From assembly GCA_004124295.1 (NCBI GenBank), contig SCKI01000001.1:248001-312000 (forward strand): DNA of 64,000 nt. The letters run 5' to 3'. Position numbers and translations under genes: made by a program. The stretch's first letter is position 1, and each line of letters begins with the position of its first letter. The stretch is from Fidelibacterota bacterium. Lineage in GTDB: Bacteria > Fidelibacterota > Marinisomatia > SCGC-AAA003-L08 > TS1B11. The notes beneath the pieces were generated by a model. That model made no database searches. It worked only from the letters and a program-made list of their open reading frames with translations, and was not told the origin of the DNA. Below are positions 1-64,000 of this stretch, piece after piece.

Positions 1-33
1 GCCAATCCTGTGGTCTGGCTTAACTTTTAATTC

Positions 34-62
34 TTGCCGTATAGCGTTAAGCGCTATATATT
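34..62 (+). promoter_or_regulatory. Putative higBA promoter with operator palindrome
   Basis: A -35-like TTGCCG (34-39) and a -10-like TATATT (57-62) are 17 bp apart. The spacer contains an inverted repeat, TATAGCG-TTAAG-CGCTATA (40-58). Toxin-antitoxin operons are usually autorepressed by the antitoxin binding such a palindrome over the promoter, so this is a plausible HigA operator. The predicted transcription start would fall almost on the GTG of higB at 68, which suggests a leaderless or very short leader. The promoter call is by eye only. Confidence 0.5.
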
Positions 63-67
63 ACTAA

Positions 68-349
68 GTGATCGTCTCCTTCAAGGGCCCCATTGCCGAG
101 GACATCTTCAGGCGGCACCGGGTAAAAAGGCTCGACACAGGCGTCCAGCGAATGGCGCTGCGCAAACTGCGCATGCTGCACCACGCTCATACGCTGGCTG
201 ATTTGCGCATTCCGCCAGGTAACCGGCTCGAAAAATTGAAGGGAGACCGGGGTGGCCAATACAGCGTACGGATCAACGACCGGTGGCGCATTTGTTTCGA
301 TTGGCGCAACAGGAACGCACATGAAGTGGAAATCATCGACTATCATTAA
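68..349 (+). CDS. higB: HigB-type mRNA interferase toxin (RelE/ParE superfamily)
   Basis: This 93-residue protein has the usual length and sequence pattern of the HigB/plasmid maintenance killer family. The hallmark block GQYSVRINDRWRICFDW lies near residues 66-82, followed by the short C-terminal strand EVEIIDYH. Family members cleave mRNA at the ribosome and are neutralised by a HigA partner, which is encoded 14 nt downstream. The start is a GTG placed directly after a promoter-like sequence, with no Shine-Dalgarno sequence in between. The toxin-first gene order is typical of higBA. The frame is intact, so the toxin is probably functional. Confidence 0.9.
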   Translation: MIVSFKGPIAEDIFRRHRVKRLDTGVQRMALRKLRMLHHAHTLADLRIPPGNRLEKLKGDRGGQYSVRINDRWRICFDWRNRNAHEVEIIDYH

Positions 350-363
350 CAGGGGCAATCACT

Positions 364-669
364 ATGGCAACCGATAAAATGGCGCCGGTACATCCGGGCG
401 AGATATTGCTGCTGGAATTTTTGAATCCCATGGGGTTGAGCCAGAATCGCCTGGCACTTGATATCGGGGTCCATCCCCGGCGGATCAACGAGGTGGTGCT
501 CGGCCGCCGAGGGGTGAGCGCCAACACGGCCCTGCGCCTGGCCCGTTACTTCGGCAACTCGGCAGAGTTCTGGCTGGGCTTGCAAAGCCAGTACGATCTT
601 GATATCGAAGAGGATGCCTACGGTGACCAGTTGGAAAAGGATGTAAAGGTACTGGAGCGGTCCACCTAG
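364..669 (+). CDS. higA: HigA-type antitoxin, XRE-family HTH
   Basis: The 101-residue protein starts with the HigA signature HPGEILLLEFL and continues with a helix-turn-helix (SQNRLALDIGV, then RINEVVLGRRGVSANTALRLARYFG). The tail NSAEFWLGLQSQYDLDI is characteristic of the HigA/VapI group. It should bind HigB and repress the operon through the palindrome upstream of higB. An AGGGG Shine-Dalgarno sequence lies about 8 nt before the ATG. It follows the toxin gene with a 14-nt gap, so the two are very likely co-transcribed. Confidence 0.92.
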   Translation: MATDKMAPVHPGEILLLEFLNPMGLSQNRLALDIGVHPRRINEVVLGRRGVSANTALRLARYFGNSAEFWLGLQSQYDLDIEEDAYGDQLEKDVKVLERST

Positions 670-680
670 AATATGCCCCC

Positions 681-953
681 ATGAAAGCCCTCCGTCTCAT
701 CGTCTCCGGCCGGGTGCAGGGCGTCGCCTTCCGCTACTATGCGCGCCGGGCAGCGGCCAGTCTCGGGGTCCGGGGGTATGTGCGGAATCTGCCCGGCGGC
801 GAAGTGGAAATCGTCGCCGAAGGTCCGCCAGAGGCGGTGGACAAGCTGGCCAGCTGGGCCAGAAACGGTCCCCCTCTGGCCCGGGTCAGCGGTATGGAGG
901 CCGTTGAGCTGCAGGCAACGGTTGGCTATAGCGAGTTCAGCGTCCGGCGCTGA
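681..953 (+). CDS. acyP: Acylphosphatase
   Basis: The 90-residue protein has the full acylphosphatase fold signature. GRVQGVAFR contains the catalytic Arg18, and YVRNLPGG supplies the catalytic Asn36. It hydrolyses carboxyl-phosphate bonds of acylphosphates in the cytoplasm. The gene begins 11 nt after higA on the same strand, but the products are functionally unrelated. No clear ribosome binding site precedes the ATG, so it may rely on read-through from upstream. The frame stops just before a block of TTGGATG-type repeats. Confidence 0.95.
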   Translation: MKALRLIVSGRVQGVAFRYYARRAAASLGVRGYVRNLPGGEVEIVAEGPPEAVDKLASWARNGPPLARVSGMEAVELQATVGYSEFSVRR

Positions 954-967
954 GGAGAGGGCCATGA

Positions 968-1013
968 GCGGGGGATGTTGGATATTGGATGTTGGATGTT
1001 GGATAGCCTGCCA
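968..1013. repeat. Intergenic word-repeat array, TTGGATG type
   Basis: Between acyP and the 3' end of the EgtC-like gene lies a short array of degenerate TTGGATG/TTGGATAT units (about five), ending in CCTGCCAC directly against the stop codon of the minus-strand gene. Similar words occur at 37.4 and 39.8 kb. It does not look coding. It belongs to the dispersed array family described in the findings. Confidence 0.75.
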
Positions 1014-1814
1014 CTAGGAACTTGAGATGCCCAGCGGCTCCACGGCAGCCGGCCGGTCCGGGTGCAGGCTGATGAGGGAGCCCTCCGGAACCTCCTCCCA
1101 GGGGTCGCCCGGCGTGAGCGGCTCCGAGGCGGCCACTGTCCCCCCGGCGAAGAATCCCTTCCGCTCCAGCAGATAGAGGCTATTGGCCGGTGACACGTTC
1201 GCCCAGCGGGTAACCACGGCGCTGTGGCCATCGGTGAGGGCAAAGTTGAGCTGCAGTGTCAGGCCACCGGCCCGGGCCAGCCCGGCCAACTCCCCGATGA
1301 CAGACCGGACGGCTCCGGCCATATCCTGTCCAGCCTCCAGCCGGTCGGTGATCAATCTAAATATCGTCTCCGAGTCGGTGGCGCTCTGCAGGGCGGCATA
1401 GGCGTCGCCGGAGAGCAGTGCCTGGAGCTGGCGGCGCATTGTCGTGCGGAAATCCTCAATGTAGCCGTTGTGCATGAACAGGTACGGCCCGCTGTCGAAA
1501 GGCTGGGTGGCAGCGCTGCCGGCGGTGGCGGAGTCGGTGGCGTTGCGGACGTTCGCCACCACGACATCGCCAATCACCAGTCTGCTGAGGCCGGGGAGGT
1601 CCCGGTCGGCCCAGATCGGTTCCGCCCTCCGGTAGCAGGCCGGGCGGTGGTCAACGTCATGGTTGTACCAGCCCAGTCCGAAGCCGTCGGCATTCACCGA
1701 GCCTGACAGGAGCTCGGCCGGCCGGTGGCTCTGCAGGTAGAGGCTGTGATCCCCCTCCAGCAACAGCTGCCGGGCCTGGATAGGCTTTCCCAGATAGATG
1801 GCAAAGCGGCACAT
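1014..1814 (-). CDS. egtC: Class II glutamine amidotransferase, EgtC-like
   Basis: The 266-residue protein begins MCRFAIYLG, giving the N-terminal nucleophile Cys2 of class II (Ntn) glutamine amidotransferases. It carries the expected NADGFGLGWY, NVRNATDS and MHNGYIEDF blocks. The best family match is EgtC, which removes glutamate from gamma-glutamyl-hercynylcysteine sulfoxide in ergothioneine synthesis. No EgtB or EgtD is visible nearby, so it could equally be a generic YafJ-type amidohydrolase. The ATG lies in a clear context and the length is normal. A word-repeat array abuts its stop codon. Confidence 0.8.
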   Translation of the reverse strand: MCRFAIYLGKPIQARQLLLEGDHSLYLQSHRPAELLSGSVNADGFGLGWYNHDVDHRPACYRRAEPIWADRDLPGLSRLVIGDVVVANVRNATDSATAGSAATQPFDSGPYLFMHNGYIEDFRTTMRRQLQALLSGDAYAALQSATDSETIFRLITDRLEAGQDMAGAVRSVIGELAGLARAGGLTLQLNFALTDGHSAVVTRWANVSPANSLYLLERKGFFAGGTVAASEPLTPGDPWEEVPEGSLISLHPDRPAAVEPLGISSS

Positions 1815-1862
1815 GGGATTAAAGAAAAGTCAAATTTCAAAAGTTAAAAGGTAAATCATATG

Positions 1863-2237
1863 TCAGCGATGTTGTTTGGCGGTAATCACCGGCTGGGCAA
1901 TGATGTTAGCCAACTCAGCGGCCTCATTTGAAATAGTAGTCAGATTTGGGCCGTTGTGAGCAAGGCCGGCTTTGTCAATCAAGCGCAACCAGTACCGTGT
2001 TTCGCGCAATTCCTTCAGAACTATCTGCAATTTATGCACAAAATCGGCCCGGCTTTCCGCAGCTTGGGCCTCCTCGTAATTAGCACCTGAGGAGGTCGCA
2101 AAACGTGCCAATTGACCGGATACATGCCGTGCGACCCCGTTGTCATCCAGAGAGGACAGGAAGTTCAGGACAGCCACGCCGAAATCTAGCAGCCTTTCCG
2201 ACAGGTCTCTAGCAGGTGTGCTCCCCATTTTTGCCAT
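1863..2237 (-). CDS. Four-helix-bundle protein (23S rRNA intervening-sequence protein family)
   Basis: The 124-residue, mostly helical protein ends in the typical segment ADFVHKLQIVLKELRETRYW, LRLIDKAGL and ELANIIAQPVITAK. This pattern marks the four-helix-bundle family first found as reading frames inside 23S rRNA intervening sequences; related proteins are common as stand-alone genes. Their function is not established. A good AAGGGA Shine-Dalgarno sequence precedes the ATG, and the gene starts 25 nt after the nucleoside kinase, so it is probably in that operon. No rRNA gene is present here, so this copy is not an rRNA insert. Confidence 0.8.
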   Translation of the reverse strand: MAKMGSTPARDLSERLLDFGVAVLNFLSSLDDNGVARHVSGQLARFATSSGANYEEAQAAESRADFVHKLQIVLKELRETRYWLRLIDKAGLAHNGPNLTTISNEAAELANIIAQPVITAKQHR

Positions 2238-2262
2238 TTCCCTTTTACGCTTTGACTTATTT

Positions 2263-3771
2263 TCAATAATCGAAGGCGCTGCCGCCCAAAAATTCCCGCA
2301 GGATGGAATTACGCGGTACCGCGTCGGCGTCGATGGGATGGACGAAGGAGAGGAAAGTCAGCAGGCGCCCGGCCTCATCGCCAGCAGGGCTGTCCGCAGG
2401 CACCTCCCGCAGCGCCATTTCCGCCGGCTCGCGGAGAGCAGCCAGTTCATAGACCAGGGATGAATTGAACATCAGATCGGCCGCCTCCTGGTAGGCAAAA
2501 ATGTGCCGCTCCTCACCCATGCGCACGGTCGGCCAGCGCAGAATCGTCTCCTCGGCGTTGTAGCCCCTGAACTGCCGGTCCCGGACCATGCGGCGGAGCA
2601 GCCGGCTGTCCGAGCTGGAGACCCGGTGCTCGTTATCAATATTCAGCTGCGTGATGGCACTGACGTAAATACGCTGGAGATTGTGGCGGCCGAGCTCTTC
2701 GGTGAACAGCGGATTGAGGCCATGGATACCCTCGACAAGCAGAAACGCGGTCGGGGAGATCTGCAGAAAGCCGCCGGTATTGGCGCCACGCCCTTCCCGG
2801 AACGAGTAGCTGCGGCGAGCGACCTGGGTCCCGTCCAGAAGGGCGGTGAGATCCCGGATCATGCGTGTCGCATCGACACCCTCCAGCGATTCGAAATCGT
2901 GTACGCCATCGGGACCTAGGGTCAGGTCGGAACGGTCCCGGAAATAGTTGTCCATGGAAATAACGAGCGTGTCAAAGCCGAGGACCTTCAGCTGGATCGC
3001 CAGCCGCTTGGTAAAAGTGGTTTTGCCCGATGCTGAGGGGCCGGAAACGAAGATTACCCGCTGGTCAGGCCGAGCGGCAATGGCGTCGGCGATTTCGGCC
3101 ACCGTCTTCTCGTGCAATCCTTCGGCCACCATGAGGGTTTCCCGGAAATCGGACCGATCCAGCAGCAAGTTCAGTTGGCGCAAGTTATTGATATGCAGTG
3201 CCCGGCCCCATTTCTGGCGCTGCTGAATGATCTGATAGAGCTTGGGGCTGTCCCGGAACGGCGGCACCTCGTAGGGGGGCAGCAGGCCGGGAAATCGGAG
3301 CACGATCCCATGGTCGTATGGGTCCAGGCCAAACTTGCCCAGGCGGGTCAGATCGGTGATCATCGGCTCCAGGCGGTAGTCGAGGGAGGAACCGAAGCGG
3401 GCCGCCGGGATCCGGTCGCCCTCCAGCCGGCGGAGGATTTCCAGTTTATCCTTGCGGCCCCGGGCGCTAAAGCGGTCCTGGAGCTCCTGCCGGTCCAGCT
3501 CCAGCAGCTCCAGCGGGGTCGCGTCAGCTGTGTAGCGGCGCAACGTTTCGGTCAGGGCGACCAGATCGGCGCCGTCCGTGCGGTTGGCGGCGCCAAAATG
3601 GCAAAAGTAGCCCCCCAGAAAGGAGTGCTCGATGTAAAACTCGCGGCCCGGGAAAATCTCGTCTACGGCGGCGGCCAGCAGAAATCCCAGCGAACTGTGC
3701 AGCGCACTGGGATGTTCGGTGGCCGTCCCCGGTACATTCGCCGGGGAGGCCGGGCTGGAGGTCTGGGTCAC
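2263..3771 (-). CDS. Nucleoside kinase (uridine kinase/phosphoribulokinase family)
   Basis: The 502-residue protein has two parts. The N-terminal half carries [13 protein letters not shown], resembling the second accessory domain of threonyl-tRNA synthetase that is found in long uridine-kinase homologues. The C-terminal half has a P-loop, GPSASGKTT (near residue 245), and a uridine-kinase core with SMDNYF and a Glu-Gly-His block ([10 protein letters not shown]). The likely reaction is ATP-dependent phosphorylation of a nucleoside. The start is a GTG sharing the four bases GTGA with the stop codon of the upstream DUF255 gene, so the two are translationally coupled. Confidence 0.85.
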
Positions 3772-5834
3772 TTGCGGTTCAGTCCGGCCAGCATGATGCT
3801 GATGTCCGTGGTGGGCGTATCGCAGGTCTGGTTCCGGCAGACGTATGCGGTCGCGGCGCCCCCAAGACTGAGTTGGTTTTTGGTAAAGGGGGCCAACTTG
3901 ATGATGGCTTCGTTGTCGTTATTGGGCCGCAGGACCACCACCTTGCTCGGGTGGTAGTTTTCCCTGAGCGCAGCCAGCATGGCCTGGGTGTCTGCGGCGG
4001 CCGGGTCGCCGGCGATGACCACCTCGTAGGTGGGACCCAGTGCGAAAGCGGTCGCCGTGAGCAGATAGGTAAAACTGGTGGGCGCCTGCTCCACTTTGCC
4101 GGCAGCGGTGCGGCCGATGGCGGCGGCCCGTTCATCATAGACCGTTTCCCCGGTGATGCGGCCCAGGCGGAGGAGGTTCATGGCTGCCGCCGAGTTGCCG
4201 GAAGGAATGGCGCCGTCGTAAAGGTCTTTGTTGCGAATCAGCAGCTTCTCGCTGTCATCAGCGGTGAAATACAGGCCGCCGTCCTGCTCATCCCAGAAGC
4301 GGTCCAGCATATCAGTGGTCAGCTCTATGGCGGTGGCAAGGTAGCCGGTATTAAAGGTGGCTTCGTAGAGGTTGAGCAGACCCCAGACAAGGAAGGCGTA
4401 GTCGTCCAGGTGTGCGGCGATGCCGGCGTGGCCGCCGCGATAACGGTGCAGCAGGCGGCCCTCTCCATCGCGGAGCTTGTCCAGGATCAGACCAAGCGCT
4501 TTTTCGGCCGCCTCAACATAGGCGGGAGTCTCGAGAATATGCCCGGCCTGGGCTAGGGCGGCAATCATCAGGCCGTTCCAGTCGGTGAGAATCTTGTCGT
4601 CAAGGGACGGACGGACCCGGGCCTCGCGGTGGGTCAGCAGATTCGCCTGGATGCCGGCCCAGCGCTGCGCATCCGCCTTTGAAAGCGGGCTGGTGAGATG
4701 CAGAATATTGTTGCCGCTGGGCAGACCGGTGGACTCCTCCTTGAAGTTGCCCCGGGCCAGCAAATTGAACCGTTCGGTTAGCCACCGGGCGTCCTTGGAA
4801 CCCAGGACGGAGGCGATTTCTTCTGTGGTCCACAGATAGAATTTTCCCTCCTCGCCCTCGGAATCGGCGTCTTCAGCTGAGTAGAAGCCCCCCTCGGAGG
4901 AGGTCATGTCCCGGGAAATATAGCCGGCGATCTCATGGGCCGTCTGGGCATACAGGGGATCTTTGGTCGCCTGGTAGGCCTCGGTGTAGGCCATCATCAG
5001 CATAGCCTGATCGTAAAGCATTTTCTCGAAGTGGGGCAGCAGCCAGAATTCATCGGTGGAGTAGCGGTGGAAACCGAAGCCGACGTGATCATAGATGCCG
5101 CCTCGGCGCATGCCCTGCAGGGTAGTCTCCACCATCTCGAGGAGAGTTGCATCACCGGTTGCGGCGTATTGGCGCAGCAGGAAGATGAGCTGGTGTGGCG
5201 AAGGGAACTTGGGTCGGCTGCCGAAGCCCCCGTTGCGGGCATCGAACCGCTCCCGGCTGCGGGCCACGGCCAGGGCGATATCGTTAGAGGTCAGATCGTC
5301 GCCGGCGCTGCTCTGCTGCGACTTGACCAGGGCCTCCAACACCGCACCGGTGGTGGCCGTGATCCGCTCCGGCTCCTGCGTCCATAACTGGTTGAGGCGC
5401 GGCAGGAGCTCAAGCATGCCCATTCGGCCGAAGCGCCCCTCTTTGGGGATGTAGGTGCCGGCGAAGAACGGCTTTTTATCCGGCGTCATGACGATAGTCA
5501 AGGGCCAGCCGCCGCTGCCGGTCATCATCTGGGCCACCGTCATGTAGATCTGGTCAATATCGGGCCGTTCCTCCCGGTCCACCTTGATGGCGATATAGTG
5601 ATCGTTCAGCAGCTTTGCCACCGCTTCGTCTTCAAACGATTCATGGGCCATGACATGGCACCAGTGGCAGGTGGCGTAGCCGATGGAGAGGAAAATGGGT
5701 TTGTTCTGGTCCCGGGCAGCGGCGAATGCCTCCTCGCCCCAAGGGTACCAGTCCACCGGATTATTGGCGTGCTGGAGTAGGTAGGGACTGCGGGCATTGG
5801 CCAGCCGGTTGGTGCCGGCAACGGTCTGGTTCAT
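3768..5834 (-). CDS. Thioredoxin-domain protein of the DUF255/YyaL (SSP411) family
   Basis: The 688-residue protein opens with the family signature [18 protein letters not shown] and a thioredoxin-like CHWCH motif near residue 56, then [23 protein letters not shown]. The rest is an (alpha/alpha)6-type glycosidase-like domain, as in B. subtilis YyaL. The biochemical role is unsettled. I chose the ATG at 5834 because AGGAG lies 6 nt upstream and the length fits the family. An in-frame GTG at 5999, touching the stop codon of the S4 gene, would add 55 residues containing a hydrophobic stretch after QRRAK that could be a signal peptide. Confidence 0.85.
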
Positions 5835-5999
5835 CTCGGTCTCCTGCTCAACCTGTCGCGGTGATGGCACATTTGCCAAGCCGAAACTTACCATTAGCAA
5901 CGGCAGGTAGAGCAACTTTGCCCTCCGCTGTACGGGCTCCTGCCCGCGTGTCCTGCGTGCCGGGCGATGCTTCAGCCCCCGGTATATCAGGGTTGCCAC

Positions 6000-6389
6000 T
6001 TAATCCATTTCCCTCATTTTCTGGATAGCCCGGCGCTCCCGCTTGGTGGGACGGCCGCCGGTGCTTCGTCTGGATTTTTGGAATGCGCTCTCCATCTTCC
6101 TTACCGTTTCCACCCGCTCAAGTTCCTGCCTCGGGGTCACATCGGTGTACAATTCCGCCACGGCCCCGGCGGAGACCCTTTGGCGCTTCAGGCCGGTGAC
6201 CAGAATCGTCTGCCGGTGGTGCGGGCGGGTGATCTCCAGCCGGTCGTTGATCGCAACCGGCCGGCCGGGTTTGATACGCCGGCCCGCGATCTTCACTTTG
6301 CCTGCCTGGCAAGCCTGGGCCGCCAGGCTCCGGGTTTTGAACAGCCGGGCGGTCCATAGCCATTTGTCGATGCGTAGGGTCTCGTCCAT
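6000..6389 (-). CDS. S4-domain RNA-binding protein, Hsp15-like
   Basis: The protein from the ATG at 6389 is 129 residues. It begins MDETLRIDKWLWTARLFKTR and continues with the S4 fold (AAQACQAGKVKIAGRRIKPGRPV), then a basic tail rich in Arg and Lys. This is the pattern of Hsp15 (HslR), which binds free 50S subunits carrying nascent chains. The upstream 24 in-frame codons look non-native, and the ATG follows the stop codon of the preceding gene by 4 nt, which supports this start. It is co-directional and tightly packed with its neighbours. Confidence 0.88.
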   Translation of the reverse strand: MDETLRIDKWLWTARLFKTRSLAAQACQAGKVKIAGRRIKPGRPVAINDRLEITRPHHRQTILVTGLKRQRVSAGAVAELYTDVTPRQELERVETVRKMESAFQKSRRSTGGRPTKRERRAIQKMREMD

Positions 6390-6393
6390 GCGC

Positions 6394-7347
6394 TTACCAG
6401 CGGTACCCTGCCGACAGGCCCGCCGCGAGCAGGATGACGCCATTGGGGTCGCCCGGCGCAACCGGCAGCTGCAGCAGGCTGGTCCTGGCCGACAGTACGA
6501 AGCCCGGCCGGGTCCCCCGGGCCGTATCGTCCCAGACCACCAGACCCAGCCCGGCGCTCAGGCCAAAGCGGTTTTCATGGCCGGTCGTGGTGCTGATCCT
6601 GAACAGGCCGCCTCCCACTTGGAGCGCCAGCTTCCCCGCTGACAGTCCGATACTGCTGCCCAGTCCCAGCACCGTTAACGGCGGGGAGAAGGCGCTCCGT
6701 TCGGCCGGTAGATGAGCGGCGAAACGGTCCAACGAAAGGATCAGGCCGAAAGCGCGGGTACCGCTGATGCGATAGTTGAACCTCAGGATATGCAGCAGGG
6801 CCGGCTTGTGGCTCTGGGACACTGCCGCGCCAAGGGGCATCACCGGCCCGGTCTGGAAAGTGGTCACGTTGCCGACCCTGACGCCCAGTGCGTTGACCCG
6901 GTCCCAGAAGCCGTCACTCACCGCCAGGGTATCCGGGTCCAGTTCGGCGGATCGGCGCATGGCCTCCAGCAGGGCGGCATGTTCGTCCAGCAGGGTCTGC
7001 TGATAGGGGTGGTCAGCGGGGAGAAAATGGTCGGCTCTGGCCAGGGCGCTGCGATAGAGAGCATCGGCCTCGGCATAGCTTCCCGCCAGGGTAACGGCAT
7101 GGGCGAGGTTCCGCAAGGCTGTGGTGCGGCGCAGATCCTCTTCGGGATAATCGGCGGCCAGGGCCAGGGCGCTGCGAAAGTAGCCGGCGGCCAGGGGCAG
7201 CAGACCTTGTGCCAGGGCACGGTTGCCGGCCGCACTGAGTCCCTCCCAGGTAGTGGCCTGACTGGCCAGCAGCGCCGGTCCCAACGCGGCAGCGATAGCC
7301 AGGTAAATCCTGATCCTGGGGACAGAGCAAAGCCGGCGGCGGTTCAT
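6394..7347 (-). CDS. Secreted TPR protein with C-terminal barrel-like strands
   Basis: The 317-residue protein has an N-terminal signal-like segment (IYLAIAAALGPALLASQA). Residues about 35-135 hold two or three TPR-like helical pairs (AGNRALAQGLLPLAAGYFRSAL, and YAEADALYRSALARADHFLP). The C-terminal half is glycine-rich and strand-like, ending in LAAGLSAGYRW with a terminal aromatic as in outer-membrane beta-barrels. The family was not recognised. A role at the cell envelope is inferred. It is the first gene of the minus-strand run reaching to 1.8 kb. Confidence 0.65.
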   Translation of the reverse strand: MNRRRLCSVPRIRIYLAIAAALGPALLASQATTWEGLSAAGNRALAQGLLPLAAGYFRSALALAADYPEEDLRRTTALRNLAHAVTLAGSYAEADALYRSALARADHFLPADHPYQQTLLDEHAALLEAMRRSAELDPDTLAVSDGFWDRVNALGVRVGNVTTFQTGPVMPLGAAVSQSHKPALLHILRFNYRISGTRAFGLILSLDRFAAHLPAERSAFSPPLTVLGLGSSIGLSAGKLALQVGGGLFRISTTTGHENRFGLSAGLGLVVWDDTARGTRPGFVLSARTSLLQLPVAPGDPNGVILLAAGLSAGYRW

Positions 7348-7529
7348 GACGCCTAAGGTACATACTCCGTCGCCGATTGTGTGATGGAAAGCTCAGGCGG
7401 TTCTGGCCCGGAAGAGTAAAAAGAATTAAGTTTCGGGCACCGCTGTGATAGGTGGTCTAACCGAGGGGAGAGCGGATACCGGCACGTGCAGTGATTTATT
7501 ATGCCTTGCAGATGGATATGGATTAGCAG

Positions 7530-8465
7530 TTGAAAGCCATAGTTAGAGCCGATCTTGACGGGATTGTCTCTGCAGCATTACTGAAAGCCATCGGCCAGGT
7601 TGATCAGGTCGAGATGGTGGATATCAAGGATATGCTGGATGGGAAGATTGCCATCACCAATGAGGACATCCTCTGCAATTTGCCTTACCATCCCGACTGC
7701 TATCTGTGGTTCGACCATCATTCCAGCGAGGCCAGGCGGACGCCGCCCGTGCCCACGAATTTCCAGGGCGCGTTCAGCCTTTCCCCCAGCGCTGCGCATG
7801 TGATCTACGATTATTTCCTGCCCTTTCATCCCAAGTTGGAACGCTTTAAGGGGCTGATCAAAGATACCGACATGGTAGACAGCGCCGATCTGACTGAGGA
7901 GAACATATACAATCCCCAAGGGAATATTCTGCTGGGATTTCTTCTGGATCCCCGGTCACGAATGGCAAAGCATGCCGATAATAGTGAGCGCTACCGGGCA
8001 TGGCAGGCCCAATTACCGGCTCTGTTAATCAGCGAATCGACGGATCATATCCTCGAATTGCCGGAGACACAACACTGGATCGACCAGTACAAGAGCAGCC
8101 AGGCGGCGGCCATTGCAGTGCTGAAAGAGACCACAAAACTGGAAGGGAACGTGATTTTCAGCGATTTCAGGGGGCGCACGGCGCCGCCGGTGAACCGGTT
8201 CGTCATTTATTCATTGCCGGAATTCGCCGCCGGTAATATTTCGGTCCAGATTTCTGACGGCAGTGATGACCTCTGGTTTGAGATTTCGGTGGGGCACTCC
8301 ATATTCAACCGCACCTCCATGGTGGATGTCGGAGACCTGTGCGGCTGGTACGGCGGTGGCGGCCACAGGGCTGTTGGGGTCTGCCGGCCCGGCGCCGACG
8401 ATGTCGATCAGGTCCTGGAGGAAATTCTCCACGCCTGCATGGAGGCGCCGGTTTCCCAGGATTAA
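7530..8465 (+). CDS. DHH/DHHA1-family phosphoesterase
   Basis: The 311-residue protein shows the DHH superfamily motifs in order: RADLDGIVSA at the N-terminus, WFDHHSSE near residue 68, KDTDMVDSADL near 110, and the DHHA1-type glycine motif GGGGHRAVG near 280. Enzymes of this family are manganese-dependent phosphoesterases acting on cyclic dinucleotides, pAp/nanoRNA or polyphosphate; the substrate cannot be assigned here. Translation seems to start at a TTG at 7530, since the protein then begins MKAIVRADLDG as in relatives. It is followed by a strong terminator. Confidence 0.83.
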   Translation: MKAIVRADLDGIVSAALLKAIGQVDQVEMVDIKDMLDGKIAITNEDILCNLPYHPDCYLWFDHHSSEARRTPPVPTNFQGAFSLSPSAAHVIYDYFLPFHPKLERFKGLIKDTDMVDSADLTEENIYNPQGNILLGFLLDPRSRMAKHADNSERYRAWQAQLPALLISESTDHILELPETQHWIDQYKSSQAAAIAVLKETTKLEGNVIFSDFRGRTAPPVNRFVIYSLPEFAAGNISVQISDGSDDLWFEISVGHSIFNRTSMVDVGDLCGWYGGGGHRAVGVCRPGADDVDQVLEEILHACMEAPVSQD

Positions 8466-8501
8466 GAGCGCTCCCAGGCATTGTGCTTCCGTCCAGAACT
8501 G

Positions 8502-8523
8502 CCCGGCCCCGGCCGGGTTTTTT
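8502..8523 (+). terminator. Rho-independent terminator after the DHH gene
   Basis: A perfect GC stem, CCCGGCC paired with GGCCGGG, is followed by TTTTTT at 8518-8523. It lies 37 nt after the DHH phosphoesterase stop codon on the same strand and separates it from the convergent giant surface-protein gene. Confidence 0.85.
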
Positions 8524-8640
8524 CATGCCTGCCTGTTAGCCGGCAGCCGCTGCCCGGATATACCGAGCCCCCAGCCCCGACACTTGGAGGTATCAGGAAC
8601 CGGGGGCGTCTGTCCGGCAAGTCTTGGCTGAGCGGCCGCT

Positions 8641-11600
8641 TTACTTCAGTAGCGACATCTTGATGGTATGCGAGTACCGAGGCGTCACCATTCTCGCAAA
8701 GTAGATACCCGAGGGTACCGGCCGTCCGCTGGCATCAGCGCTGTTCCAGATCACCCGGTTGTAACCGGCGCGCATGTAGCCGTCGACGAGCCGGATCACT
8801 TCCCGGCCACGGATGTCGTAAATGGTGAGGGAAACCCGGGTATGCGCCGGCATCTCATAGTGCAGCGTGGTCACCGGATTGAACGGGTTCGGGAAGTTCT
8901 GGTGCAGGGCAAACATCTGCGGCAGGTGCTTATTATCCTCCACCGCCAGGGGCCGCGTGATGGTGAGCTCGAAAGGCCCATTGTTGGCTTCCACCGAATC
9001 GCTGCCGGAGACAGCCCAAATGGACCACCAGAAAGTGACGCCACCCAGGCCGAGGTCATCCATGATCGCAATGATGTCGCTGTAGGGAACCTCAGTCACC
9101 GTGGCGCTCGTATCGCGGAACAGATAGGTCTGATTTTCGTCTTCCAGTGCAAACACATAACTGACCGGCTCTCCGTCCGCGTCGCTGCTCCCTTCCCACT
9201 CAAAGCGCAGGCTCTGGCCCAGCAGAGCTTCGCTGTATAGAATCTCGGTTTGATCGGCCGGTAGCAGCAGGGCAAAGTCGGTGGGCAGATCATTGTCGGC
9301 GGCGAAGGCCACGTTGAAGGTCTGCTGAGCGCTGGCTCCCAGAACATCAGTGGCCGTCACGGTGATATTGGCGTTGCCCGACCAGTTTGGCAGCGGAATC
9401 AGCAGCAGGGTGGTATCGCCCAGAATCTGGTGCAATACCGCGCTGGTGTCGCTGACGGCGCTAAAGGTGATATTGTCACCCTCGACGTCGGTGGCCCGCA
9501 GCGGGATGGGAACCGGGCTGTCCTCGACCCAGTTGACATCGGCGATGGGCACGAGTGCCGGCGCATCGTTCACCGCAGTGAAGGCCAGCAGCATCTCCAC
9601 AGAGATAGCCGCAGAACCGTCGCTGGCGGTGACGAGCAGTCTGATGATGCCGAAGAAATCGGGCTGGGGTATGGCCACAAGTTCATTCACATTCGATATG
9701 AACAAGCCAGCCAGACCGTCATCAAGAGCCTCTGCGCTGAACACCAGCACATCGGTCAGGTCGGCATCGGTGAAATAGTTTGCCAGGTTCTGAATCACGA
9801 TGGCCGGACTGGTGTCCTCATCGAAGGATACGGGAGGCAAGGCAAGGATGAGGGTCGGCGCGTGGTTGGTCCCGGCCGGGATACCGGCAGCGAAGCCGGA
9901 GAAATGATCTGTCTCTCCCGAAACCGTATGGTTGAGGGTGTCCACCACGCTGGGGAGCAAAGCCGTCCAACTGCCCTCAGCCTCATCATAACGGATGACG
10001 GCCAGGTCGTTTTCTGTGACGCCCGGAGGCACCAACGCAGGATCATAGGGCACGGTAATGGTGACCGGACTGGCAAATTGCAGGCCGGAGGGACCGAAGA
10101 AGAAGACCGGACCGGCGAGGCCGTCAGTCACCGGCGGATCATTATAGAGGCTGACCTGGATTGTCACACTGCCTGACAGAGCGCCGCTGGGTATGCTGAT
10201 TGAGATGGAAGCCAGATCTCCGTCTGCTCCGTCCCTGTCCCAAGTGACCGTGCCCCCGTTGGCGCCAACATCCTCACTCACAATATCATCCGAGACATTT
10301 ACATAGATATCCACCCTGGCCGTGGCGAACCCACCCCAGCCATCATCCACGGAGAATACGAAGCCGTCGGAACCGCTGAAGCCGCTGTCCGGCGTATAGA
10401 TCAGGTTGGGAGCCGGGCCGGAAAGGGCGCCAAAAGCGGGCGGGGTCACGATGGCATAAAGCAGCGGATCGCCATCGGGATCACTGGCTGACAGGGTAAT
10501 GTTTACCGCCTGGTCCAGGTCGGTGCTTACGGACTGGCCGTTGGCCACGGGCAGATCGTTGACCGCCCCGACGATGATGGTGACAGTGACGGTGGCACTG
10601 TTGAGCTGGCCATCGTTGGCATAGTAAGTAAAGCTGTCCGTGCCGTTATACCCGGCATCGGGCGTGTATACGAAGCTGCCATCGCCTCCGCCCCAGGCGA
10701 ACGTGCCGTTGGCAGGGTTGCTGGCCGGGACGGCCTGGAGAGCATCGTTTTCGACATCAATGTCATTGCTCAGCACACCGTCAGCTGCGGAGACCGTCAG
10801 GACATCGTCTTCTGAAATGTTGTAGGTATCGGCGACCGCCACAGGGGCATCGTTCACCGGGCTGATGGTAAGCGACACGGTGGCCGGAGCAGAAGTATCC
10901 AGGCCATCGCTTACGGTGAAAGTGAAGTTGTCGGCGCCGTTAAAATCGCCGTCTGGGGAGTAGCTGAACATACCATCATCCTCGATGGTCACTTCCCCGT
11001 GGGCAGCGCCATCAGCCAGGTCGAAACTGATCGGATCGCCGTCAACATCGCTGCCGCTCAGGGTGCCGGAGAGGGAGCCGTCCTCGTCCAGCGTAAATTC
11101 CGCCGCCGCCGCAACGGGGGCATCATTAACCGGATTCACCGCCACAGCAACGCTGAGAGAAGCACTGCCGCCCTGCCCATCGCTGGCATTGACAGTGAAG
11201 GAGAAGTCGCCATCGCCCTGTGCCGGGGTGCCGGAGACTGTTGAGTCGGAGGCTGTGATCCAGGCCGGGAAACCTGCAAAGGTGAAGGTTACTGCGTCAC
11301 CATCGACATCGCTTGCGCGGGCTGTGTAGCTGAATAATTCGTCTTCGACGGCGTTCGCAGATGCGGCAGAGGTGATCACCGGATTATCGTTCACAGGATC
11401 AACCGTGATGGAAACCGTGGCCGGATCGGAATCGACTGTCCCGTCAAATACCGTGAAGGCAAAACTGTCGCTGCCGTTATAGTCTTCGTTCGGCGCATAG
11501 GTAAAGGAACCATCGGTATTGACCACTGCCGTACCGTTGCTGCCGGTGGCGGTCATGGCAAAGGTGAGGCCGTTGCCGTCGATGTCGCTGCCGGTGAGAG

Positions 11601-13836
11601 TGCCGGAAAGGGAGCCGTCTTCATCCATCGTGAATGTATCGGCATCGGCAACCGGGGCGTCGTTCAGCGCATTGACGGTGATGGAGACCGTGGCCGGGTC
11701 GGAGGTGGCCGATCCGTCAGTTACGGTAAAGGTGAAACTGTCGCTGCCGTTATAGTTGCCATTGGGGGCGTAGCTGAAAGAGCCGTCAGCGTTCACTGCC
11801 GCCGTGCCGTTGGAGGCGCCGGAAGTGAGCCTGAAGGTCAGTTTATCTCCATCAATATCATCGCCCGTAAGGGCACCTGACAGGTTGCCATCTTCATCCA
11901 CCGTGAACGTCGCGGCATCGGCAACCGGGGCGTCGTTCAGCGCATTGACGGTGATGGTGACCGTGGCCGGGTCGGAATCGACAGTCCCGTCGTTCACCGT
12001 GAAGGTGAAGCTGTCGCTGCCGTTATAATCGGCGTTCGGCACGTAGGTGAAGGTGCCGTTTGCATTGACCACCGCCGTACCGTTGCTGCCGGTGGCGGTC
12101 ATGGCGAAGGTCAGGGGGTCGCCGTCGGCATCGCTGCCGGTGAGGGTACCGGAAAGGGCGCCGTCCTCATCCATGGAGAAGGCTGCGGCGTCGGCTACCG
12201 GCACGTCGTTGGAGCCGCTGACGGTTACGCGGACCGTCGCTTCCACCGGATCGAGGCCGCTGCCATCATCTATCGAATAAAAGAATTCATCCAGGCCGCT
12301 GAAGTTGGGGGTCGGCTCGTAACTAAGGGTCCCGTTGGGCTGGATATGGACGATGCCATTATGCTGGCGGACTTTCTTGATGGTCAGGGCATCGCCATCG
12401 ACGTCATAGTCGTTCGCCAGGACATCCAGGATTACCGGTGGGGAGTCCTCCGGTACCGTATAGGCATCATCCACGGCTACTGGGGCATCGTTCACCGCAA
12501 TGATGGTGATGGAGACCGTGGCCGGGTCAGATGTGGCCGAGCCATCAGTAACGGTAAAGGTGAAGCTGTCGCTGCCGTTAAAGTCGGCGTTGGGGCTGTA
12601 GGTGAAAGAGCCATCCGCATTGACCACAGCCGAACCGTCGCCGGCCCCTGAGGCCAGGGCAAAAGTCAGGTTATCGCCGTCGGGGTCGGAGCCGCTGAGG
12701 ACACCGGAAAGGGCGCCGTCCTCGTCAACCGAAAAGGATGCGTCATCTGCCACCGGGGCGTCGTTGACGGCCCGCACGGTAACCGCAACGGTTAGCGTGG
12801 CCGATCCACCATTGTTGTCATCAGCGGTTATGCTGAAGGAGAAATCGCCGTCCCCTTCGCCGGGGGTCCCGGAGACCATCGCCCCTGAGACCGAGGTCCA
12901 GCCCGGTAGTCCTGTAAAGGCAAAGGTCACAGCGTCCTCATCGACATCAGATGCCGTGGCGCGGTAGGTAAACGGCTCATCCTCAACGGCCGTAGCGGAA
13001 GCCGCCGAAGTGATCACCGGATCATCGTTCACTGCATTGACGCTGATGGAGACCGTGGCCGGGGCCGATGTGGCCGACCCGTCATTGACGGTAAAGGTGA
13101 AGCTGTCGCTGCCGTTATAGTCGGCGTTGGGGGCGTAGGTAAAGGAGCCGTTGCTGCTCACCGCTGCGTTGCCGCTGGAGGCATTCGAGGCCAGCGCGAA
13201 AGAGAGGGCGTCGCCGTCAGCGTCGCTGCCGGTGAGGGCGCCGGACAGGGTGCCGTCCTCGTCCACGGAGAAGCTCGCGGCGTCGGCAACCGGCGGATTG
13301 TTCGACACGGAAATCTGGTTGACGGTAATCGTAACGCTGGCCGTGGCGTAGTGTTTCTCATCCTTTTCGTCGTCCTTGCCGCGCCCCTTTTTCTCTTTCT
13401 TGCCCTTCCGGATTGTGTACTCAAAGTCGTCAGTCCCGTAATAGTCTGTATTGGGCGTGTAGGTCAGGACGCCGTCGCCATTATCGGTTACGGCGCCGTT
13501 GGCAGGTTGGGTGTAGGAATGCAGGACGAGCTCATCGTCATCTTTATCGCGATCCTTATCGCGGCCTTTGCCCTTTTTGCCGTCGTCATCATCATCATCG
13601 TCAGCGTTTGCTTCCAGATTGGGGGTCACGACGTCTATATCAACCGGCAAATTTTCATCGGTTTCCACCTGGAGATCGACTGCCTGGAGTTTGTCATCAT
13701 CCGCCCGCAAAAGGCTGGAGGGCACAGTCAGCAGTACCGACAGGGCCAGAGTTGCCGGATACCTCAGGAGGGAGCGGAAGGACTTCCCCCAGAAGGTCGA
13801 ACTATCCCGATTTGTGGTATGTCTCGCGAATTTCAT
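8641..13836 (-). CDS. Giant secreted Ig/cadherin-like repeat protein with C-terminal sorting domain
   Basis: From the ATG at 13836 the protein has 1731 residues. It has a signal peptide (TLALSVLLTVPSSLLRA), then an Asp/Lys-rich linker (DDDDDDDGKKGKGRDKDRD). About ten tandem domains of 85-100 residues follow, each starting near NDAPVA and carrying DEDG, GSDxDGD and NGSDSFTFTV motifs. These are VCBS/cadherin-like calcium-binding folds. A ZU5-like region follows (SISIPSGALSGSVTI). The C-terminus NFPNPFNP...SGIYFARMV is the FlgD-like/type IX-type sorting domain of the FCB group. A role as a surface adhesin is inferred. Two CRP-like sites lie 85-127 nt upstream. Confidence 0.88.
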   Translation of the reverse strand: MKFARHTTNRDSSTFWGKSFRSLLRYPATLALSVLLTVPSSLLRADDDKLQAVDLQVETDENLPVDIDVVTPNLEANADDDDDDDGKKGKGRDKDRDKDDDELVLHSYTQPANGAVTDNGDGVLTYTPNTDYYGTDDFEYTIRKGKKEKKGRGKDDEKDEKHYATASVTITVNQISVSNNPPVADAASFSVDEDGTLSGALTGSDADGDALSFALASNASSGNAAVSSNGSFTYAPNADYNGSDSFTFTVNDGSATSAPATVSISVNAVNDDPVITSAASATAVEDEPFTYRATASDVDEDAVTFAFTGLPGWTSVSGAMVSGTPGEGDGDFSFSITADDNNGGSATLTVAVTVRAVNDAPVADDASFSVDEDGALSGVLSGSDPDGDNLTFALASGAGDGSAVVNADGSFTYSPNADFNGSDSFTFTVTDGSATSDPATVSITIIAVNDAPVAVDDAYTVPEDSPPVILDVLANDYDVDGDALTIKKVRQHNGIVHIQPNGTLSYEPTPNFSGLDEFFYSIDDGSGLDPVEATVRVTVSGSNDVPVADAAAFSMDEDGALSGTLTGSDADGDPLTFAMTATGSNGTAVVNANGTFTYVPNADYNGSDSFTFTVNDGTVDSDPATVTITVNALNDAPVADAATFTVDEDGNLSGALTGDDIDGDKLTFRLTSGASNGTAAVNADGSFSYAPNGNYNGSDSFTFTVTDGSATSDPATVSITVNALNDAPVADADTFTMDEDGSLSGTLTGSDIDGNGLTFAMTATGSNGTAVVNTDGSFTYAPNEDYNGSDSFAFTVFDGTVDSDPATVSITVDPVNDNPVITSAASANAVEDELFSYTARASDVDGDAVTFTFAGFPAWITASDSTVSGTPAQGDGDFSFTVNASDGQGGSASLSVAVAVNPVNDAPVAAAAEFTLDEDGSLSGTLSGSDVDGDPISFDLADGAAHGEVTIEDDGMFSYSPDGDFNGADNFTFTVSDGLDTSAPATVSLTISPVNDAPVAVADTYNISEDDVLTVSAADGVLSNDIDVENDALQAVPASNPANGTFAWGGGDGSFVYTPDAGYNGTDSFTYYANDGQLNSATVTVTIIVGAVNDLPVANGQSVSTDLDQAVNITLSASDPDGDPLLYAIVTPPAFGALSGPAPNLIYTPDSGFSGSDGFVFSVDDGWGGFATARVDIYVNVSDDIVSEDVGANGGTVTWDRDGADGDLASISISIPSGALSGSVTIQVSLYNDPPVTDGLAGPVFFFGPSGLQFASPVTITVPYDPALVPPGVTENDLAVIRYDEAEGSWTALLPSVVDTLNHTVSGETDHFSGFAAGIPAGTNHAPTLILALPPVSFDEDTSPAIVIQNLANYFTDADLTDVLVFSAEALDDGLAGLFISNVNELVAIPQPDFFGIIRLLVTASDGSAAISVEMLLAFTAVNDAPALVPIADVNWVEDSPVPIPLRATDVEGDNITFSAVSDTSAVLHQILGDTTLLLIPLPNWSGNANITVTATDVLGASAQQTFNVAFAADNDLPTDFALLLPADQTEILYSEALLGQSLRFEWEGSSDADGEPVSYVFALEDENQTYLFRDTSATVTEVPYSDIIAIMDDLGLGGVTFWWSIWAVSGSDSVEANNGPFELTITRPLAVEDNKHLPQMFALHQNFPNPFNPVTTLHYEMPAHTRVSLTIYDIRGREVIRLVDGYMRAGYNRVIWNSADASGRPVPSGIYFARMVTPRYSHTIKMSLLK

Positions 13837-14353
13837 GATCGCCCCAAAGTTTCCCTGCCGTACAGGGAGTAAATTTCCCAAGTGTCAGCGCAAGAATATC
13901 TCTTAATCCATTAAATTGCAGTGACTAATGTCACAGTCCGCGCTGTCTTGTGATCAATGTCACGCCATCCCCAACGCCAGTTCACCATGTCTATACGCAT
14001 ATAGCCCATAGTGCCCCAATCGGCCTGGAAAGTCAGACCTGAAGCGGCGCGTCCGCAATCTGTGACATTTACCACACTTCACGAACAACCCAACAAAGAA
14101 TCTACGACATAAATTTTGCCAAACTAAGCGATTTCCCTCTAGAAGAGGGCCGCGCAACAGCAAGTCCTCCAGCGGCGCACAATCCTTCAATGCATTGGCC
14201 CTTAAATGAATGGGCAGTGGAGCGGGCCATGGCGTCACCGACAGGCCGCTTTGCGGGACATCACTGGACAGGCTGGCGGCGTTCCGGCTAAATTGCGAGG
14301 GCAGATTGGGCCACCGCAGCAATAATTGCCAATACAGACTGAGGAAATGAACC
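13837..14353. other. 517-bp divergent intergenic region with regulatory palindromes
   Basis: This spacer separates the giant surface-protein gene (minus) from pirin (plus). It contains two CRP-type palindromes at 13921-13963 and a weaker related sequence, GTGACATTTACCAC, at 14062-14075. A minus-strand open frame at 13960-14460 runs through it into pirin, but it has no recognisable family and an implausible composition, so I do not call it a gene. Confidence 0.6.
13921..13963. promoter_or_regulatory. Tandem CRP/FNR-type operator pair
   Basis: GTGACTAATGTCAC (13921-13934) and GTGATCAATGTCAC (13950-13963) both match GTGA-N6-TCAC, the half-site geometry of CRP-family regulators. Their starts are exactly 29 bp apart. 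They lie 85-127 nt upstream of the giant surface-protein start codon. The same arrangement occurs at 19535-19577. The regulator itself is not in this window. Confidence 0.6.
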
Positions 14354-15205
14354 ATGGACCAGCCGACTATCCGCCCTGTTGACCAGTTGCGCCAGGGGAT
14401 CCCCGCCACCGATGGCGCAGGTGTCAAATTGACCCGTATCCTGGGCACGCACAGCTTCATGAATTTCGATCCCTTCCTGCTGCTGGACGAATTCCGCAGC
14501 GATTCCCCCGATGATTACATTGCCGGATTTCCCTCGCATCCTCACCGGGGTTTCGAAACGGTGACTTACATGAAGCACGGCTCCTTCCACCATAAGGATT
14601 CCCTGGGCAATGAGGGTCATCTTACCAGCGGGGCTATCCAGTGGATGACTGCCGGTAGAGGCATTATCCACAGCGAGATGCCTGAACAGACCGAGGGGCT
14701 GGTGTGGGGCTACCAGCTGTGGATCAATCTGCCGGCCCGGGACAAGATGGCGCCGTCCCGGTACCAGGACATTCAATCCGCCGATATTCCCGTTGTCGAG
14801 GAGGAGGGGCGCTGGATCAAGCTCCTGGCCGGCGATTACCGGGGACAGTCCGGGGCCTCGGAAACCCGTTTTCCGGTGATCTACTTCGATGTCAAATTGG
14901 AGCCTGGCGCCGACTTCAGCCAGCCGGTACCGGCGGACATGAACGGTTTCCTGTACATTTACGAAGGTGCCCTCGAGGCCGGTCCCGATACAGAGCGGAC
15001 CGCAGCCCGGCGGGGCGATATGGTCATCCTCGGGGCTGGCGACGCCGTCGCCGTGACGGCCGGTAAAGACGGGGCCGGTTTTCTGCTGATTGCCGGCCAG
15101 CGCCTGGATGAGCCGGTGGTCCGGGGTGGCCCCTTCGTGATGACCACTGAAGCCGACCTGCGCCAGGCCTTCCTCGACTATCAGAACGGTGTCCTCGACG
15201 CCTGA
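14354..15205 (+). CDS. Pirin family protein
   Basis: The 283-residue bicupin has the pirin metal-binding pattern: His62 and His64 in HPHRGFET, then His106 and Glu108 in GIIHSE. The length is typical. Family members are iron-binding cupins; some show quercetin 2,3-dioxygenase activity and others act as redox-responsive regulators. The physiological role here is unknown. A GAGGAA sequence lies upstream of the ATG. It is followed 60 nt later by a methyltransferase gene on the same strand. Confidence 0.92.
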   Translation: MDQPTIRPVDQLRQGIPATDGAGVKLTRILGTHSFMNFDPFLLLDEFRSDSPDDYIAGFPSHPHRGFETVTYMKHGSFHHKDSLGNEGHLTSGAIQWMTAGRGIIHSEMPEQTEGLVWGYQLWINLPARDKMAPSRYQDIQSADIPVVEEEGRWIKLLAGDYRGQSGASETRFPVIYFDVKLEPGADFSQPVPADMNGFLYIYEGALEAGPDTERTAARRGDMVILGAGDAVAVTAGKDGAGFLLIAGQRLDEPVVRGGPFVMTTEADLRQAFLDYQNGVLDA

Positions 15206-15265
15206 ACCGGGCCGCCGCCGCGCCGGCCCCCGGCCGGGGCTCACCTCACCCTCCGGGGGCAAAAC

Positions 15266-16078
15266 ATGATCACCCGTATCGTTCGCCTGATGCTCCGCCG
15301 GCCCCGCCTGCGCAGGTTTTTCTGGCGGCGCTGGTACCAATTCCTGGCTCGCCGGCAGCCCCAGAATGACTGGGTATTCATGAATTATGGCTACGTGATT
15401 CTGGATGGCGGGCAGACGCCGCCCCGGCTCGATGGGGAACACGAAGCCCAGCGGAACTGGATCCAGCTCTACCACCACGTGGCCAGCGGCGCCGATTTAT
15501 CGGGCAAAAGGTTGCTGGAAGTGGGCAGTGGCCGTGGCGGCGGGGCCGCTTACGTCCATCGCTACCTGGGTCCGGCTGAAACCGTGGGCATCGATCTGGC
15601 CCCGGCGGCGGTGGCTTTCAGCAACCGGGTCCATGGCGGCGACGGCTTGAGCTACCGGCAGGGCGATGCCGAAAACCTGCCCCTGGCCGAGGCCAGCTTC
15701 GATGTGGTCCTGAATGTCGAGTCGTCCCACTGCTACGGCTCCATGCCCCGGTTCCTCAGCGAGGTCCGGCGGGTACTGAGGCCGGGCGGCTATTTTTGTT
15801 ACGCCGATCTGCGCCGGAAGGCTGATTTAGCGGGGTTGCGGGCCGATCTGGCCGGGAACGGGTTGACGCTGGTGCGGGAGGAGAATATCGCCCCCAATGT
15901 GCTGGCGGCCTTGAAACAGGACAACCTGCTGAAGCGGGAGTATATCCGCGCGCATGCCCCGCGCTGGCTGTGGGACCCGCTCAACACTTTCGCCGGCGTT
16001 GAGGGGTCGGCCATCTGGCGAGGTCTCGATGAGGGAACGACGATCTACCACTGTGCCGTGCTGCAGAAGCCGGCCTAA
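15266..16078 (+). CDS. Class I SAM-dependent methyltransferase
   Basis: The 270-residue protein has the Rossmann-type methyltransferase core. Motif I is LLEVGSGRGGG (83-93), followed by GIDLAPAAV, GDAENLPLAEASFDVVLNVES and RVLRPGGYFCYAD. The N-terminus is strongly basic (RRPRLRRFFWRRW), which may mediate membrane or lipid association. It resembles the small-molecule/lipid methyltransferases of the Methyltransf_11 group, but the substrate cannot be predicted. It ends 2 nt before the convergent MscS gene. Confidence 0.82.
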   Translation: MITRIVRLMLRRPRLRRFFWRRWYQFLARRQPQNDWVFMNYGYVILDGGQTPPRLDGEHEAQRNWIQLYHHVASGADLSGKRLLEVGSGRGGGAAYVHRYLGPAETVGIDLAPAAVAFSNRVHGGDGLSYRQGDAENLPLAEASFDVVLNVESSHCYGSMPRFLSEVRRVLRPGGYFCYADLRRKADLAGLRADLAGNGLTLVREENIAPNVLAALKQDNLLKREYIRAHAPRWLWDPLNTFAGVEGSAIWRGLDEGTTIYHCAVLQKPA

Positions 16079-16080
16079 GG

Positions 16081-17295
16081 TTATTCCCGCGCAAGGGCCT
16101 TAAAATCAGCGCCGGTGGGGTGCTGGAATACTTGCAGCCCGAACTGGGGCACCACCGCCAGCAGGTGGTCGAAAATATCGGCCTGTATACGCTCGTAGGC
16201 GATCCAGTCGGTGGTGTTGGTAAACAGGTAAATCTCCACCGGTAGCCCATCGGGGCCCGGGTCCAGTTGCCGTACCATTAAGGTCATCTCCTGGTGCACA
16301 CTGGGGTGGCTGCGCAGGTAGGCCTCGATATAGGCCCGGAAGCTGCCGATATTGGTCAGGCGGCGGCCGTTGATGAGGGACGTTTCATCAATGCCCTGCT
16401 CCCGGTTCCAGGCGGCCACTTCGGCCCGCTTCTCTTTGATGTGCGCCTTCAGCAAGTCGATTTTGGCATAGCTGTCCAGCATGGCCTGATCGCACAGCCG
16501 GATGGAGGACATGTCGATGTGGATGGCCCGCTTGATGCGCCGTCCGCCGCTTTGGCTCATTCCCTGCCAGTTCTTGAACGACCCCTCCAGCAGCTTGTAG
16601 GTGGGGATGGAAGTGATGGTCTTGTCCCAGTTCTGCACCTTGATGGTATGCAGGGCAATTTCGATCACGTCGCCATCGGCGCCATAGAGAGGCATCTCGA
16701 TCCAGTCCCCCACCCGCACCAGATTGTTGGAGCTGATCTGCAGACTGGCGACAAAGGAGAGGATGGTGTCCCGGAAAACGAGCAGCAGCACCGCCGTAAG
16801 GGCGCCGAGGCCGCTCAGCAGCACCCAGGGTGATCGGCCGATGAGAATGGCGACAATCATCAGGGCGCCGAATATATACAGCAGCAGCTTGGCCACCTGC
16901 AGGTAGCTCTTCAGGCCGAAGCGCTGGCTAAACTCCAGCCGCTGGCTATATTCGCCGACAGAGGAGATTATGGCTCCCAGGGTAATGACCACGATCAAGG
17001 CCGACAGAGCCGCCAAAATCTGCTGGGCCACACCGCCGTAAGTGGGGAATAGATAAGCAAAATTGTAGAGGATCAAGGCCGGCACCAGGTAGGTCAGCCG
17101 GTGGAAGACCCCCTGTTCCAGCAGGATATTGTCGAGCTGGGTGGCGCTGCGGTCAAATATCCGCTGCAAGGCCCGGCTGACCAGCAGGTTGGTGATGAAA
17201 TAGAACATATAGGCGGCCGCCAGTGCCCCTGCCAGGCCCAGGTAGGGCCCCACGGTTGGATAGGTTTCCAGCCAGTTTTGGATGCTGCCGATCAT
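16081..17295 (-). CDS. MscS-family mechanosensitive channel, YbdG-like
   Basis: The 404-residue membrane protein has five hydrophobic segments in its first 185 residues. The pore-lining and beta domains follow (GLGALTAVLLLVFRDTILSF, then NNLVRVGDWIEMP, YGADGDVIEI and VQNWDKTITSIPTYKL). The long C-terminal cytoplasmic domain with RRIKRAIHID and YERIQADIFDHLLAVVPQFGL is typical of the YbdG/miniconductance subgroup rather than the short MscS. It should act in the inner membrane in the response to hypo-osmotic shock. Confidence 0.9.
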   Translation of the reverse strand: MIGSIQNWLETYPTVGPYLGLAGALAAAYMFYFITNLLVSRALQRIFDRSATQLDNILLEQGVFHRLTYLVPALILYNFAYLFPTYGGVAQQILAALSALIVVITLGAIISSVGEYSQRLEFSQRFGLKSYLQVAKLLLYIFGALMIVAILIGRSPWVLLSGLGALTAVLLLVFRDTILSFVASLQISSNNLVRVGDWIEMPLYGADGDVIEIALHTIKVQNWDKTITSIPTYKLLEGSFKNWQGMSQSGGRRIKRAIHIDMSSIRLCDQAMLDSYAKIDLLKAHIKEKRAEVAAWNREQGIDETSLINGRRLTNIGSFRAYIEAYLRSHPSVHQEMTLMVRQLDPGPDGLPVEIYLFTNTTDWIAYERIQADIFDHLLAVVPQFGLQVFQHPTGADFKALARE

Positions 17296-17475
17296 AAGGG
17301 TGCGTCGGCCAAACTACGCCTCAGCAGGCGGAAAAACAAGGGGCGGCGTAGAGCGCCGGCCGGATTGTGACTTGAGAAAGGGCCAATTCCGGGTTAGGTT
17401 TCAGCTTGTTCAATGCTGGCCCCTGCAGCGGCGATTGGGGAGGGCCGCAGGTAGCCGGACCGCGATGGGAGTCGG

Positions 17476-18525
17476 ATGAGGATGGCAGCAAAGTTTTTAA
17501 TCGTCTGCATTGGCTTGGGATTGTTTTCGAGCTGTGTCACGCTGGGCAAGTTCAGGGCCAAGGAGGATGAGGCCCGGCGTTACCAGGACGAGGTCGCCGA
17601 TCTGGCCCGGCGCCATCAGGCCACCTTGGCTATCCTCGACACCACCACAGATGACCTGACGGCAAATATGGCGGCCCGGCGAAGCCTGGAGCGGGACACC
17701 ACCCAGCTGCACGGTACCGTCGCCAGTCTGCGGACCAGCAATGCGGACCTGGCCGGTGTGCTGCGGGCCAGCAATGCCGAGAAAGACTTCCTTATCGCCG
17801 CCATGACCCAGGCCCGCCAGCAACAGGATTCCACTATCGGCGTGCTCCGGCATGAGCTATCCACGGCCGGGGATGAACGGGCCAGGCTCATTTCGGAGAT
17901 GGAAGCGTTTGGCGTGCAGAGCGCCTCCAGCCTGGCCGAGGCGGAGGCCAACTACCAGGACCTGGTCACAGGTCTGCAGGATGAGATCGAGCAGGGGCAG
18001 ATCATCATCACATCTCTCCAGAACAGACTGACTGTGAACATTGTCGATCAGGTGCTGTTTGAGTCCGGGGAAGCGCGGGTGAAGCGCAATGGCCGGCAGG
18101 TGCTGGAAAACCTGGCCAACGTCCTGCGGACCATCTCCGGCAGGCAGATTCAGATCGAGGGCCATACCGACAACGTGCCCATCAGCAGGCGCTTGCAGTC
18201 TCTTTATCCCAGCAACTGGGAGCTCTCTTCGGCACGGGCCACCCATGTTGCCCGTCTGCTGATTGAGGAACTGGGGATCGATCCCCGGCGTGTGTCGGTG
18301 GTCGGATTCGGAGAATTTCGGCCGGTGGCCACCAATACATCGGAGGAGGGGCGGCGCAGGAACCGGCGCATCGAGGTGGTCCTGTTGCCCTATGAAGAGC
18401 CGCCCTTCGTGGAGGTCCCGGCCCCGGCCGACAGTGTCGGGGATAGCCTGGTCGTTCCCGCCGACACTCTGCTGACGCCTGCGGACACGGCGCTGGCCCC
18501 GGTCGACACGACAGGCAGCGAATGA
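17476..18525 (+). CDS. OmpA/MotB-domain lipoprotein with coiled coil
   Basis: The 349-residue protein begins with a lipoprotein signal ending LFSSC (Cys20). Residues about 30-185 are a long coiled coil rich in Glu, Arg and Gln. Residues about 195-310 form an OmpA C-like peptidoglycan-binding domain (VLFESGEARVKRNG, IQIEGHTDNVPI, ELSSARATHVARLL, GFGEFRPVATN, RRNRRIEVVL). The tail is Pro/Ala/Asp/Thr-rich low complexity. It probably anchors the outer membrane to the cell wall. GGGAG precedes the ATG by about 5 nt. Confidence 0.88.
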   Translation: MRMAAKFLIVCIGLGLFSSCVTLGKFRAKEDEARRYQDEVADLARRHQATLAILDTTTDDLTANMAARRSLERDTTQLHGTVASLRTSNADLAGVLRASNAEKDFLIAAMTQARQQQDSTIGVLRHELSTAGDERARLISEMEAFGVQSASSLAEAEANYQDLVTGLQDEIEQGQIIITSLQNRLTVNIVDQVLFESGEARVKRNGRQVLENLANVLRTISGRQIQIEGHTDNVPISRRLQSLYPSNWELSSARATHVARLLIEELGIDPRRVSVVGFGEFRPVATNTSEEGRRRNRRIEVVLLPYEEPPFVEVPAPADSVGDSLVVPADTLLTPADTALAPVDTTGSE

Positions 18526-18662
18526 CCCGCAGGCGGCCGTTGGGCGCCGGTGTGTGGATGATGAAGCAATGGGGTCGGCCCCGGGGGATGGGAGGGCAGT
18601 CAGGGCGATCCCACCGGGGCCTTTGGGCAAATCAGATCAAGCTTGGGACGGCATCAATCCCC

Positions 18663-19457
18663 TTACGGCGTGAGCTCGAAATTGGCACTGGTCTGGCTGC
18701 CGGCGGTGACGTCCACTATCGTGGAAACCGTATCGTAACCACTCAGGGTGGCGCTCACCGTATAGGAGCCGGGCAGCAACCCCAGCAGGGCATAACTGCC
18801 GTCACTTGAGGAGAAGGTGCTGGAAATAATGCTGTCCTGCTCGGCCCAGACCTCAGCGTTGTTCAGAGCAACCGCCGCAGTATCGCTGACCCCGCCGGCG
18901 ACACTGCCCACGGTGGAACTGTTCACCGCCCTGAGCACGGGCTTGAATAAAAATCCACTGATATTGTTGGCCGTGCCGAGAGCAACAAAGGATTTACTCA
19001 CGTCAAAATCCAGCAGCAGGTCGGAGGTAACCCCACCGGTCACTTCTATGGCCGGGCTGACGAAAATCTTGATCCCCGTCTGGGCTCCGCTGGGCACGGT
19101 CAAGTCATACACCGTACCGTCGTTCATGACGACCTGGCCGGCCGAAACGTACAGCCGCAGCAGGTCATAGCTGCCTGCCGGGACTTCAACTGCCGCCAGA
19201 TTTGCCGTCACACCGTTGCGCAGGTCGAGGAGGTTGTATTCCTGGGTGGTCTCGGAAAGGGTCAGGAAAGGGTTGCCATTGCCTGAGCCGCGCACTTCCA
19301 GCTTGGTGATGGTGACGTTGGCCTGGGCCACCAGGTCGCCGGGGAAGGGGGCGTCGGTGAGTGTTACCGACAGGGTGCCGTTTTCCTCCGCCGGCGCCGA
19401 ACAGGCGACCAGTGCGGCCACCATGGCCAAGGGTATTATTTGAAGTATCTTGATCAT
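18663..19457 (-). CDS. DUF4382 lipoprotein with carboxypeptidase-regulatory-like domain
   Basis: From the ATG at 19457 the 264-residue protein has a lipobox ending LVAC (Cys19). Residues about 28-165 match the DUF4382 pattern (GTLSVTLTDAPFPGD, then PAGSYDLLRLYV and LLLDFDVSKSFV). The C-terminal part is a carboxypeptidase-regulatory-like beta sandwich (SSDGSYALLGLLPGSYTVSA, then VTAGSQTSANFELTP). The function is unknown and it probably faces the periplasm or surface. It is a paralogue of the next gene upstream. Two CRP-like sites lie 78-120 nt upstream of its start. Confidence 0.85.
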   Translation of the reverse strand: MIKILQIIPLAMVAALVACSAPAEENGTLSVTLTDAPFPGDLVAQANVTITKLEVRGSGNGNPFLTLSETTQEYNLLDLRNGVTANLAAVEVPAGSYDLLRLYVSAGQVVMNDGTVYDLTVPSGAQTGIKIFVSPAIEVTGGVTSDLLLDFDVSKSFVALGTANNISGFLFKPVLRAVNSSTVGSVAGGVSDTAAVALNNAEVWAEQDSIISSTFSSSDGSYALLGLLPGSYTVSATLSGYDTVSTIVDVTAGSQTSANFELTP

Positions 19458-19534
19458 GTCTCTTGTATCCTTTATTGCTGGTAATTTCTCAAATTCTTGT
19501 GCCCGAAATGTACCTCTCCGGCTCGGGCGCAAGG

Positions 19535-19577
19535 GTGATGCCGGTCACCTGGTCCGCACCTGTGTGATATTTGCCAC
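19535..19577. promoter_or_regulatory. Tandem CRP/FNR-type operator pair (second copy)
   Basis: GTGATGCCGGTCAC (19535-19548) and GTGATATTTGCCAC (19564-19577) fit GTGA-N6-TCAC, the second with one mismatch. Their starts are 29 bp apart, as in the pair at 13921-13963. They are 78-120 nt upstream of the DUF4382 start codon, nearly the same distance as for the giant surface-protein gene. This suggests a shared regulator, not identified here. Confidence 0.55.
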
Positions 19578-19611
19578 AGGGCCGGGTCATGACAGGGCGG
19601 GAATATCGGCG

Positions 19612-20418
19612 TCAATCTCCTTGGGGCGTCAGGTCGAAATCGGCACCGGCCAGGCTGTCAGCGACGACATTCACCATCGTGGAGACGGTGTCGTAACCAA
19701 TCAGGGTCGCACTGACTGTATAGGAGCCCGGCAGCAATCCCAGCAGCACATAACCGCCATCGTTTGCAGAGAAGGTACTGGAGATAATGCTGTCCTGCTC
19801 GGCCCAGATCTCAGCATCGACCAGCAGCGCGGTTCCAATGTCACTGACACTGCCGGCGATATGGCCGATGCCGAAACTGTTCATGGCCCTGAACACCGGC
19901 CTGAACTGAAAGCCACTGATCGTGTCCGCAGTCAGGATGGGAGTAAACGATTTGCTGACGTCGAAGTCCAACAGAAGTTCGGAGGTGAACCCGGCCCTTA
20001 TTTCAATAATCGGTCGGATGGGTACGCTGTTCCCGGCCAGGGCGCCGTCGGGTGCTATCAAATTATAGATTTCACCCTTTTTCATGACGATCTGCCCTGA
20101 GACCACGTACAACCGGAGCACGTCGTAGGATCCCGGCGGGACTTGTGCCAGCCCCAGATTCGCCGTAAGGCCATTGCGCAGTTCGAGGAGGTTGTAATCC
20201 CGGACGCCTTGATAGATAATCCGGTAGGGGGCTGCCTCGTCCTCACCTGTCGCGCGCATTTCCAGCGTGCTGATGGTCACATTGGCCTCGGCCACCACGC
20301 CGCCCGGAAAGGGGGTGTCGGTAAGTTGGACACTTATCGCGCCGTTATCGGGGGGCAACGCGCAGGCGGCAACGGCCAGCATAATTGCCGCCAGGATCAG
20401 ATGTGGAATTTTTATCAA
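19612..20418 (-). CDS. DUF4382 lipoprotein, second tandem copy
   Basis: The 268-residue protein is a clear paralogue of the downstream DUF4382 gene along its whole length. Shared blocks include LLLDFDVSKSF, AEQDSIISSTFS and LLGLLPGSYTVSATL. I place the start at a TTG (20418): the protein then begins MIKIPHLI and its lipobox cysteine is residue 19, exactly as in the paralogue. An in-frame ATG at 20529 would add 37 residues of basic, non-signal sequence. It is exported as a lipoprotein; the function is unknown. Confidence 0.8.
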   Translation of the reverse strand: MIKIPHLILAAIMLAVAACALPPDNGAISVQLTDTPFPGGVVAEANVTISTLEMRATGEDEAAPYRIIYQGVRDYNLLELRNGLTANLGLAQVPPGSYDVLRLYVVSGQIVMKKGEIYNLIAPDGALAGNSVPIRPIIEIRAGFTSELLLDFDVSKSFTPILTADTISGFQFRPVFRAMNSFGIGHIAGSVSDIGTALLVDAEIWAEQDSIISSTFSANDGGYVLLGLLPGSYTVSATLIGYDTVSTMVNVVADSLAGADFDLTPQGD

Positions 20419-20609
20419 GACAGGCCGCTTTCTTTGATTGACGGCAATGGTTTTATCCAGCCGGCATTTCAGGGTGATGACTATCGCAGGCTCACCGCGC
20501 CGGAAGACTTCGCGAAAAGAGGCCCTCATGCCGCTACTGACTTGTCCGGGTGCCGGCTTCTAAATTCCCACCAGCGGGGATACCATCACAAGGTCAAAGA
20601 AGGGCCACT

Positions 20610-21152
<543 letters not shown>

Positions 21153-21334
21153 TCTGATCCGGCCTGCGCAGCCGGAGAGCGGAGCTACGCAGAGCCCGCC
21201 CCGGCGCTTTCAGGTACCCCTACTGATGTTATAGAGCGCTTTTATCAGATGGGGCGGCAACCTTTTCCACTATGCTGCCGTCTAAATGGCAGAATTGGAA
21301 ATTTCACGGTTATTGAACCTGAAGGAATAAAAAG

Positions 21335-21703
21335 ATGAAGAATCTCTTGCCGTTTTTAGCCCTAACGCTCTTCGCGACGCTGGTCACCGCTGTTGCCATT
21401 GATATGGAGATTGTCATCGGCAACAGTTCCGCTTCCGTTCCACCGACGGTGCGCATAAGTGTGTCGGAGGGACCTTCGGCCAAAAGCTTTGATGAAGCTC
21501 TCTGGACGGCTCTAGGCAACCTGGCCAGCATCGAGGCCCAGTTGCCCCAGCATCTTGAGATCCTGGAAGTCGAAATCCGCCCGGCCAACTACATCACCCA
21601 GCCCCTGCGCATGACGTTCTCGCGGGAAGATTTCAGCCTGTTGATGACGGGCCTGAAGTCGCCGGCCCAGTTCATGCGGGAGAGCGTGGTCTTCGACATG
21701 TGA
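21335..21703 (+). CDS. Small secreted protein of unknown function
   Basis: The 122-residue protein starts with a typical signal peptide (MKNLLPFLALTLFATLVTAVA). The mature part has no motif I recognise; it contains alternating strands and a helix around SFDEALWTALGNLASIEAQL. An AAGGA-like ribosome site lies upstream and a strong terminator 60 nt downstream, so it looks like a genuine monocistronic gene. A periplasmic location is inferred. Confidence 0.65.
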   Translation: MKNLLPFLALTLFATLVTAVAIDMEIVIGNSSASVPPTVRISVSEGPSAKSFDEALWTALGNLASIEAQLPQHLEILEVEIRPANYITQPLRMTFSREDFSLLMTGLKSPAQFMRESVVFDM

Positions 21704-21760
21704 GCGTGCCGCTTCAACGGCAGGGGCCAGAGGCTCCGCGCCAGGTTCCGATTACATCCA

Positions 21761-21787
21761 GGCCCCGGTAACATCCGGGGCCTTTTC
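21761..21787 (+). terminator. Rho-independent terminator
   Basis: GGCCCCGG (21761-21768) pairs perfectly with CCGGGGCC (21775-21782) around a 6-nt loop, followed by TTTT. It lies 58 nt after the small secreted-protein gene on the same strand. Confidence 0.85.
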
Positions 21788-22014
21788 TAATCCAGGCTTA
21801 CCCCAATGGTGTCGTCCTCGACGCGCCCAGGACAGGCCGGCAACGGTTCCGGATGAACGGTATCCGTCATACCGGACCCATCATCATCCGGGGTCTCCCC
21901 GGCGCACCCCTGCCTAACGACCCCGGTTTTCAGGTCATAGTACGGAATTGTGCCGGCGGCAAATTAAACTGCGGTCAGCGCGGACGGATATGCGGGATTA
22001 GTCCAGGGAGGCGT

Positions 22015-23079
22015 TCAGGCTGCCTGGGCGCGAAGCAGATGGCGAATCTCTCCGAAGCCCACCAGCCGCTTCTCCATTTCCCACCAGAGGTGCAGGCGTA
22101 GCGATTTCAGGCTTTTGCGGAGGGTCAGGATGGGAACGGAATTGAACAAGGGCACTTCCCGGTGGGCCTTCGCCAGCAAGTAGTTGGGGATGCGCGGCGA
22201 CAGGTGATGGATGTGGTGAAAGCCGATATTGCCGGTGAACCACTGCAGAATCCGGGGCAGTTTGTAATAGGAGCTGCCATAGAGGCACATGGTGGCGTAG
22301 TCCCAGTTTTCATTACGGATCCAGAGAGCCCCATCGTATTGATGCTGCACGTAGAACAGCCAGACGCCGATCAGTCCGCTGATGAGGAAAACGGGCGCCT
22401 GGATCATCAGCACCGCTTTCCAGCCGATCCACATGGATAGACTGCCGATAAGCACCAGCAGGGCCAGGTTGGTCCACAACACACTCATCTGTTCCCGGCG
22501 CTGCTGTCCCCTCCGGGGGAAACGCTGCTTGATCATAAACTCCCACCAGGGACCCAGTACGAACATGACCAACGGATTGCGGTAGATGCGGTACCTGATG
22601 CGTGCGCCCCGGGATGCCACCAGGTATTCTTCCACCGTCATGGTCCAGACATCGCCGACGCCGCGGTTCTTCAGATCGCCGGAGGTGGCGTGGTGGAGGG
22701 CGTGCTCATGGCGCCAGCGGAAATAAGCGGTGAAGGTAAGGGTGGCGGTAATAAAGCCTAGAATATTGTTCGCCCGCTGTGATTTGAAAAACGAGCCGTG
22801 GCCGCAATCGTGGTTGATGATGAAAATGCGCACCAGCAGTCCCGAAGCAAGGGGGACCAGAGCCAGGGTCAGCCAGTAGCTTATCGAGAGCGTATAGTAC
22901 AGTCCTACCCAGGCTGCCCCGTACATGGCCAGCGTGCTGAGGGACTGCCATAGGCTGCGCGGCAGCGTTGGCAGGGTGTAACGGTTTACCCACTCCTGCC
23001 AGGGGAGTTCCTTCAGGCGCTGGGCCGCCTCCGCCAGGTTGGCGGGGTTGAAATTAAATGGCGTAAAATCGGTGCGCAT
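22015..23079 (-). CDS. Membrane fatty acid desaturase
   Basis: The 354-residue membrane protein has the three histidine boxes of the di-iron desaturase/hydroxylase family: HDCGH at 90-94, HEHALHH at 124-130, and HHIHH near residue 295. Hydrophobic segments lie between them. It resembles DesA/omega-type acyl-lipid desaturases, which introduce double bonds into membrane fatty acids and need an electron donor. The exact position specificity cannot be read from sequence. It is a single gene with no partner reductase visible. Confidence 0.88.
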   Translation of the reverse strand: MRTDFTPFNFNPANLAEAAQRLKELPWQEWVNRYTLPTLPRSLWQSLSTLAMYGAAWVGLYYTLSISYWLTLALVPLASGLLVRIFIINHDCGHGSFFKSQRANNILGFITATLTFTAYFRWRHEHALHHATSGDLKNRGVGDVWTMTVEEYLVASRGARIRYRIYRNPLVMFVLGPWWEFMIKQRFPRRGQQRREQMSVLWTNLALLVLIGSLSMWIGWKAVLMIQAPVFLISGLIGVWLFYVQHQYDGALWIRNENWDYATMCLYGSSYYKLPRILQWFTGNIGFHHIHHLSPRIPNYLLAKAHREVPLFNSVPILTLRKSLKSLRLHLWWEMEKRLVGFGEIRHLLRAQAA

Positions 23080-23684
23080 TTGTGTTCACTTTCCTATATG
23101 CAGCGGAGAGTTCCATCCGACCCGCGTGCGACTGTCTATCAGGTCCGGCCGGAACCGGTACTAGCAGGTGTACCCGGATGGAGATTGGACCAGCACAGGC
23201 GGAGAATTTATGCGCCCCGATGGGCGATGGCAAGGGCAGGGTGCAAGGAGATGCTTCAATGTTTCATGTTCAAGGTTCAATGTTAACTGTTCAACACCCG
23301 GAGTCAGTTACGAGTTACGAGTTCACAGGAGGTCAGTGGTCAGCTTGCCCGGCACCACATTGTGTAGATGGGCCGTCAGCGATGGGCAGTGAGGAATGAG
23401 CGGTCTTTCGGCCTTAGAATGCCTCCCGTCATCCATACCATCCAAATCTAAGCGAAACGTCGATTTGGGCCACCAAAGAGTAAGACAAAGCGGCCATTCA
23501 GCCGCCCGTGCCTACCCACCGCCCTTTCAGTTTTGGCTGTTCAACGGTGCTACTGCGGAACACTTCGTAGTCACCATATATGCTAATTGTAGTCTGTAGA
23601 CTTAAAGTTAGCAATCAATTATCTTTCCCGCCATGAAGAATACGTAACACAGACCGAAATATCTTACGCCTTTTTGGCATCAAT
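23080..23684. other. 605-bp intergenic region at the boundary of the restriction-modification island
   Basis: The first 180 bp hold nothing I recognise. A word-repeat array occupies 23257-23400. From about 23560 the base composition changes from about 60% GC to AT-rich, marking the start of the acquired restriction-modification segment. An ATG at 23632 is followed after four codons by a stop and does not lead into the C-protein frame. Confidence 0.6.
23257..23400 (+). repeat. Composite word-repeat array with 29-bp core
   Basis: In order on the plus strand there are GTTCAAGGTTCAATG-type words, AGTTACGAGTTACGAGTTC words, a GGTCAGTGGTCAG word, and the 29-bp core (CTTGCCCGGC, ten variable bases, then GTAGATGGG; 23344-23372). 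GTCAGCGATGGGCAGTGAGG-type words follow. The same order of word classes occurs at 28.4 and 31.7 kb. It is intergenic and non-coding. Confidence 0.75.
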
Positions 23685-23864
23685 GTGAAAAAAGAAAGAC
23701 TCAATAAAAGTCTTTCTCAAGAAAAACTCGCTGACATAGCAGGCGTTCACCGAACATATATCGGCATGATCGAACGGGCCGAAAAAAATATCACGCTAAC
23801 CAACATCGAGAAAATAGCAAATGCATTAGGCGTTGATATCACAGTTCTCCTCAAGGAGCGGTGA
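23685..23864 (+). CDS. Small XRE-family regulator, probable restriction-modification controller (C) protein
   Basis: A 59-residue frame encodes a nearly complete HTH: KKERLNKSLSQEKLADIAGV, HRTYIGMIERAEKNIT and NIEKIANALGVDI. This HRTYIGxIERxxxN pattern is characteristic of controller proteins of restriction-modification systems and related XRE regulators. The only standard start is the GTG at 23685. The upstream codons (LRLFGIN) look like family sequence too, so the true start may be a rare codon, or a short frameshift may have removed the ATG. It lies 38 nt before the endonuclease gene. Confidence 0.78.
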   Translation: MKKERLNKSLSQEKLADIAGVHRTYIGMIERAEKNITLTNIEKIANALGVDITVLLKER

Positions 23865-23902
23865 AGAGTAGGTAATGATTCTGGCCTATAGAGACTAAAC
23901 TA

Positions 23903-24448
23903 ATGCCGGCCCAAGAAAAAACTGTCCCCATTCAGGACCAGGCAAGGGAAAGTCAGGTTATTACATTATTTGGGTTAACACCTAACCCTGATCGACTCGG
24001 TCCCGATGCCTTTGATGAGATGGGGAATCCCTATGAATTAAAATCTACAACAGTTAGCGGGGTTGGCACTGGTCGTGATGTCAGTCTTAAAATGATAAAA
24101 AGGTGGTTAACAAGATATTGGCTGATCTCAAGAGGGAAAAATTTCAAAAGCGGGTTCCAAATTGAACAAGTCTACTTTCTACACCCTGATGACATTGCTG
24201 GAAGACTTTTAGAAATTGGGGCTCAAATTGCCCCTGATTTAAAACTACGCAATACTGTACTGGAAAAATTAAAAGACGAAATATCTAAGGAAGCATTAGG
24301 GCGGGTAAAATATCTTATGAGCCGGGGCGCAACCTTGAATAACCCCAAAATATCCTGGAAGTATATCGTAACAAATGGCACTTTAATAGATCAGGATCAC
24401 CAAAGGCGCCTTAAGAAATTGGTGAAGGCACGCCCAATTATTTCGTAA
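23903..24448 (+). CDS. Probable type II restriction endonuclease (PD-(D/E)XK)
   Basis: The 181-residue protein carries a PD-(D/E)XK nuclease signature: Pro34-Asp35, then Glu45 and Lys47 in PDAFDEMGNPYELKS. No closer family is recognisable and the recognition site cannot be inferred. The context supports a restriction role: a controller-type regulator lies immediately upstream, and a DNA methylase is convergent, with the two genes overlapping by 11 nt at their 3' ends. The region is AT-rich compared with the flanks, which suggests transfer. Confidence 0.75.
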   Translation: MPAQEKTVPIQDQARESQVITLFGLTPNPDRLGPDAFDEMGNPYELKSTTVSGVGTGRDVSLKMIKRWLTRYWLISRGKNFKSGFQIEQVYFLHPDDIAGRLLEIGAQIAPDLKLRNTVLEKLKDEISKEALGRVKYLMSRGATLNNPKISWKYIVTNGTLIDQDHQRRLKKLVKARPIIS

Positions 24449-25883
24449 GTGTAATAATTGTTTCGCGCAACTTGAACCTATGCCTTGAACTTCCTCGGGA
24501 TCTGAATGGTTCAACTAATTTCTTAGAAAAACCTACTTCAATACCAATGTCCCCTAATATTTCGTCAGTAGGCACATGAAAACCATTTATTGCAGAATCT
24601 CCTACTATAAACCGATATGATGCGCCCCGCTTGAGAACCCGATATATCTCCCTAATATGTGAAGTCATATCAACAAAATATTCTGCCACCATTCTTGGAT
24701 GATCCCAACCCCAGGATCTCTCCTTGCCCTTCAGCCGCACTTGGCTAGAGATCTTTTTTATAGTCTTGAAAACATCTAAATCAGGGAGATTATCTGGGTA
24801 ATCACGATTGGTTTTAAATAGGTGCTTCGTATTTGCCCTTATCAGTCGTTCTTTCAGATGCCTCATTTCGCCATCTGATCGAACTAGTCCGAGCAAATAC
24901 AATTCTAGGCGTGTATTATCTAAATAATCAACTTCATTTAGATATGGCGGAGAAGTAATAGCGCCATCAACGCTCTCGTCTGTTAAATGGCTTAAATCTG
25001 TTGCTGATCCCAGGTGCATGTGTGGGTCTAACTCATTCTTAGGGATGGAATTAAGGTCATCCATCATCATGCCCAGTTTTTGAAGGAAAAGCATATAGAC
25101 TGGTGCTCTCTCACAGATAATTCTGGAAGATTTGCGGCGGCGGTAGGCAATTTTTGGGCCATGCATTTTCATATTGCTTACATGCATGAGTATGGAACCG
25201 TAAGCTAGTTGAACAAACCGGTTAACATTTCCTGTTTCACTCCCTTCAAGGGAGAAAATGAGATTGCCCAAATCAAGCGCTTTCTCCAGGACTTTGGGAG
25301 AAATCCAAGAGGTTAAATGTGGAACATTGGATTCTTTCCCCCAGATAATAAGATTTGTTTTTCTGTTATTAGCACCACGGGCCCTTATGGAGGACAGATG
25401 GGCCTTGATATCAGTAGTAGGAACCTCACTCCAGGCAAAATCACCATCATTTGCGACTGCCAGAGAAAGCGCACCCTTCAAAGCGATGTATCTCTCTAAT
25501 ACTTGGTCTTTAGATATGCTCCAATCAGTTTTAACTAGTCCTGCAAGATAGTGAAAGGGATTTGCCTCAACACCTGTCCCTTGTACGCCATTTAGCATTG
25601 AAGAAATAATTGATGTTCCTGTTCCCGAGAAGGGATCTAATAGCAAAGAATCTTTATTTAGGGCCCAGTTGGAAATCGAATCACTTACGAAGGATCCAGA
25701 GTATCCTGCCACAATACTGAACCAGTTATTGACGGGAAGTTCCCCTAAATTGTGTGCAAATTCATTTGAACGGCGTGGCGGCACATGCCCTGATTTGTGA
25801 AATTCTTCATCAGGTAGAATCTGGGGAAATAGAGTTTCTTGTTCCATCCGCTTCGTATTATCTTGAGTACCCCGCAAGGTCAT
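24438..25883 (-). CDS. DNA methyltransferase of the type II restriction-modification system (N4/N6 amino-MTase)
   Basis: The 481-residue protein has the SAM-binding motif I (DPFSGTGT, residues 83-90) and the catalytic motif IV as SPPY near residue 310. SPPY is more often found in N4-cytosine methylases, while N6-adenine enzymes usually have DPPY or NPPY. The long stretch between them may be the target-recognition region. An alternative ATG at 25847 would remove 12 residues; neither start has a strong ribosome site. It would protect host DNA from the convergent endonuclease. Confidence 0.85.
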   Translation of the reverse strand: MTLRGTQDNTKRMEQETLFPQILPDEEFHKSGHVPPRRSNEFAHNLGELPVNNWFSIVAGYSGSFVSDSISNWALNKDSLLLDPFSGTGTSIISSMLNGVQGTGVEANPFHYLAGLVKTDWSISKDQVLERYIALKGALSLAVANDGDFAWSEVPTTDIKAHLSSIRARGANNRKTNLIIWGKESNVPHLTSWISPKVLEKALDLGNLIFSLEGSETGNVNRFVQLAYGSILMHVSNMKMHGPKIAYRRRKSSRIICERAPVYMLFLQKLGMMMDDLNSIPKNELDPHMHLGSATDLSHLTDESVDGAITSPPYLNEVDYLDNTRLELYLLGLVRSDGEMRHLKERLIRANTKHLFKTNRDYPDNLPDLDVFKTIKKISSQVRLKGKERSWGWDHPRMVAEYFVDMTSHIREIYRVLKRGASYRFIVGDSAINGFHVPTDEILGDIGIEVGFSKKLVEPFRSRGSSRHRFKLRETIITLTK

Positions 25884-26272
25884 TACTTGTCGGGCAAGTA
25901 CATCCTGCCATACCCATCCGACGTTAAGGTATACGCCAAGGCAGAATCTTCAATTAGTTTGTTAATTTAATGCCACTGACCCCCTTCTAGCTTTGGGCTC
26001 GGCATATTGCCGAATTTACCCCCTTCCCTCGCCATTCTGCTCAAGCTTTCCAGATGTTCAATTGTCACGCCATATGTCCCAGAGGCCTCCTCCACCCGCC
26101 CTGTCCCGAGCAGTTCGTTCGCTTATCAGCGACCTCAGCACAAGCTCCGCCGGAGGGACGCCCGGGGAGGGAAAGGGGCCGCCAGCGCCACCGGCAGGGG
26201 TTACTTTGACCTTCGTCTTTTGCTATCCTTCCGGATAACCCTTATATTGTAGCGGTCCACGATTACTTCACG
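25884..26272. other. 389-bp intergenic region with dnaE2 remnant
   Basis: The region between the methylase and the TPR signalling gene goes from AT-rich back to GC-rich at about 25990. It contains a decayed copy of the dnaE2 3' end (26021-26115, annotated separately). The rest, including about 150 bp upstream of the TPR gene, holds no gene I recognise. Confidence 0.6.
26021..26115 (-). pseudogene. Remnant of a dnaE2 3' end
   Basis: Read on the minus strand, this stretch encodes TGRVEEASGTYGVTIEHL then ESLSRMAREG. The intact dnaE2 at 28480-31554 ends TGRVEEAWGTHSVTIKTL then ASLSRMAREGLKQ. About 23 of 31 residues are identical, and the frame is the same with no internal stop. Upstream of the match the similarity stops abruptly and in-frame stops appear. 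It is therefore a fragment left after deletion, or a duplicated gene end, 2.4 kb from the intact copy with the TPR gene in between. Confidence 0.85.
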
Positions 26273-28048
26273 ATGTCACAACAGTCCAGACTATCTGCTT
26301 TCATCGCTGAGCTCCGCCGCCGGAGGGTCTTCCGGGTGGCGGCCTGTTACGGCGGTATCGCCTTCGTCATCGTGCAGATTATCGATGGGACCTTCGAGGT
26401 CATGGGCATCCCGGCCTGGGTCAGCCGCCTGCTGATCACCCTGCTGGGCATCGGCTTCCCCATCGCCATCGGCCTGGCCTGGGCCTTTGACATCACCCCG
26501 GAAGGGATCGTCCGTACGGAAGGGCGCGCGACCGGGAAGCCGGGGACGAGTAATAAAGCATTGGTCGCCGTTACCCTTTTTGCTATTGCCTTCGGCATCT
26601 GGGCCCGCTGGGGTGGCGGCGGCACAGTTGGAGAGATTCGATCTATCGCCGTGCTGCCGCTGACCAACCTCATGAACGATCCCGACCAGGACTATTTCGT
26701 CGATGGCATGACCGAAGCGCTGATCACCGAGCTGTCCAAGATCAGTGCCCTGCGGGTGATCGGCCGCACCTCCACGATGCACTACAAGAATGCGCCCCGG
26801 CCCATTTCAGAAATCGCCGATGCCCTGGATGTGGATGCGGTCGTGGAGGGCTCCGTTCTATTGGCCGGCGAGCAGGTGCGCATCACCGCGCAGCTGGTGG
26901 GCACCCGCCCTGAGCGCCATCTGTGGGCGGAGCAATTCGACCGCGATTTTGTCGACATTCTGGCCTTGCACAGCGACGTGGCCCGGGCCATCGCTGAGCA
27001 GATCAAGGCTACCTTGACCCCGGAGGAAGAAGTTCGTCTCACCACCACCCGCCAGGTTAAGCCTGAGGCCTATAACCTGTATCTCAGGGGGTGGCATTTT
27101 CGCAAGCTGGAGAGTGACGAAAGCATGCCTAAGGCCGTGGAATACCTGGAGCAGGCTGTAGCGCTGGACTCCACCTTCGCCCGGGCCTGGGCGGCGCTGG
27201 GCCATAGCTACCTTCAGATGCAATGGAATGGCGGCTGGGATCGCGATTATGCCTATAATCGGATGAAACCAGCGCTCGATAAAGCTCTGGAGCTGGACCC
27301 CAACCTGCCGGAAGCCCATGCGGGTCTGGGGATTTACTACCATTTTAAAGTGGATTTACTCACCGCCGAATTATCTTTCAGACGGGCGCTGGAGCTGGAT
27401 TCCGATAATGTCTATGCCCGCTACGAATACGGCGTTTTCTTGATCCGTATGGGCAGGCTTGATGAGAGCCTTGGCGAGTTTCGGTGGGCCCTAAAGCTGG
27501 ATCCCCTTAATCCTCAGCCCCAGTGGGGAATCGGCGTCATCTATCTCACCACCCGCCAGTATGATAGAGCCCTGGAATACTTTCAGGCTGTTTTGGAGCT
27601 TGCTCCCGGCCATTGGCAGGCGCCCGGTAATATGGCTTCGGCAAAGCGTGAAATCCTCATGCAGCAGGGCCGCTACGCGGAAGCTGCCGCCAAGGCGGGA
27701 AAAGCGGGGGATTTATTCCTGCAGCTGCGGGCTGAGTGGGCCTTGGGGAACCGGACAAAAGTTTACGCGGTCCGTGATTCGCTGAGGTCCACCGGGGAGC
27801 TGCAGCAGCATGAGCAGGAGCATCCATTCTGGTCTGCGCGCCTTTTTGCGATCATGGGTGAGAAGGATAAGGTCTTCAGCCTGTTGGAAAGGGCCTATGA
27901 AGACACCACTAAAGAGTTCTATTATTATGCAGGGCTCGTTTACTATCCGGAATTTGATTTCCTCCGCGCCGAGCCCCGGTTCAAGGTCCTGTTGAAGAAA
28001 ATGGGACTGAGGGAAGTATTCGATCAATCCGGCCAGAGAATCCGGTAG
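26273..28048 (+). CDS. Membrane TPR protein with FlgO/TolB-like domain
   Basis: The 591-residue protein has three membrane segments near the N-terminus (FRVAACYGGIAFVIVQIID, LLITLLGIGFPIAIGLAWAF, ALVAVTLFAIAFGIW). A FlgO/TolB-like domain follows (IAVLPLTNLMNDPDQDYFVDG, then LRVIGRTSTMHYK and VEGSVLLAGEQVRITAQL). From about residue 265 there are five or more TPR units. This architecture is common next to adenylate cyclase or kinase domains, but none is present here. A scaffold or signalling role at the inner membrane is inferred. It is flanked by a dnaE2 fragment upstream and a truncated paralogue start downstream. Confidence 0.75.
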   Translation: MSQQSRLSAFIAELRRRRVFRVAACYGGIAFVIVQIIDGTFEVMGIPAWVSRLLITLLGIGFPIAIGLAWAFDITPEGIVRTEGRATGKPGTSNKALVAVTLFAIAFGIWARWGGGGTVGEIRSIAVLPLTNLMNDPDQDYFVDGMTEALITELSKISALRVIGRTSTMHYKNAPRPISEIADALDVDAVVEGSVLLAGEQVRITAQLVGTRPERHLWAEQFDRDFVDILALHSDVARAIAEQIKATLTPEEEVRLTTTRQVKPEAYNLYLRGWHFRKLESDESMPKAVEYLEQAVALDSTFARAWAALGHSYLQMQWNGGWDRDYAYNRMKPALDKALELDPNLPEAHAGLGIYYHFKVDLLTAELSFRRALELDSDNVYARYEYGVFLIRMGRLDESLGEFRWALKLDPLNPQPQWGIGVIYLTTRQYDRALEYFQAVLELAPGHWQAPGNMASAKREILMQQGRYAEAAAKAGKAGDLFLQLRAEWALGNRTKVYAVRDSLRSTGELQQHEQEHPFWSARLFAIMGEKDKVFSLLERAYEDTTKEFYYYAGLVYYPEFDFLRAEPRFKVLLKKMGLREVFDQSGQRIR

Positions 28049-28058
28049 GCAGGCCGGG

Positions 28059-28110
28059 ATGACCCCCAAATCTCAGTCCAGACTGTCGGCCTTCATGGAC
28101 GAGGAGGCCC
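28059..28110 (+). pseudogene. Truncated 5' end of a second TPR/FlgO-like gene
   Basis: An ATG at 28059 starts MTPKSQSRLSAFMDEE, which matches the N-terminus of the gene just upstream (MSQQSRLSAFIAE). After about 17 codons the similarity ends; the frame then runs into the word-repeat array and stops at 28196. It appears to be the surviving start of a tandem paralogue whose body has been lost. Confidence 0.65.
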
Positions 28111-28151
28111 TCAGGCCCGTAGCCAGTAACATTGAATCCTTAAGCTTAAAA

Positions 28152-28479
28152 CCCGTCTACGTCCACCAAAGGCCGACCTACGCCGGGCAAGCCTGAAACC
28201 TGAATCTCTTCCTCCCCCTCACGGCTGATCGCTGATAGCAGATGACTCGGGACTCAGGACTTAGGACTCAGGACTTAGGACCTGAAACCCGTCTACGCTT
28301 CGCTACGCCGGGCAAGCCCGTAGCTCACATAGGACTTAGGACTTAGGACTCAGGACTTGAAACCCGAAACCCGCAACCCGTAACTAGAAACTCCCTCCCC
28401 CCTCACCGCTACTCTGCTCACGGCTCACCCGTCTACGCTCTGCTATGCCGGGCAAGCTGCCTACTGCCACTGCCAACTG
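28152..28479 (-). repeat. Largest composite word-repeat array, three cores
   Basis: Three copies of the core (CTTGCCCGGC, variable middle, GTAGACGGG on the minus strand) lie at 28152-28191 (expanded to 40 bp), 28288-28316 and 28428-28456 (29 bp each). Between them are degenerate runs of AGGACTTAGGACTC, GAAACCCGAAACCC, CTCACCGCTACTCTGCTCAC and CTGCCACTGCCAACTGC words. The last class runs directly into the dnaE2 stop codon at 28480. There are no spacers, cas genes or coding potential. Confidence 0.8.
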
Positions 28480-31400
28480 CTACTGCTTCAACCCCTCCCT
28501 CGCCATGCGGCTCAAACTGGCCAGCGTCTTGATGGTGACGCTATGCGTGCCCCAGGCCTCCTCCACCCGTCCCGTCACCAGCATCATTTTTTCCCAGCGC
28601 ACCAGGTCGTTGAACAGCCGGTACTGGGCCGGAAACAGGACGCACTCGAACACGTCGCTGCGGTCCTCGAAGGTGAGGAACTCCATCGGCTCCCCCTTGC
28701 GGGTCTGCACCGTTTTGGTGGTGAGGCAGATGCCTGCCAGGGTAACGCTGCGCCCTACATGGCGCGGCAGGTCCCGGGCCAGGATGGTGCGGCCGGCGAT
28801 GATCGACCGATACGGCTCCAGGGGGTGCCAGGTGAGGGGGTAGCCGAAGGAGGCCACCTCCGTCCGGTAGCGCTGGGCCGGGGTCAATCCCTGCAGCTGC
28901 ACCGCCGCCGGTGCGGAGAGTTGGGGCTGGAGCAAACTGCCGCTGCCGGCGTAGACATGGGCGTGGCGTTGCTGCATGAGTTGCAGCAGCAGGTCGGGTT
29001 GGGAGCGGCCCGGCTCCAGCTCATCGAAGCCGCCGGCCCGGATGAGCACCCGGACGTCGGCAAAGGGGATATCGGTGCGCTCCAGGAAGTCGGCCAGGGA
29101 GGCATAATCCCCCTGTTTGCGCTCCTCCAGCAGTTGCTCCAGGCTGGCCCCCTGCAAGTGGCGCAGTTCCATCAGCCCCATCCTGATCCGGCCCCGCTTG
29201 CCGCGCCACTCCCGCCAGCTGCGGTTGATGTGGGGCGGCAGAATCTGTACCCCGCAGCGCCTCGCCTCGCTCATGTAGGCGTAGGGGGAGTAGAAGCCGC
29301 CCCGGTTGGAGATGACCGCCGCCAGAAACTCCGCCGGATGGTGGGCCTTGAGCCAGGCGCAGGTGAACGACAACATCGCATAGCTGGCCGAGTGGGGCTT
29401 GCAGAAGGAGTAGCCTTTGAAGCTGTCGATCATGTCCCAGACCTGCCGCACCGCATCTTCCGGGTAACCGTTGGCCAGGGCGCCGCTGATGAACTGCTTC
29501 TTCAGGGCCGGGATCATCGGCCGCAGGGAGCGCTTGGTGCCGATCTTGCGCAGGGTGTCGGCGTCGGCGTAGTTGAACCCGGCCAGCACCCGGGCGGCGA
29601 TGGAGACCTGCTCTTCGTACACCATCAAGCCGTAGCTCTCCGACAGAAAGTCGAGGTCGGGATGGAGCAGCTTCCAGGGCCGGCCGTGAATCCGCTCGAT
29701 GAGCTGGTTGATGAACCGGTTGGCGGCAGGCCGGATGATTGAGGAGTAGATGACCACATGCTCAAAATCGACCTTGCCGGCCTTGGCCAACAGTTGGCGG
29801 GTGGCGGGGCTCTCGATATAGAAAATGCCCATGGTCCGGCCGCTCTCCATCAGCCGGCGGGTGGCGGGATCGTCCAGCGGGTCGATGTCGTGGTAGCGCA
29901 GGGGCGGTCCCCCGGCGCCGTAGAGGTTGATGTCCCTTAGCGCATCCCGGACCACCGCCAGGGAACGGTTCCCCAGCAGGTCGATTTTCACCAGGCCGGC
30001 GTCCTCCACCTGGTCTTTTTCCCATTGCACGATGGGGACCCCCTTGGGGGCGGTGAGCACCGGCACGTAGCGCCGGATTTCGTCCGGGACCACCACCACG
30101 CCACCGGCATGCACCGACGGATAGTGGAACACCCCCACCAGCCGCATGGCCAGGCGCAGGATCTCCTCCAGGGTGCCGTCGATGTGCAGGCGGGGAGCGG
30201 CGGCGGACAGGTTGGCTTCTTCAGGGACCGTCAACGGCCCAGCGCTGACCACCCGGTTGGGGAACCCGGCCTGGCCGAAGACCAGATGGATGCGCCGGGT
30301 GACGGCGAGAATCTCCTCGTTGGACAGGCCGTAGACCTTGGCCACCTCCCGCACTGCCGACCGGGGCTGGAGGGTCACCTGGTTGGAGACCATGGCGGCC
30401 CTGCCGGCGCCGTACTTGCGGAAGACATAGGCCAGCACGGCGTCCCGCTCATCCCAGGCAAAATCGACGTCAATGTCGGGAAGGTCGGTGCGGTCGGCAT
30501 GCAGGAAGCGCTCGAAGTAGAGATTGTGGGCGATGGGATCGACCTGGGTGATGAACAGGCAGTAGCTGACGATGGACGCCGCCGCGCTGCCCCGGCCGAT
30601 GGTGAGTCTGGTGCCGTCGGCGCCCGGCAGGGGTGACTTGTGCACGATGTCGGCCACCACCAGAAAGTAGGAGGCGAACCCCTTGGCGCCGATCAGGGCC
30701 AGTTCCATGTCGATGCGCGCCCGGACCGCCTCCGGCAGCGGCTCGGCGTAGCGCTTTACCGCCCCGGCTGCCACCAGCTCCCGTAGCCGGGCATCGTGAC
30801 CATTGCGGCCGCCGGGAAAAATGGTGGCGGAAAAGTCCCACTCGGTGTGGCAGCGGCGGGCCAGGGCGGCGGCGTTGTCCAGTGCCTGCGGGCAGTGCGG
30901 CAGGCGGCGGCGGAGAGTGGCTTCATCGGCAAAGTGCTGCTGGGGACCGAACCGCTCCCAGGGCGGCAGCTCGGAGAGGCGCTGGTTGCGGTCGATGGCC
31001 CGGAGGAGGGTGGCCAGGGGGGCATCGGCCGGGGCCAGAAAGTGAACCGCTCCGGTGGCGACCGGCTGCAGGCCCAGGCGCCGGCAGGCCCGCAGCAGTG
31101 GCGCGGTGTCATGGCCGGGACGCAGTTCGGCGTACAGCTGGTCCTCCGGCAGCAGCGCCGCCAGCCGTTCCAGCAGGGTCTCATCCGGGCAGAGGACAAA
31201 CAGCCCCTGGCCGAAGCGCTCCAGCAGCGCTGCCACATCGGCGGCAGGGTCGTCATGGACCGCCGAGATCAGGCGCGACAGGTTGGCGTAACCGGCCTGG
31301 TTCTCCACCAGCAGCAGCAGGTCCTGGGCCGGCGCCTGCCCCGCTTTGCCGGTCAGTATCTGCGACCCGCAGATGGCTTGCAGCCCTGCCGCCTTCGCCA

Positions 31401-31554
31401 GCCGGGTAAAGTGGACGAAACCCCACAGGCCGTTGGTGTCGGTGAGGGCCAGGCCGGGCTGACCGAGCTCCTTCGTCCGGGCCAGGAGGTCCTCGATGGA
31501 GGCGGTGCCGCGCATGGGCGAGAACCGGGAGTGGACATGGAGGTGGCAGAACAT
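28480..31554 (-). CDS. dnaE2: Error-prone DNA polymerase III alpha subunit, DnaE2/ImuC type
   Basis: The 1024-residue protein has an N-terminal PHP domain (HLHVHSRFSPMRG) in which the usual DHDGL is DTNGL, as expected for a degenerate PHP domain without proofreading. The polymerase palm follows, with the catalytic PDIDVDF near residue 358, then fingers, helix-hairpin-helix and a C-terminal OB domain. The length and the adjacent ImuB-like gene identify it as the mutasome polymerase DnaE2 (ImuC), used for SOS mutagenesis, rather than the replicative alpha subunit. The last three residues fall where a word-repeat array abuts the gene. Confidence 0.9.
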   Translation of the reverse strand: MFCHLHVHSRFSPMRGTASIEDLLARTKELGQPGLALTDTNGLWGFVHFTRLAKAAGLQAICGSQILTGKAGQAPAQDLLLLVENQAGYANLSRLISAVHDDPAADVAALLERFGQGLFVLCPDETLLERLAALLPEDQLYAELRPGHDTAPLLRACRRLGLQPVATGAVHFLAPADAPLATLLRAIDRNQRLSELPPWERFGPQQHFADEATLRRRLPHCPQALDNAAALARRCHTEWDFSATIFPGGRNGHDARLRELVAAGAVKRYAEPLPEAVRARIDMELALIGAKGFASYFLVVADIVHKSPLPGADGTRLTIGRGSAAASIVSYCLFITQVDPIAHNLYFERFLHADRTDLPDIDVDFAWDERDAVLAYVFRKYGAGRAAMVSNQVTLQPRSAVREVAKVYGLSNEEILAVTRRIHLVFGQAGFPNRVVSAGPLTVPEEANLSAAAPRLHIDGTLEEILRLAMRLVGVFHYPSVHAGGVVVVPDEIRRYVPVLTAPKGVPIVQWEKDQVEDAGLVKIDLLGNRSLAVVRDALRDINLYGAGGPPLRYHDIDPLDDPATRRLMESGRTMGIFYIESPATRQLLAKAGKVDFEHVVIYSSIIRPAANRFINQLIERIHGRPWKLLHPDLDFLSESYGLMVYEEQVSIAARVLAGFNYADADTLRKIGTKRSLRPMIPALKKQFISGALANGYPEDAVRQVWDMIDSFKGYSFCKPHSASYAMLSFTCAWLKAHHPAEFLAAVISNRGGFYSPYAYMSEARRCGVQILPPHINRSWREWRGKRGRIRMGLMELRHLQGASLEQLLEERKQGDYASLADFLERTDIPFADVRVLIRAGGFDELEPGRSQPDLLLQLMQQRHAHVYAGSGSLLQPQLSAPAAVQLQGLTPAQRYRTEVASFGYPLTWHPLEPYRSIIAGRTILARDLPRHVGRSVTLAGICLTTKTVQTRKGEPMEFLTFEDRSDVFECVLFPAQYRLFNDLVRWEKMMLVTGRVEEAWGTHSVTIKTLASLSRMAREGLKQ

Positions 31555-31563
31555 GGGGAGGGG

Positions 31564-31882
31564 TATTAGTCGTTAGTGGTTAGTTGTTAGTGGTTAGTTG
31601 GCAGCCCTGAGCGAAGCAGCCGTGCAGGGGGAGTTTCTGGTTTCAGGTTTCATGTTCAAAGTTCAAGGTTTCAGTCTCCGGTCCGCCGTGGCAGTAGGCA
31701 GCTTGCCCGGCGTAACAAAGTGTGGACGGGTGAGCAGTTGGGATCAGCATCCGGCAGCGCACATCCCACATCCAATATCCAGTGACAGGCTTACCCTTCG
31801 CTGGCTTCATCCTTCGACCCTTCGGCCCCGCTCAGGGCAGTCAAGCTCAGGATGACGAGAAGCAGGGTTGTCATCCTGAGGC
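31564..31882 (+). repeat. Composite word-repeat array between dnaE2 and imuB
   Basis: This 319-bp stretch contains TTAGTGGTTAGTTG words (31564-31600) and GGTTTCAGGTTTCATG/GTTCAAAGTTCAAGG words (31638-31675). A GGCAGTAGGCAG word then leads into a 29-bp core (31702-31730; CTTGCCCGGC, ten bases, GTGGACGGG), followed by TGAGCAG. Next come CACATCCCACATCCAATATCC-type words (read in pieces) and a long inverted repeat (31816-31895). No gene is present. It separates two genes that are usually close together. Confidence 0.78.
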
Positions 31883-31895
31883 TCATCGAAGGGTC
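31816..31895. repeat. Inverted repeat of the CATCCTGAG...CGAAGGGTC type
   Basis: GACCCTTCG (31816-31824) pairs with CGAAGGGTC (31887-31895). Inside it, GCTCAGGATGAC (31845-31856) pairs with GTCATCCTGAG-GC (31870-31882). Repeats containing these words are widespread in environmental genomes. The right arm overlaps the last codons and the TGA of the imuB-like gene. Confidence 0.8.
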
Positions 31896-33091
31896 AACCC
31901 GGTGCGGACGGCGGCACTGCCGTAGCGGTCCCGCAGGCGGTCAATCTGGACGGTGAGGCGCTGGTCCCTGGCAGGGGCCGTGTCGAACAGGTCGAGCTGC
32001 TGGGCCCGGGGCCGCAGTCCGGCCGCCTCCACGGTGATGGCCCGGACCCGGTTGCGGCGGCGGTTGGAGCGCTCGTACAAGGCCAGCAGGCAGCCGGTGA
32101 CGGTGATGGCGTCGTTGCGCTTCAGCCGGCCAATGGCCGCGGACTGGTAGCCGTCGGTGTAGTGGGTGCTGAGGGTCACCTTTCCGGCGATCATCTGCCG
32201 GCGGCGGAGATTGTAGCCCACCCCGTCGGCGAGCTGCTGCACTGCCGCCCGGAGACGGGCCTCATCGTTGGTGTCCTCGGGCAAGGTATGGCGCTTGATG
32301 ATAGTGTCACTGCCGTCGCCGAGCTGGATGGGCCGCACCAGCGAGGTGTCGATGCCCCGGGCCTGGGCCGCCACCTGCCGGGCAAAGGGATCGAATGCGA
32401 CCTTGCAGAGGTGCTCGAAATCGGCCAGGCGCTGCAACTGGCGGATCCACTGCAGGTTGAGGTCGTCCAGGCTCTGGCGGACCGGCTGCTCGGCGGCGAT
32501 GGGCAGGAACGCGGTGGCGAGGGGGGCCAGAAAGCGGACCTCGTCCCCCGGGGGCACCTCGCGGACGGTACCCGTGCCGCGGGTCCTGGCGGCAACGGTT
32601 CGGGCGGCAATGGCGCTGACCAGCTTGTTCTTCCCAATGCCGATGGCAGGGGCCAGGTCGAGCTGGGTGGCGAGGTCACGCAGCAGGAGCCGGGCGGCGT
32701 CCTCAGAGGATCGGTAGATGCCGGTCATGCCGGCCATGTCGAGGAAAAACCGGCCGTAGCCCACCGGCTCCACCGCCGGGGAGAAGCGGGTGAGGCGGCC
32801 CAGCAGGGCCCCCTGGAGGCGGCCGTACAAGGCCCGGTTCAGCGGCATCAGCACGGTGGCGCGGGAGATTTTGCGGGCCAGACCCACCGCCATGCCCGGG
32901 GCCAGCCCCTCCTGCCGGGCCTCAGCCGACAGATCGACGATGGTGCCGCTCTGGGCGGCCGATGAGATGACGGCGAGGGGGCGGGTCAACAGGGCTGGAT
33001 CGACAAGGCGTTCCACCGTCACAGCGAAGTGGGTAAGACGCGTGTGGATAACCCGCCGGTTGGCCGTCAGAAAGAAAGTATTCACCGGCAA
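31883..33091 (-). CDS. imuB: ImuB-like catalytically inactive Y-family polymerase
   Basis: The 402-residue protein is a Y-family (DinB/ImuB) homologue, but the catalytic residues are gone. The N-terminal HxDMD motif reads HTRLT (16-20), and the SIDE motif reads GYGR (111-114) before FFLD. A beta-clamp binding pentapeptide QLDLF is present at 365-369. These are the traits of ImuB, the non-catalytic hub that recruits DnaE2/ImuC to the clamp. The pairing with dnaE2 supports this. No ImuA homologue is visible. The final codons and stop are formed by an inverted repeat. Confidence 0.82.
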   Translation of the reverse strand: MPVNTFFLTANRRVIHTRLTHFAVTVERLVDPALLTRPLAVISSAAQSGTIVDLSAEARQEGLAPGMAVGLARKISRATVLMPLNRALYGRLQGALLGRLTRFSPAVEPVGYGRFFLDMAGMTGIYRSSEDAARLLLRDLATQLDLAPAIGIGKNKLVSAIAARTVAARTRGTGTVREVPPGDEVRFLAPLATAFLPIAAEQPVRQSLDDLNLQWIRQLQRLADFEHLCKVAFDPFARQVAAQARGIDTSLVRPIQLGDGSDTIIKRHTLPEDTNDEARLRAAVQQLADGVGYNLRRRQMIAGKVTLSTHYTDGYQSAAIGRLKRNDAITVTGCLLALYERSNRRRNRVRAITVEAAGLRPRAQQLDLFDTAPARDQRLTVQIDRLRDRYGSAAVRTGLTLR

Positions 33092-33147
33092 ACTTACGGC
33101 GGGGCGGGGGTCAGGGCAAAAGAAATCTAAAGAATACTAAATAAATT

Positions 33148-33190
33148 GAGCGGTTAGCGATGAGCGGTGAGTAGTGAGCAGTGAGCGGGG
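33148..33190 (+). repeat. Word-repeat array, GAGCAGTGAGCGGT type
   Basis: About six degenerate seven-base units (GAGCGGT, TAGCGAT, GAGTAGT, GAGCAGT) lie between the divergent imuB and DGQHR genes. The same words appear in inverted orientation at 28.4 and 37.6 kb. This is the only array in the window at the 5' rather than 3' side of its neighbours. Confidence 0.7.
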
Positions 33191-33271
33191 AAAGAGTGCG
33201 GGGTCGGGACCGGCCATGGATTGCCGTTCATTAGGATATTTGTCCGGTCCCGGAGTATATTTCTACTCGTT

Positions 33272-34663
33272 ATGCCCCAAACAAAAACTGACAACGTAGA
33301 ACGCATTTCCGTGGTAGTTCCTGTAAATCCGTTCACTCCGGCTAATTTGTTACAAGTGCGTCACTGTCTGTGTGCTCTCGATGTTGACAGACTCATGGAA
33401 TGGTGGCCAGGGCTTCCGCATACCCCGAACCGTGATCTCGAAAAAGTCAAAGCGATCCAACGCTCGCTCGATTGGAAACGTGTCGCTCAGATCGCCGCAT
33501 ACCTGTTGCAGGAGGAAATTGAAGATGCCGGAACCAAGTTGGATGAGACATTTCGTCCAATCTACGAACCCAAAAAGAATGAGCCGGGGCGCGAATGGCC
33601 GCCTCAAATAAAAGGAACTGTCAAATTTGCACACAGTTCATTTCCATTTTTCAGTAATGTCCTCATCCATGTTAATGGTGCAACATTCGAAAAATCACCA
33701 GAGTCCGAGGAAACTGGGGAGCGAATTGGAACAACTGCTCAAGTAGGTCTAAATCCGAAGGATCAGAATTTTTCTCTGACTGTTATTGATGGGCAGCATC
33801 GTGTGAATGGCGCCTACTTTGCGTTGGAGATCCGACGAAAAAAAGATCCTGATGCACGATTTGAGATCCCGGCTGAAATATTTCTCGAGTTGGACCCTTT
33901 TGAGGAACCGCCTCGACACCAAGCCCAAATCTTTATTGATGTAAATCTCTATCAAAAGAAAGTGGATCGATCACTGGTAGCTGACCTTTTCCCAATGACT
34001 CGCACTACTACTGATTCACTAGACAGGAAAGAGCGCGCGCAGGACATTGGTCGCAAATTGATGCTTGAGGTTGGCCCTTTAGTTGGGATGATCCAGATCC
34101 CAGGAATAAAATATGGCGTTAAAAATGTTGTTGCGCTTGCTACACTAAATGCCGCGATCGAGGGTGCAATTCCGGCGCTAAATACACGCGACATCACTAA
34201 TCTCGAAGCGCAAACCTCATTTATTGCACAATTACTAGAGTGCTGGCTAACCGCATCAGGACGGGCTGAAGGCAAAGGAGCCACCGTGATAGATGAGCAT
34301 AATGTAGTATACCAGGGGAGGATCCTTGTTTCAGTCATTCACCTCATACCTGCTATCCTATGGCAGTTCAGTAAATGGAAGGTCCCTTTCGTTTCGAAGA
34401 AAGCAAAAGACCATATTACAGAATGGCTACAAGCTACAATTGTTCGGGCAGGCCTCGTAAAATTCAAAAAGTTCATTGGTAAGAATGATTTTAAGAAAAA
34501 GGGATTTCTTGGAAGTGGGGGAATAGGTCGATTTCGCAATTTACTTTGGGCTGCTGCCTTTAGGACTCGAAGGATTGGCAACCTAAAACCAGAATCGATT
34601 GCAATAGAGGCAGAGAAAGCACGTACTAAAGTGAACGCGGAGCTTGCCAGTCATGCCCATTGA
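33272..34663 (+). CDS. DGQHR-domain protein (DndB-related)
   Basis: The 463-residue protein contains the diagnostic VIDGQHRVNGA with DGQHR at 173-177, followed by a region with AQIFIDVNLYQKKVDRSLVADLF. DGQHR proteins include DndB, the regulator of DNA phosphorothioation, and many uncharacterised relatives in defence islands. The fold is ParB/sulfiredoxin-like. No dndCDE genes are present. The gene is AT-rich compared with the chromosome. An upstream in-frame start at 33221 is less likely than this ATG. The next gene overlaps it by 11 nt. Confidence 0.78.
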   Translation: MPQTKTDNVERISVVVPVNPFTPANLLQVRHCLCALDVDRLMEWWPGLPHTPNRDLEKVKAIQRSLDWKRVAQIAAYLLQEEIEDAGTKLDETFRPIYEPKKNEPGREWPPQIKGTVKFAHSSFPFFSNVLIHVNGATFEKSPESEETGERIGTTAQVGLNPKDQNFSLTVIDGQHRVNGAYFALEIRRKKDPDARFEIPAEIFLELDPFEEPPRHQAQIFIDVNLYQKKVDRSLVADLFPMTRTTTDSLDRKERAQDIGRKLMLEVGPLVGMIQIPGIKYGVKNVVALATLNAAIEGAIPALNTRDITNLEAQTSFIAQLLECWLTASGRAEGKGATVIDEHNVVYQGRILVSVIHLIPAILWQFSKWKVPFVSKKAKDHITEWLQATIVRAGLVKFKKFIGKNDFKKKGFLGSGGIGRFRNLLWAAAFRTRRIGNLKPESIAIEAEKARTKVNAELASHAH

Positions 34664-35504
34664 TTATTCGATTTCCGACAATATCAGAAAACTGTCATTT
34701 GGGAAATTCAGCGCACGAAGATCCTTGGGATTGGGTTTTCCACCCCACGGCTCTTTATCCAGAATAATAAGGGATCTGATGAATGGGACAATTAAAACAT
34801 CGGACCACAGTGATGCCCATATGCTGGCCACCGCGAGCGTTGAAATGTGGCATAGAGCCATCCATAGTTTTTTATTGTCAGTCGCGGTAACTGACCGCAG
34901 TCGCCTTTGGGCATCTGTCGCCGGATATTATTCGAGCCACTATGTAATGCGCGCGTTCGCCTACTCGATGGGGTTGTTCAAGTCATTCATAGAAGGAGCA
35001 GCAATTCAGGTTGTAATCCTCGACGAGAATCTTTCATGTTTGAAACTTGAAGGGGAAAAATACAAAAAGGGAGAACATAGTTTTTATTGGATGGTAGTGA
35101 AGGAGCATCCCGCGATCAGGCCCAATGCCCTATTCCGTATAAACCCACCCAAAAGCGAAAAGTCTGAATCCTTTCATCGCACAACTGCAAATTACACTGA
35201 CCACGTAAATGACTTTACCCGCTTAGTGTTTCCAGATGGAGCAAGCATGAGGGAAAGTGTTCAGAGGATAAGCCGAATGCGGAGGAATTTGGACACCAAT
35301 TCATCAATTGAACTCAATGGATACCCAGATGTAATAAATGTCCAAATTTTGGCGTTTCAGAGAATCATTGCGTATCGTGACTATTTCGATCAAAAAGTAT
35401 CTGATAACCGTTTCTGGAAAGCCCATCGAACCCCGCAGTGGGCTAGAGACACAATGTTGTATCAAGTGGAGTCCACCGGCTTAGAAGCTATTGATCAGCA
35501 GTGA
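34653..35504 (+). CDS. Uncharacterised protein of a DGQHR cassette
   Basis: The 283-residue protein has no recognised family. It is predicted mostly helical in its middle part (SRLWASVAGYYSSHYVMRAF) and has a C-terminal RFWKAH (R-x4-H) sequence; both features are reminiscent of HEPN proteins, but this is weak. The ATG at 34653 overlaps the end of the DGQHR gene, so the two are translationally coupled and probably work together. A TTG at 34644 is an alternative start. It converges on a Dam-type methylase gene. AT-rich composition again suggests acquisition. Confidence 0.6.
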   Translation: MPIDYSISDNIRKLSFGKFSARRSLGLGFPPHGSLSRIIRDLMNGTIKTSDHSDAHMLATASVEMWHRAIHSFLLSVAVTDRSRLWASVAGYYSSHYVMRAFAYSMGLFKSFIEGAAIQVVILDENLSCLKLEGEKYKKGEHSFYWMVVKEHPAIRPNALFRINPPKSEKSESFHRTTANYTDHVNDFTRLVFPDGASMRESVQRISRMRRNLDTNSSIELNGYPDVINVQILAFQRIIAYRDYFDQKVSDNRFWKAHRTPQWARDTMLYQVESTGLEAIDQQ

Positions 35505-35534
35505 AATGTATGGGCTCCAAGAGAACGATATTTC

Positions 35535-35550
35535 AAAAAGGGGATTCCCC
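35535..35550 (-). terminator. Weak terminator of the dam-like gene
   Basis: On the minus strand, GGGG-AAT-CCCC is followed by TTTTT, 9 nt after the stop codon of the Dam-like gene. The stem is short (4 bp, perhaps 5), so termination may be partial. Confidence 0.4.
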
Positions 35551-35558
35551 CGGACAAT

Positions 35559-36371
35559 TTAAAGAGCTGCCCGATAAGATAGATTGCTGAAAAGCAACTC
35601 ATCTACCACGGACCTACCCTTTCGCTTTCCAGATATAACACTTTGTCGGCTCAATCTTGAGAGTGTAAAAGAGTCTTTGTACAGGGCTTTTACACTGTCT
35701 TGATATGCATTGCTACCAATGATGAGGGTACCTCGTTCTGATGCTCCAACCAGTGTCTTGGCTAGACGCTCTTGATCTAACCAAGAAAATAGGACTTCGT
35801 TGTACTTAATAAATGAATTATTGTTGTGTCGTACGGTGTATGGCGGATCAATATATATTAAATCGCCTTCGGTAGAGAGCGAAATAACCTCTTCAAAATC
35901 GGCAACTCGTAGATCCGCACCTTTGAGAAGTTTTGAAACTTTTTCAAAGTCATCATCCTTAAACACTACAGAAGATTTTGTGCCAATAGGAACATTGAAC
36001 TGTCCCATCTTATTGACTCGGTAGAGGCCATTCCAGCAGGTCCGGTTTAGGTAGATAAATTTCGCCGCCTTGGCCTGTAGGTTGCGCGGAAATGTTGATC
36101 TAATCCTATAGTAATAGTCATTTGAGTGTTTCCGATGATGTTGCTTGAGTAGCTGGAACACCGTATCCCAATCATCTTTAATAGCCTGATAACATTCTAT
36201 TAACTGAGCGTTAGAATCGCATAGGATCGCACTGGAAGGCTTAAAATGAAAAAACATTGCACCACCACCCAGGAACGGTTCAATGTACAGCCCCTTGTGT
36301 GGCGGAATAATTTTGGGCTGTTGCTGGGTCAACCAGCGTTTACCACCCGCCCATTTTAAAAAGGGCTTCAT
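35559..36371 (-). CDS. Dam-type DNA adenine N6-methyltransferase
   Basis: The 270-residue protein has the D12-class order of motifs: FLKWAGGKRW at 4-13, EPFLGGGA (motif I) at 31-38, and the catalytic IDPPY near residue 175. This defines an alpha-class N6-adenine methylase like Dam or the DpnII-type modification enzymes. No cognate endonuclease is obvious; the convergent cassette (DGQHR plus an unknown protein) may be its partner. It shares the low GC content of that cassette. Confidence 0.9.
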   Translation of the reverse strand: MKPFLKWAGGKRWLTQQQPKIIPPHKGLYIEPFLGGGAMFFHFKPSSAILCDSNAQLIECYQAIKDDWDTVFQLLKQHHRKHSNDYYYRIRSTFPRNLQAKAAKFIYLNRTCWNGLYRVNKMGQFNVPIGTKSSVVFKDDDFEKVSKLLKGADLRVADFEEVISLSTEGDLIYIDPPYTVRHNNNSFIKYNEVLFSWLDQERLAKTLVGASERGTLIIGSNAYQDSVKALYKDSFTLSRLSRQSVISGKRKGRSVVDELLFSNLSYRAAL

Positions 36372-36572
36372 GATCGATGGAATATCATACGATCAGAGCC
36401 CGGATAACAACTTGTATAACATTATTTGTACCAGGAATGTTTAATGTCACCCTTTCCCTATTTTCTCTTGGGGAAGCGCCGACCTGAAAATCAATCCCGA
36501 ATCGCTGTGCCCCGGTACATGTTGTGCCGATAGGACTCTCCCGCAATTCCCCCTTCTATGCCCCTTGCCCCC

Positions 36573-37316
36573 CTACTTCCTCGCCGCCATGATCGCCTCC
36601 GGCCGGAGGGTGACCCCAATCGTCAGGTAGAAGCCGCTCAGGCTGGCCTTTACCTTGTCGCCGCTATCGAGAAAGTAGTCGGTGCCGGCAGTGGACAAAC
36701 CGGCCTTCAAGAACCGCAGGCCGCTCTTCAGCGATAGGCCGAACATGTCATTGATCATGTAGTTGGCGCCGCCAGTGAGGACAAAACCGAGGCCCGGGCT
36801 GCGGCTGATTTTGTTGTCGAAGTCGCCGCCGGAGTCATTGCCGAGATATTCGCCACTGACCCAGCCGATGAGGATTCCGCCGCCGAACTCGGCAGTCGCG
36901 CCGTCCAGCTGCTCGACAGGCAAAATCATGCTGGCATGGAAGGAGGCGATGGCCGGTTGCATCACCAGCCGCTGAAAGCCGCCAAAAAAGATCGACGAAC
37001 CCCACAGGGCATGGTCGGCGGGGAAAATGATGCCGATCCCCGGCGCCAGCCAGCCCTTGCGGTCGGGGAGCGCGATGATGTAGCGGCCCTCCAGGGCAAA
37101 GAAGGCCGGCGAGCCTTGATCCACCTTGCGGCCGGGATCGCCGGTTTGCTCGGCCCACCAGGTGTCGAGGTTGCCCCGGCGGTAGCTGTTCAGCAGCGTG
37201 CTGGAAAGGGTCACCTCGAGGGTCCCGTCAGCCACGGCTTGGGATGATGGTAATTGAGCTTCAGCCACGGACGGGGTGAGGCAGGAAACGGCGAGGGAAA
37301 GGATCATCAGGCGCAT
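36573..37316 (-). CDS. Predicted outer-membrane beta-barrel protein
   Basis: The 247-residue protein has a signal peptide ending SVAEAQ. The mature part alternates hydrophobic and glycine-rich strands (LEGRYIIALPDRKGWLAPGIG, in pieces; FGGGILIGWVSGEYLG; LGFVLTGGANYMINDMFGLSLKSG). This fits a small outer-membrane barrel of roughly 8-10 strands. The family was not recognised. It is monocistronic by appearance. Confidence 0.6.
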   Translation of the reverse strand: MRLMILSLAVSCLTPSVAEAQLPSSQAVADGTLEVTLSSTLLNSYRRGNLDTWWAEQTGDPGRKVDQGSPAFFALEGRYIIALPDRKGWLAPGIGIIFPADHALWGSSIFFGGFQRLVMQPAIASFHASMILPVEQLDGATAEFGGGILIGWVSGEYLGNDSGGDFDNKISRSPGLGFVLTGGANYMINDMFGLSLKSGLRFLKAGLSTAGTDYFLDSGDKVKASLSGFYLTIGVTLRPEAIMAARK

Positions 37317-37633
37317 GCTTACCTCCTTGCAGCCTGCTGAAACTAAGCAGGAAAAACCTGATTCTCAACGGGCAAAAGCAATCCGGGATGCGGGATGGAT
37401 TGCAGATGGGAGATGCGGGAAGTTGGACGCTGGATGTTGGATGTGGAATGTTGGGTGTCTGCCGCGACCCCCCTCACGACCGCTCACGGATACCAGATGA
37501 CGATAGGCTCTGGACTTATAACCTGAAACCTGAAACCTGCAACTCCCCGCTACCCGCTACTTTGCTCACGGCCCATCGCTCACCGCTGCTACGGCCCCCT
37601 GCCCCTGCCACTGGTTACGGCGGCCACTGGCCC
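37317..37633. other. 317-bp intergenic region filled by a word-repeat array
   Basis: Apart from about 60 bp upstream of the beta-barrel gene start (37317-37380), this spacer is a composite word-repeat array, annotated separately. No gene or RNA is recognisable. Confidence 0.65.
37382..37633 (-). repeat. Composite word-repeat array
   Basis: Read on the minus strand outward from the stop codon of the barrel-protein gene at 37634, the order is: CAGTGGCAGGGGCAG words, GCGGTGAGCGATGG/GTGAGCAAAGTAGCGG words, TTGCAGGTTTCAGGTTTCAGG-type words, AAGTCC words, then ACATTCCACATCCAACATCC words. This is the same order of classes as at 28.4 and 40.0 kb. A good match to the 29-bp core is missing here. Confidence 0.75.
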
Positions 37634-38230
37634 CTACTTCCCCTGCCTGAAGTAGTAGTTCAGCGTCACGTTGGTCAGCACCGCAGAGAGAATGGTACGG
37701 GTATTGGACATATAATTGTCCCACTCGCTGGTGTATTCCGTGGTATGGTACACCAGATTGAAGGCCGCTTCACTGCCTATGGAGAACTGGTCCGAGACGA
37801 AATACTCCACCCCTATGCCGGCCGTCAGCCCGATGAGGTCGAGGGCATCCCGGGCCTCCGATTTGTCATCTGCTTCCAGGTCCGAGCCGTTCACGATGGG
37901 TAACAGGTAAAACGCCTCCACCAGTGTGTAGCTGCGCAGATCGCCGGTGCGGGGACCTATGAGCCTCACGCCGACCTTGGGCATGAAGAAATGCACGGAG
38001 AAATCGCGCTCGCCTGAATCGTAATCGCTGCTCCAGCTCCGCTTGGTAGATGCGGCGAAGTAGCCCAGGGACAAGGTCGGCACGATGCTGCGCTCACCCT
38101 GCAACCTTTCGGCCAGCAGTATCTGGACATGTGAAATGGGACCGCCCCGTTTGAAGCTCAGGTTAGGTGTATCGGCCAGCAGGCCCGATACGAGCCCCGC
38201 CAGCAGCAGTAATGTGATACGGTAAAACAT
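37634..38230 (-). CDS. Predicted outer-membrane beta-barrel protein
   Basis: The 198-residue protein begins MFYRITLLLLAGLVSGLLA, a signal peptide. The mature part has alternating amphipathic strands and ends TLNYYFRQGK. I chose the ATG at 38230 because AAAGGAG lies 6 nt upstream; an ATG at 38236 touches the ribosome site and is too close. The family was not recognised; an OmpW/OmpX-like porin fold is plausible. A word-repeat array begins immediately at its stop codon. Confidence 0.6.
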   Translation of the reverse strand: MFYRITLLLLAGLVSGLLADTPNLSFKRGGPISHVQILLAERLQGERSIVPTLSLGYFAASTKRSWSSDYDSGERDFSVHFFMPKVGVRLIGPRTGDLRSYTLVEAFYLLPIVNGSDLEADDKSEARDALDLIGLTAGIGVEYFVSDQFSIGSEAAFNLVYHTTEYTSEWDNYMSNTRTILSAVLTNVTLNYYFRQGK

Positions 38231-38470
38231 GTTCATCTCCTTTTCATCATCACCTGGTTTGTCGATGCCTGGCACCAACCTGCCGGATCATAGGCATTTG
38301 GCGGACGGCTGTTGTCATGGAACTGTCATCGAATTGTAAAAAGATGTCAGGATGAAGGGAGTGCGCCGCATGAGCGGTCGAAAGCGAGCATGTCGGCCGA
38401 GGGATGCATGGTTTTGCACTCCGCCAACAGGATGAACTGAGGCCATGTGCAGCCACGGCCGGGCGCTGCT

Positions 38471-39646
38471 TTAGAACAGGGTTAGGACGAGTTCCGGGGC
38501 GGCGTTGGCCAGAGCGAGGGAGGCGAAGGCGGTCTGCTGAATGATCTGTAACCTGATCCGGCGGGAGACCTCCTGGGCAAAGTCGACATCCTCGATACGG
38601 CTACGGGCCGCTTCAGTATTTGATGTGGCCGAGGCCAGTGTGTCAGACTTGGATTCCAGCCGGAGCATATATTCACCCACGTTCTGGGCGATCTGATTGA
38701 GGGCATTTATGGCGTCATTGATGATCTGCAGGGATTCTGTCGCCTCACTGGCATTCAGCACGGAAAGGGCGGCCGTAATGGCGCTGAAATCGGAGGTGGT
38801 GGAGGCCTGCCCGTTCAAGGTGTCGTCGCTGTTGGTATTGAAGCCCAGCTCTGGAGCGAGATTTGCGGAGATCCCGTCAGTCCATTTGAGGATGACGGTA
38901 ACGGGGCTCCCGAACTTGGTAATGGTGAACAGTCCGGAAGGATCATCGTAGGATACGGAGAAGTTTACGCCGGGTGTGACCGAGGCGGCATCCAGAGCTG
39001 CTTCGACGGCGGCAGCCAGCTGGGACAGGGTATAGGTGCCGGGAGCGACAGTTGCAATGAGCTCGTTGCCGTTTTCCCTGAAGGCCAGACGGTCGTTATC
39101 GCCGGCGGTGATGGTCACAGTACCCCCCACACCGAAGAGATCTATGGAGCCGGCGCTACCGAGGGAAACCTCGAGGATATCCCCGCTGCCAGCACCTGTC
39201 TGGAACACCTTGTTGGAGAAGGAACCGTCGATGAGGCGGGTACCCTGGAAGGAAGTTTCGGCTACAATGTCGTCGATTTCCTGGGAGAGGGCGTCGATCT
39301 GGCCCTGGATGGCCAGGCGCTGGCTGACGTTATAGGAATCGTCCGCCGCCTGGACGATTTTTTCGGTCATGATCATCAAGATATCGGAGATGGCCCGATA
39401 GCCTCCCTCGGCGATGGCAAGCACGTTCCGGGCGGTATGGACATTGCTTAGGGCCTGGGAAAGGCTTCTTCGGCGCGCCTCCAGTCCTCTGGCGATGGAA
39501 TAGCCAGCCGCATCATCGCTGACATGATTGATACGCCGGCCGGTCGACAGCCTGTATAGACTGTCCCCGAGACTGAGATGGGTACGCCGCAGGCTTTCCA
39601 GGGTCCGCAAGGCGACAATATTTGAGTAAACGCGCGTGATGCTCAT
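38471..39646 (-). CDS. fliC: Flagellin
   Basis: The 391-residue protein has the conserved N-terminal D0/D1 helices (NIVALRTLESLRRTHLSLGD, SLYRLSTGRRINHVSDDAAG, then QGQIDALSQEIDDI) and the C-terminal helix (NTEAARSRIEDVDFAQEVSR, then QQTAFASLALAN). The central variable domain is about 180 residues. It forms the flagellar filament after export by the flagellar type III system. No other flagellar gene is present in the window. A sigma28-like promoter lies about 100 nt upstream. Confidence 0.95.
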   Translation of the reverse strand: MSITRVYSNIVALRTLESLRRTHLSLGDSLYRLSTGRRINHVSDDAAGYSIARGLEARRRSLSQALSNVHTARNVLAIAEGGYRAISDILMIMTEKIVQAADDSYNVSQRLAIQGQIDALSQEIDDIVAETSFQGTRLIDGSFSNKVFQTGAGSGDILEVSLGSAGSIDLFGVGGTVTITAGDNDRLAFRENGNELIATVAPGTYTLSQLAAAVEAALDAASVTPGVNFSVSYDDPSGLFTITKFGSPVTVILKWTDGISANLAPELGFNTNSDDTLNGQASTTSDFSAITAALSVLNASEATESLQIINDAINALNQIAQNVGEYMLRLESKSDTLASATSNTEAARSRIEDVDFAQEVSRRIRLQIIQQTAFASLALANAAPELVLTLF

Positions 39647-39749
39647 GCAAATATCCCATACGGATCGCCCGTTTCCGCTACTTTACGTGACGGGCCGTCC
39701 TATTCCACACTCGCGCATATCAATCAGATGATTCGCCCTTCCGTCATCC

Positions 39750-39776
39750 TTATCGGTCGATCTCTCCAAGATTTCA
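39750..39776 (-). promoter_or_regulatory. Sigma28 (FliA)-type promoter of flagellin
   Basis: On the minus strand TGAAATCT, an 11-bp spacer, and ACCGATAA match the flagellar consensus TAAAGTTT-N11-GCCGATAA at 5/8 and 7/8 positions with the exact spacing. It precedes the flagellin ATG by about 100 nt, as expected for a late flagellar gene. Confidence 0.65.
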
Positions 39777-39837
39777 GGGATAAATTTCACAGCATGAATC
39801 ATGCGGGCCTGTAATCCGGAAAGTGCACCCCAAGGAT

Positions 39838-40030
39838 CCTTGGATGTTGGATGTTGGATAATGGATGATGGATGAGGGATGTGGCCGGATGACAGGTGAC
39901 CACTTTGGCCCTCGCAACTCGAAACTTGTAACCCGAAACTTGCTTCTCGCGGTCCGTCTCGGGGGCATCGCCAACCGCCACTGCCAACCCGTCTACGTTC
40001 TACTGCGCCGGCCAGACTGCCACTGCCTCG
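39838..40030 (-). repeat. Composite word-repeat array next to tRNA-Ile
   Basis: From the tRNA 3' end outward on the minus strand the array contains CAGTGGCAG words, a 28-bp version of the core (39988-40015), further TTGGCAGTGGCGG words, GTTTCGGGTTACAAGTTTCG words, and finally CATCCAACATCCAAGG words. The order matches the other arrays. The region from the flagellin start to this array (39647-39837) contains only the flagellin promoter. Confidence 0.75.
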
Positions 40031-40103
40031 TGGGCCCTCCAGGATTCGAACCTGGAACCGACGGATTATGAGTCCGGCGCTCTAACCGTTGAGCTAAGGG
40101 CCC
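40031..40103 (-). tRNA. tRNA-Ile2 (anticodon CAT)
   Basis: A complete cloverleaf is visible: acceptor GGGCCCT/AGGGCCC, D arm TAGCTCAACGGTTAGAGC, anticodon loop CTCATAA, T arm with GGTTCGAATCC, and discriminator A. The anticodon CAT could mean Met or Ile2. The 1-72 G-C pair excludes the initiator, and the C4-G69 and C5-G68 pairs are TilS determinants, so I favour isoleucine tRNA read after lysidine modification. The 3' CCA is not encoded. Confidence 0.88.
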
Positions 40104-40171
40104 GTGCTCTGCCGCCCGCAAATTACCCTCCGGCTCCGCTAACAGAAATAGCGATTATTCCGCCGCCTGCC

Positions 40172-42916
40172 TCAGTTGGTATTAGAGAAGGTAATCTCGT
40201 ACGTCACGCCAGCGTCATCGCGTACCACCAGATTGGCCTCCAGTTGCTTGACCAGGTTTTCCACCAGCTCCAGGCCCAGAGAGGAAGTATTTCCGGTGTC
40301 GTCTTTCGGCAGTCCTACACCATCATCGCTGATGATCATTTTGCAGACCCCGTCATTTTCTTCCAGGGACAGCCGGATAATCCCTTTGCGGCCCTGCGGA
40401 ATGGCGTGTTTCATGGCGTTGGTCACCAGCTCATTGATGATGAGTCCAACCGGGATGGCGGTATCAAGATTCATGGAGATATCGTCAGCTGTCATCTCGA
40501 TGGAGATGGACTGGGAATCAATGGTATACGTATCCGAGAGATACGAAACCAGATCATGCATATATTGTGCAACCTCGATTTCCGCGAGACTATCAAATTG
40601 ATATAAATGTTCATGCAGCAGTGCCATGGCCATTATTCTGGCCCGGCTCTCAGTGAAGGCGCTGGCGAGCTCGGCATTATCGAGCTTGTTTGCCTGCAAT
40701 TGGAGCAGGCTGGAAATAATCTGCAGGTTGTTTTTGACCCGGTGATGGATTTCCTTCAGCAGGATTTCCTTCTCAATCAGCGATTTCCCGATTTTTTCCT
40801 GCGCCAGGACCTGCGCAGTGGTGTCATGCGCCACGTCGACGATCCCATTGATCCCCGGCGTATCGGGCAGGTAGGCGAAGGTGCTGTTGAAGTAGAGTGT
40901 TTCGCCGCTTGGCATAACCGTCTTCAGTGATTCCAGGGTCACAATTTCCCCTGGATGGGCAACCACATATTCAAGGGTCTCCTTCAGCTGCTCGTAACCA
41001 TCGGGATGGGCAAACTCAAGGGCACTGATTCCAATCACATCCTCCGGCTCCATACCGAGCTTCCGGATTGCCGGGCTGCTCCATGTGATTATCCCGTCCT
41101 TATCAAGAATGATGATGAAATCGTTCAAGTTTTCGATGAGAGCGCGGTGCTTTTCTGCACTCGCTTCGAGGGCGATCTTGGCCTGCTCGCGCTCGGTAAT
41201 ATCCCGTGTGACAGTGGCAAAGTTGATCGGTTCGCCACTGGTGGGATGATCAATCCTGAATATATCGAAGAACACGGGGATTTCTGCACCGGTCCCAAAA
41301 TGACGAAAATGAAGATCCCCAGACCAGCGGCCACTATCCATCAATTCAGGCAAGATTTCCTTTTCTAGAATCTCCCGATCGGCATCCGTGAAATAGTCGG
41401 ACATCATGGTACTTAAGAACTGCTCATCATCCTCTATGCCAACCAGCTCCCGCCCAGCACTATTGAGGAACAGTGCGTGACCCTGTAGATCTGCGATACC
41501 GATAAAGTCGGATGAGTATTTCACGATTGAAGCCATCCGCTCAATTTCTTCTTCGGCCTGCTTGCGCTTACTAATGTCTTTTACTACGCTAACGATGCCC
41601 AAAAAGTTGCCCTCATTATCTTGAAGCTTAGATACTGTGTGTTCTGAGGGGAATATTTCGCCGTTTTTCCTTTTCACCTCAAATTCGAAGTGTGCAATTT
41701 TATTCTGCTCGAATGCGGCATTTATTCGCGTTTCGAACTCTACATAATGTTGATGGTCCACGTGGACGAATTCAGTTGATAGCTTCGAAATCTCCTCCAA
41801 TGTGTACCCGAACATTCGACTTGCGGACGAATTAATGTTAAGTATTTCACGGTCAGGTGAAACAACAAAGACGGCATCGACAGTTGATTCGAATATCCCG
41901 CGAAACCATTGCTCAGATTTTTCCAGTTCCTTTTTTGCCTCTTGGCGCTCGGTTATATCAATCAATACGATGCGCCTGAAGTCACCCTCTGGGACATAGT
42001 CAACGGAGAGGCTCACCCACCTGATTTCGCCATCAGCGCGAAGTAACTGTAGTTCCTCCCCCTGGATTTTTTCACCCTTCCTGATGCGCTTGGCAATCCG
42101 CCTGGCTTTCGACTTCCCGCTAGGCGTATCCGCATATTTGTCTATTGCCGATTTTTTCAGCAGTTCCTCCCTGGAATAGCCGGTCAGCTCCACAGCGGCC
42201 TGGTTGACTTTGGAAAATTCACCAAACTTTCCACTCGTGAAGTACGCCAGTGGCATCGATTCGTAGAGATCGCGGTACAATTGTTCACTTTTGCGCAGCT
42301 CTTCCTCAACCTGTTTTTTCTCTTTGATTTCCCTCAGCAAGCGAAGGTTTATTTCGGACAGCTCCCGGCTCCGCTCCTCCATGAAACTTTTGAGTTCTGC
42401 GGAGGCAGCAAGATTGGCCGCCTCGGCTTCCTTTCGACCTGTGATATCAAGGGCGACGCCCTCCAGCCATAGCGGTTTCGATTCACTGTCGTAGGTTGCT
42501 GTGCCCCTATCATGGACCCAGCGGACTTTACCCTCGGTGGTTAAAATCCGGTATTCGATTTCGTATGCCGTACGATCTTCCACGGCCTTGTTCACAGCCT
42601 CGGCCACGCTTTCCCCGTCATCAGGATGTATTATCTCGCCAAACATTATCTCTCCGCTGAGGAACCTCCCGGCAGGATGCCCGCTGAGGGACTCGACGGC
42701 GTCACTGATGTACAGAAGCCTCCAAGGCGCCTCTACCTCGGCGCGGTACACCATGCCCGGCAGATTGGCCACCAGGGTCCTGAAGCGCTCCGCGCTCATA
42801 TCGAATACGCCTGCCTGGGCCTTGTCCTGCTGCGCCCCTTCCTGTGAAGCGACGAGTTTGCGTAAATCATTCAGTTCTGCAATAAGCAAATTCTTCGTTT
42901 TGCTGGAGTCTTTCAT
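40172..42916 (-). CDS. Multi-PAS sensor histidine kinase (HisKA_2 type)
   Basis: From the ATG at 42916 the protein has 914 residues and no membrane segment. Five PAS/PAC modules occupy most of it (for example GMVYRAEVEAPWRLLYISDA, RELSEINLRLLREIKEKK linker, IFESTVDAVFVVSPDREILN, ITWSSPAIRKLGMEPEDVIG). The kinase core is the HisKA_2 form with the phosphoacceptor in EIHHRVKNNLQIISSLLQLQ, followed by an HATPase domain (NELVTNAMKHAI, DDGVGLP). It is a soluble sensor without an adjacent response regulator, so its output is unknown. A TTG at 42967 is an alternative start. Confidence 0.88.
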   Translation of the reverse strand: MKDSSKTKNLLIAELNDLRKLVASQEGAQQDKAQAGVFDMSAERFRTLVANLPGMVYRAEVEAPWRLLYISDAVESLSGHPAGRFLSGEIMFGEIIHPDDGESVAEAVNKAVEDRTAYEIEYRILTTEGKVRWVHDRGTATYDSESKPLWLEGVALDITGRKEAEAANLAASAELKSFMEERSRELSEINLRLLREIKEKKQVEEELRKSEQLYRDLYESMPLAYFTSGKFGEFSKVNQAAVELTGYSREELLKKSAIDKYADTPSGKSKARRIAKRIRKGEKIQGEELQLLRADGEIRWVSLSVDYVPEGDFRRIVLIDITERQEAKKELEKSEQWFRGIFESTVDAVFVVSPDREILNINSSASRMFGYTLEEISKLSTEFVHVDHQHYVEFETRINAAFEQNKIAHFEFEVKRKNGEIFPSEHTVSKLQDNEGNFLGIVSVVKDISKRKQAEEEIERMASIVKYSSDFIGIADLQGHALFLNSAGRELVGIEDDEQFLSTMMSDYFTDADREILEKEILPELMDSGRWSGDLHFRHFGTGAEIPVFFDIFRIDHPTSGEPINFATVTRDITEREQAKIALEASAEKHRALIENLNDFIIILDKDGIITWSSPAIRKLGMEPEDVIGISALEFAHPDGYEQLKETLEYVVAHPGEIVTLESLKTVMPSGETLYFNSTFAYLPDTPGINGIVDVAHDTTAQVLAQEKIGKSLIEKEILLKEIHHRVKNNLQIISSLLQLQANKLDNAELASAFTESRARIMAMALLHEHLYQFDSLAEIEVAQYMHDLVSYLSDTYTIDSQSISIEMTADDISMNLDTAIPVGLIINELVTNAMKHAIPQGRKGIIRLSLEENDGVCKMIISDDGVGLPKDDTGNTSSLGLELVENLVKQLEANLVVRDDAGVTYEITFSNTN

Positions 42917-43559
42917 GGGTAGTTGGTCACCTTTTGCGGCCGTAGGGAGGAGCAACGGCTTTGTCAATACACACTATCAAATCCTTATTGCCATGCGGAG
43001 CGCGTTGCTCCGGCCCGGCACATATATCATTTCAGCCCGTAGGCTCTCGGTTGAAAAGCTAGGGCGGAAGCGGCGCACTACCAAGGCTAAAATGCTCCGG
43101 CCGGCAGCGACTCCCCCAATGAGTCAGGGTTATTGCCATGGGGACCGGCCCTTGGCATTCGTTCCGGCAGCTTCTCTAATTAGTTTTTCTCGGGGCTGAC
43201 GTGAGTCCGGGGTTCCGGAGCTAAGGGCCGGCGCTGGAGAACCCTACCGCTCCCGTCCCGGCTTCCAGCACGGCGTCGTTACCCTTGCCGGACCGGTCCG
43301 GCTCCACATCCCCGCTGGACCAAACATAGTCGAAGCACGACAACCCTACACTGGCTGAAGCGAGCCATCCCGGACAACCGTTTTTGACGGATTGCCCTCT
43401 AAGATATAAATTGTGCAATTATTGCATCATTGATCAGTCCAGGAAATAATGGTTTCCATTGCCTTGGTAATATGCAGCGGCTATTACCCCTACCGTCATT
43501 TCCCCGGCTGCCCTGGTCTATGCTCGATCAGGGGAGGTAAACCACACGGATGAGGTTCC
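42917..43559. other. 643-bp intergenic region with LamG-gene remnant
   Basis: The first 300 bp upstream of the histidine kinase are GC-rich with several potential hairpins but match no riboswitch I know. From 43221 to about 43370 lies a decayed copy of the LamG lipoprotein gene end (annotated separately). The last 190 bp lead to the serine hydrolase gene, whose ATG is preceded by GAGG. Confidence 0.55.
43221..43370 (-). pseudogene. Remnant of a LamG-lipoprotein gene 3' end
   Basis: On the minus strand this encodes SSGDVEPDRSGKGNDAVLEA then GTGAVGFSSAGP and a TAG stop. The intact gene at 45520-46341 ends SSGDVEPDRSGKGNDAVLEA then GAGEIGFSTAGP and TAG. 28 of 32 residues are identical. Weaker similarity (VGLxxF) continues a little further upstream before it is lost. 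It is a gene-end fragment 2.2 kb from the intact copy, with the serine hydrolase gene in between. Confidence 0.88.
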
Positions 43560-45422
43560 ATGTCCCAACGTAGCGTCCTAACACCGGCCCTGGTTTTTTT
43601 CATTTCACTGGCGGCTCTATCAGCGCAGGAGATCATCCACCAACCCGATAACTGGGCCTTCCTCGATTCCGTGGTCACCGCCAAATTGATCGAGCACGAG
43701 GTTCCCGGCGCCGTGGTTGTGGTGGTCTCCGGCAACGAGATGGTCCATTTGGCCGGCTACGGCCAGGCAGATATCGCAGCAGACAGGCCGGTGGACGGGG
43801 AGCAGACCGTATTCCGAATCGCGTCGGTGAGCAAAGTCTTCACCGCCACCCTGGCCTTGCAGTTAATTCACCAGGGGCTCCTCGATCTGGATGCCGATAT
43901 CAACGGCTATTTCGATGCGCCGATTGTCGATGATAATATGCCCGGCGCCGTAACCATGCGCCATCTGCTGACCCACACGGCCGGCTTTGAACAGCGAAAT
44001 ATCGGCCGCAGAACGTTTATTGAGGCCGACGTGGGAACCCTCAGGGACTACCTTTACGAAAATCTCCCGCCCCGCACTATCCCCTCTGGCACGGCGATGG
44101 CCTACTCGAATCACGGCATGGCGCTGGCCGGGCTGGTGCTTGAGCAGGTGACCGGCAAACCGTATGAAGATATCGTGCAAGAGGTGTTGTTGAAGCCGCT
44201 GGGAATGACATCGAGCAGTTTTGAGCGACCCGGCCAGTTTGGCGACCGGCTAGCCACCGGCTATGCGCGAGGCAAGGACGGTCCTGAACCTTTTGGATTC
44301 GCTTTTTTGCGTACGCCGCCCGCCTCCATGCTCATGACCACCGGCCCGGATATGGCCCGGTTTATCATTGCCCAGCTCAACAAGGGCCGGGTAGATGGTC
44401 GTCAGGTTATTGAGGCGGCTGTAATCACGGAGATGCAGGGCCGGCAGTTTACCCACCATGACCGCATGGACGGCATTGGCTTCGCCTGGTTTCGCGGCAC
44501 CCGAAACGGCTTACCGGTGGTGGCACATTCCGGCAATTTGTTGGCATTCAGTTCCTATCTCCATCTCTTTCCCGAGGAGCGCCTGGGCTTCTTCTTCGCC
44601 TTCAATCGTCGTAGCGGGGCCGCAAACCAGGAAATCGTGTCGGCTATATTTGACCGCTACCTGCCTGCTGATACGACTGTCGACAGCAACTACCCCTCGC
44701 CAACAGTACGCAGCCGGATGGCAAAGGACTTCAAGGGACGGTATTTTAACATCAACAATCCTGTTACCACAATGGAGCGCCTGGACAACTTCCCCGGCGG
44801 CGGGATTCGCGTAAAGCCGACGGAAGAAGGTGATCTCATTTTCAACGGCCGGACGATCGCCCGGGAAATCGAACCTTTGTTTTTCGAAGGGGAATCGGCG
44901 GATGATATCGTTGCGTTTAGCGAGGATGAGTTTGGGAAAATTGACCTGCTTTACCTGGGGGTGGGCGCATATCGTCGGGTGCCATGGTATGGCTCAGGAG
45001 AGCTTCATGCCCTAACGACTATCATTTTCGCGGCCACATTTCTCATCGGTCTCATAGAAAGCGGCTTTGCCAGCCGGCGCATCCTCCCCGGTGCTGAGGG
45101 GGCGACGCGTGCAGCGGCCAATGCTGGCAGGCGTCGGCTGGTGACCGCCGGTGCCCTCAATTTCGTATTTATAGCAGGTGTTTTCACCGGGCTGAATATC
45201 TTCGATCCTCGTTTTGGCCTCCCACTGCTGTTCAAATCGCTCTTTGTGCTACCCCTCGCAGCGATTGCCACCACCCTTTACGCCATGCCACCGCTGATTC
45301 AGGCTTTCCGGGCCAGGGCCTACGGATTAGGCCGCAGCCTGCATCTAGCCTGGGCCGCCTTCGCTGCCCTGGCGATTATCCCATTCTATATTTACTGGAA
45401 CTTGCTCGGCTTTCAATTCTAG
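43560..45422 (+). CDS. Beta-lactamase-family serine hydrolase with C-terminal membrane segments
   Basis: The 620-residue protein has a signal peptide and a class C beta-lactamase/DD-peptidase fold: Ser89-x-x-Lys92 (SVSK), Tyr182-Ser-Asn184 and HSG at 323-325. The C-terminal 150 residues hold four hydrophobic segments (TTIIFAATFLIGLIESGF, ALNFVFIAGVFTGLNIF, LFVLPLAAIATTLYAMPP, AFAALAIIPFYIYWNLLG). This Pfam Beta-lactamase plus membrane-tail architecture is common in environmental bacteria; substrates are unknown and range from D-peptides to esters. It probably acts on the periplasmic side. Confidence 0.87.
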   Translation: MSQRSVLTPALVFFISLAALSAQEIIHQPDNWAFLDSVVTAKLIEHEVPGAVVVVVSGNEMVHLAGYGQADIAADRPVDGEQTVFRIASVSKVFTATLALQLIHQGLLDLDADINGYFDAPIVDDNMPGAVTMRHLLTHTAGFEQRNIGRRTFIEADVGTLRDYLYENLPPRTIPSGTAMAYSNHGMALAGLVLEQVTGKPYEDIVQEVLLKPLGMTSSSFERPGQFGDRLATGYARGKDGPEPFGFAFLRTPPASMLMTTGPDMARFIIAQLNKGRVDGRQVIEAAVITEMQGRQFTHHDRMDGIGFAWFRGTRNGLPVVAHSGNLLAFSSYLHLFPEERLGFFFAFNRRSGAANQEIVSAIFDRYLPADTTVDSNYPSPTVRSRMAKDFKGRYFNINNPVTTMERLDNFPGGGIRVKPTEEGDLIFNGRTIAREIEPLFFEGESADDIVAFSEDEFGKIDLLYLGVGAYRRVPWYGSGELHALTTIIFAATFLIGLIESGFASRRILPGAEGATRAAANAGRRRLVTAGALNFVFIAGVFTGLNIFDPRFGLPLLFKSLFVLPLAAIATTLYAMPPLIQAFRARAYGLGRSLHLAWAAFAALAIIPFYIYWNLLGFQF

Positions 45423-45519
45423 GGCTGGATACTCCGTTGGGACGAAACCTGCCGCTGGCTCGCGCCACTGCAACGGTCCCGGAGGCACTGCTGGTGATCC
45501 AGGTTGGCGAGAATGACTT

Positions 45520-46341
45520 CTACGGACCGGCCGTGGAGAACCCTATCTCCCCTGCCCCTGCTTCCAGCACGGCGTCGTTGCCCTTGCCGGACCGGTCCGG
45601 CTCCACATCCCCGCTGGACCCATCCTCGTTGAAGCGCCACAGGCCGATGATCGGGTCCAGGCCACCGGCCGAGTACTGGCGGGTCAGCTTGTCGGGATTC
45701 TGGTAGCGGAACTGCATCTCGCTCTGCGGCAGATCAAAGTCCCACAAGCGCACCTCATCGATGGCGCCATACCAGAAATTGCTCAGGGTGGAGATGTCGT
45801 TGGTCACCCCCCAGTTGGCCCCGATGAGGGCGTCGCTGTCGCCCACCTCCAGATCGAGCGATATGTTCGACGCGGCCAGCAGCTCGCCGTTTCCATAAAC
45901 GGTGGCGGTGACGCCATCGTAGGTCAGCACAATATGGGTAAAGACCTTGCTGTTATCCCAGTTGCAGCCCGGCACCTCCAGACTGATAGAACCGTCGCTG
46001 TCCCGCACCCAATCGTTGCCTATGATCACCAGGATGCGGTCCGGCTGCAACGCGGACCGGAAAATGCCGATTTCCGTCTCGTCCTGGGCGTCGCCGATCA
46101 TGAACAGGGTGGCGAGACCTGCCACCGAGGCCGGCAGCGAGTCGCCGGCGGCCCTGATTTCGATGGAGAAGACATCATCGCTAAAGAAGGCCAGGCTGGT
46201 GGTGTCCCGGGGATCGCCCAACACCTGCCGGTTGTTGATCCGGATATAGGCGCCGCCGGAGAGCTCCACCGAGCGGATCGGTTGGTCCGGCTCCTGGCAG
46301 GCCATCGCCAGCAGAAGGAGTGTCACGCCCAACCGGATCAT
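45520..46341 (-). CDS. LamG/concanavalin-like lipoprotein
   Basis: The 273-residue protein has a lipobox ending AMAC (Cys15). A LamG-type beta-jellyroll follows, with FSIEIRAAGD, FTHIVLTYDGVTATVYGNGE, IDEVRLWDFDLPQSEM and IIGLWRFNEDG as characteristic strands. Such domains bind carbohydrates or proteins at the cell surface. The ATG overlaps the stop of the FN3 lipoprotein gene by 4 nt, so the two are coupled. A 3'-end fragment of a close relative lies at 43221-43370. Confidence 0.82.
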   Translation of the reverse strand: MIRLGVTLLLLAMACQEPDQPIRSVELSGGAYIRINNRQVLGDPRDTTSLAFFSDDVFSIEIRAAGDSLPASVAGLATLFMIGDAQDETEIGIFRSALQPDRILVIIGNDWVRDSDGSISLEVPGCNWDNSKVFTHIVLTYDGVTATVYGNGELLAASNISLDLEVGDSDALIGANWGVTNDISTLSNFWYGAIDEVRLWDFDLPQSEMQFRYQNPDKLTRQYSAGGLDPIIGLWRFNEDGSSGDVEPDRSGKGNDAVLEAGAGEIGFSTAGP

Positions 46342-48620
46342 GGCGGCTTGGTGGCTCCTATCTCTTCGTTGCTGATGGCAATGCGGCCGAACAGATCGAC
46401 CAGCACAATGGTATAGGCGAATCCCTGTCCCGGCTCCCAGTTATCGCTGGCATCCGTGAAGGTCGTATTACCGATCGGCGTAAGGGGCACCACCAGTTCG
46501 TAGGTGGTATTGGGCTCCCCCGGTATTTCGTCCGGGACCATATTGCGCCACACCTCGTAGCGGTTGAACAGAATCGGCTCCAGCACCGGCCAGGGCCAAC
46601 TGGCCCGGCTCCAGGACATGCTGATGGTATTGGTTGAGGAGCTGTCGATCCGCAAGGTTACCGGCTGGGGTTCGGAATAGAGGGTATCGCCGGCAATATT
46701 GCTGGCGTTGAAGCCACCGGCCAGATCATAGGTCAATACGGTATACTGGTAGACCGGCAATGAATTCCCGGTGGTGGTCACCAGGTTTGGGTCATTATCG
46801 GCGTAAAATATAACCGTGTCGCCGGGCGCCGGGTCCTGATTGAGGATGACGACGACCTGATCACAGTCTCCGCTGACCACGCAGTCGGCCACTGCATCGT
46901 TATTGGCATCGTCAAATGTCTCCTCTGCAATTGATGAGCGCAGGAGCATGTAGTGGCTGAAATCGCTTTCGGGTGACGGTTTCCATGCCAGGCGGAAAAA
47001 CCAGAGTACGGTCGGTTCCACCAGCGTGATCGCGGCGGGGAAAATGTCCCGGGTCGTGGCGTCCAGAGTGGTGGATACCGTCGCGCCGCTGGTATCAGTG
47101 ATGACCAAATCGTAGGTGTAAGTGGTCGCTTTCTGCAGACCGGGATCGTCGAAATTCACCTGGCTTGGATCGCTAGTCGTGAAGACCAGGCCGCCATCTC
47201 GCGATATCGCATAGCTGGCAAAATCGTCGGGCTGGTAATTGTAGCCGTCCCACCCCAGGCCCAAGTCATATTTGCCCGGCCGACTGACCCCCAGGGCGCC
47301 GTTCCAGACATCGGCAATCCCGATTGTGGTCAGGTCGACCGTGTTGCTCCATTCGAGGTTGTTCTGGCTATCGCGATGCAGCAGCCGGAACTGGTAGGCA
47401 CTGCTCTGCCGCAGGGTGGCATCGGTATAGACCAGCGGCGCCCCCGGCACCGGTTGGGAGATCACCAGGGTGCTGGTATTGTCCACCGTGCCGTCCGTAT
47501 CGCGGTAGAGGTCGATCCAGCTGGAATCCTCCTGCACCGGCACCGCCAGCCACTGCAGGGTGGCGCTGTACTTGGAAACGGCCGAGGCGGTCGGCACCAG
47601 CTGCGGAACATCCAGTGAATCGGTGCTCAGCTGCAGGACGTTCGTGCTGCTGAAGCGGTTGGTATAGCCGGCGGAGTCAATGACGAACAGGTGGTAAAAA
47701 TAATCGGTCTTGGCAGTCAGGTTCGCGTCGGTATAGCTGAGCGTTGCCGGACCGAAGCCGGCGATGGAATCGAGATCGGCCTCCTCCGCCGTGTCGCCCC
47801 GGTGCAGACGATACCGCAGCACGTCCTCGTTGCTCTGGGGCCAGCTGAGGTTGGCAGTGTACTTGGAGGCCGGCGCAGCTTCAATCAACTGCACTGCCCC
47901 CGGCAGGAGGGTGCGGATGGTGGTGATCGAATCGCTGGCGGCGGTACGGCCGAAGGTGTCGTAAAGATAGACCCGGTAGCTGTACTGGGTGTCCTCATCC
48001 AGGCCGAAGGGCGTGACCCCGGCGCCGGTATCGGAATAGCGGGTGGAGTCGGGATCGTCCAGCAGGGCCAGCGAGTCGGACAGGGTGGTGACGGCGGTAC
48101 TGGTATCCCGGTAGATGATATAGTGGGAAAAATCGTAATCCACCGAGCGCTCCCAGGCGACCGTTGCGCTGTGTTTGGTTACCGCCACAGGCGGCAGCAT
48201 CTGCACTCTGAGGGGCGGCAAACCTTCGTTGTCCAGATAGAAGCGCCGGGAAGCCGTGCCCCTGTTGCCGGCCAGGTCCTCAGCGATGGCCGTGAGTAAG
48301 ACAGCACTGCCGGCGGTGGTGCAGTCGGGGTAGGCGGTGGTGTTCCAGATCAGCGTATAAGGGGCCGCCACGAAACGGGCCAGCTGGTCGCCATCGGCAA
48401 AGTAAGTGACATGTTTCACCCCTTCATTGTCGTTGACGATAACCCGGACGGTTTCCAGGCCTGAGAGGATCGTGAATTCCGAGGGGAAGCTGAAGCGGAC
48501 GACCGGCGAAACAGTATCGATTTCCTCGCCTCCGCAGCCCGGCAGCGCCAGGCTCAGGCCCAAGCTCAGCGACAGTGCGGCCAGGAAACGTCCGCGGTGG
48601 TAAAATGGTAGCCTGCCCAT
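46338..48620 (-). CDS. Fibronectin-type-III repeat lipoprotein
   Basis: The 760-residue protein has a lipobox ending LPGC (Cys29). A bacterial Ig-like domain follows (VSPVVRFSFPSEFTILSG to about residue 130), then about six fibronectin type III-like repeats, each with a W (SATVAWERS, TANLSWPQS, SATLQWLAV) and a Y-x-Y strand near its end. It is likely a surface or periplasmic scaffold. It starts 6 nt after the upstream gene and overlaps the LamG gene downstream, forming a coupled unit. Confidence 0.8.
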   Translation of the reverse strand: MGRLPFYHRGRFLAALSLSLGLSLALPGCGGEEIDTVSPVVRFSFPSEFTILSGLETVRVIVNDNEGVKHVTYFADGDQLARFVAAPYTLIWNTTAYPDCTTAGSAVLLTAIAEDLAGNRGTASRRFYLDNEGLPPLRVQMLPPVAVTKHSATVAWERSVDYDFSHYIIYRDTSTAVTTLSDSLALLDDPDSTRYSDTGAGVTPFGLDEDTQYSYRVYLYDTFGRTAASDSITTIRTLLPGAVQLIEAAPASKYTANLSWPQSNEDVLRYRLHRGDTAEEADLDSIAGFGPATLSYTDANLTAKTDYFYHLFVIDSAGYTNRFSSTNVLQLSTDSLDVPQLVPTASAVSKYSATLQWLAVPVQEDSSWIDLYRDTDGTVDNTSTLVISQPVPGAPLVYTDATLRQSSAYQFRLLHRDSQNNLEWSNTVDLTTIGIADVWNGALGVSRPGKYDLGLGWDGYNYQPDDFASYAISRDGGLVFTTSDPSQVNFDDPGLQKATTYTYDLVITDTSGATVSTTLDATTRDIFPAAITLVEPTVLWFFRLAWKPSPESDFSHYMLLRSSIAEETFDDANNDAVADCVVSGDCDQVVVILNQDPAPGDTVIFYADNDPNLVTTTGNSLPVYQYTVLTYDLAGGFNASNIAGDTLYSEPQPVTLRIDSSSTNTISMSWSRASWPWPVLEPILFNRYEVWRNMVPDEIPGEPNTTYELVVPLTPIGNTTFTDASDNWEPGQGFAYTIVLVDLFGRIAISNEEIGATKPP

Positions 48621-48626
48621 GGACCA

Positions 48627-49811
48627 TCAGTCCGTCAGCGCCGGGTCCAGGAAGCTGCGCTGACCGGTCACCACTCCCGCCGCATTGCGGGTTACGGCGA
48701 GGATATCGTCACCCCGGCGGGTGTAGCGGTAGGTGATCGATTTGATCAATTCTCCCTCGGGGGTGAAGTAAGCCTTTTTCTCCATGCGCCCTTTTTTGTC
48801 GTAGACGATGCTGAAGACTTTTAGTATTTCCTCTGCCGGCGACAGCGCCGTCCCGCGGATCGTCAGCTTGCGGGTCTCTTCATCGAAACTGCTGCCGTAG
48901 GTGTAGTAATAGGAAACCTGCCCGTGCTGATTGAACACCTGTACAGAAGTGATCTGGTCTTTATCATCGCTGGTCACGGCCGTCCGCCAGCCCGGCTTCA
49001 CCAGGCTGTAGCCCGGTTCGAACAGGTAGGGATGGACATCCAGCAGCGATCCGGAGCCGTCACCGGCAAAGTGGATCTCGGCGAACCGGTTGGAGGCGGT
49101 GCTATCCCGGCGGTAGTCGATGCTGAAGATCAGCTCTTCCCGGGCATTGTAGCGCTGGACCTCCTCCATGATATCGTTCCCGTCATAAAGCACTCTGAAA
49201 TAAGGCCGGCCTTCCAGCAATTTTTTCTTGCGCACATAGCCGCGGCCGCCCAGCTTGCGGATATCCCACTGCTTAAAATAGCGCACCAGCGGCACACTCC
49301 CCGCCTCAGCCTGGTAGCTCCGCCGGGACAGGGCCAGTTGCCGCATGCGCCAGCGCCGTGGCTCCACATAGCGGACCTGCAGCAGGTGCCCCTGGGGGTC
49401 ATAGACGGCATGAAAGTGGGGCAGCTCCGTCGCCGCTTCCGCCGTGATCCCGTCGCCGAGGATACGTTGCCGCGTTAAGGGGCTGCGATAGAATTTATCG
49501 GTGTACCCTTTACCGGCGAACCCTTCAATGGCCTCGACCCGGTTCAGGAGGCGGTCAATATCGCTCTGCATCCCGGTCGCAAGGGAGTCCAGGACGGCGG
49601 CAAACTTCTCGCGGGTCAGGTCGTCGGCACTGAGGGACTGCAGCTGCTGCCGTGCCTGCCGCCAGTACGCCTCAAAATCTGGCGGCTGATAGAAATTCGC
49701 CACCGGCGCCTCGACCTGGACACTGTCCGCCGCAATGCTTTCCTGGGCCGCGGCCGGAGTGGGCGCCAGCATGGCCCCCAGCAGCAGAGTGATGGGCAGG
49801 TTGCGCTGCAT
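48627..49811 (-). CDS. Secreted protein of unknown function with YD/MORN-like strands
   Basis: The 394-residue protein has a signal peptide (ITLLLGAMLAPTPAAAQ), a helical region to about residue 105, and then many short beta-hairpins of the form YDxxGxxxxVRY, for example HFHAVYDPQGHLLQVRYVEP and VFSIVYDKKGRMEKKAYFTP. Such YD/MORN-like strands occur in periplasmic or surface proteins, but no family is assigned. The ATG overlaps the stop of the PEGA gene by one base (TGATG), indicating coupling. Confidence 0.6.
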   Translation of the reverse strand: MQRNLPITLLLGAMLAPTPAAAQESIAADSVQVEAPVANFYQPPDFEAYWRQARQQLQSLSADDLTREKFAAVLDSLATGMQSDIDRLLNRVEAIEGFAGKGYTDKFYRSPLTRQRILGDGITAEAATELPHFHAVYDPQGHLLQVRYVEPRRWRMRQLALSRRSYQAEAGSVPLVRYFKQWDIRKLGGRGYVRKKKLLEGRPYFRVLYDGNDIMEEVQRYNAREELIFSIDYRRDSTASNRFAEIHFAGDGSGSLLDVHPYLFEPGYSLVKPGWRTAVTSDDKDQITSVQVFNQHGQVSYYYTYGSSFDEETRKLTIRGTALSPAEEILKVFSIVYDKKGRMEKKAYFTPEGELIKSITYRYTRRGDDILAVTRNAAGVVTGQRSFLDPALTD

Positions 49812-50254
49812 CAGATTGCCGCGCCCAGCAGCAGAAACAGGGCGGTAATCATGGTCAGGCCCATCAACAGGGTAACGGAGCGGCCCCTTTCATAGCCCCG
49901 CAGCCGGCCTTCCAGTTCCATCCACTCCATATGCACCGCAACCCGCTCTCCCGGGGGGACCAGCACATGATAAGTTCCGGCCTCGATGACGGTGGCGATG
50001 GTCCGGGCCTGCCGGTGGGTCCAGTGGGACCATTTGAATTCGGGACCGAAAAAGCTCAGATTGTACCAGCCCGGCGCCAGCAGCAGCTCCTCCTTGATGG
50101 GCGTCCGGCCCAGGGAGCGGCCATCGAGAAAGATTTCCACCCGGTCGACATCCACGCTGATGGCAAGATAACCCACCGTCGGCACGCGATCATCCTGGCC
50201 AACAGCAACTGTCGTCAGCAGCAGCAGTGATATGAAATAATGTCTTGGCCGCAT
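49811..50254 (-). CDS. PEGA-domain membrane protein
   Basis: The 147-residue protein has a signal peptide (HYFISLLLLTTVAVGQ) and a PEGA-like domain (GYLAISVDVDRVEIFLDGRS then LGRTPIKEELLLAPGWYNLS), a surface-layer-type beta fold. A single membrane segment lies at the C-terminus (SVTLLMGLTMITALFLLLGA). It is probably anchored with its PEGA domain in the periplasm. It is the second or third gene of an envelope cluster read from dnaG. Confidence 0.72.
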   Translation of the reverse strand: MRPRHYFISLLLLTTVAVGQDDRVPTVGYLAISVDVDRVEIFLDGRSLGRTPIKEELLLAPGWYNLSFFGPEFKWSHWTHRQARTIATVIEAGTYHVLVPPGERVAVHMEWMELEGRLRGYERGRSVTLLMGLTMITALFLLLGAAI

Positions 50255-50310
50255 ATGTCGCTTCCCGACGGCAATCTAGCCGCTGCCGGGGCGAGAGTCA
50301 ATGCCGGCGG

Positions 50311-51090
50311 TCACAGCGTAAAGGCGAGGCCGTTGGTCAGTGCCAGGTCGAGGGGCTGGGCCACCCCCACTGGCGGCTCGCTGTCGTAGCGCAGGTTGAG
50401 GTTTACGACCAGCGTGATGCGCCGGGTGAGGGTCACCCGCAGGCTCCCTTCCAGCAGGAGACGGTAGTCCTGGAGATTGCCGATGTCGAACTGGAAGTAA
50501 GTGGTGCTGGACAGGGCCAGCTTATCGGCAATGGCCCAGTTCAGCACCAGGTAGTTGGTGGACCTCAGGAGCCGCGTATCCGGATCAGCGCCCACGGTCT
50601 GGCCGGAGTCGGTGACTTCCCGTTCCCACATGATGCCAAAACCGGTGGTCAGTCCCAGCACGCCAACGGCCGTGCTGTCATTGGCCAGCCACTTGATGCG
50701 CAGCCCGCCACCGGCCAGCTGGCGATTGTCCAGCAAAATGGACCGGTCAAACTGCTGCTGCAGGAACCCTTCGGCGAAATAGCGCCCGCCGAGCGTCTTG
50801 ACGCTGCGCATATGGACAAAGCCCCGGTTGGTGAACTCCTTGGCGCCGCTGCGCACCAGGCCGATCTGCCCCACCACAAAATTGTGCCCCCAGGCGCTGT
50901 GATGGTCGAGGCGCAGATTGGTTTTCAGGTTCAGCAGGGTCGTATTGCCCCGGTTAAATCCGAGATCGCCGCCCAGGGAGCCGTGCAGGCCGGCCGCCAG
51001 CCCCTCCATGCGCATGGCTTCGGTGTTCACCTGTCCCGTCACCGGCGCCAGGCAGCAGGCCAGCCATAGCAGGTGGCGAAGGCTGCCCAT
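50311..51090 (-). CDS. DUF481-like outer-membrane protein
   Basis: The 259-residue protein has a signal peptide (LLWLACCLAPVTGQ) and a strand-rich body resembling the DUF481 family (GSLGGDLGFNRGNTTLLNLK, GHNFVVGQIGLVRSG, NLQDYRLLLEGSLRVTLTRR, then LVVNLNLRYDSEPP). These are salt-induced/YdiY-type outer-membrane barrels. Its ATG shares one base with the dnaG stop codon (TGATG), so it is likely translated by re-initiation from dnaG, an unusual partner. Confidence 0.72.
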   Translation of the reverse strand: MGSLRHLLWLACCLAPVTGQVNTEAMRMEGLAAGLHGSLGGDLGFNRGNTTLLNLKTNLRLDHHSAWGHNFVVGQIGLVRSGAKEFTNRGFVHMRSVKTLGGRYFAEGFLQQQFDRSILLDNRQLAGGGLRIKWLANDSTAVGVLGLTTGFGIMWEREVTDSGQTVGADPDTRLLRSTNYLVLNWAIADKLALSSTTYFQFDIGNLQDYRLLLEGSLRVTLTRRITLVVNLNLRYDSEPPVGVAQPLDLALTNGLAFTL

Positions 51091-52883
51091 CAGGCCCGGT
51101 ATTTGTCGAATTGGTGGCCCAGCTCGGTGAGGCTGCGTTGGAGGGCCGCCACTTCCTCCAGGATATCTTCCGGCGGCTGGCCGGCGCCCTGTTCGGCGGA
51201 TTTCAGGTCCCGGCGCCGGGCCTCGATGCGCCCCTGCAGCGACTCCCGGTAGAGCACCGTCAGGCAGTCGATGGCCAGGGTGAGTTGGTCGGTGCGTTCC
51301 TCAGACTGGATCAGCAGGCCGCTGAGCAGCTGCTGCATGTCCGGGTCCGGGAGGCGGCTGACCAGCTGGCCCGGATCGGGGATGGTCCCGGTGGCCAGCA
51401 AGGGCAGGATCAGTTCCCAGACCTGGCGCAGGGCCGGGTGGCTGAACAGCTCGGGACGGACCTCATCAGCCAGCAGAATCAGGACATCCTGATGCTCTTC
51501 AAAGGCCAGCCGGATGAGGGCCATCTGGGCCCGGTGAGAGCGGTTCGGCTCGATGATCAGGCCCAGCTTGGGCAGGGCCGGATCCTTGTCCCGGGGCCGG
51601 CGCGCGGGGATGGCCTCCAGGCTCTGGTGCAGGCGGCGCTCATCCACGCCGGACAGTTCGGCCAGTTGCTTCAGCAGCAGTTCGCGGGTCAGCGGGTCCC
51701 GGATCGGGGCCAGTTCCCGGAGCGTGTCATCCAGAAAACGCCGCAGGTCGCCGGTCTGCCGGAGGTCGCCGGGGAAGTGGCGCAGCTGGAACTCCAGCAG
51801 TGGCAAGGCCTGCTCCACCGCCGCCAGAAACGGCTGGGCTCCTTCCTGCTGGACCCAGTCGTCGGGATCGAGTTCGGCAGGCAACTCGACGATACGGGGA
51901 TCGAGGCCGGCCTGCAGCAGGGTGTAACCGCCCCGCACCGCCGCCTGGACACCGGCTTGGTCGCCGTCGTAAGCCAAAATCACCCGGTTGCCGTACTTGC
52001 GCAGCTCCCGGGCATGGCGGTCGGTCAGGGCCGTGCCGGAGACAGCCACCACGTTGGTGATGCCGGCCTGGTGGAGCTGGATCAGATCGAGATAGCCCTC
52101 CACAATAATGCTCTGGCCGGCCTCCCGGAGGGCCTGCTTGGCCAGATGCAGGCCGTAGAGGACCTCGCTCTTGTGGTACAGGGGAGTTTCGGGCGAGTTG
52201 ATATACTTGGCCTGTTCCTCCGTGCCGAAAACCCGGCCGGCCATAGCCAGCACCTTGCCGGTGGCGTTGCAAATGGGAAACATGATCCGGCCCCGGAAGC
52301 GGTCATAGGGGCCCCGGTCCCCGGCGATGAACAGGCCCGACTGGTTCAAGGCCTCACGGGAGAACTGCGCGGTGTTGATGCCCTTCAGCAGAAAATCCCA
52401 CTTGTCCGGCACATAGCCGATGCGGAACCGGCTCCAGGTATCGGCCGTGATGCCGCGCCCCTGCAGGTAGTCGCGGACGGCGGCGGCGTCCTCTGCAGCA
52501 AGGGCCTGCTGGTAGTGGCTGGCGGCCAACTCGTAGAGGTCCATGATCTGCTGCACCAGTGCCTTCCGGCGGGGATCGGTATCGCCGCTGAGCTGCACCT
52601 CAATGCCGGTGCGCTCGGCCAGCTGCTTCAGCGCATCCACGAAATCGAGGCGCTCGACTTCCATGAGGAAGCTGATGGCATTGCCCCCCTTGCCGCAGCC
52701 GAAGCAGTGGAAAATCTGCTTGTCCTGATTGATGCTGAAGCTGGGGGTTTTTTCCGGGTGGAAGGGGCACAGGCCGAACCAGTTCCGGCCCCGGCGCTTG
52801 AGCTGCACGTAATCCGAGACCACGTCGAGGATGTCGGCGGCGTCGCGAATCCGGTCGATGGTCTGCTCAGAAATGCGGCCCAT
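51090..52883 (-). CDS. dnaG: DNA primase
   Basis: The 597-residue protein has the CHC2 zinc finger (Cys39, His42, Cys60, Cys63 in CPFHPEKTPSFS and FHCFGCG), the primase core, and a TOPRIM domain (IIVEGYLDLIQLHQAG and ILAYDGDQAG). A C-terminal helicase-binding region follows. It makes RNA primers for replication. The length is normal. Neither rpsU nor rpoD is nearby, so the classical macromolecular synthesis operon is not conserved; instead an envelope-protein gene is coupled downstream. Confidence 0.96.
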   Translation of the reverse strand: MGRISEQTIDRIRDAADILDVVSDYVQLKRRGRNWFGLCPFHPEKTPSFSINQDKQIFHCFGCGKGGNAISFLMEVERLDFVDALKQLAERTGIEVQLSGDTDPRRKALVQQIMDLYELAASHYQQALAAEDAAAVRDYLQGRGITADTWSRFRIGYVPDKWDFLLKGINTAQFSREALNQSGLFIAGDRGPYDRFRGRIMFPICNATGKVLAMAGRVFGTEEQAKYINSPETPLYHKSEVLYGLHLAKQALREAGQSIIVEGYLDLIQLHQAGITNVVAVSGTALTDRHARELRKYGNRVILAYDGDQAGVQAAVRGGYTLLQAGLDPRIVELPAELDPDDWVQQEGAQPFLAAVEQALPLLEFQLRHFPGDLRQTGDLRRFLDDTLRELAPIRDPLTRELLLKQLAELSGVDERRLHQSLEAIPARRPRDKDPALPKLGLIIEPNRSHRAQMALIRLAFEEHQDVLILLADEVRPELFSHPALRQVWELILPLLATGTIPDPGQLVSRLPDPDMQQLLSGLLIQSEERTDQLTLAIDCLTVLYRESLQGRIEARRRDLKSAEQGAGQPPEDILEEVAALQRSLTELGHQFDKYRA

Positions 52884-52954
52884 GGGTGCATTGAATGTTA
52901 CATCCTGCTGGGCCTAGCTGCGCCTAAAAGATGCTCCCGGCATGTTGAAAAGGC

Positions 52955-54640
52955 CTACTTTCGCCAGCCTTTCCAGCCCGGGCCCTTCACGAAGCGGCCC
53001 GGCGTGGCGCCCGTATGCTCGCCGTTCCAGAGCACCTGCTTGCCGTTGACAAACACATGCACCACACCGCCGGCATACTGGTGCGGATCGTCGAATGTGG
53101 CGTGATCGATGATGCCGGCCGGATCGAACACCACCACATCGGCAAAGTAACCTGCCCGCAAACGGCCCCGGCGGCGCAGCAGCAGGTTGTCGGCCGGGAA
53201 GGAGGTCAGGCGGCGGATGGCCTCCCGCAGGGAGATGACCTGCTCCTCACGCACATATTTTCCCAGCAGCCGGGCGAAGTTGCCGTAGGCCCGGGGGTGG
53301 GGATTCGACTCCAGGAAGGCTCCCTCTGGCGCCGGGGCCCATTCGTCAGAACCGAAACCGACCCAGGGCAGGGCCACCTTCCGCCGGATGTTATCTTCCG
53401 ACATCACAAAATAAACGGCGCCGACCCGGCTGCCGTCCTGGATCACCAGTTCGATAGCGGTCTCCTCCGGCGACGTGCCCCGCATGGCGGCCACTTCAGC
53501 CAGCGATTTGCCCGTAAGATACTTGAGGGAGTCGGCCTTGAATTCGACCAATATGATTCTCGATGGGTCGCCGGCCATATAAAACCAGTTTTCCCAGTCA
53601 TCGCTGGGGCTGGACATTTCGGCGATTACCCGCGCCCGGATCTGCGGGTCCTGCAAGCGCTCGATCCAAGCCTTGGTGCCCCCCTCCTGCACCCAGGGCG
53701 GCATGGCCGCATCCAGACCGGTGGCCCCGGCGGTGTAGAGGTATATGTCGGCGGTGATGCCCAGCCCCTCAGCCTGGGCCTGCTCCACCTTGCGGATAAG
53801 CGCGTCCAGCTTGCCCCAGTTATCCTTGCCGGCGGCCTTCAGGTGATAGATTTCCGCCGGCAGCCCGGCCGTCCGGGCGATGGTGATCAATTCGTCCACC
53901 GCCTCCAGCAGCCGGTTGCCTTCGCTGCGGACATGGGAGATATACATGCCGCCGTACTCCGCCGCGATCCGGCAGAGGGCAATCAGCTCCTCGGTGGAGG
54001 CATAGAAGGCCGGGGCATAGATGAGCGATGAGCCGACCCCCAGGGCCCCCTCTTCCATGGCGTTGCGGACATGGGCCTGCATGCGGAGCAACTCCTCAGC
54101 GGTGGGGGGGCGGTCCTCGTAGCCCAGTTCATGTATGCGCACCGTGGTGGCCCCCACGAAGGAGGCCACATTCGGCGTAATGCCCCGCTTTTCCAGATAG
54201 CGCAGATATTCTCCGAGGGTGGTCCACTTGATATCGAACTGGATATCGCCCTGCGACTCCTTTTCCTCGCGCTTCATGGTATCGTTGTATGGCCCCATGG
54301 ACCGGCCCTCGCCGAACACCTCCAGGGTCACTCCCTGGCGTATGTCGCTCTGGCCCCGGCCATCGTGGATCAGGGACTCGGTGGCCCAACTGAGCATGTT
54401 GATGAAGCCCGGCGATACGGCCAGGCCGGCGGCGTCAATGGCGATCCGGGCCGTGAGGCTGTCCAGATTGCCGATGGCGAAGACAGTGTCTCCGGCGATG
54501 GCCACATCGGCCACATAGGGGGTGCCGCCGGTGCCGTCGTAAACAGTGCCGCCGATGATGAGCGTGTCGACGTCGTACCGGGAGCAGCCGCTGGCCATAC
54601 ATATCAGGCCGGCGGCGAGTAGTCGTTTTAGAAGTGCCAT
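52955..54640 (-). CDS. D-aminoacylase-like amidohydrolase lipoprotein
   Basis: The 561-residue protein has a lipobox ending MASGC (Cys19). It belongs to the N-acyl-D-amino-acid deacylase branch of amidohydrolases: TLIIGGTVYDGTGGTPY, YISHVRSEG, AEIYHLKAAG, GITADIYLYTAGATGLDA and GSDEWAP are visible. However, the position usually holding HxH after SPGFI reads NMLSW, so the first metal-ligand pair is missing, which questions classical deacylase activity. It probably acts in the periplasm on D-amino-acid or peptide derivatives. Its start overlaps the upstream gene by 13 nt. Confidence 0.8.
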   Translation of the reverse strand: MALLKRLLAAGLICMASGCSRYDVDTLIIGGTVYDGTGGTPYVADVAIAGDTVFAIGNLDSLTARIAIDAAGLAVSPGFINMLSWATESLIHDGRGQSDIRQGVTLEVFGEGRSMGPYNDTMKREEKESQGDIQFDIKWTTLGEYLRYLEKRGITPNVASFVGATTVRIHELGYEDRPPTAEELLRMQAHVRNAMEEGALGVGSSLIYAPAFYASTEELIALCRIAAEYGGMYISHVRSEGNRLLEAVDELITIARTAGLPAEIYHLKAAGKDNWGKLDALIRKVEQAQAEGLGITADIYLYTAGATGLDAAMPPWVQEGGTKAWIERLQDPQIRARVIAEMSSPSDDWENWFYMAGDPSRIILVEFKADSLKYLTGKSLAEVAAMRGTSPEETAIELVIQDGSRVGAVYFVMSEDNIRRKVALPWVGFGSDEWAPAPEGAFLESNPHPRAYGNFARLLGKYVREEQVISLREAIRRLTSFPADNLLLRRRGRLRAGYFADVVVFDPAGIIDHATFDDPHQYAGGVVHVFVNGKQVLWNGEHTGATPGRFVKGPGWKGWRK

Positions 54641-55470
54641 GACAACCCCATGCTGAGATCGTAACCGTTGACCGAAACTCTGATGAAACTTAGTTCGTCG
54701 GACGCGTTGCCATTTGCCCAGCGGAAACGCAGCTGATTAATAAGGTAGAGATGGCCGCTCAGGGGAAACTCAGCGCCTGCTGCTAGGGCTAGCCCGTAGC
54801 CGGTTCCATAACGTGGCGGTCTTACGCCGGGCTGAGAGCTCAAGGCATGAGGGTCAAAGGGATAACCCGGCGTTGACCGCGCCGCAGTCGGATAGTAGGA
54901 CCGCCCGACACCCATATAGGGCGACCCGTTGTTGGCGACAGAGCTCAAGCCCTGAGGGTTAAAGATGGGAAACTGGAAGCCGCCATACACTGCGGTCCTA
55001 TAGTAGGATACGCCGACGCCTATATAGGGCGACCAGCTGCCAGCCTTTATCGAAAAATGCCGGGTATAATTCAAGGTGACAGGCATAAGGGTAAATGTCC
55101 CGTTATCTTGAACAAGAAAAGGCTCACCTATGACGGTCCCCGTATCATTTATCTCAATCTGCCATCTGGACACGCTTATCGCGTTGGTCAGGTATTCAAC
55201 CTCAAGAGACATGGTATGTCCAGGCGCTAATCTAAAGGCGATGGCCGCACCGCCGAAAAAGTCAGGCGGTGGATTGGCATCGCCGGTGAGGACGATCACG
55301 TCCGAAATTTCCTCCCATGCTTGCAGGGGCATGACTGCCACGCCTCGTTGCAGGCGCAATGCGAAACGGGCCGGCGGTTGCTGGGCCAGCAGAACAGACG
55401 GCTGAAGGCCGCAGATGATCAGCACCGGTAGCGCGATGCGCAGGGCGAAATGTGCGGGTGCTTTCAACAT
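54628..55470 (-). CDS. Outer-membrane barrel protein with internal duplication
   Basis: The 280-residue protein has a signal peptide (LPVLIICGLQPSVLLAQQ) and amphipathic strands ending VNGYDLSMGLSWHF, with the terminal aromatic typical of outer-membrane barrels. Two adjacent copies of a 36-residue segment (SPYIGVGVSYYRTAVYGG... and SPYMGVGRSYYPTAARS...) lie around residues 148-220, an internal tandem duplication also visible in the DNA. The overall fold resembles OmpW/OmpA-like porins. The family is not certain. It overlaps the amidohydrolase gene. Confidence 0.65.
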   Translation of the reverse strand: MLKAPAHFALRIALPVLIICGLQPSVLLAQQPPARFALRLQRGVAVMPLQAWEEISDVIVLTGDANPPPDFFGGAAIAFRLAPGHTMSLEVEYLTNAISVSRWQIEINDTGTVIGEPFLVQDNGTFTLMPVTLNYTRHFSIKAGSWSPYIGVGVSYYRTAVYGGFQFPIFNPQGLSSVANNGSPYMGVGRSYYPTAARSTPGYPFDPHALSSQPGVRPPRYGTGYGLALAAGAEFPLSGHLYLINQLRFRWANGNASDELSFIRVSVNGYDLSMGLSWHF

Positions 55471-55543
55471 AGCTCAAATCCTCACTTTAGTGAGCGGAAG
55501 CCGGAATCTACAACTGCCGTCAGGTGGGTGCTATGTGAAAGGG

Positions 55544-56158
55544 TTATTTAAGGGCGGCCAGGGCCGCTGCCTTAAGCAGTTCGGCGCTGAGGCGGACACG
55601 GTGGTTGGGATTCACATACTGGAAGTGGATCATCCCTTTCCGGTCCAGGATAAATACCCCCGGCACGGGCAACAAATGATGCTCCTGGCCCGAGGCAGCC
55701 GCGATGTCCATAAACTTGCGCTTGTAGGAGGCCACCTGCCGGTCCGCCACTTTCCAGGCCAGGCCAAAGCGCCGGGCGCCGGTCATGGTGCTGTCCGACA
55801 GCAGGATATAGGATAGATCACGCTTGTCGAGGCTCTTGCGCAGTTTTGACGGCCGGTCCGGGCTGATGGCGACAATCTGGTAGCCGGCCTCTTTCAGCAT
55901 CGGTTCGAGCCCCTGAAGTTGGCTGAGCTGGCGGTTGCAGAACGGGCACCAGCCGCCGCGATAGTATATGAGCACCGTGGGGCGCTGGCGGACAATATCC
56001 ATCAGGTGGACCGTCTCGCCTTCCAGGGTGGTCAGTTCCAGGTCCGGCACGGTTGCGCCCACCAGCAGGGGGTGAACATTCTCCGGCGCATCGGCCACAT
56101 CGTTCTGCGCCGTCAGCGGCAGCGCAATCAGGAAAGCAGTCAGGAGAACTTTTCTCAT
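55544..56158 (-). CDS. Secreted AhpC/TSA-family redoxin
   Basis: The 204-residue protein begins MRKVLLTAFLIALPLTAQ, a signal peptide. The thioredoxin-fold domain follows with VPDLELTTLEGETVHLMD, GGWCPFCNRQL (a CxxC pair) and VPGVFILDRKGMIHFQYVNP. This matches the peroxiredoxin-like family (AhpC/TSA, PRX-like2) rather than TlpA. It may reduce peroxides or disulfides in the periplasm. I prefer the ATG at 56158 to one at 56182, since it puts the signal peptide at the very N-terminus. Confidence 0.85.
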   Translation of the reverse strand: MRKVLLTAFLIALPLTAQNDVADAPENVHPLLVGATVPDLELTTLEGETVHLMDIVRQRPTVLIYYRGGWCPFCNRQLSQLQGLEPMLKEAGYQIVAISPDRPSKLRKSLDKRDLSYILLSDSTMTGARRFGLAWKVADRQVASYKRKFMDIAAASGQEHHLLPVPGVFILDRKGMIHFQYVNPNHRVRLSAELLKAAALAALK

Positions 56159-56229
56159 AGGGCTCAATTTATGCTGCCCCATCCGGCCCCGGGTGGTGTT
56201 CCGGAGAACTGTCGCCTGAGTGCGGGGGC

Positions 56230-58611
56230 CTACTTCAGGGTGACCAGCGTCGCTCCCGTACCGCCGGCATCGAAATTGGCAAACCGGAATGACGCCACCT
56301 GAGGGTGCTCATCCAGCGCCTCATGGACCCTGTTCTGCAGCGCGCCGGTCCCCTTGCCGTGGATGATTTCCAGTTCATGCAGGTCAGCCAGGATGGCCCG
56401 GTTCAGGAACTTGTCGAGCTCGGCCACCGCTTCGTCGCCGCGCTGACCCCGCAGGTCGAGCTGAAAGCCGGCGCTCCCGGCCAGCTCCACCGTCACCGCA
56501 TGATGCCCCTCGTTGGCCGGCTCCTGCGGGGGCTCCGCAGGCAGCAAATCTTCCACCGGCACGGTGATGCGGGTGCCGTCGATATCGACGGCCACTTTCC
56601 GGCCACCCTGGGAGGTACGCACGATCTCGCCCCGCCGCCCCTGGGAGCGCAGCTCCACCCATTGTCCCGGCAGCAGCTGGTCGGCCGTCAGCGGAGCCGG
56701 GGCCGCCCCTTTAAGCTGCTCTGCCCGGCCGTCCAGTTCGGCCCGGATGGCCGCCATTTCCCCCTTGGCCCGGCGGATATCGTCGCTGGTGAGCTGGTCG
56801 TCCCGGCTGCGGATGCCGGCAATGACCCCTTCCAGCCGCCGGTTGATGGCGCTTACCAGCTCGCGGGCTTCGGCCAGAGCGTCTTTTTCGGCCCGGCGAT
56901 GGGCGGCGGCGACCTGGTCCTCGCGCTGCCTCAGCGACTGCTCGCGGGCCTCGAAATCGGCAGCTCGGGCCTCCAGGGCGGCGGTCTCCGCGGCAACCTG
57001 TGTGCGTTGGTTCTGGAGGGTTACCAGCAGCTGCTCCACCTCCATCGCTGAGTCGGGAATCAGTTCCCGGGCGCGCTCGAGAAGCTTCGGATCAAGGCCG
57101 AGGCGCTGGGCGATTTCCAGGGCGTAGCTGGCGCCGGGTTGGTGCAGTTGCAGCTGGAAGGTGGGGGCCAGTTCGGCGTTGTCGAAGGTCATTGCTCCGC
57201 TCACCACACCGTCCTCGCCCTGGGCCCACATCTTCAGCCGGTTCAGGTGGGTGGTGGCCAGGCAGAGCGCCCCCCGGGCCCGAATTTCCTCCAGGAAGGC
57301 CTGTCCCAGGGCGGCGCCCGATTCGGGCTCGGTGCCGGTGCCCAGTTCATCCAGCAGCACCAGCGAGCCGGGTCCCACCACTGCTGCAATGGCCTTGAGA
57401 TTGGTCAGGTGGGCGGAGAAGGTGGAGAGGTCCTGGGTCAGGGACTGGCGGTCGCCGAGGTCGGCGTAGAGGCCATCCAGGGCCGGAAAGATGGCTTCCC
57501 TGGCCGGTACCGGCAGCCCGCAATGGGCCATCAGCGCCAGCAGGCCGGTGGTCAGCAGCACCACGGTCTTGCCGCCTGCGTTGGGGCCGGAGATCAGCAG
57601 CAGGCGCTCCCTGGGCGAGAGGGAAAGGTCGAGGGGCACCACCTCCCGGTGGCTCGCCAGCACCGGGTTCCGGGCCTGGCGCAGGGTCAGGGAGCCGTCA
57701 TCGGAAAAGCGGGGCTCCACGGCAGCATTGGCATGGCTCCAGCGGGCGATGGCCAGGTGCCGGTCCAGGCTGTGGATGACGGCCAAGGCCTCCAGCACGG
57801 CGGCCATGTAAGGTCCCAATTCGGCGGTGAGCTGCGTGAGGACCCGGATGATCTCGGCCTGCTCATCCTCGGCCAGGGCGGCGATCTCGTTGTTGAGCTC
57901 GAAAACTTCCAGCGGTTCCACGAAGGCAGTGGCGCCGGAGCCGGAATAACCGTGGATGAGCCCTTTGATCTTCCGTTTATGGCTGGCCTTCAGGGCGATG
58001 ACCAGGCGTCCATCCCGCCAAGCCACCGGCTCCGGCTGCCCCCAGCCCGAGTCGAGGGCCCGGGCATGCAGCGCAGCGAGGCGGCTGCGGACCTGCACCT
58101 CCTTGCGGCTGATGGCGGCGCGAATTTTTCCCAGGGTCGGGCTGGCGCTCGATTTGACGGTCAGGTCATCATCCACGATGCGGTCGATGGCCTCCATACC
58201 GTCCGGCCAGGGTTGCAGGCTGCGGGCGGCCTGGGACCAATGCGCAAGTTCGGGGCGGGGGGCGAAAAACTTCTGCAGGGCCGTGGCCGCCAGAAGGAGG
58301 GTCCGCAGGGAGCCGAACTGTTCCGCCGAGAGCGGGGGCCCCCCTTTGTCCCGGCCGGACAGGTCGGCGCGGATATCGTCTACGGCCCTGAAGGGCGGCG
58401 GGCTGTGGGCCTCCAGCAGCTGCACGAGCTCGGCGGTGGCCCGGAGCGCCTCGCTGCGTTCATCCGGGTCGCCCAGGGGAGCGCTGGCCAGCAGCAACTC
58501 ACGGCCGGCGGCAGTCACGCAATTTTCAGCGATGGCGGACAGCACGTGGTCGAAATGGAGCAGCTCCCACAGCTGGCTGGACCACGGTTCAAGGGGCGTA
58601 GGAGAGGCCAT
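56230..58611 (-). CDS. mutS2: Endonuclease MutS2
   Basis: The 793-residue protein has the MutS-type clamp/lever region, an ABC ATPase with Walker A GPNAGGKT near residue 345, LVLLDELGTGTEPESGAALG (Walker B/D-loop) and TTHLNRLKMWA. A long coiled coil follows (residues about 515-600), then a C-terminal Smr nuclease domain (LDLRGQRGDEAVAELDKFLN, then EIIHGKGTGALQ). MutS2 binds collided ribosomes or branched DNA; it lacks the mismatch-recognition domain. The gene is 23 nt downstream of cvpA and co-directional. Confidence 0.95.
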   Translation of the reverse strand: MASPTPLEPWSSQLWELLHFDHVLSAIAENCVTAAGRELLLASAPLGDPDERSEALRATAELVQLLEAHSPPPFRAVDDIRADLSGRDKGGPPLSAEQFGSLRTLLLAATALQKFFAPRPELAHWSQAARSLQPWPDGMEAIDRIVDDDLTVKSSASPTLGKIRAAISRKEVQVRSRLAALHARALDSGWGQPEPVAWRDGRLVIALKASHKRKIKGLIHGYSGSGATAFVEPLEVFELNNEIAALAEDEQAEIIRVLTQLTAELGPYMAAVLEALAVIHSLDRHLAIARWSHANAAVEPRFSDDGSLTLRQARNPVLASHREVVPLDLSLSPRERLLLISGPNAGGKTVVLLTTGLLALMAHCGLPVPAREAIFPALDGLYADLGDRQSLTQDLSTFSAHLTNLKAIAAVVGPGSLVLLDELGTGTEPESGAALGQAFLEEIRARGALCLATTHLNRLKMWAQGEDGVVSGAMTFDNAELAPTFQLQLHQPGASYALEIAQRLGLDPKLLERARELIPDSAMEVEQLLVTLQNQRTQVAAETAALEARAADFEAREQSLRQREDQVAAAHRRAEKDALAEARELVSAINRRLEGVIAGIRSRDDQLTSDDIRRAKGEMAAIRAELDGRAEQLKGAAPAPLTADQLLPGQWVELRSQGRRGEIVRTSQGGRKVAVDIDGTRITVPVEDLLPAEPPQEPANEGHHAVTVELAGSAGFQLDLRGQRGDEAVAELDKFLNRAILADLHELEIIHGKGTGALQNRVHEALDEHPQVASFRFANFDAGGTGATLVTLK

Positions 58612-58634
58612 GGGGCCGGGCGGGCCGGGGAAAC

Positions 58635-59183
58635 TCAGGTAGCGTCGAGAAGGGGCCGGACCAGCTCCTTGGGGTCGACCTGCTCGATCTTTTCCTGGAA
58701 CCCCTCCAGGAGCGCATCGAGGGAGAGGATTTTGAACATGCCGTCCGTGACCGCCACGATCTGCCGGTAAATAAAAGACTCCGCTTGCAGACGCTCGGTG
58801 AGGGCCCGGGTCATGTTCAGGCCCTCGGCCATGAATATCAGCACCCCGATAATAAGGACCGCTTTAAGGACACCGAACAGGACGCCGCCGATGCGGTCGA
58901 GCCAGCCCAGCAGCACCAGTTCCACCAGGGTTCGCAGGACCTTTGTGACCAAGGCCATCGCGGCCAGGGTGGAAACAAATATGATGATGACGGCCACTGC
59001 CGTGCGGGCCGGGGCGCTTTCGAAGCCGAGCTGGGCGGCCACGGCCGGAGAGAGTTGGTCGGCGAGAATCACGGCCAGTATGAGGCCCGCCAGGCGGCCC
59101 ACCTCCTCGACCAGCCCGCGCTGGAATCCACGGAAACCGAAATAGGCAATAACCAGCAGCAGACCGATACTGATGGTGGTCAT
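58635..59183 (-). CDS. CvpA family membrane protein
   Basis: The 182-residue protein has four membrane segments (ISIGLLLVIAYFGFRGF, AGLILAVILADQLS, AVAVIIIFVSTLAAMALV, GVLFGVLKAVLIIGVLIFMA) with the family pattern GFRGFQRGLVEEV. The C-terminal tail is amphipathic. CvpA proteins are needed for colicin V production in E. coli and affect envelope stability. The CvpA-MutS2 gene pair is common in many bacterial phyla, which supports both assignments. Confidence 0.9.
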   Translation of the reverse strand: MTTISIGLLLVIAYFGFRGFQRGLVEEVGRLAGLILAVILADQLSPAVAAQLGFESAPARTAVAVIIIFVSTLAAMALVTKVLRTLVELVLLGWLDRIGGVLFGVLKAVLIIGVLIFMAEGLNMTRALTERLQAESFIYRQIVAVTDGMFKILSLDALLEGFQEKIEQVDPKELVRPLLDAT

Positions 59184-59382
59184 CGGGTGCAGGTGGGGTG
59201 AATGATGGGCCTCTGTTTCCGCATGGCGAACAAACCAAATTATAATGGCCTGTCGGGGGAGGCAAGGCTTTCGAAGGATGGTTTACCATCAGGGTGGGCA
59301 CATTCAACCAAGAATGTTTAATTTGGGCGACATCGATTCCATGACCGAAACCAGAGGCGGATATCAGGGAGGGGACTGCATC

Positions 59383-61929
59383 ATGAACCGGTACCGTACG
59401 CCGCTTACAGCTCGACTGTGGGCAGGAATAATCCTGTTGGGGTTCTCGACGCTCATTGCGCAGAACGATTCTGATGACAAGAAGTCTGCTGACAAGAAGC
59501 CAGCCACCATCGCCGAAAAGACCAAGAATGCCACGAAATTTGAAGGGCTGTTCACCTTTTTTCAGGACCAGGAGGACGGCACGACTTATATGCTCATTCG
59601 TGCCGACCAGCTGGACAAGGAGTACGTTTATTTTGCCTATATAGAAAATGGAATCGTGGAAGTAGGCCTTTTCCGGGGCCGGTTCCGGGGCAGCCGCATT
59701 TTCAGGATGCGGCGCTATTTCGACCGCATCGAATTTGTCACGCCCAACACCAGCCACTATTTCGATCCTGAAAGCCCTCTGAGCAGGGCTTCCGAGGCGA
59801 ACATCAACGCGCCGGTGATGGTGTCGGCAAAGATTGAAGCGCTGGATAAGCGCCGCAAACATTACCTGATCAAGGCCGACGACCTGTTTCTCACCGAAGG
59901 GATGCTGCAGATCAAGCCATCGCCCGATCCGGAAAGTGACGATAAAAATCCGTTCAAGCTGGGTGACCTTAACGAGGACAAAACCAAATACCTGGCGATC
60001 CGCAACTATCCCCGGAACACGGATATCCTGGTCGAGTATGTGTACGACAACAAGGCGCCCTCGAACCGGGGCGGCGCCGGCGTCACCAATGCCAGGGCTA
60101 TCAGCGTGACCGTCCAGCACAGCCTGATCCAGATGCCGGAGAACGCCTTCCAGCCGCGCTTTGACGATCCCCGGATCGGCTACTTTACCACCCGGGTCAC
60201 CGATATGACCTCTACCAGCGCCACACCCTACCGTGATCTGATCCACCGCTGGAACCTGGTGAAGCAGGACCCTGCCGCAGACCTGTCCGAGCCGCTGCAG
60301 CCGATTGTCTGGTGGATTGAGAACACCACCCCCCATGAGTTCAGGGAGGCCATAAAAAACGGCGTGTTGGCCTGGAACTCGGCCTTCGAAAAGGCCGGCT
60401 TCAAGAACGCCATCCAGGTCAAAATACAGCCGGACAATGCCGTTTGGGACGCCGGTGACATCCGTTATAACGTGCTGCGCTGGACCTCCTCGCCCCAACC
60501 ACCATTCGGCGGGTACGGTCCCAGCTTCGTAAATCCCCGCAGTGGGGAGATCATTGGCGCGGATATCATGCTCGAGTGGGTCCACTTTACCAACCGGGTG
60601 CTCTACACCCAGCTGTATAAGGTTGGGGATGAGCCGGTCGAATCCGACGATCCGCTGCTCTGCTCCGCCGGCTACTACCTGCATCAAGGCAACCTGTTTG
60701 GCAGCACGGTCCTGATGACTGATGGCGCCACGGGAGGTTCCCAAAGCAGCCTGACCACCCAATCACTGATGCGGCTGGCCCTCCACGAGGTCGGCCACAC
60801 CCTGGGCCTGAACCACAACATGCGCTCCAGCCAGATGCTGGGCCTGGACCAGATCCACGACGCCGAGCTGACCACCAGGATCGGTCTCACTGGGTCGGTC
60901 ATGGAATATCCGGCCATCAATGTCTCCCTGGACCGGTCCCAACAAGGGGAGTACTACGGCACCACGCCCGGTCCCTACGATGATTGGGCCATCGAGTTCG
61001 GTTATTCGACGGCCCTCGCTGATCCCAAAGCCGAAGCCGGCCGCCTGGAGAAAATCCTGGGCCGCAGCGCCGAACCGGGCCTGGCCTTTGGCAATGACGC
61101 CGATGACATGCGCCGGTCGAGCCGGGGCATCGATCCCCGGGTCATGATCTATGACCTGAGCAGCGATGCCATAGGGTATGCCACCCAGCGCATGCAGCTG
61201 GTCAACCGGCTCTACCCCGAACTCAGGGATCGTTTCGCCCGGGAAGGGGGCTCATACCAGGCCACCGCCGACGCCTTTAACATTCTGTCCCGGGAGTATC
61301 GTCTGGCGGCGGGGGTCATCTCCCGGTATGTCGGCGGCATCTATGTGGACCGGGCCTTTGTGGGCCAGGCGGGGGGCGGGGCGCCGCTGCAGCCGGTCCC
61401 CTATCAGCAGCAGAAGCGGGCCATGCAGGTACTCAGCAAAATGGTCTTCGCTCCGGGGGCCTACAAGATTCCGGCGGACCTGTACCAATATCTCCAGCAG
61501 CAGCGCCGGGGATTCGATTTCTTCAGCACGACCGAAGATCCGAAACTGCACCGCCAGGTCCTGAGGATCCAGACCGCCGCCCTGGACCACCTGCTCCACA
61601 AGAACACCCTGCAGCGGCTCTCCGATACCCGGCTTTACGGCAACCGCTACAGTCTCATCGAGTTCATGGGCGATTTGACCTCCGGCATTTTCGCCGCCGA
61701 TGCCGGCCGGGCGGTCAGCAGCTACCGGCAGAATCTGCAGACTGAGTACGTGCAGCAGCTGACCCAGATTCTGGACAGCGGCTCCGGTCACAGCCACATG
61801 GTTCGGGCGGCGGCGCACCAGCAGCTGCTCAGCATCAAAAAACTGGCCAAGCCCAAAGGTGACGCCGAGAGCCGAGCCCATCGCCAGTACCTGCAGCATT
61901 TGGTGGGTCAGGCGCTCCGGCAAGGCTAA
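59383..61929 (+). CDS. Secreted zinc-dependent metalloprotease (DUF5117/DUF5118 family)
   Basis: From the ATG at 59383 (GGAGGGG about 9 nt upstream) the protein has 848 residues. It has a signal peptide (LWAGIILLGFSTLIAQ), a DUF5118-like Lys-rich start, DUF5117 (FEGLFTFFQDQEDGTTYMLI) and a metzincin-type zinc site HEVGHTLGLNHN beginning at residue 468, with SVMEYP as the Met-turn-like segment. The enzyme is probably periplasmic or exported. Its substrates are unknown. A longer in-frame start at 59245 lacks a ribosome site and would displace the signal peptide. Confidence 0.9.
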   Translation: MNRYRTPLTARLWAGIILLGFSTLIAQNDSDDKKSADKKPATIAEKTKNATKFEGLFTFFQDQEDGTTYMLIRADQLDKEYVYFAYIENGIVEVGLFRGRFRGSRIFRMRRYFDRIEFVTPNTSHYFDPESPLSRASEANINAPVMVSAKIEALDKRRKHYLIKADDLFLTEGMLQIKPSPDPESDDKNPFKLGDLNEDKTKYLAIRNYPRNTDILVEYVYDNKAPSNRGGAGVTNARAISVTVQHSLIQMPENAFQPRFDDPRIGYFTTRVTDMTSTSATPYRDLIHRWNLVKQDPAADLSEPLQPIVWWIENTTPHEFREAIKNGVLAWNSAFEKAGFKNAIQVKIQPDNAVWDAGDIRYNVLRWTSSPQPPFGGYGPSFVNPRSGEIIGADIMLEWVHFTNRVLYTQLYKVGDEPVESDDPLLCSAGYYLHQGNLFGSTVLMTDGATGGSQSSLTTQSLMRLALHEVGHTLGLNHNMRSSQMLGLDQIHDAELTTRIGLTGSVMEYPAINVSLDRSQQGEYYGTTPGPYDDWAIEFGYSTALADPKAEAGRLEKILGRSAEPGLAFGNDADDMRRSSRGIDPRVMIYDLSSDAIGYATQRMQLVNRLYPELRDRFAREGGSYQATADAFNILSREYRLAAGVISRYVGGIYVDRAFVGQAGGGAPLQPVPYQQQKRAMQVLSKMVFAPGAYKIPADLYQYLQQQRRGFDFFSTTEDPKLHRQVLRIQTAALDHLLHKNTLQRLSDTRLYGNRYSLIEFMGDLTSGIFAADAGRAVSSYRQNLQTEYVQQLTQILDSGSGHSHMVRAAAHQQLLSIKKLAKPKGDAESRAHRQYLQHLVGQALRQG

Positions 61930-62018
61930 TCGGCTGATGGCAGCCGGGCTAACCGGCAGCCGGCAAAAGGCGGGACTTTTGTCCCGTGGCGGGGCAATGT
62001 AACTTCGGGGCCGCTAGG

Positions 62019-62092
62019 GGGCGGTTAGCTCAGTTGGTTAGAGCGCTGCGTTCACATCGCAGAGGTCATCCGTTCGAGTCGGATACTGCCCA
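62019..62092 (+). tRNA. tRNA-Val (anticodon CAC)
   Basis: The 74-nt gene folds as a cloverleaf: acceptor GGGCGGT/ACTGCCC (one G-T pair), D arm TAGCTCAGTTGGTTAGAGC, anticodon stem CTGCG/CGCAG with loop TTCACAT, and T arm ATCCGTTCGAGTCGGAT. The discriminator is A. The CCA end is not encoded. Confidence 0.95.
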
Positions 62093-62175
62093 CATGATTT
62101 TCCGGGAATGTGTCTGACCCATGCGCCTGAAGCTGCTTATGCTTGTTTTGCCAGCCAGCGGGTACCGTTGCCGGA

Positions 62176-62200
62176 CGCACCTTTTCAGGGTGCGTTTTTT
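62176..62200 (+). terminator. Rho-independent terminator
   Basis: CGCACC (62176-62181) pairs with GGTGCG (62189-62194) around a 7-nt loop, followed by TTTTTT. It lies between tRNA-Val and the zinc-ribbon gene and should end the tRNA transcript. Confidence 0.8.
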
Positions 62201-62226
62201 ATTACACACTCATGATGGATTAATAG

Positions 62227-62943
62227 ATGGACAGCATGGCTGAAGAACTGAACCAGCTGATAGCGTTACAGAAGGTCGATAACCAACTGATGGAAATCGA
62301 GGAACTCAAGGGTGACCTGCCGCAGGAAGTGGCCCAGTTGAACCGGGACCTGGACGATCTCGGTGCCGGCATCCAGCAACATAAGGACCAACTTGAAGGC
62401 CTGGTCAAGGATGGACGCCACCATCAGGCCCAGGTAAGCGATAGCCGGGTGCTCCTGGCCAAATACCAGGATCAGCTGTTGCTGGTCTCCAGCAACCGGG
62501 CCTACGATGCGCTGATGTCGGAAATTGACGGCGCCAAAAAGATCATTGACGACGGCGAAATGAGCCTGCTGGAGATTGAAGAACAGACCCACCAGATCTC
62601 CGACCAGTTGAAGGCGGATGAGCTCTCCCTGGGGGCGAAGACGACCCTAATTGAAAGCCGCAAAAAAAGCCTGGCCGCCACCATTGCCGAGACTGAGAAG
62701 GAGGCCAAGACCCTCACCCGCCAGCGGACCAAGTTGCAGGGGGCCGTCGAACGCCGGATTTACCTGACCTACGAGCGCATCCGCAGCGCCAAGGATGGCG
62801 TGGCTGTGGTGCCGATGACACGGGGTTCCTGCGGGAGCTGCTACAACGAGCTGCCGGCCCAGCTGCAGCGGGAGGTTAAGGCCATGGACCAGACCCTCCC
62901 CTGCCCCAGCTGCGGAGTGATTCTCTACTACGAAAGCGAATGA
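62227..62943 (+). CDS. Coiled-coil protein with C4-type zinc ribbon
   Basis: The 238-residue protein is a long antiparallel coiled coil (residues about 5-175) followed by a zf-RING_7-type zinc ribbon with two CxxC pairs (GSCGSCYNELPAQL and LPCPSCGVILYYE). This is a widespread bacterial family of uncertain role; some members are proposed to act in RNA or ribosome-related processes. An alternative ATG at 62236 (MAEELNQL) is possible. It lies upstream of rnpB on the same strand. Confidence 0.88.
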   Translation: MDSMAEELNQLIALQKVDNQLMEIEELKGDLPQEVAQLNRDLDDLGAGIQQHKDQLEGLVKDGRHHQAQVSDSRVLLAKYQDQLLLVSSNRAYDALMSEIDGAKKIIDDGEMSLLEIEEQTHQISDQLKADELSLGAKTTLIESRKKSLAATIAETEKEAKTLTRQRTKLQGAVERRIYLTYERIRSAKDGVAVVPMTRGSCGSCYNELPAQLQREVKAMDQTLPCPSCGVILYYESE

Positions 62944-63043
62944 CCCGGGCCGCTCGGCCGGCCAGCCGAACCAACGCTCGCCAAAACAGCGTTTCCCAAT
63001 ACAGGGCTCCCCAAGGGCTGCCCAATGCCTGTAAATTCATGGC

Positions 63044-63453
63044 GGAGACCGGCCGGATGGCTGCCTCTCAGTCCCGATTTTTCGGGACCGGGGGGAGGAA
63101 AGTCCGAACTCCACAGGATAGGGCGCCTCCTAACGGGAGGGGGCCGGGTCGGGCTTGCCTGACCGGGCCACGGAAAGTGCAACAGAGAACAGACTGCCCC
63201 GCTGCGTCGGGGTAACGGTGAAACGGTGGTGTAAGAGACCACCAGTCCCCGGTGTAAACCGGAGAGCTGGCAAACCCCGCCTGGAGCAAGACCAAGCAGC
63301 TTCGTCCTCCGGGACCGCTGATCCGGCGGCAACCCGATTCGTCGGGATGCGGAGCGGGTGGGTCGCTAGACCCCGGCCGTGAGGCCCGGGCCAGATGAAT
63401 AGCCATCGTCCCGAGCAGTCGGGATACAGAATTCGGCTTATAGGCCGGTCTCC
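63044..63453 (+). ncRNA. rnpB: RNase P RNA (bacterial type A)
   Basis: The outer helix P1 is formed by GGAGACCGGCC (63044-63054) and GGCCGGTCTCC (63443-63453). Inside are the conserved blocks GAGGAAAGTCCGAACTCC (CR-I), AGAGACCACCAG, and CCAGATGAATAGCC with ACAGAATTCGGCTTA (CR-V). The length is about 410 nt. It is the catalytic RNA that matures tRNA 5' ends. recJ begins 41 nt downstream on the same strand. An upstream promoter could not be assigned. Confidence 0.96.
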
Positions 63454-63493
63454 AAAACTTATCCGGCAGCGATGACCCTACGAGTAACCGACA

Positions 63494-64000
63494 TTGCCTG
63501 AACAGAATATCGTTTGGGAATTTACCGAGCCTGATCCGGCCCTGGTGGCCCAGGCCCGGCAGGCCTTCGATGTCCCCGAAATCTATGCCCGTATCCTGGT
63601 GCAGAGGGGCATCACCAACCGGGAGGAAGGCAGCCCGTTCTTCAAACCGCAGCGCGAGCGGCTCCACGATCCTTTCCTGATGCGGAATATGGAGGCCGCC
63701 GTCAGCCGGGTGCTGGAGCAGATTTCCGCCCAGCGGCCCCTGCTCATCTTCGGCGATTACGACGTGGACGGCACCACCGCCGCCGCCATGCTGTCCCAGT
63801 TCATCAAATCTATTGGCGGGTCGGCCTCCACCTACATCCCCAACCGGGAGCGGGAAGGCTACGGCCTCTCCAAGGGCGGCATCGAATACGCCGTCCTGAT
63901 CGGCGCGGACCTGCTGATCACCTGCGATTGCGGCATCAACGCAGTGGAAATGGTGGCTTACGCGGCCGATAAAGGTGTCGCGGTCATCATTACCGACCAC
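63494..64000 (+). CDS. recJ: Single-stranded-DNA exonuclease RecJ, 5' part (runs off the window)
   Basis: The visible 169 residues match the RecJ N-terminus. PEIYARILVQRGITNREEGS comes first, then LHDPFLM, the DHH motif I GDYDVDGTTAA (GDYDVDG at 87-93), YIPNREREGYGLSKGGI, ITCDCGINAVE, and the last codons encode ITDH of the DHH motif at the window edge. The only plausible start is the TTG at 63494, because an in-frame stop lies 7 nt upstream of it. RecJ degrades single-stranded DNA 5' to 3' in recombination and repair. Confidence 0.93.
   Translation, partial: MPEQNIVWEFTEPDPALVAQARQAFDVPEIYARILVQRGITNREEGSPFFKPQRERLHDPFLMRNMEAAVSRVLEQISAQRPLLIFGDYDVDGTTAAAMLSQFIKSIGGSASTYIPNREREGYGLSKGGIEYAVLIGADLLITCDCGINAVEMVAYAADKGVAVIITDH

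Follow-up and report, generated by a model that had tools for sequence, protein, structure and literature searches.

The locus examined here raises the question of how the end of a gene comes to stand a second time in a genome, on the far side of an unrelated gene. Within the window (the whole 64,000-nucleotide stretch of DNA analysed), a 3'-end fragment of a LamG gene on the minus strand (43221..43342) is followed by a serine hydrolase gene on the plus strand (Pfam Beta-lactamase, PF00144; 43560..45422) and then by the intact LamG (Laminin_G_3) lipoprotein gene, again on the minus strand (45520..46341). Self-BLAST aligns 43221-43342 with 45520-45641, the last 122 bp of the intact gene, in direct orientation and with 85.2% identity over 122 bp (E = 2.7e-33); the longest perfect run is 38 bases. 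The fragment is in frame, ends at its own TAG stop, which is also that of the intact gene, and agrees with the intact end at 28 of 32 residues. The initial annotation had described both this tail repeat and the minus/plus/minus geometry around the serine hydrolase, and both are borne out by our alignment and translation; of the extent it gave, 43221-43370, the start is correct and the end is not, since homology runs from the stop codon, fades after about 122 bp and ceases past 43342. DNA and protein searches of the whole genome (2.55 Mb, 23 contigs) revealed no third copy of the LamG end. The combination of an intact target with a displaced end fragment in direct orientation is a feature of genomic islands. 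Repeats of other kinds are also present in the window, where a 1746-aa open reading frame (8641-13881) has long internal repeats of 67-78% identity at 10823-13294, and at 18649-20326 a unit of about 720 bp is repeated in tandem with 71% identity.

Comparison with relatives identifies what has been added at this place. LamG is the final gene of a family-conserved gene row, and in three relatives (G001, G005 and G013) it is directly followed, after some 26-67 bp, by a tRNA-Met gene, so that the junction is unoccupied; G001 is the nearest genus-mate of the Candidatus Neomarinimicrobiota genome to which the window belongs. The window has a tRNA-Met (CAT) identical to those of G001 and G005 at 40030..40103 on the minus strand, 5.4 kb from LamG, and the gap is filled by the serine hydrolase, the LamG fragment and a multi-PAS histidine kinase gene (HisKA_2; 40172..42967, minus strand) that lies between the fragment and the tRNA. 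As the same tRNA directly follows LamG in these relatives, 5.4 kb has entered this gap. The account in the initial annotation included neither the tRNA nor the histidine kinase as part of the insert. The serine hydrolase is unmatched in 19 of the 19 other relatives listed (E<=1e-30) and in all 244 other genomes of the phylum (E<=1e-40), and its composition is ordinary for its own genome. No recombinase gene lies between LamG and the tRNA, the Pfam assignments of the two inserted genes being Beta-lactamase and PAS/HisKA_2, and the same assignments reveal no transposase in the insert.

The LamG-tRNA gap is also occupied in G006 (2.3 kb) and G003 (11.2 kb), in neither of which it holds an echo of LamG, the term we use for a nearby partial copy of a gene. 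G001 carries a 38-kb element (C7:453930-491732) adjoining this tRNA-Met on its 3' side, with a tyrosine integrase beside the tRNA and, at the far end of the element, displaced tRNA nucleotides 31-73 followed by a homologue of the window gene at 37634-38278. This element and the occupied gaps in other relatives mark the LamG/tRNA-Met place as a hot spot for insertion. A flagellin gene (38471-39646) separates the tRNA-Met from gene 37634-38278 in the window; in G001 the homologue of the latter lies near the point where the tRNA element ends on its far side, and the stretches read gave no match to flagellin. Elsewhere on the window's own contig (C1), a perfect 23-base copy of tRNA-Met nucleotides 31-53 lies at 389076-389098 with no surrounding tRNA, about 450 bp from dprA, and is perhaps an attachment-site remnant.

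The sequence beyond the fragment may preserve a trace of the old neighbour. A stretch at 43202..43229 on the minus strand, overlapping the LamG stop, resembles tRNA-Met nucleotides 2-35, a likeness that is suggestive only: with the LamG-shared end held fixed, its score is equalled by 164 of 20000 shuffles and by 62 of 20000 random pieces of C1, and for the portion past the stop, taken by itself, the figure is 49 of 2000 shuffles. As the tail resembles the 5' half of the tRNA, the fragment is probably a remnant of an old LamG/tRNA junction. A displaced piece of this kind is found in G001 (C1:18727-18826), where the last 29 nt of LamG, a spacer and tRNA-Met nucleotides 1-43 stand together near NYN-domain and Fic genes; it is about 87% like the LamG/tRNA junction of G001 itself, as counted from the alignment. 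In the light of this piece, the window fragment may plausibly, though not certainly, be a remnant of the whole junction as well.

A scan for further echoes compared the starts, middles and ends of genes with their surroundings within 8 kb, outside other genes. It covered 1.49 Mb: the whole of C1, which is 689 kb long with 508 genes encoding 150 aa or more, and a 400-kb portion of each of G001 and G002. Every one of the 19 rows lay on the strand of the gene in question, and the opposite strand gave none; eight rows were for 3' ends, ten for 5' ends and one for a gene middle. At 36 bits, four downstream end rows were observed on C1 vs about 0.05 per side by chance. Among the eight 3' rows, 421608 was judged by eye to be a tRNA artefact and two have less than 150 bp between the copies; the five with one or two genes between belong to dnaE2, LamG and an aminotransferase in the window's own genome, ispF in G001 and argH in G002. 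Beyond the two cases of the initial annotation, a third thus lies on C1 and one more in each 400-kb portion of G001 and G002. The distance from the intact end to the echo is 1960-2368 bp in all five cargo cases, and no common end motif among their sites was seen by eye. Echoes with short inserts, 100-250 bp, occur at C1:236221 of the own genome, at C7:190339 in G001 and at ispF in G007; the first (C1:236221-237447) is an imidazolonepropionase-like gene whose 3' end recurs 117 bp downstream, the interval being free of genes. Two generalizations were abandoned. A specificity for 3' ends is not shown by eight 3' vs ten 5' rows, several of the latter being reciprocal or closely spaced (513945/516178, 603727/604975 and 685010/688687), and a palindromic CTCACCCC..GGGGTGAG repeat was rejected as a general cause on finding one exact paired instance in 1.49 Mb. 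Candidates dropped from an earlier protein scan were gene 33/34 (a local repeat family), 64, 223 (weak), 366 (tRNA) and rows 277/278, a permease paralogue and its antisense open reading frame.

The parallel drawn in the initial annotation between LamG and dnaE2 is real, but the dnaE2 echo is weaker. Its fragment (26021..26112, minus strand) is 74% identical over 92 bp to 28492-28583, within the end of the intact gene (28480..31554, minus strand), and a TPR gene on the plus strand (26273..28048) stands between them; on the far side of the fragment is a DNA methylase-like gene (N6_N4_Mtase; 24438..25883, minus strand) of atypical composition. The intact dnaE2 is flanked by 54-bp inverted repeats of 87% identity (28420-28473 / 31685-31738), and 31604-31665 also pairs with 37511-37572. 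The aminotransferase case (C1:358272-359465) is on the same contig and has the same layout as LamG. In four of the four family relatives fetched the next conserved gene directly follows the aminotransferase without a gene in the gap, the stops of the two being 33-53 bp apart in G001, G003 and G004, while in G005 the next gene looks shortened; in the own genome the gap is occupied by a KefB-like antiporter, the fragment and an endonuclease/phosphatase-family gene. Compared with the end of this neighbour in G001, the tail of the aminotransferase fragment is matched as well by 3 of 1000 shuffles; a trace of the neighbour is not significant against G005 (155/1000), G004 (166/1000), G003 (67/1000) or the own neighbour (975/1000).

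For ispF, gltX follows directly in the own genome, G002, G003 and G006, leaving the site unoccupied, and the gap in G001 holds a pair of AAA_21 ATPase and DUF4276 genes (Pfam), the fragment and a methyltransferase gene. The ispF-gltX junction is itself a hot spot for insertion across G001, G004, G005, G007 and G008, the inserts recognized by eye including a DUF3800-like open reading frame (G004), a four-helix IVP-like open reading frame (G008), an IS3 remnant (G005) and a 240-bp palindromic insert with an echo (G007). The cargo at argH in G002 is an M3 peptidase; its homologues in the two relatives whose surroundings were read have no closely related argH adjoining, and no donor was found. The argH echo and fragment comparisons leave out G010. 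The search for empty sites proposed in the initial annotation thus succeeded at LamG, aminotransferase and ispF, where the gap contents compared with the relatives place the fragment between two added genes in every case; at dnaE2 and argH no unoccupied site can be named, because the relatives read do not share a conserved downstream neighbour.

Whether fragment and intact end are two alleles or a gene end and its decaying copy was approached through codon positions in six pairs: LamG, dnaE2, aminotransferase, ispF of G001, argH of G002 and ispF of G007. Fragment and intact ends are 73-90% identical, with 102 differences in 182 codons, falling 28/20/54 on codon positions 1/2/3. The excess at third positions, with the six pairs pooled, has p = 3.5e-5 against an expectation of one third; the pairs contain no frameshift, and no stop where 3.5 would be expected (P = 0.03). 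In view of these properties the ends look like two alleles and unlike the product of decay in place. Individual sites add detail. The aminotransferase fragment ends in KGFG*, which is family-like (NFS*, NIS*, DFS*), whereas KGLGWKPDR*, the end of the intact gene, is oddly extended; the dnaE2 fragment has VTIE, its Glu being shared with five of six relatives, and the intact gene VTIK, with Lys. In the LamG pair the intact end is closer to G001 than the fragment at differing positions, judged by eye, and the fragment may be the incoming allele or may have drifted. Both ispF ends of G007 carry a FIGR motif unusual for the family and their differences show no third-position bias, so that this pair alone looks like a simple duplication. 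On sequence grounds the evidence favours two alleles joined by recombination, and it is not decisive, because constraint on the intact copy gives some third-position excess even for decay in place and because of the G007 pair. The initial annotation had proposed gene insertion with duplication of the neighbour's 3' end; the insertion is supported, and "duplication" is probably inexact, the codon positions suggesting diverged alleles.

The same data bear on the alternatives. A duplication in place would start from a staggered break or template switch at the LamG end, by which foreign DNA was captured and 120 bp of the target were copied, the copy having drifted since. It would account for an insert flanked by direct repeats, for echoes in the short-insert cases and for the shared FIGR and missing third-position bias in G007; the pooled third-position excess, the lack of frameshift and stop, and the family-like stop and residue retained in the aminotransferase and dnaE2 fragments and missing from the intact copies argue against it, and we consider it possible but doubtful. 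Site-specific integration would involve a small element bearing a substitute gene end and a recombinase acting in trans, with regeneration of the target and displacement of the fragment. The anatomy is compatible with this, as is the narrow spacing of the five cargo cases; moreover, the 38-kb element shows that in G001 an integrase really does target the tRNA-Met beside LamG, and G001 has the displaced piece of LamG end and tRNA 5' half on another contig. The inserted genes include no recombinase, however, the five targets are unrelated, and fragment and intact ends are only 73-90% identical; we regard such integration as unlikely.

Decay of a tandem LamG paralogue, also entertained in the initial annotation, agrees with a fragment that is in frame and has the same stop as the intact gene. 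Of ten family relatives, nine have one full-length LamG each and the tenth has none; that none of the ten has a complete second LamG largely refutes this explanation. The intervening serine hydrolase is moreover foreign to the phylum, and the repetition of the pattern at dnaE2, aminotransferase, ispF and argH would call for five independently lost paralogues, so that we regard decay as very improbable. A chance resemblance or a motif common to LamG proteins, for which nothing was found in favour, is refuted by the E value, the perfect run of 38 bases and the occurrence of the LamG end at two genomic places only; its probability is negligible.

The fragment is probably the scar of a gene acquisition at a gene end, of which the family holds more cases. 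Our preferred explanation, to which we assign a probability of about 0.5, is homology-anchored, one-sided recombination that adds neighbour genes at gene ends, the LamG fragment being a leftover allele end. The incoming DNA would stem from a related cell and bring the conserved end of that cell's LamG together with a neighbouring gene; its LamG end, the candidate homologous anchor, would recombine by homology with the resident one, and its opposite end would be joined without homology. This would regenerate a complete LamG, add the serine hydrolase and leave, on the far side of the latter, another LamG end, of no use and still attached to the trace of the old tRNA junction. The histidine kinase would have entered between this remnant and the tRNA that is still intact, either together with the hydrolase or in another event. 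We infer the one-sided homologous step, and the assignment of the two ends to donor and resident, from the anatomy, as the insert contains no recombinase gene and no donor genome with LamG adjoining the serine hydrolase was found. A dprA gene, in line with this reading, is present on contig C1. An identity of 85% over 122 bp is low for RecA, which counts against it, as do the ordinary composition of the serine hydrolase and the two occupied LamG-tRNA gaps that lack an echo. There is also a slim chance that Neomarinimicrobiota have recombinase-less cassettes of about 2.0-2.4 kb, each with a substitute conserved-gene end, whose insertion at a gene end by single crossover regenerates the target; conserved gene ends would then be docking sites for the acquisition of one gene at a time.

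The tail echoes suggest that the conserved tail of an existing gene offers a site at which new genes enter by recombination. Outside laboratory crosses there is little documentation of how single genes are gained beside core genes when no mobile element takes part. Gene-end echoes would record such gains in a legible form; a simple scan, comparing gene ends with their neighbourhood and seeking unoccupied sites in relatives, could count these events in any genome collection. Homology-facilitated illegitimate recombination was reportedly first described in 2002. It combines homology at one end with non-homologous joining at the other and is established in laboratory crosses, in naturally competent species and in E. 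coli conjugation (PMC3240628). The present cases would resemble it in the gain of foreign DNA beside a conserved gene, with homology at one end and non-homologous joining at the other, and differ in that the process is deduced from anatomy and that a gene end is doubled where in those crosses neighbouring DNA is lost. The same process has been considered partly responsible for small variable segments in E. coli (PMC2884548), and merodiploids arise by transformation (PMC3784515).

Integrase islands collected in Islander have regenerated targets and displaced fragments (PMC4383910). As in those islands, an intact target is accompanied by a displaced fragment that marks one end of the insert; unlike them, the inserts described here have no integrase, comprise one or two genes bounded by diverged repeats, and have ordinary protein genes as targets in place of tRNA or tmRNA genes. 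The LamG repeats, at 85% identity, are not the near-identical direct repeats of the attL/attR type. The closest natural case is that of the type VI orphan immunity and Rhs 3'-region arrays of Vibrio cholerae, in which a new module arrives with the same conserved anchor and the old 3' end is shifted downstream, so that arrays build up; a process similar to homology-facilitated illegitimate recombination has been put forward for them (PMC5361080). A displaced older 3' end and a conserved anchor, which for LamG is a candidate, are common to both; whereas whole immunity genes or variable tips are displaced in the arrays, the echoes reported here are short, apparently useless ends of ordinary genes, separated from their intact counterparts by unrelated cargo.
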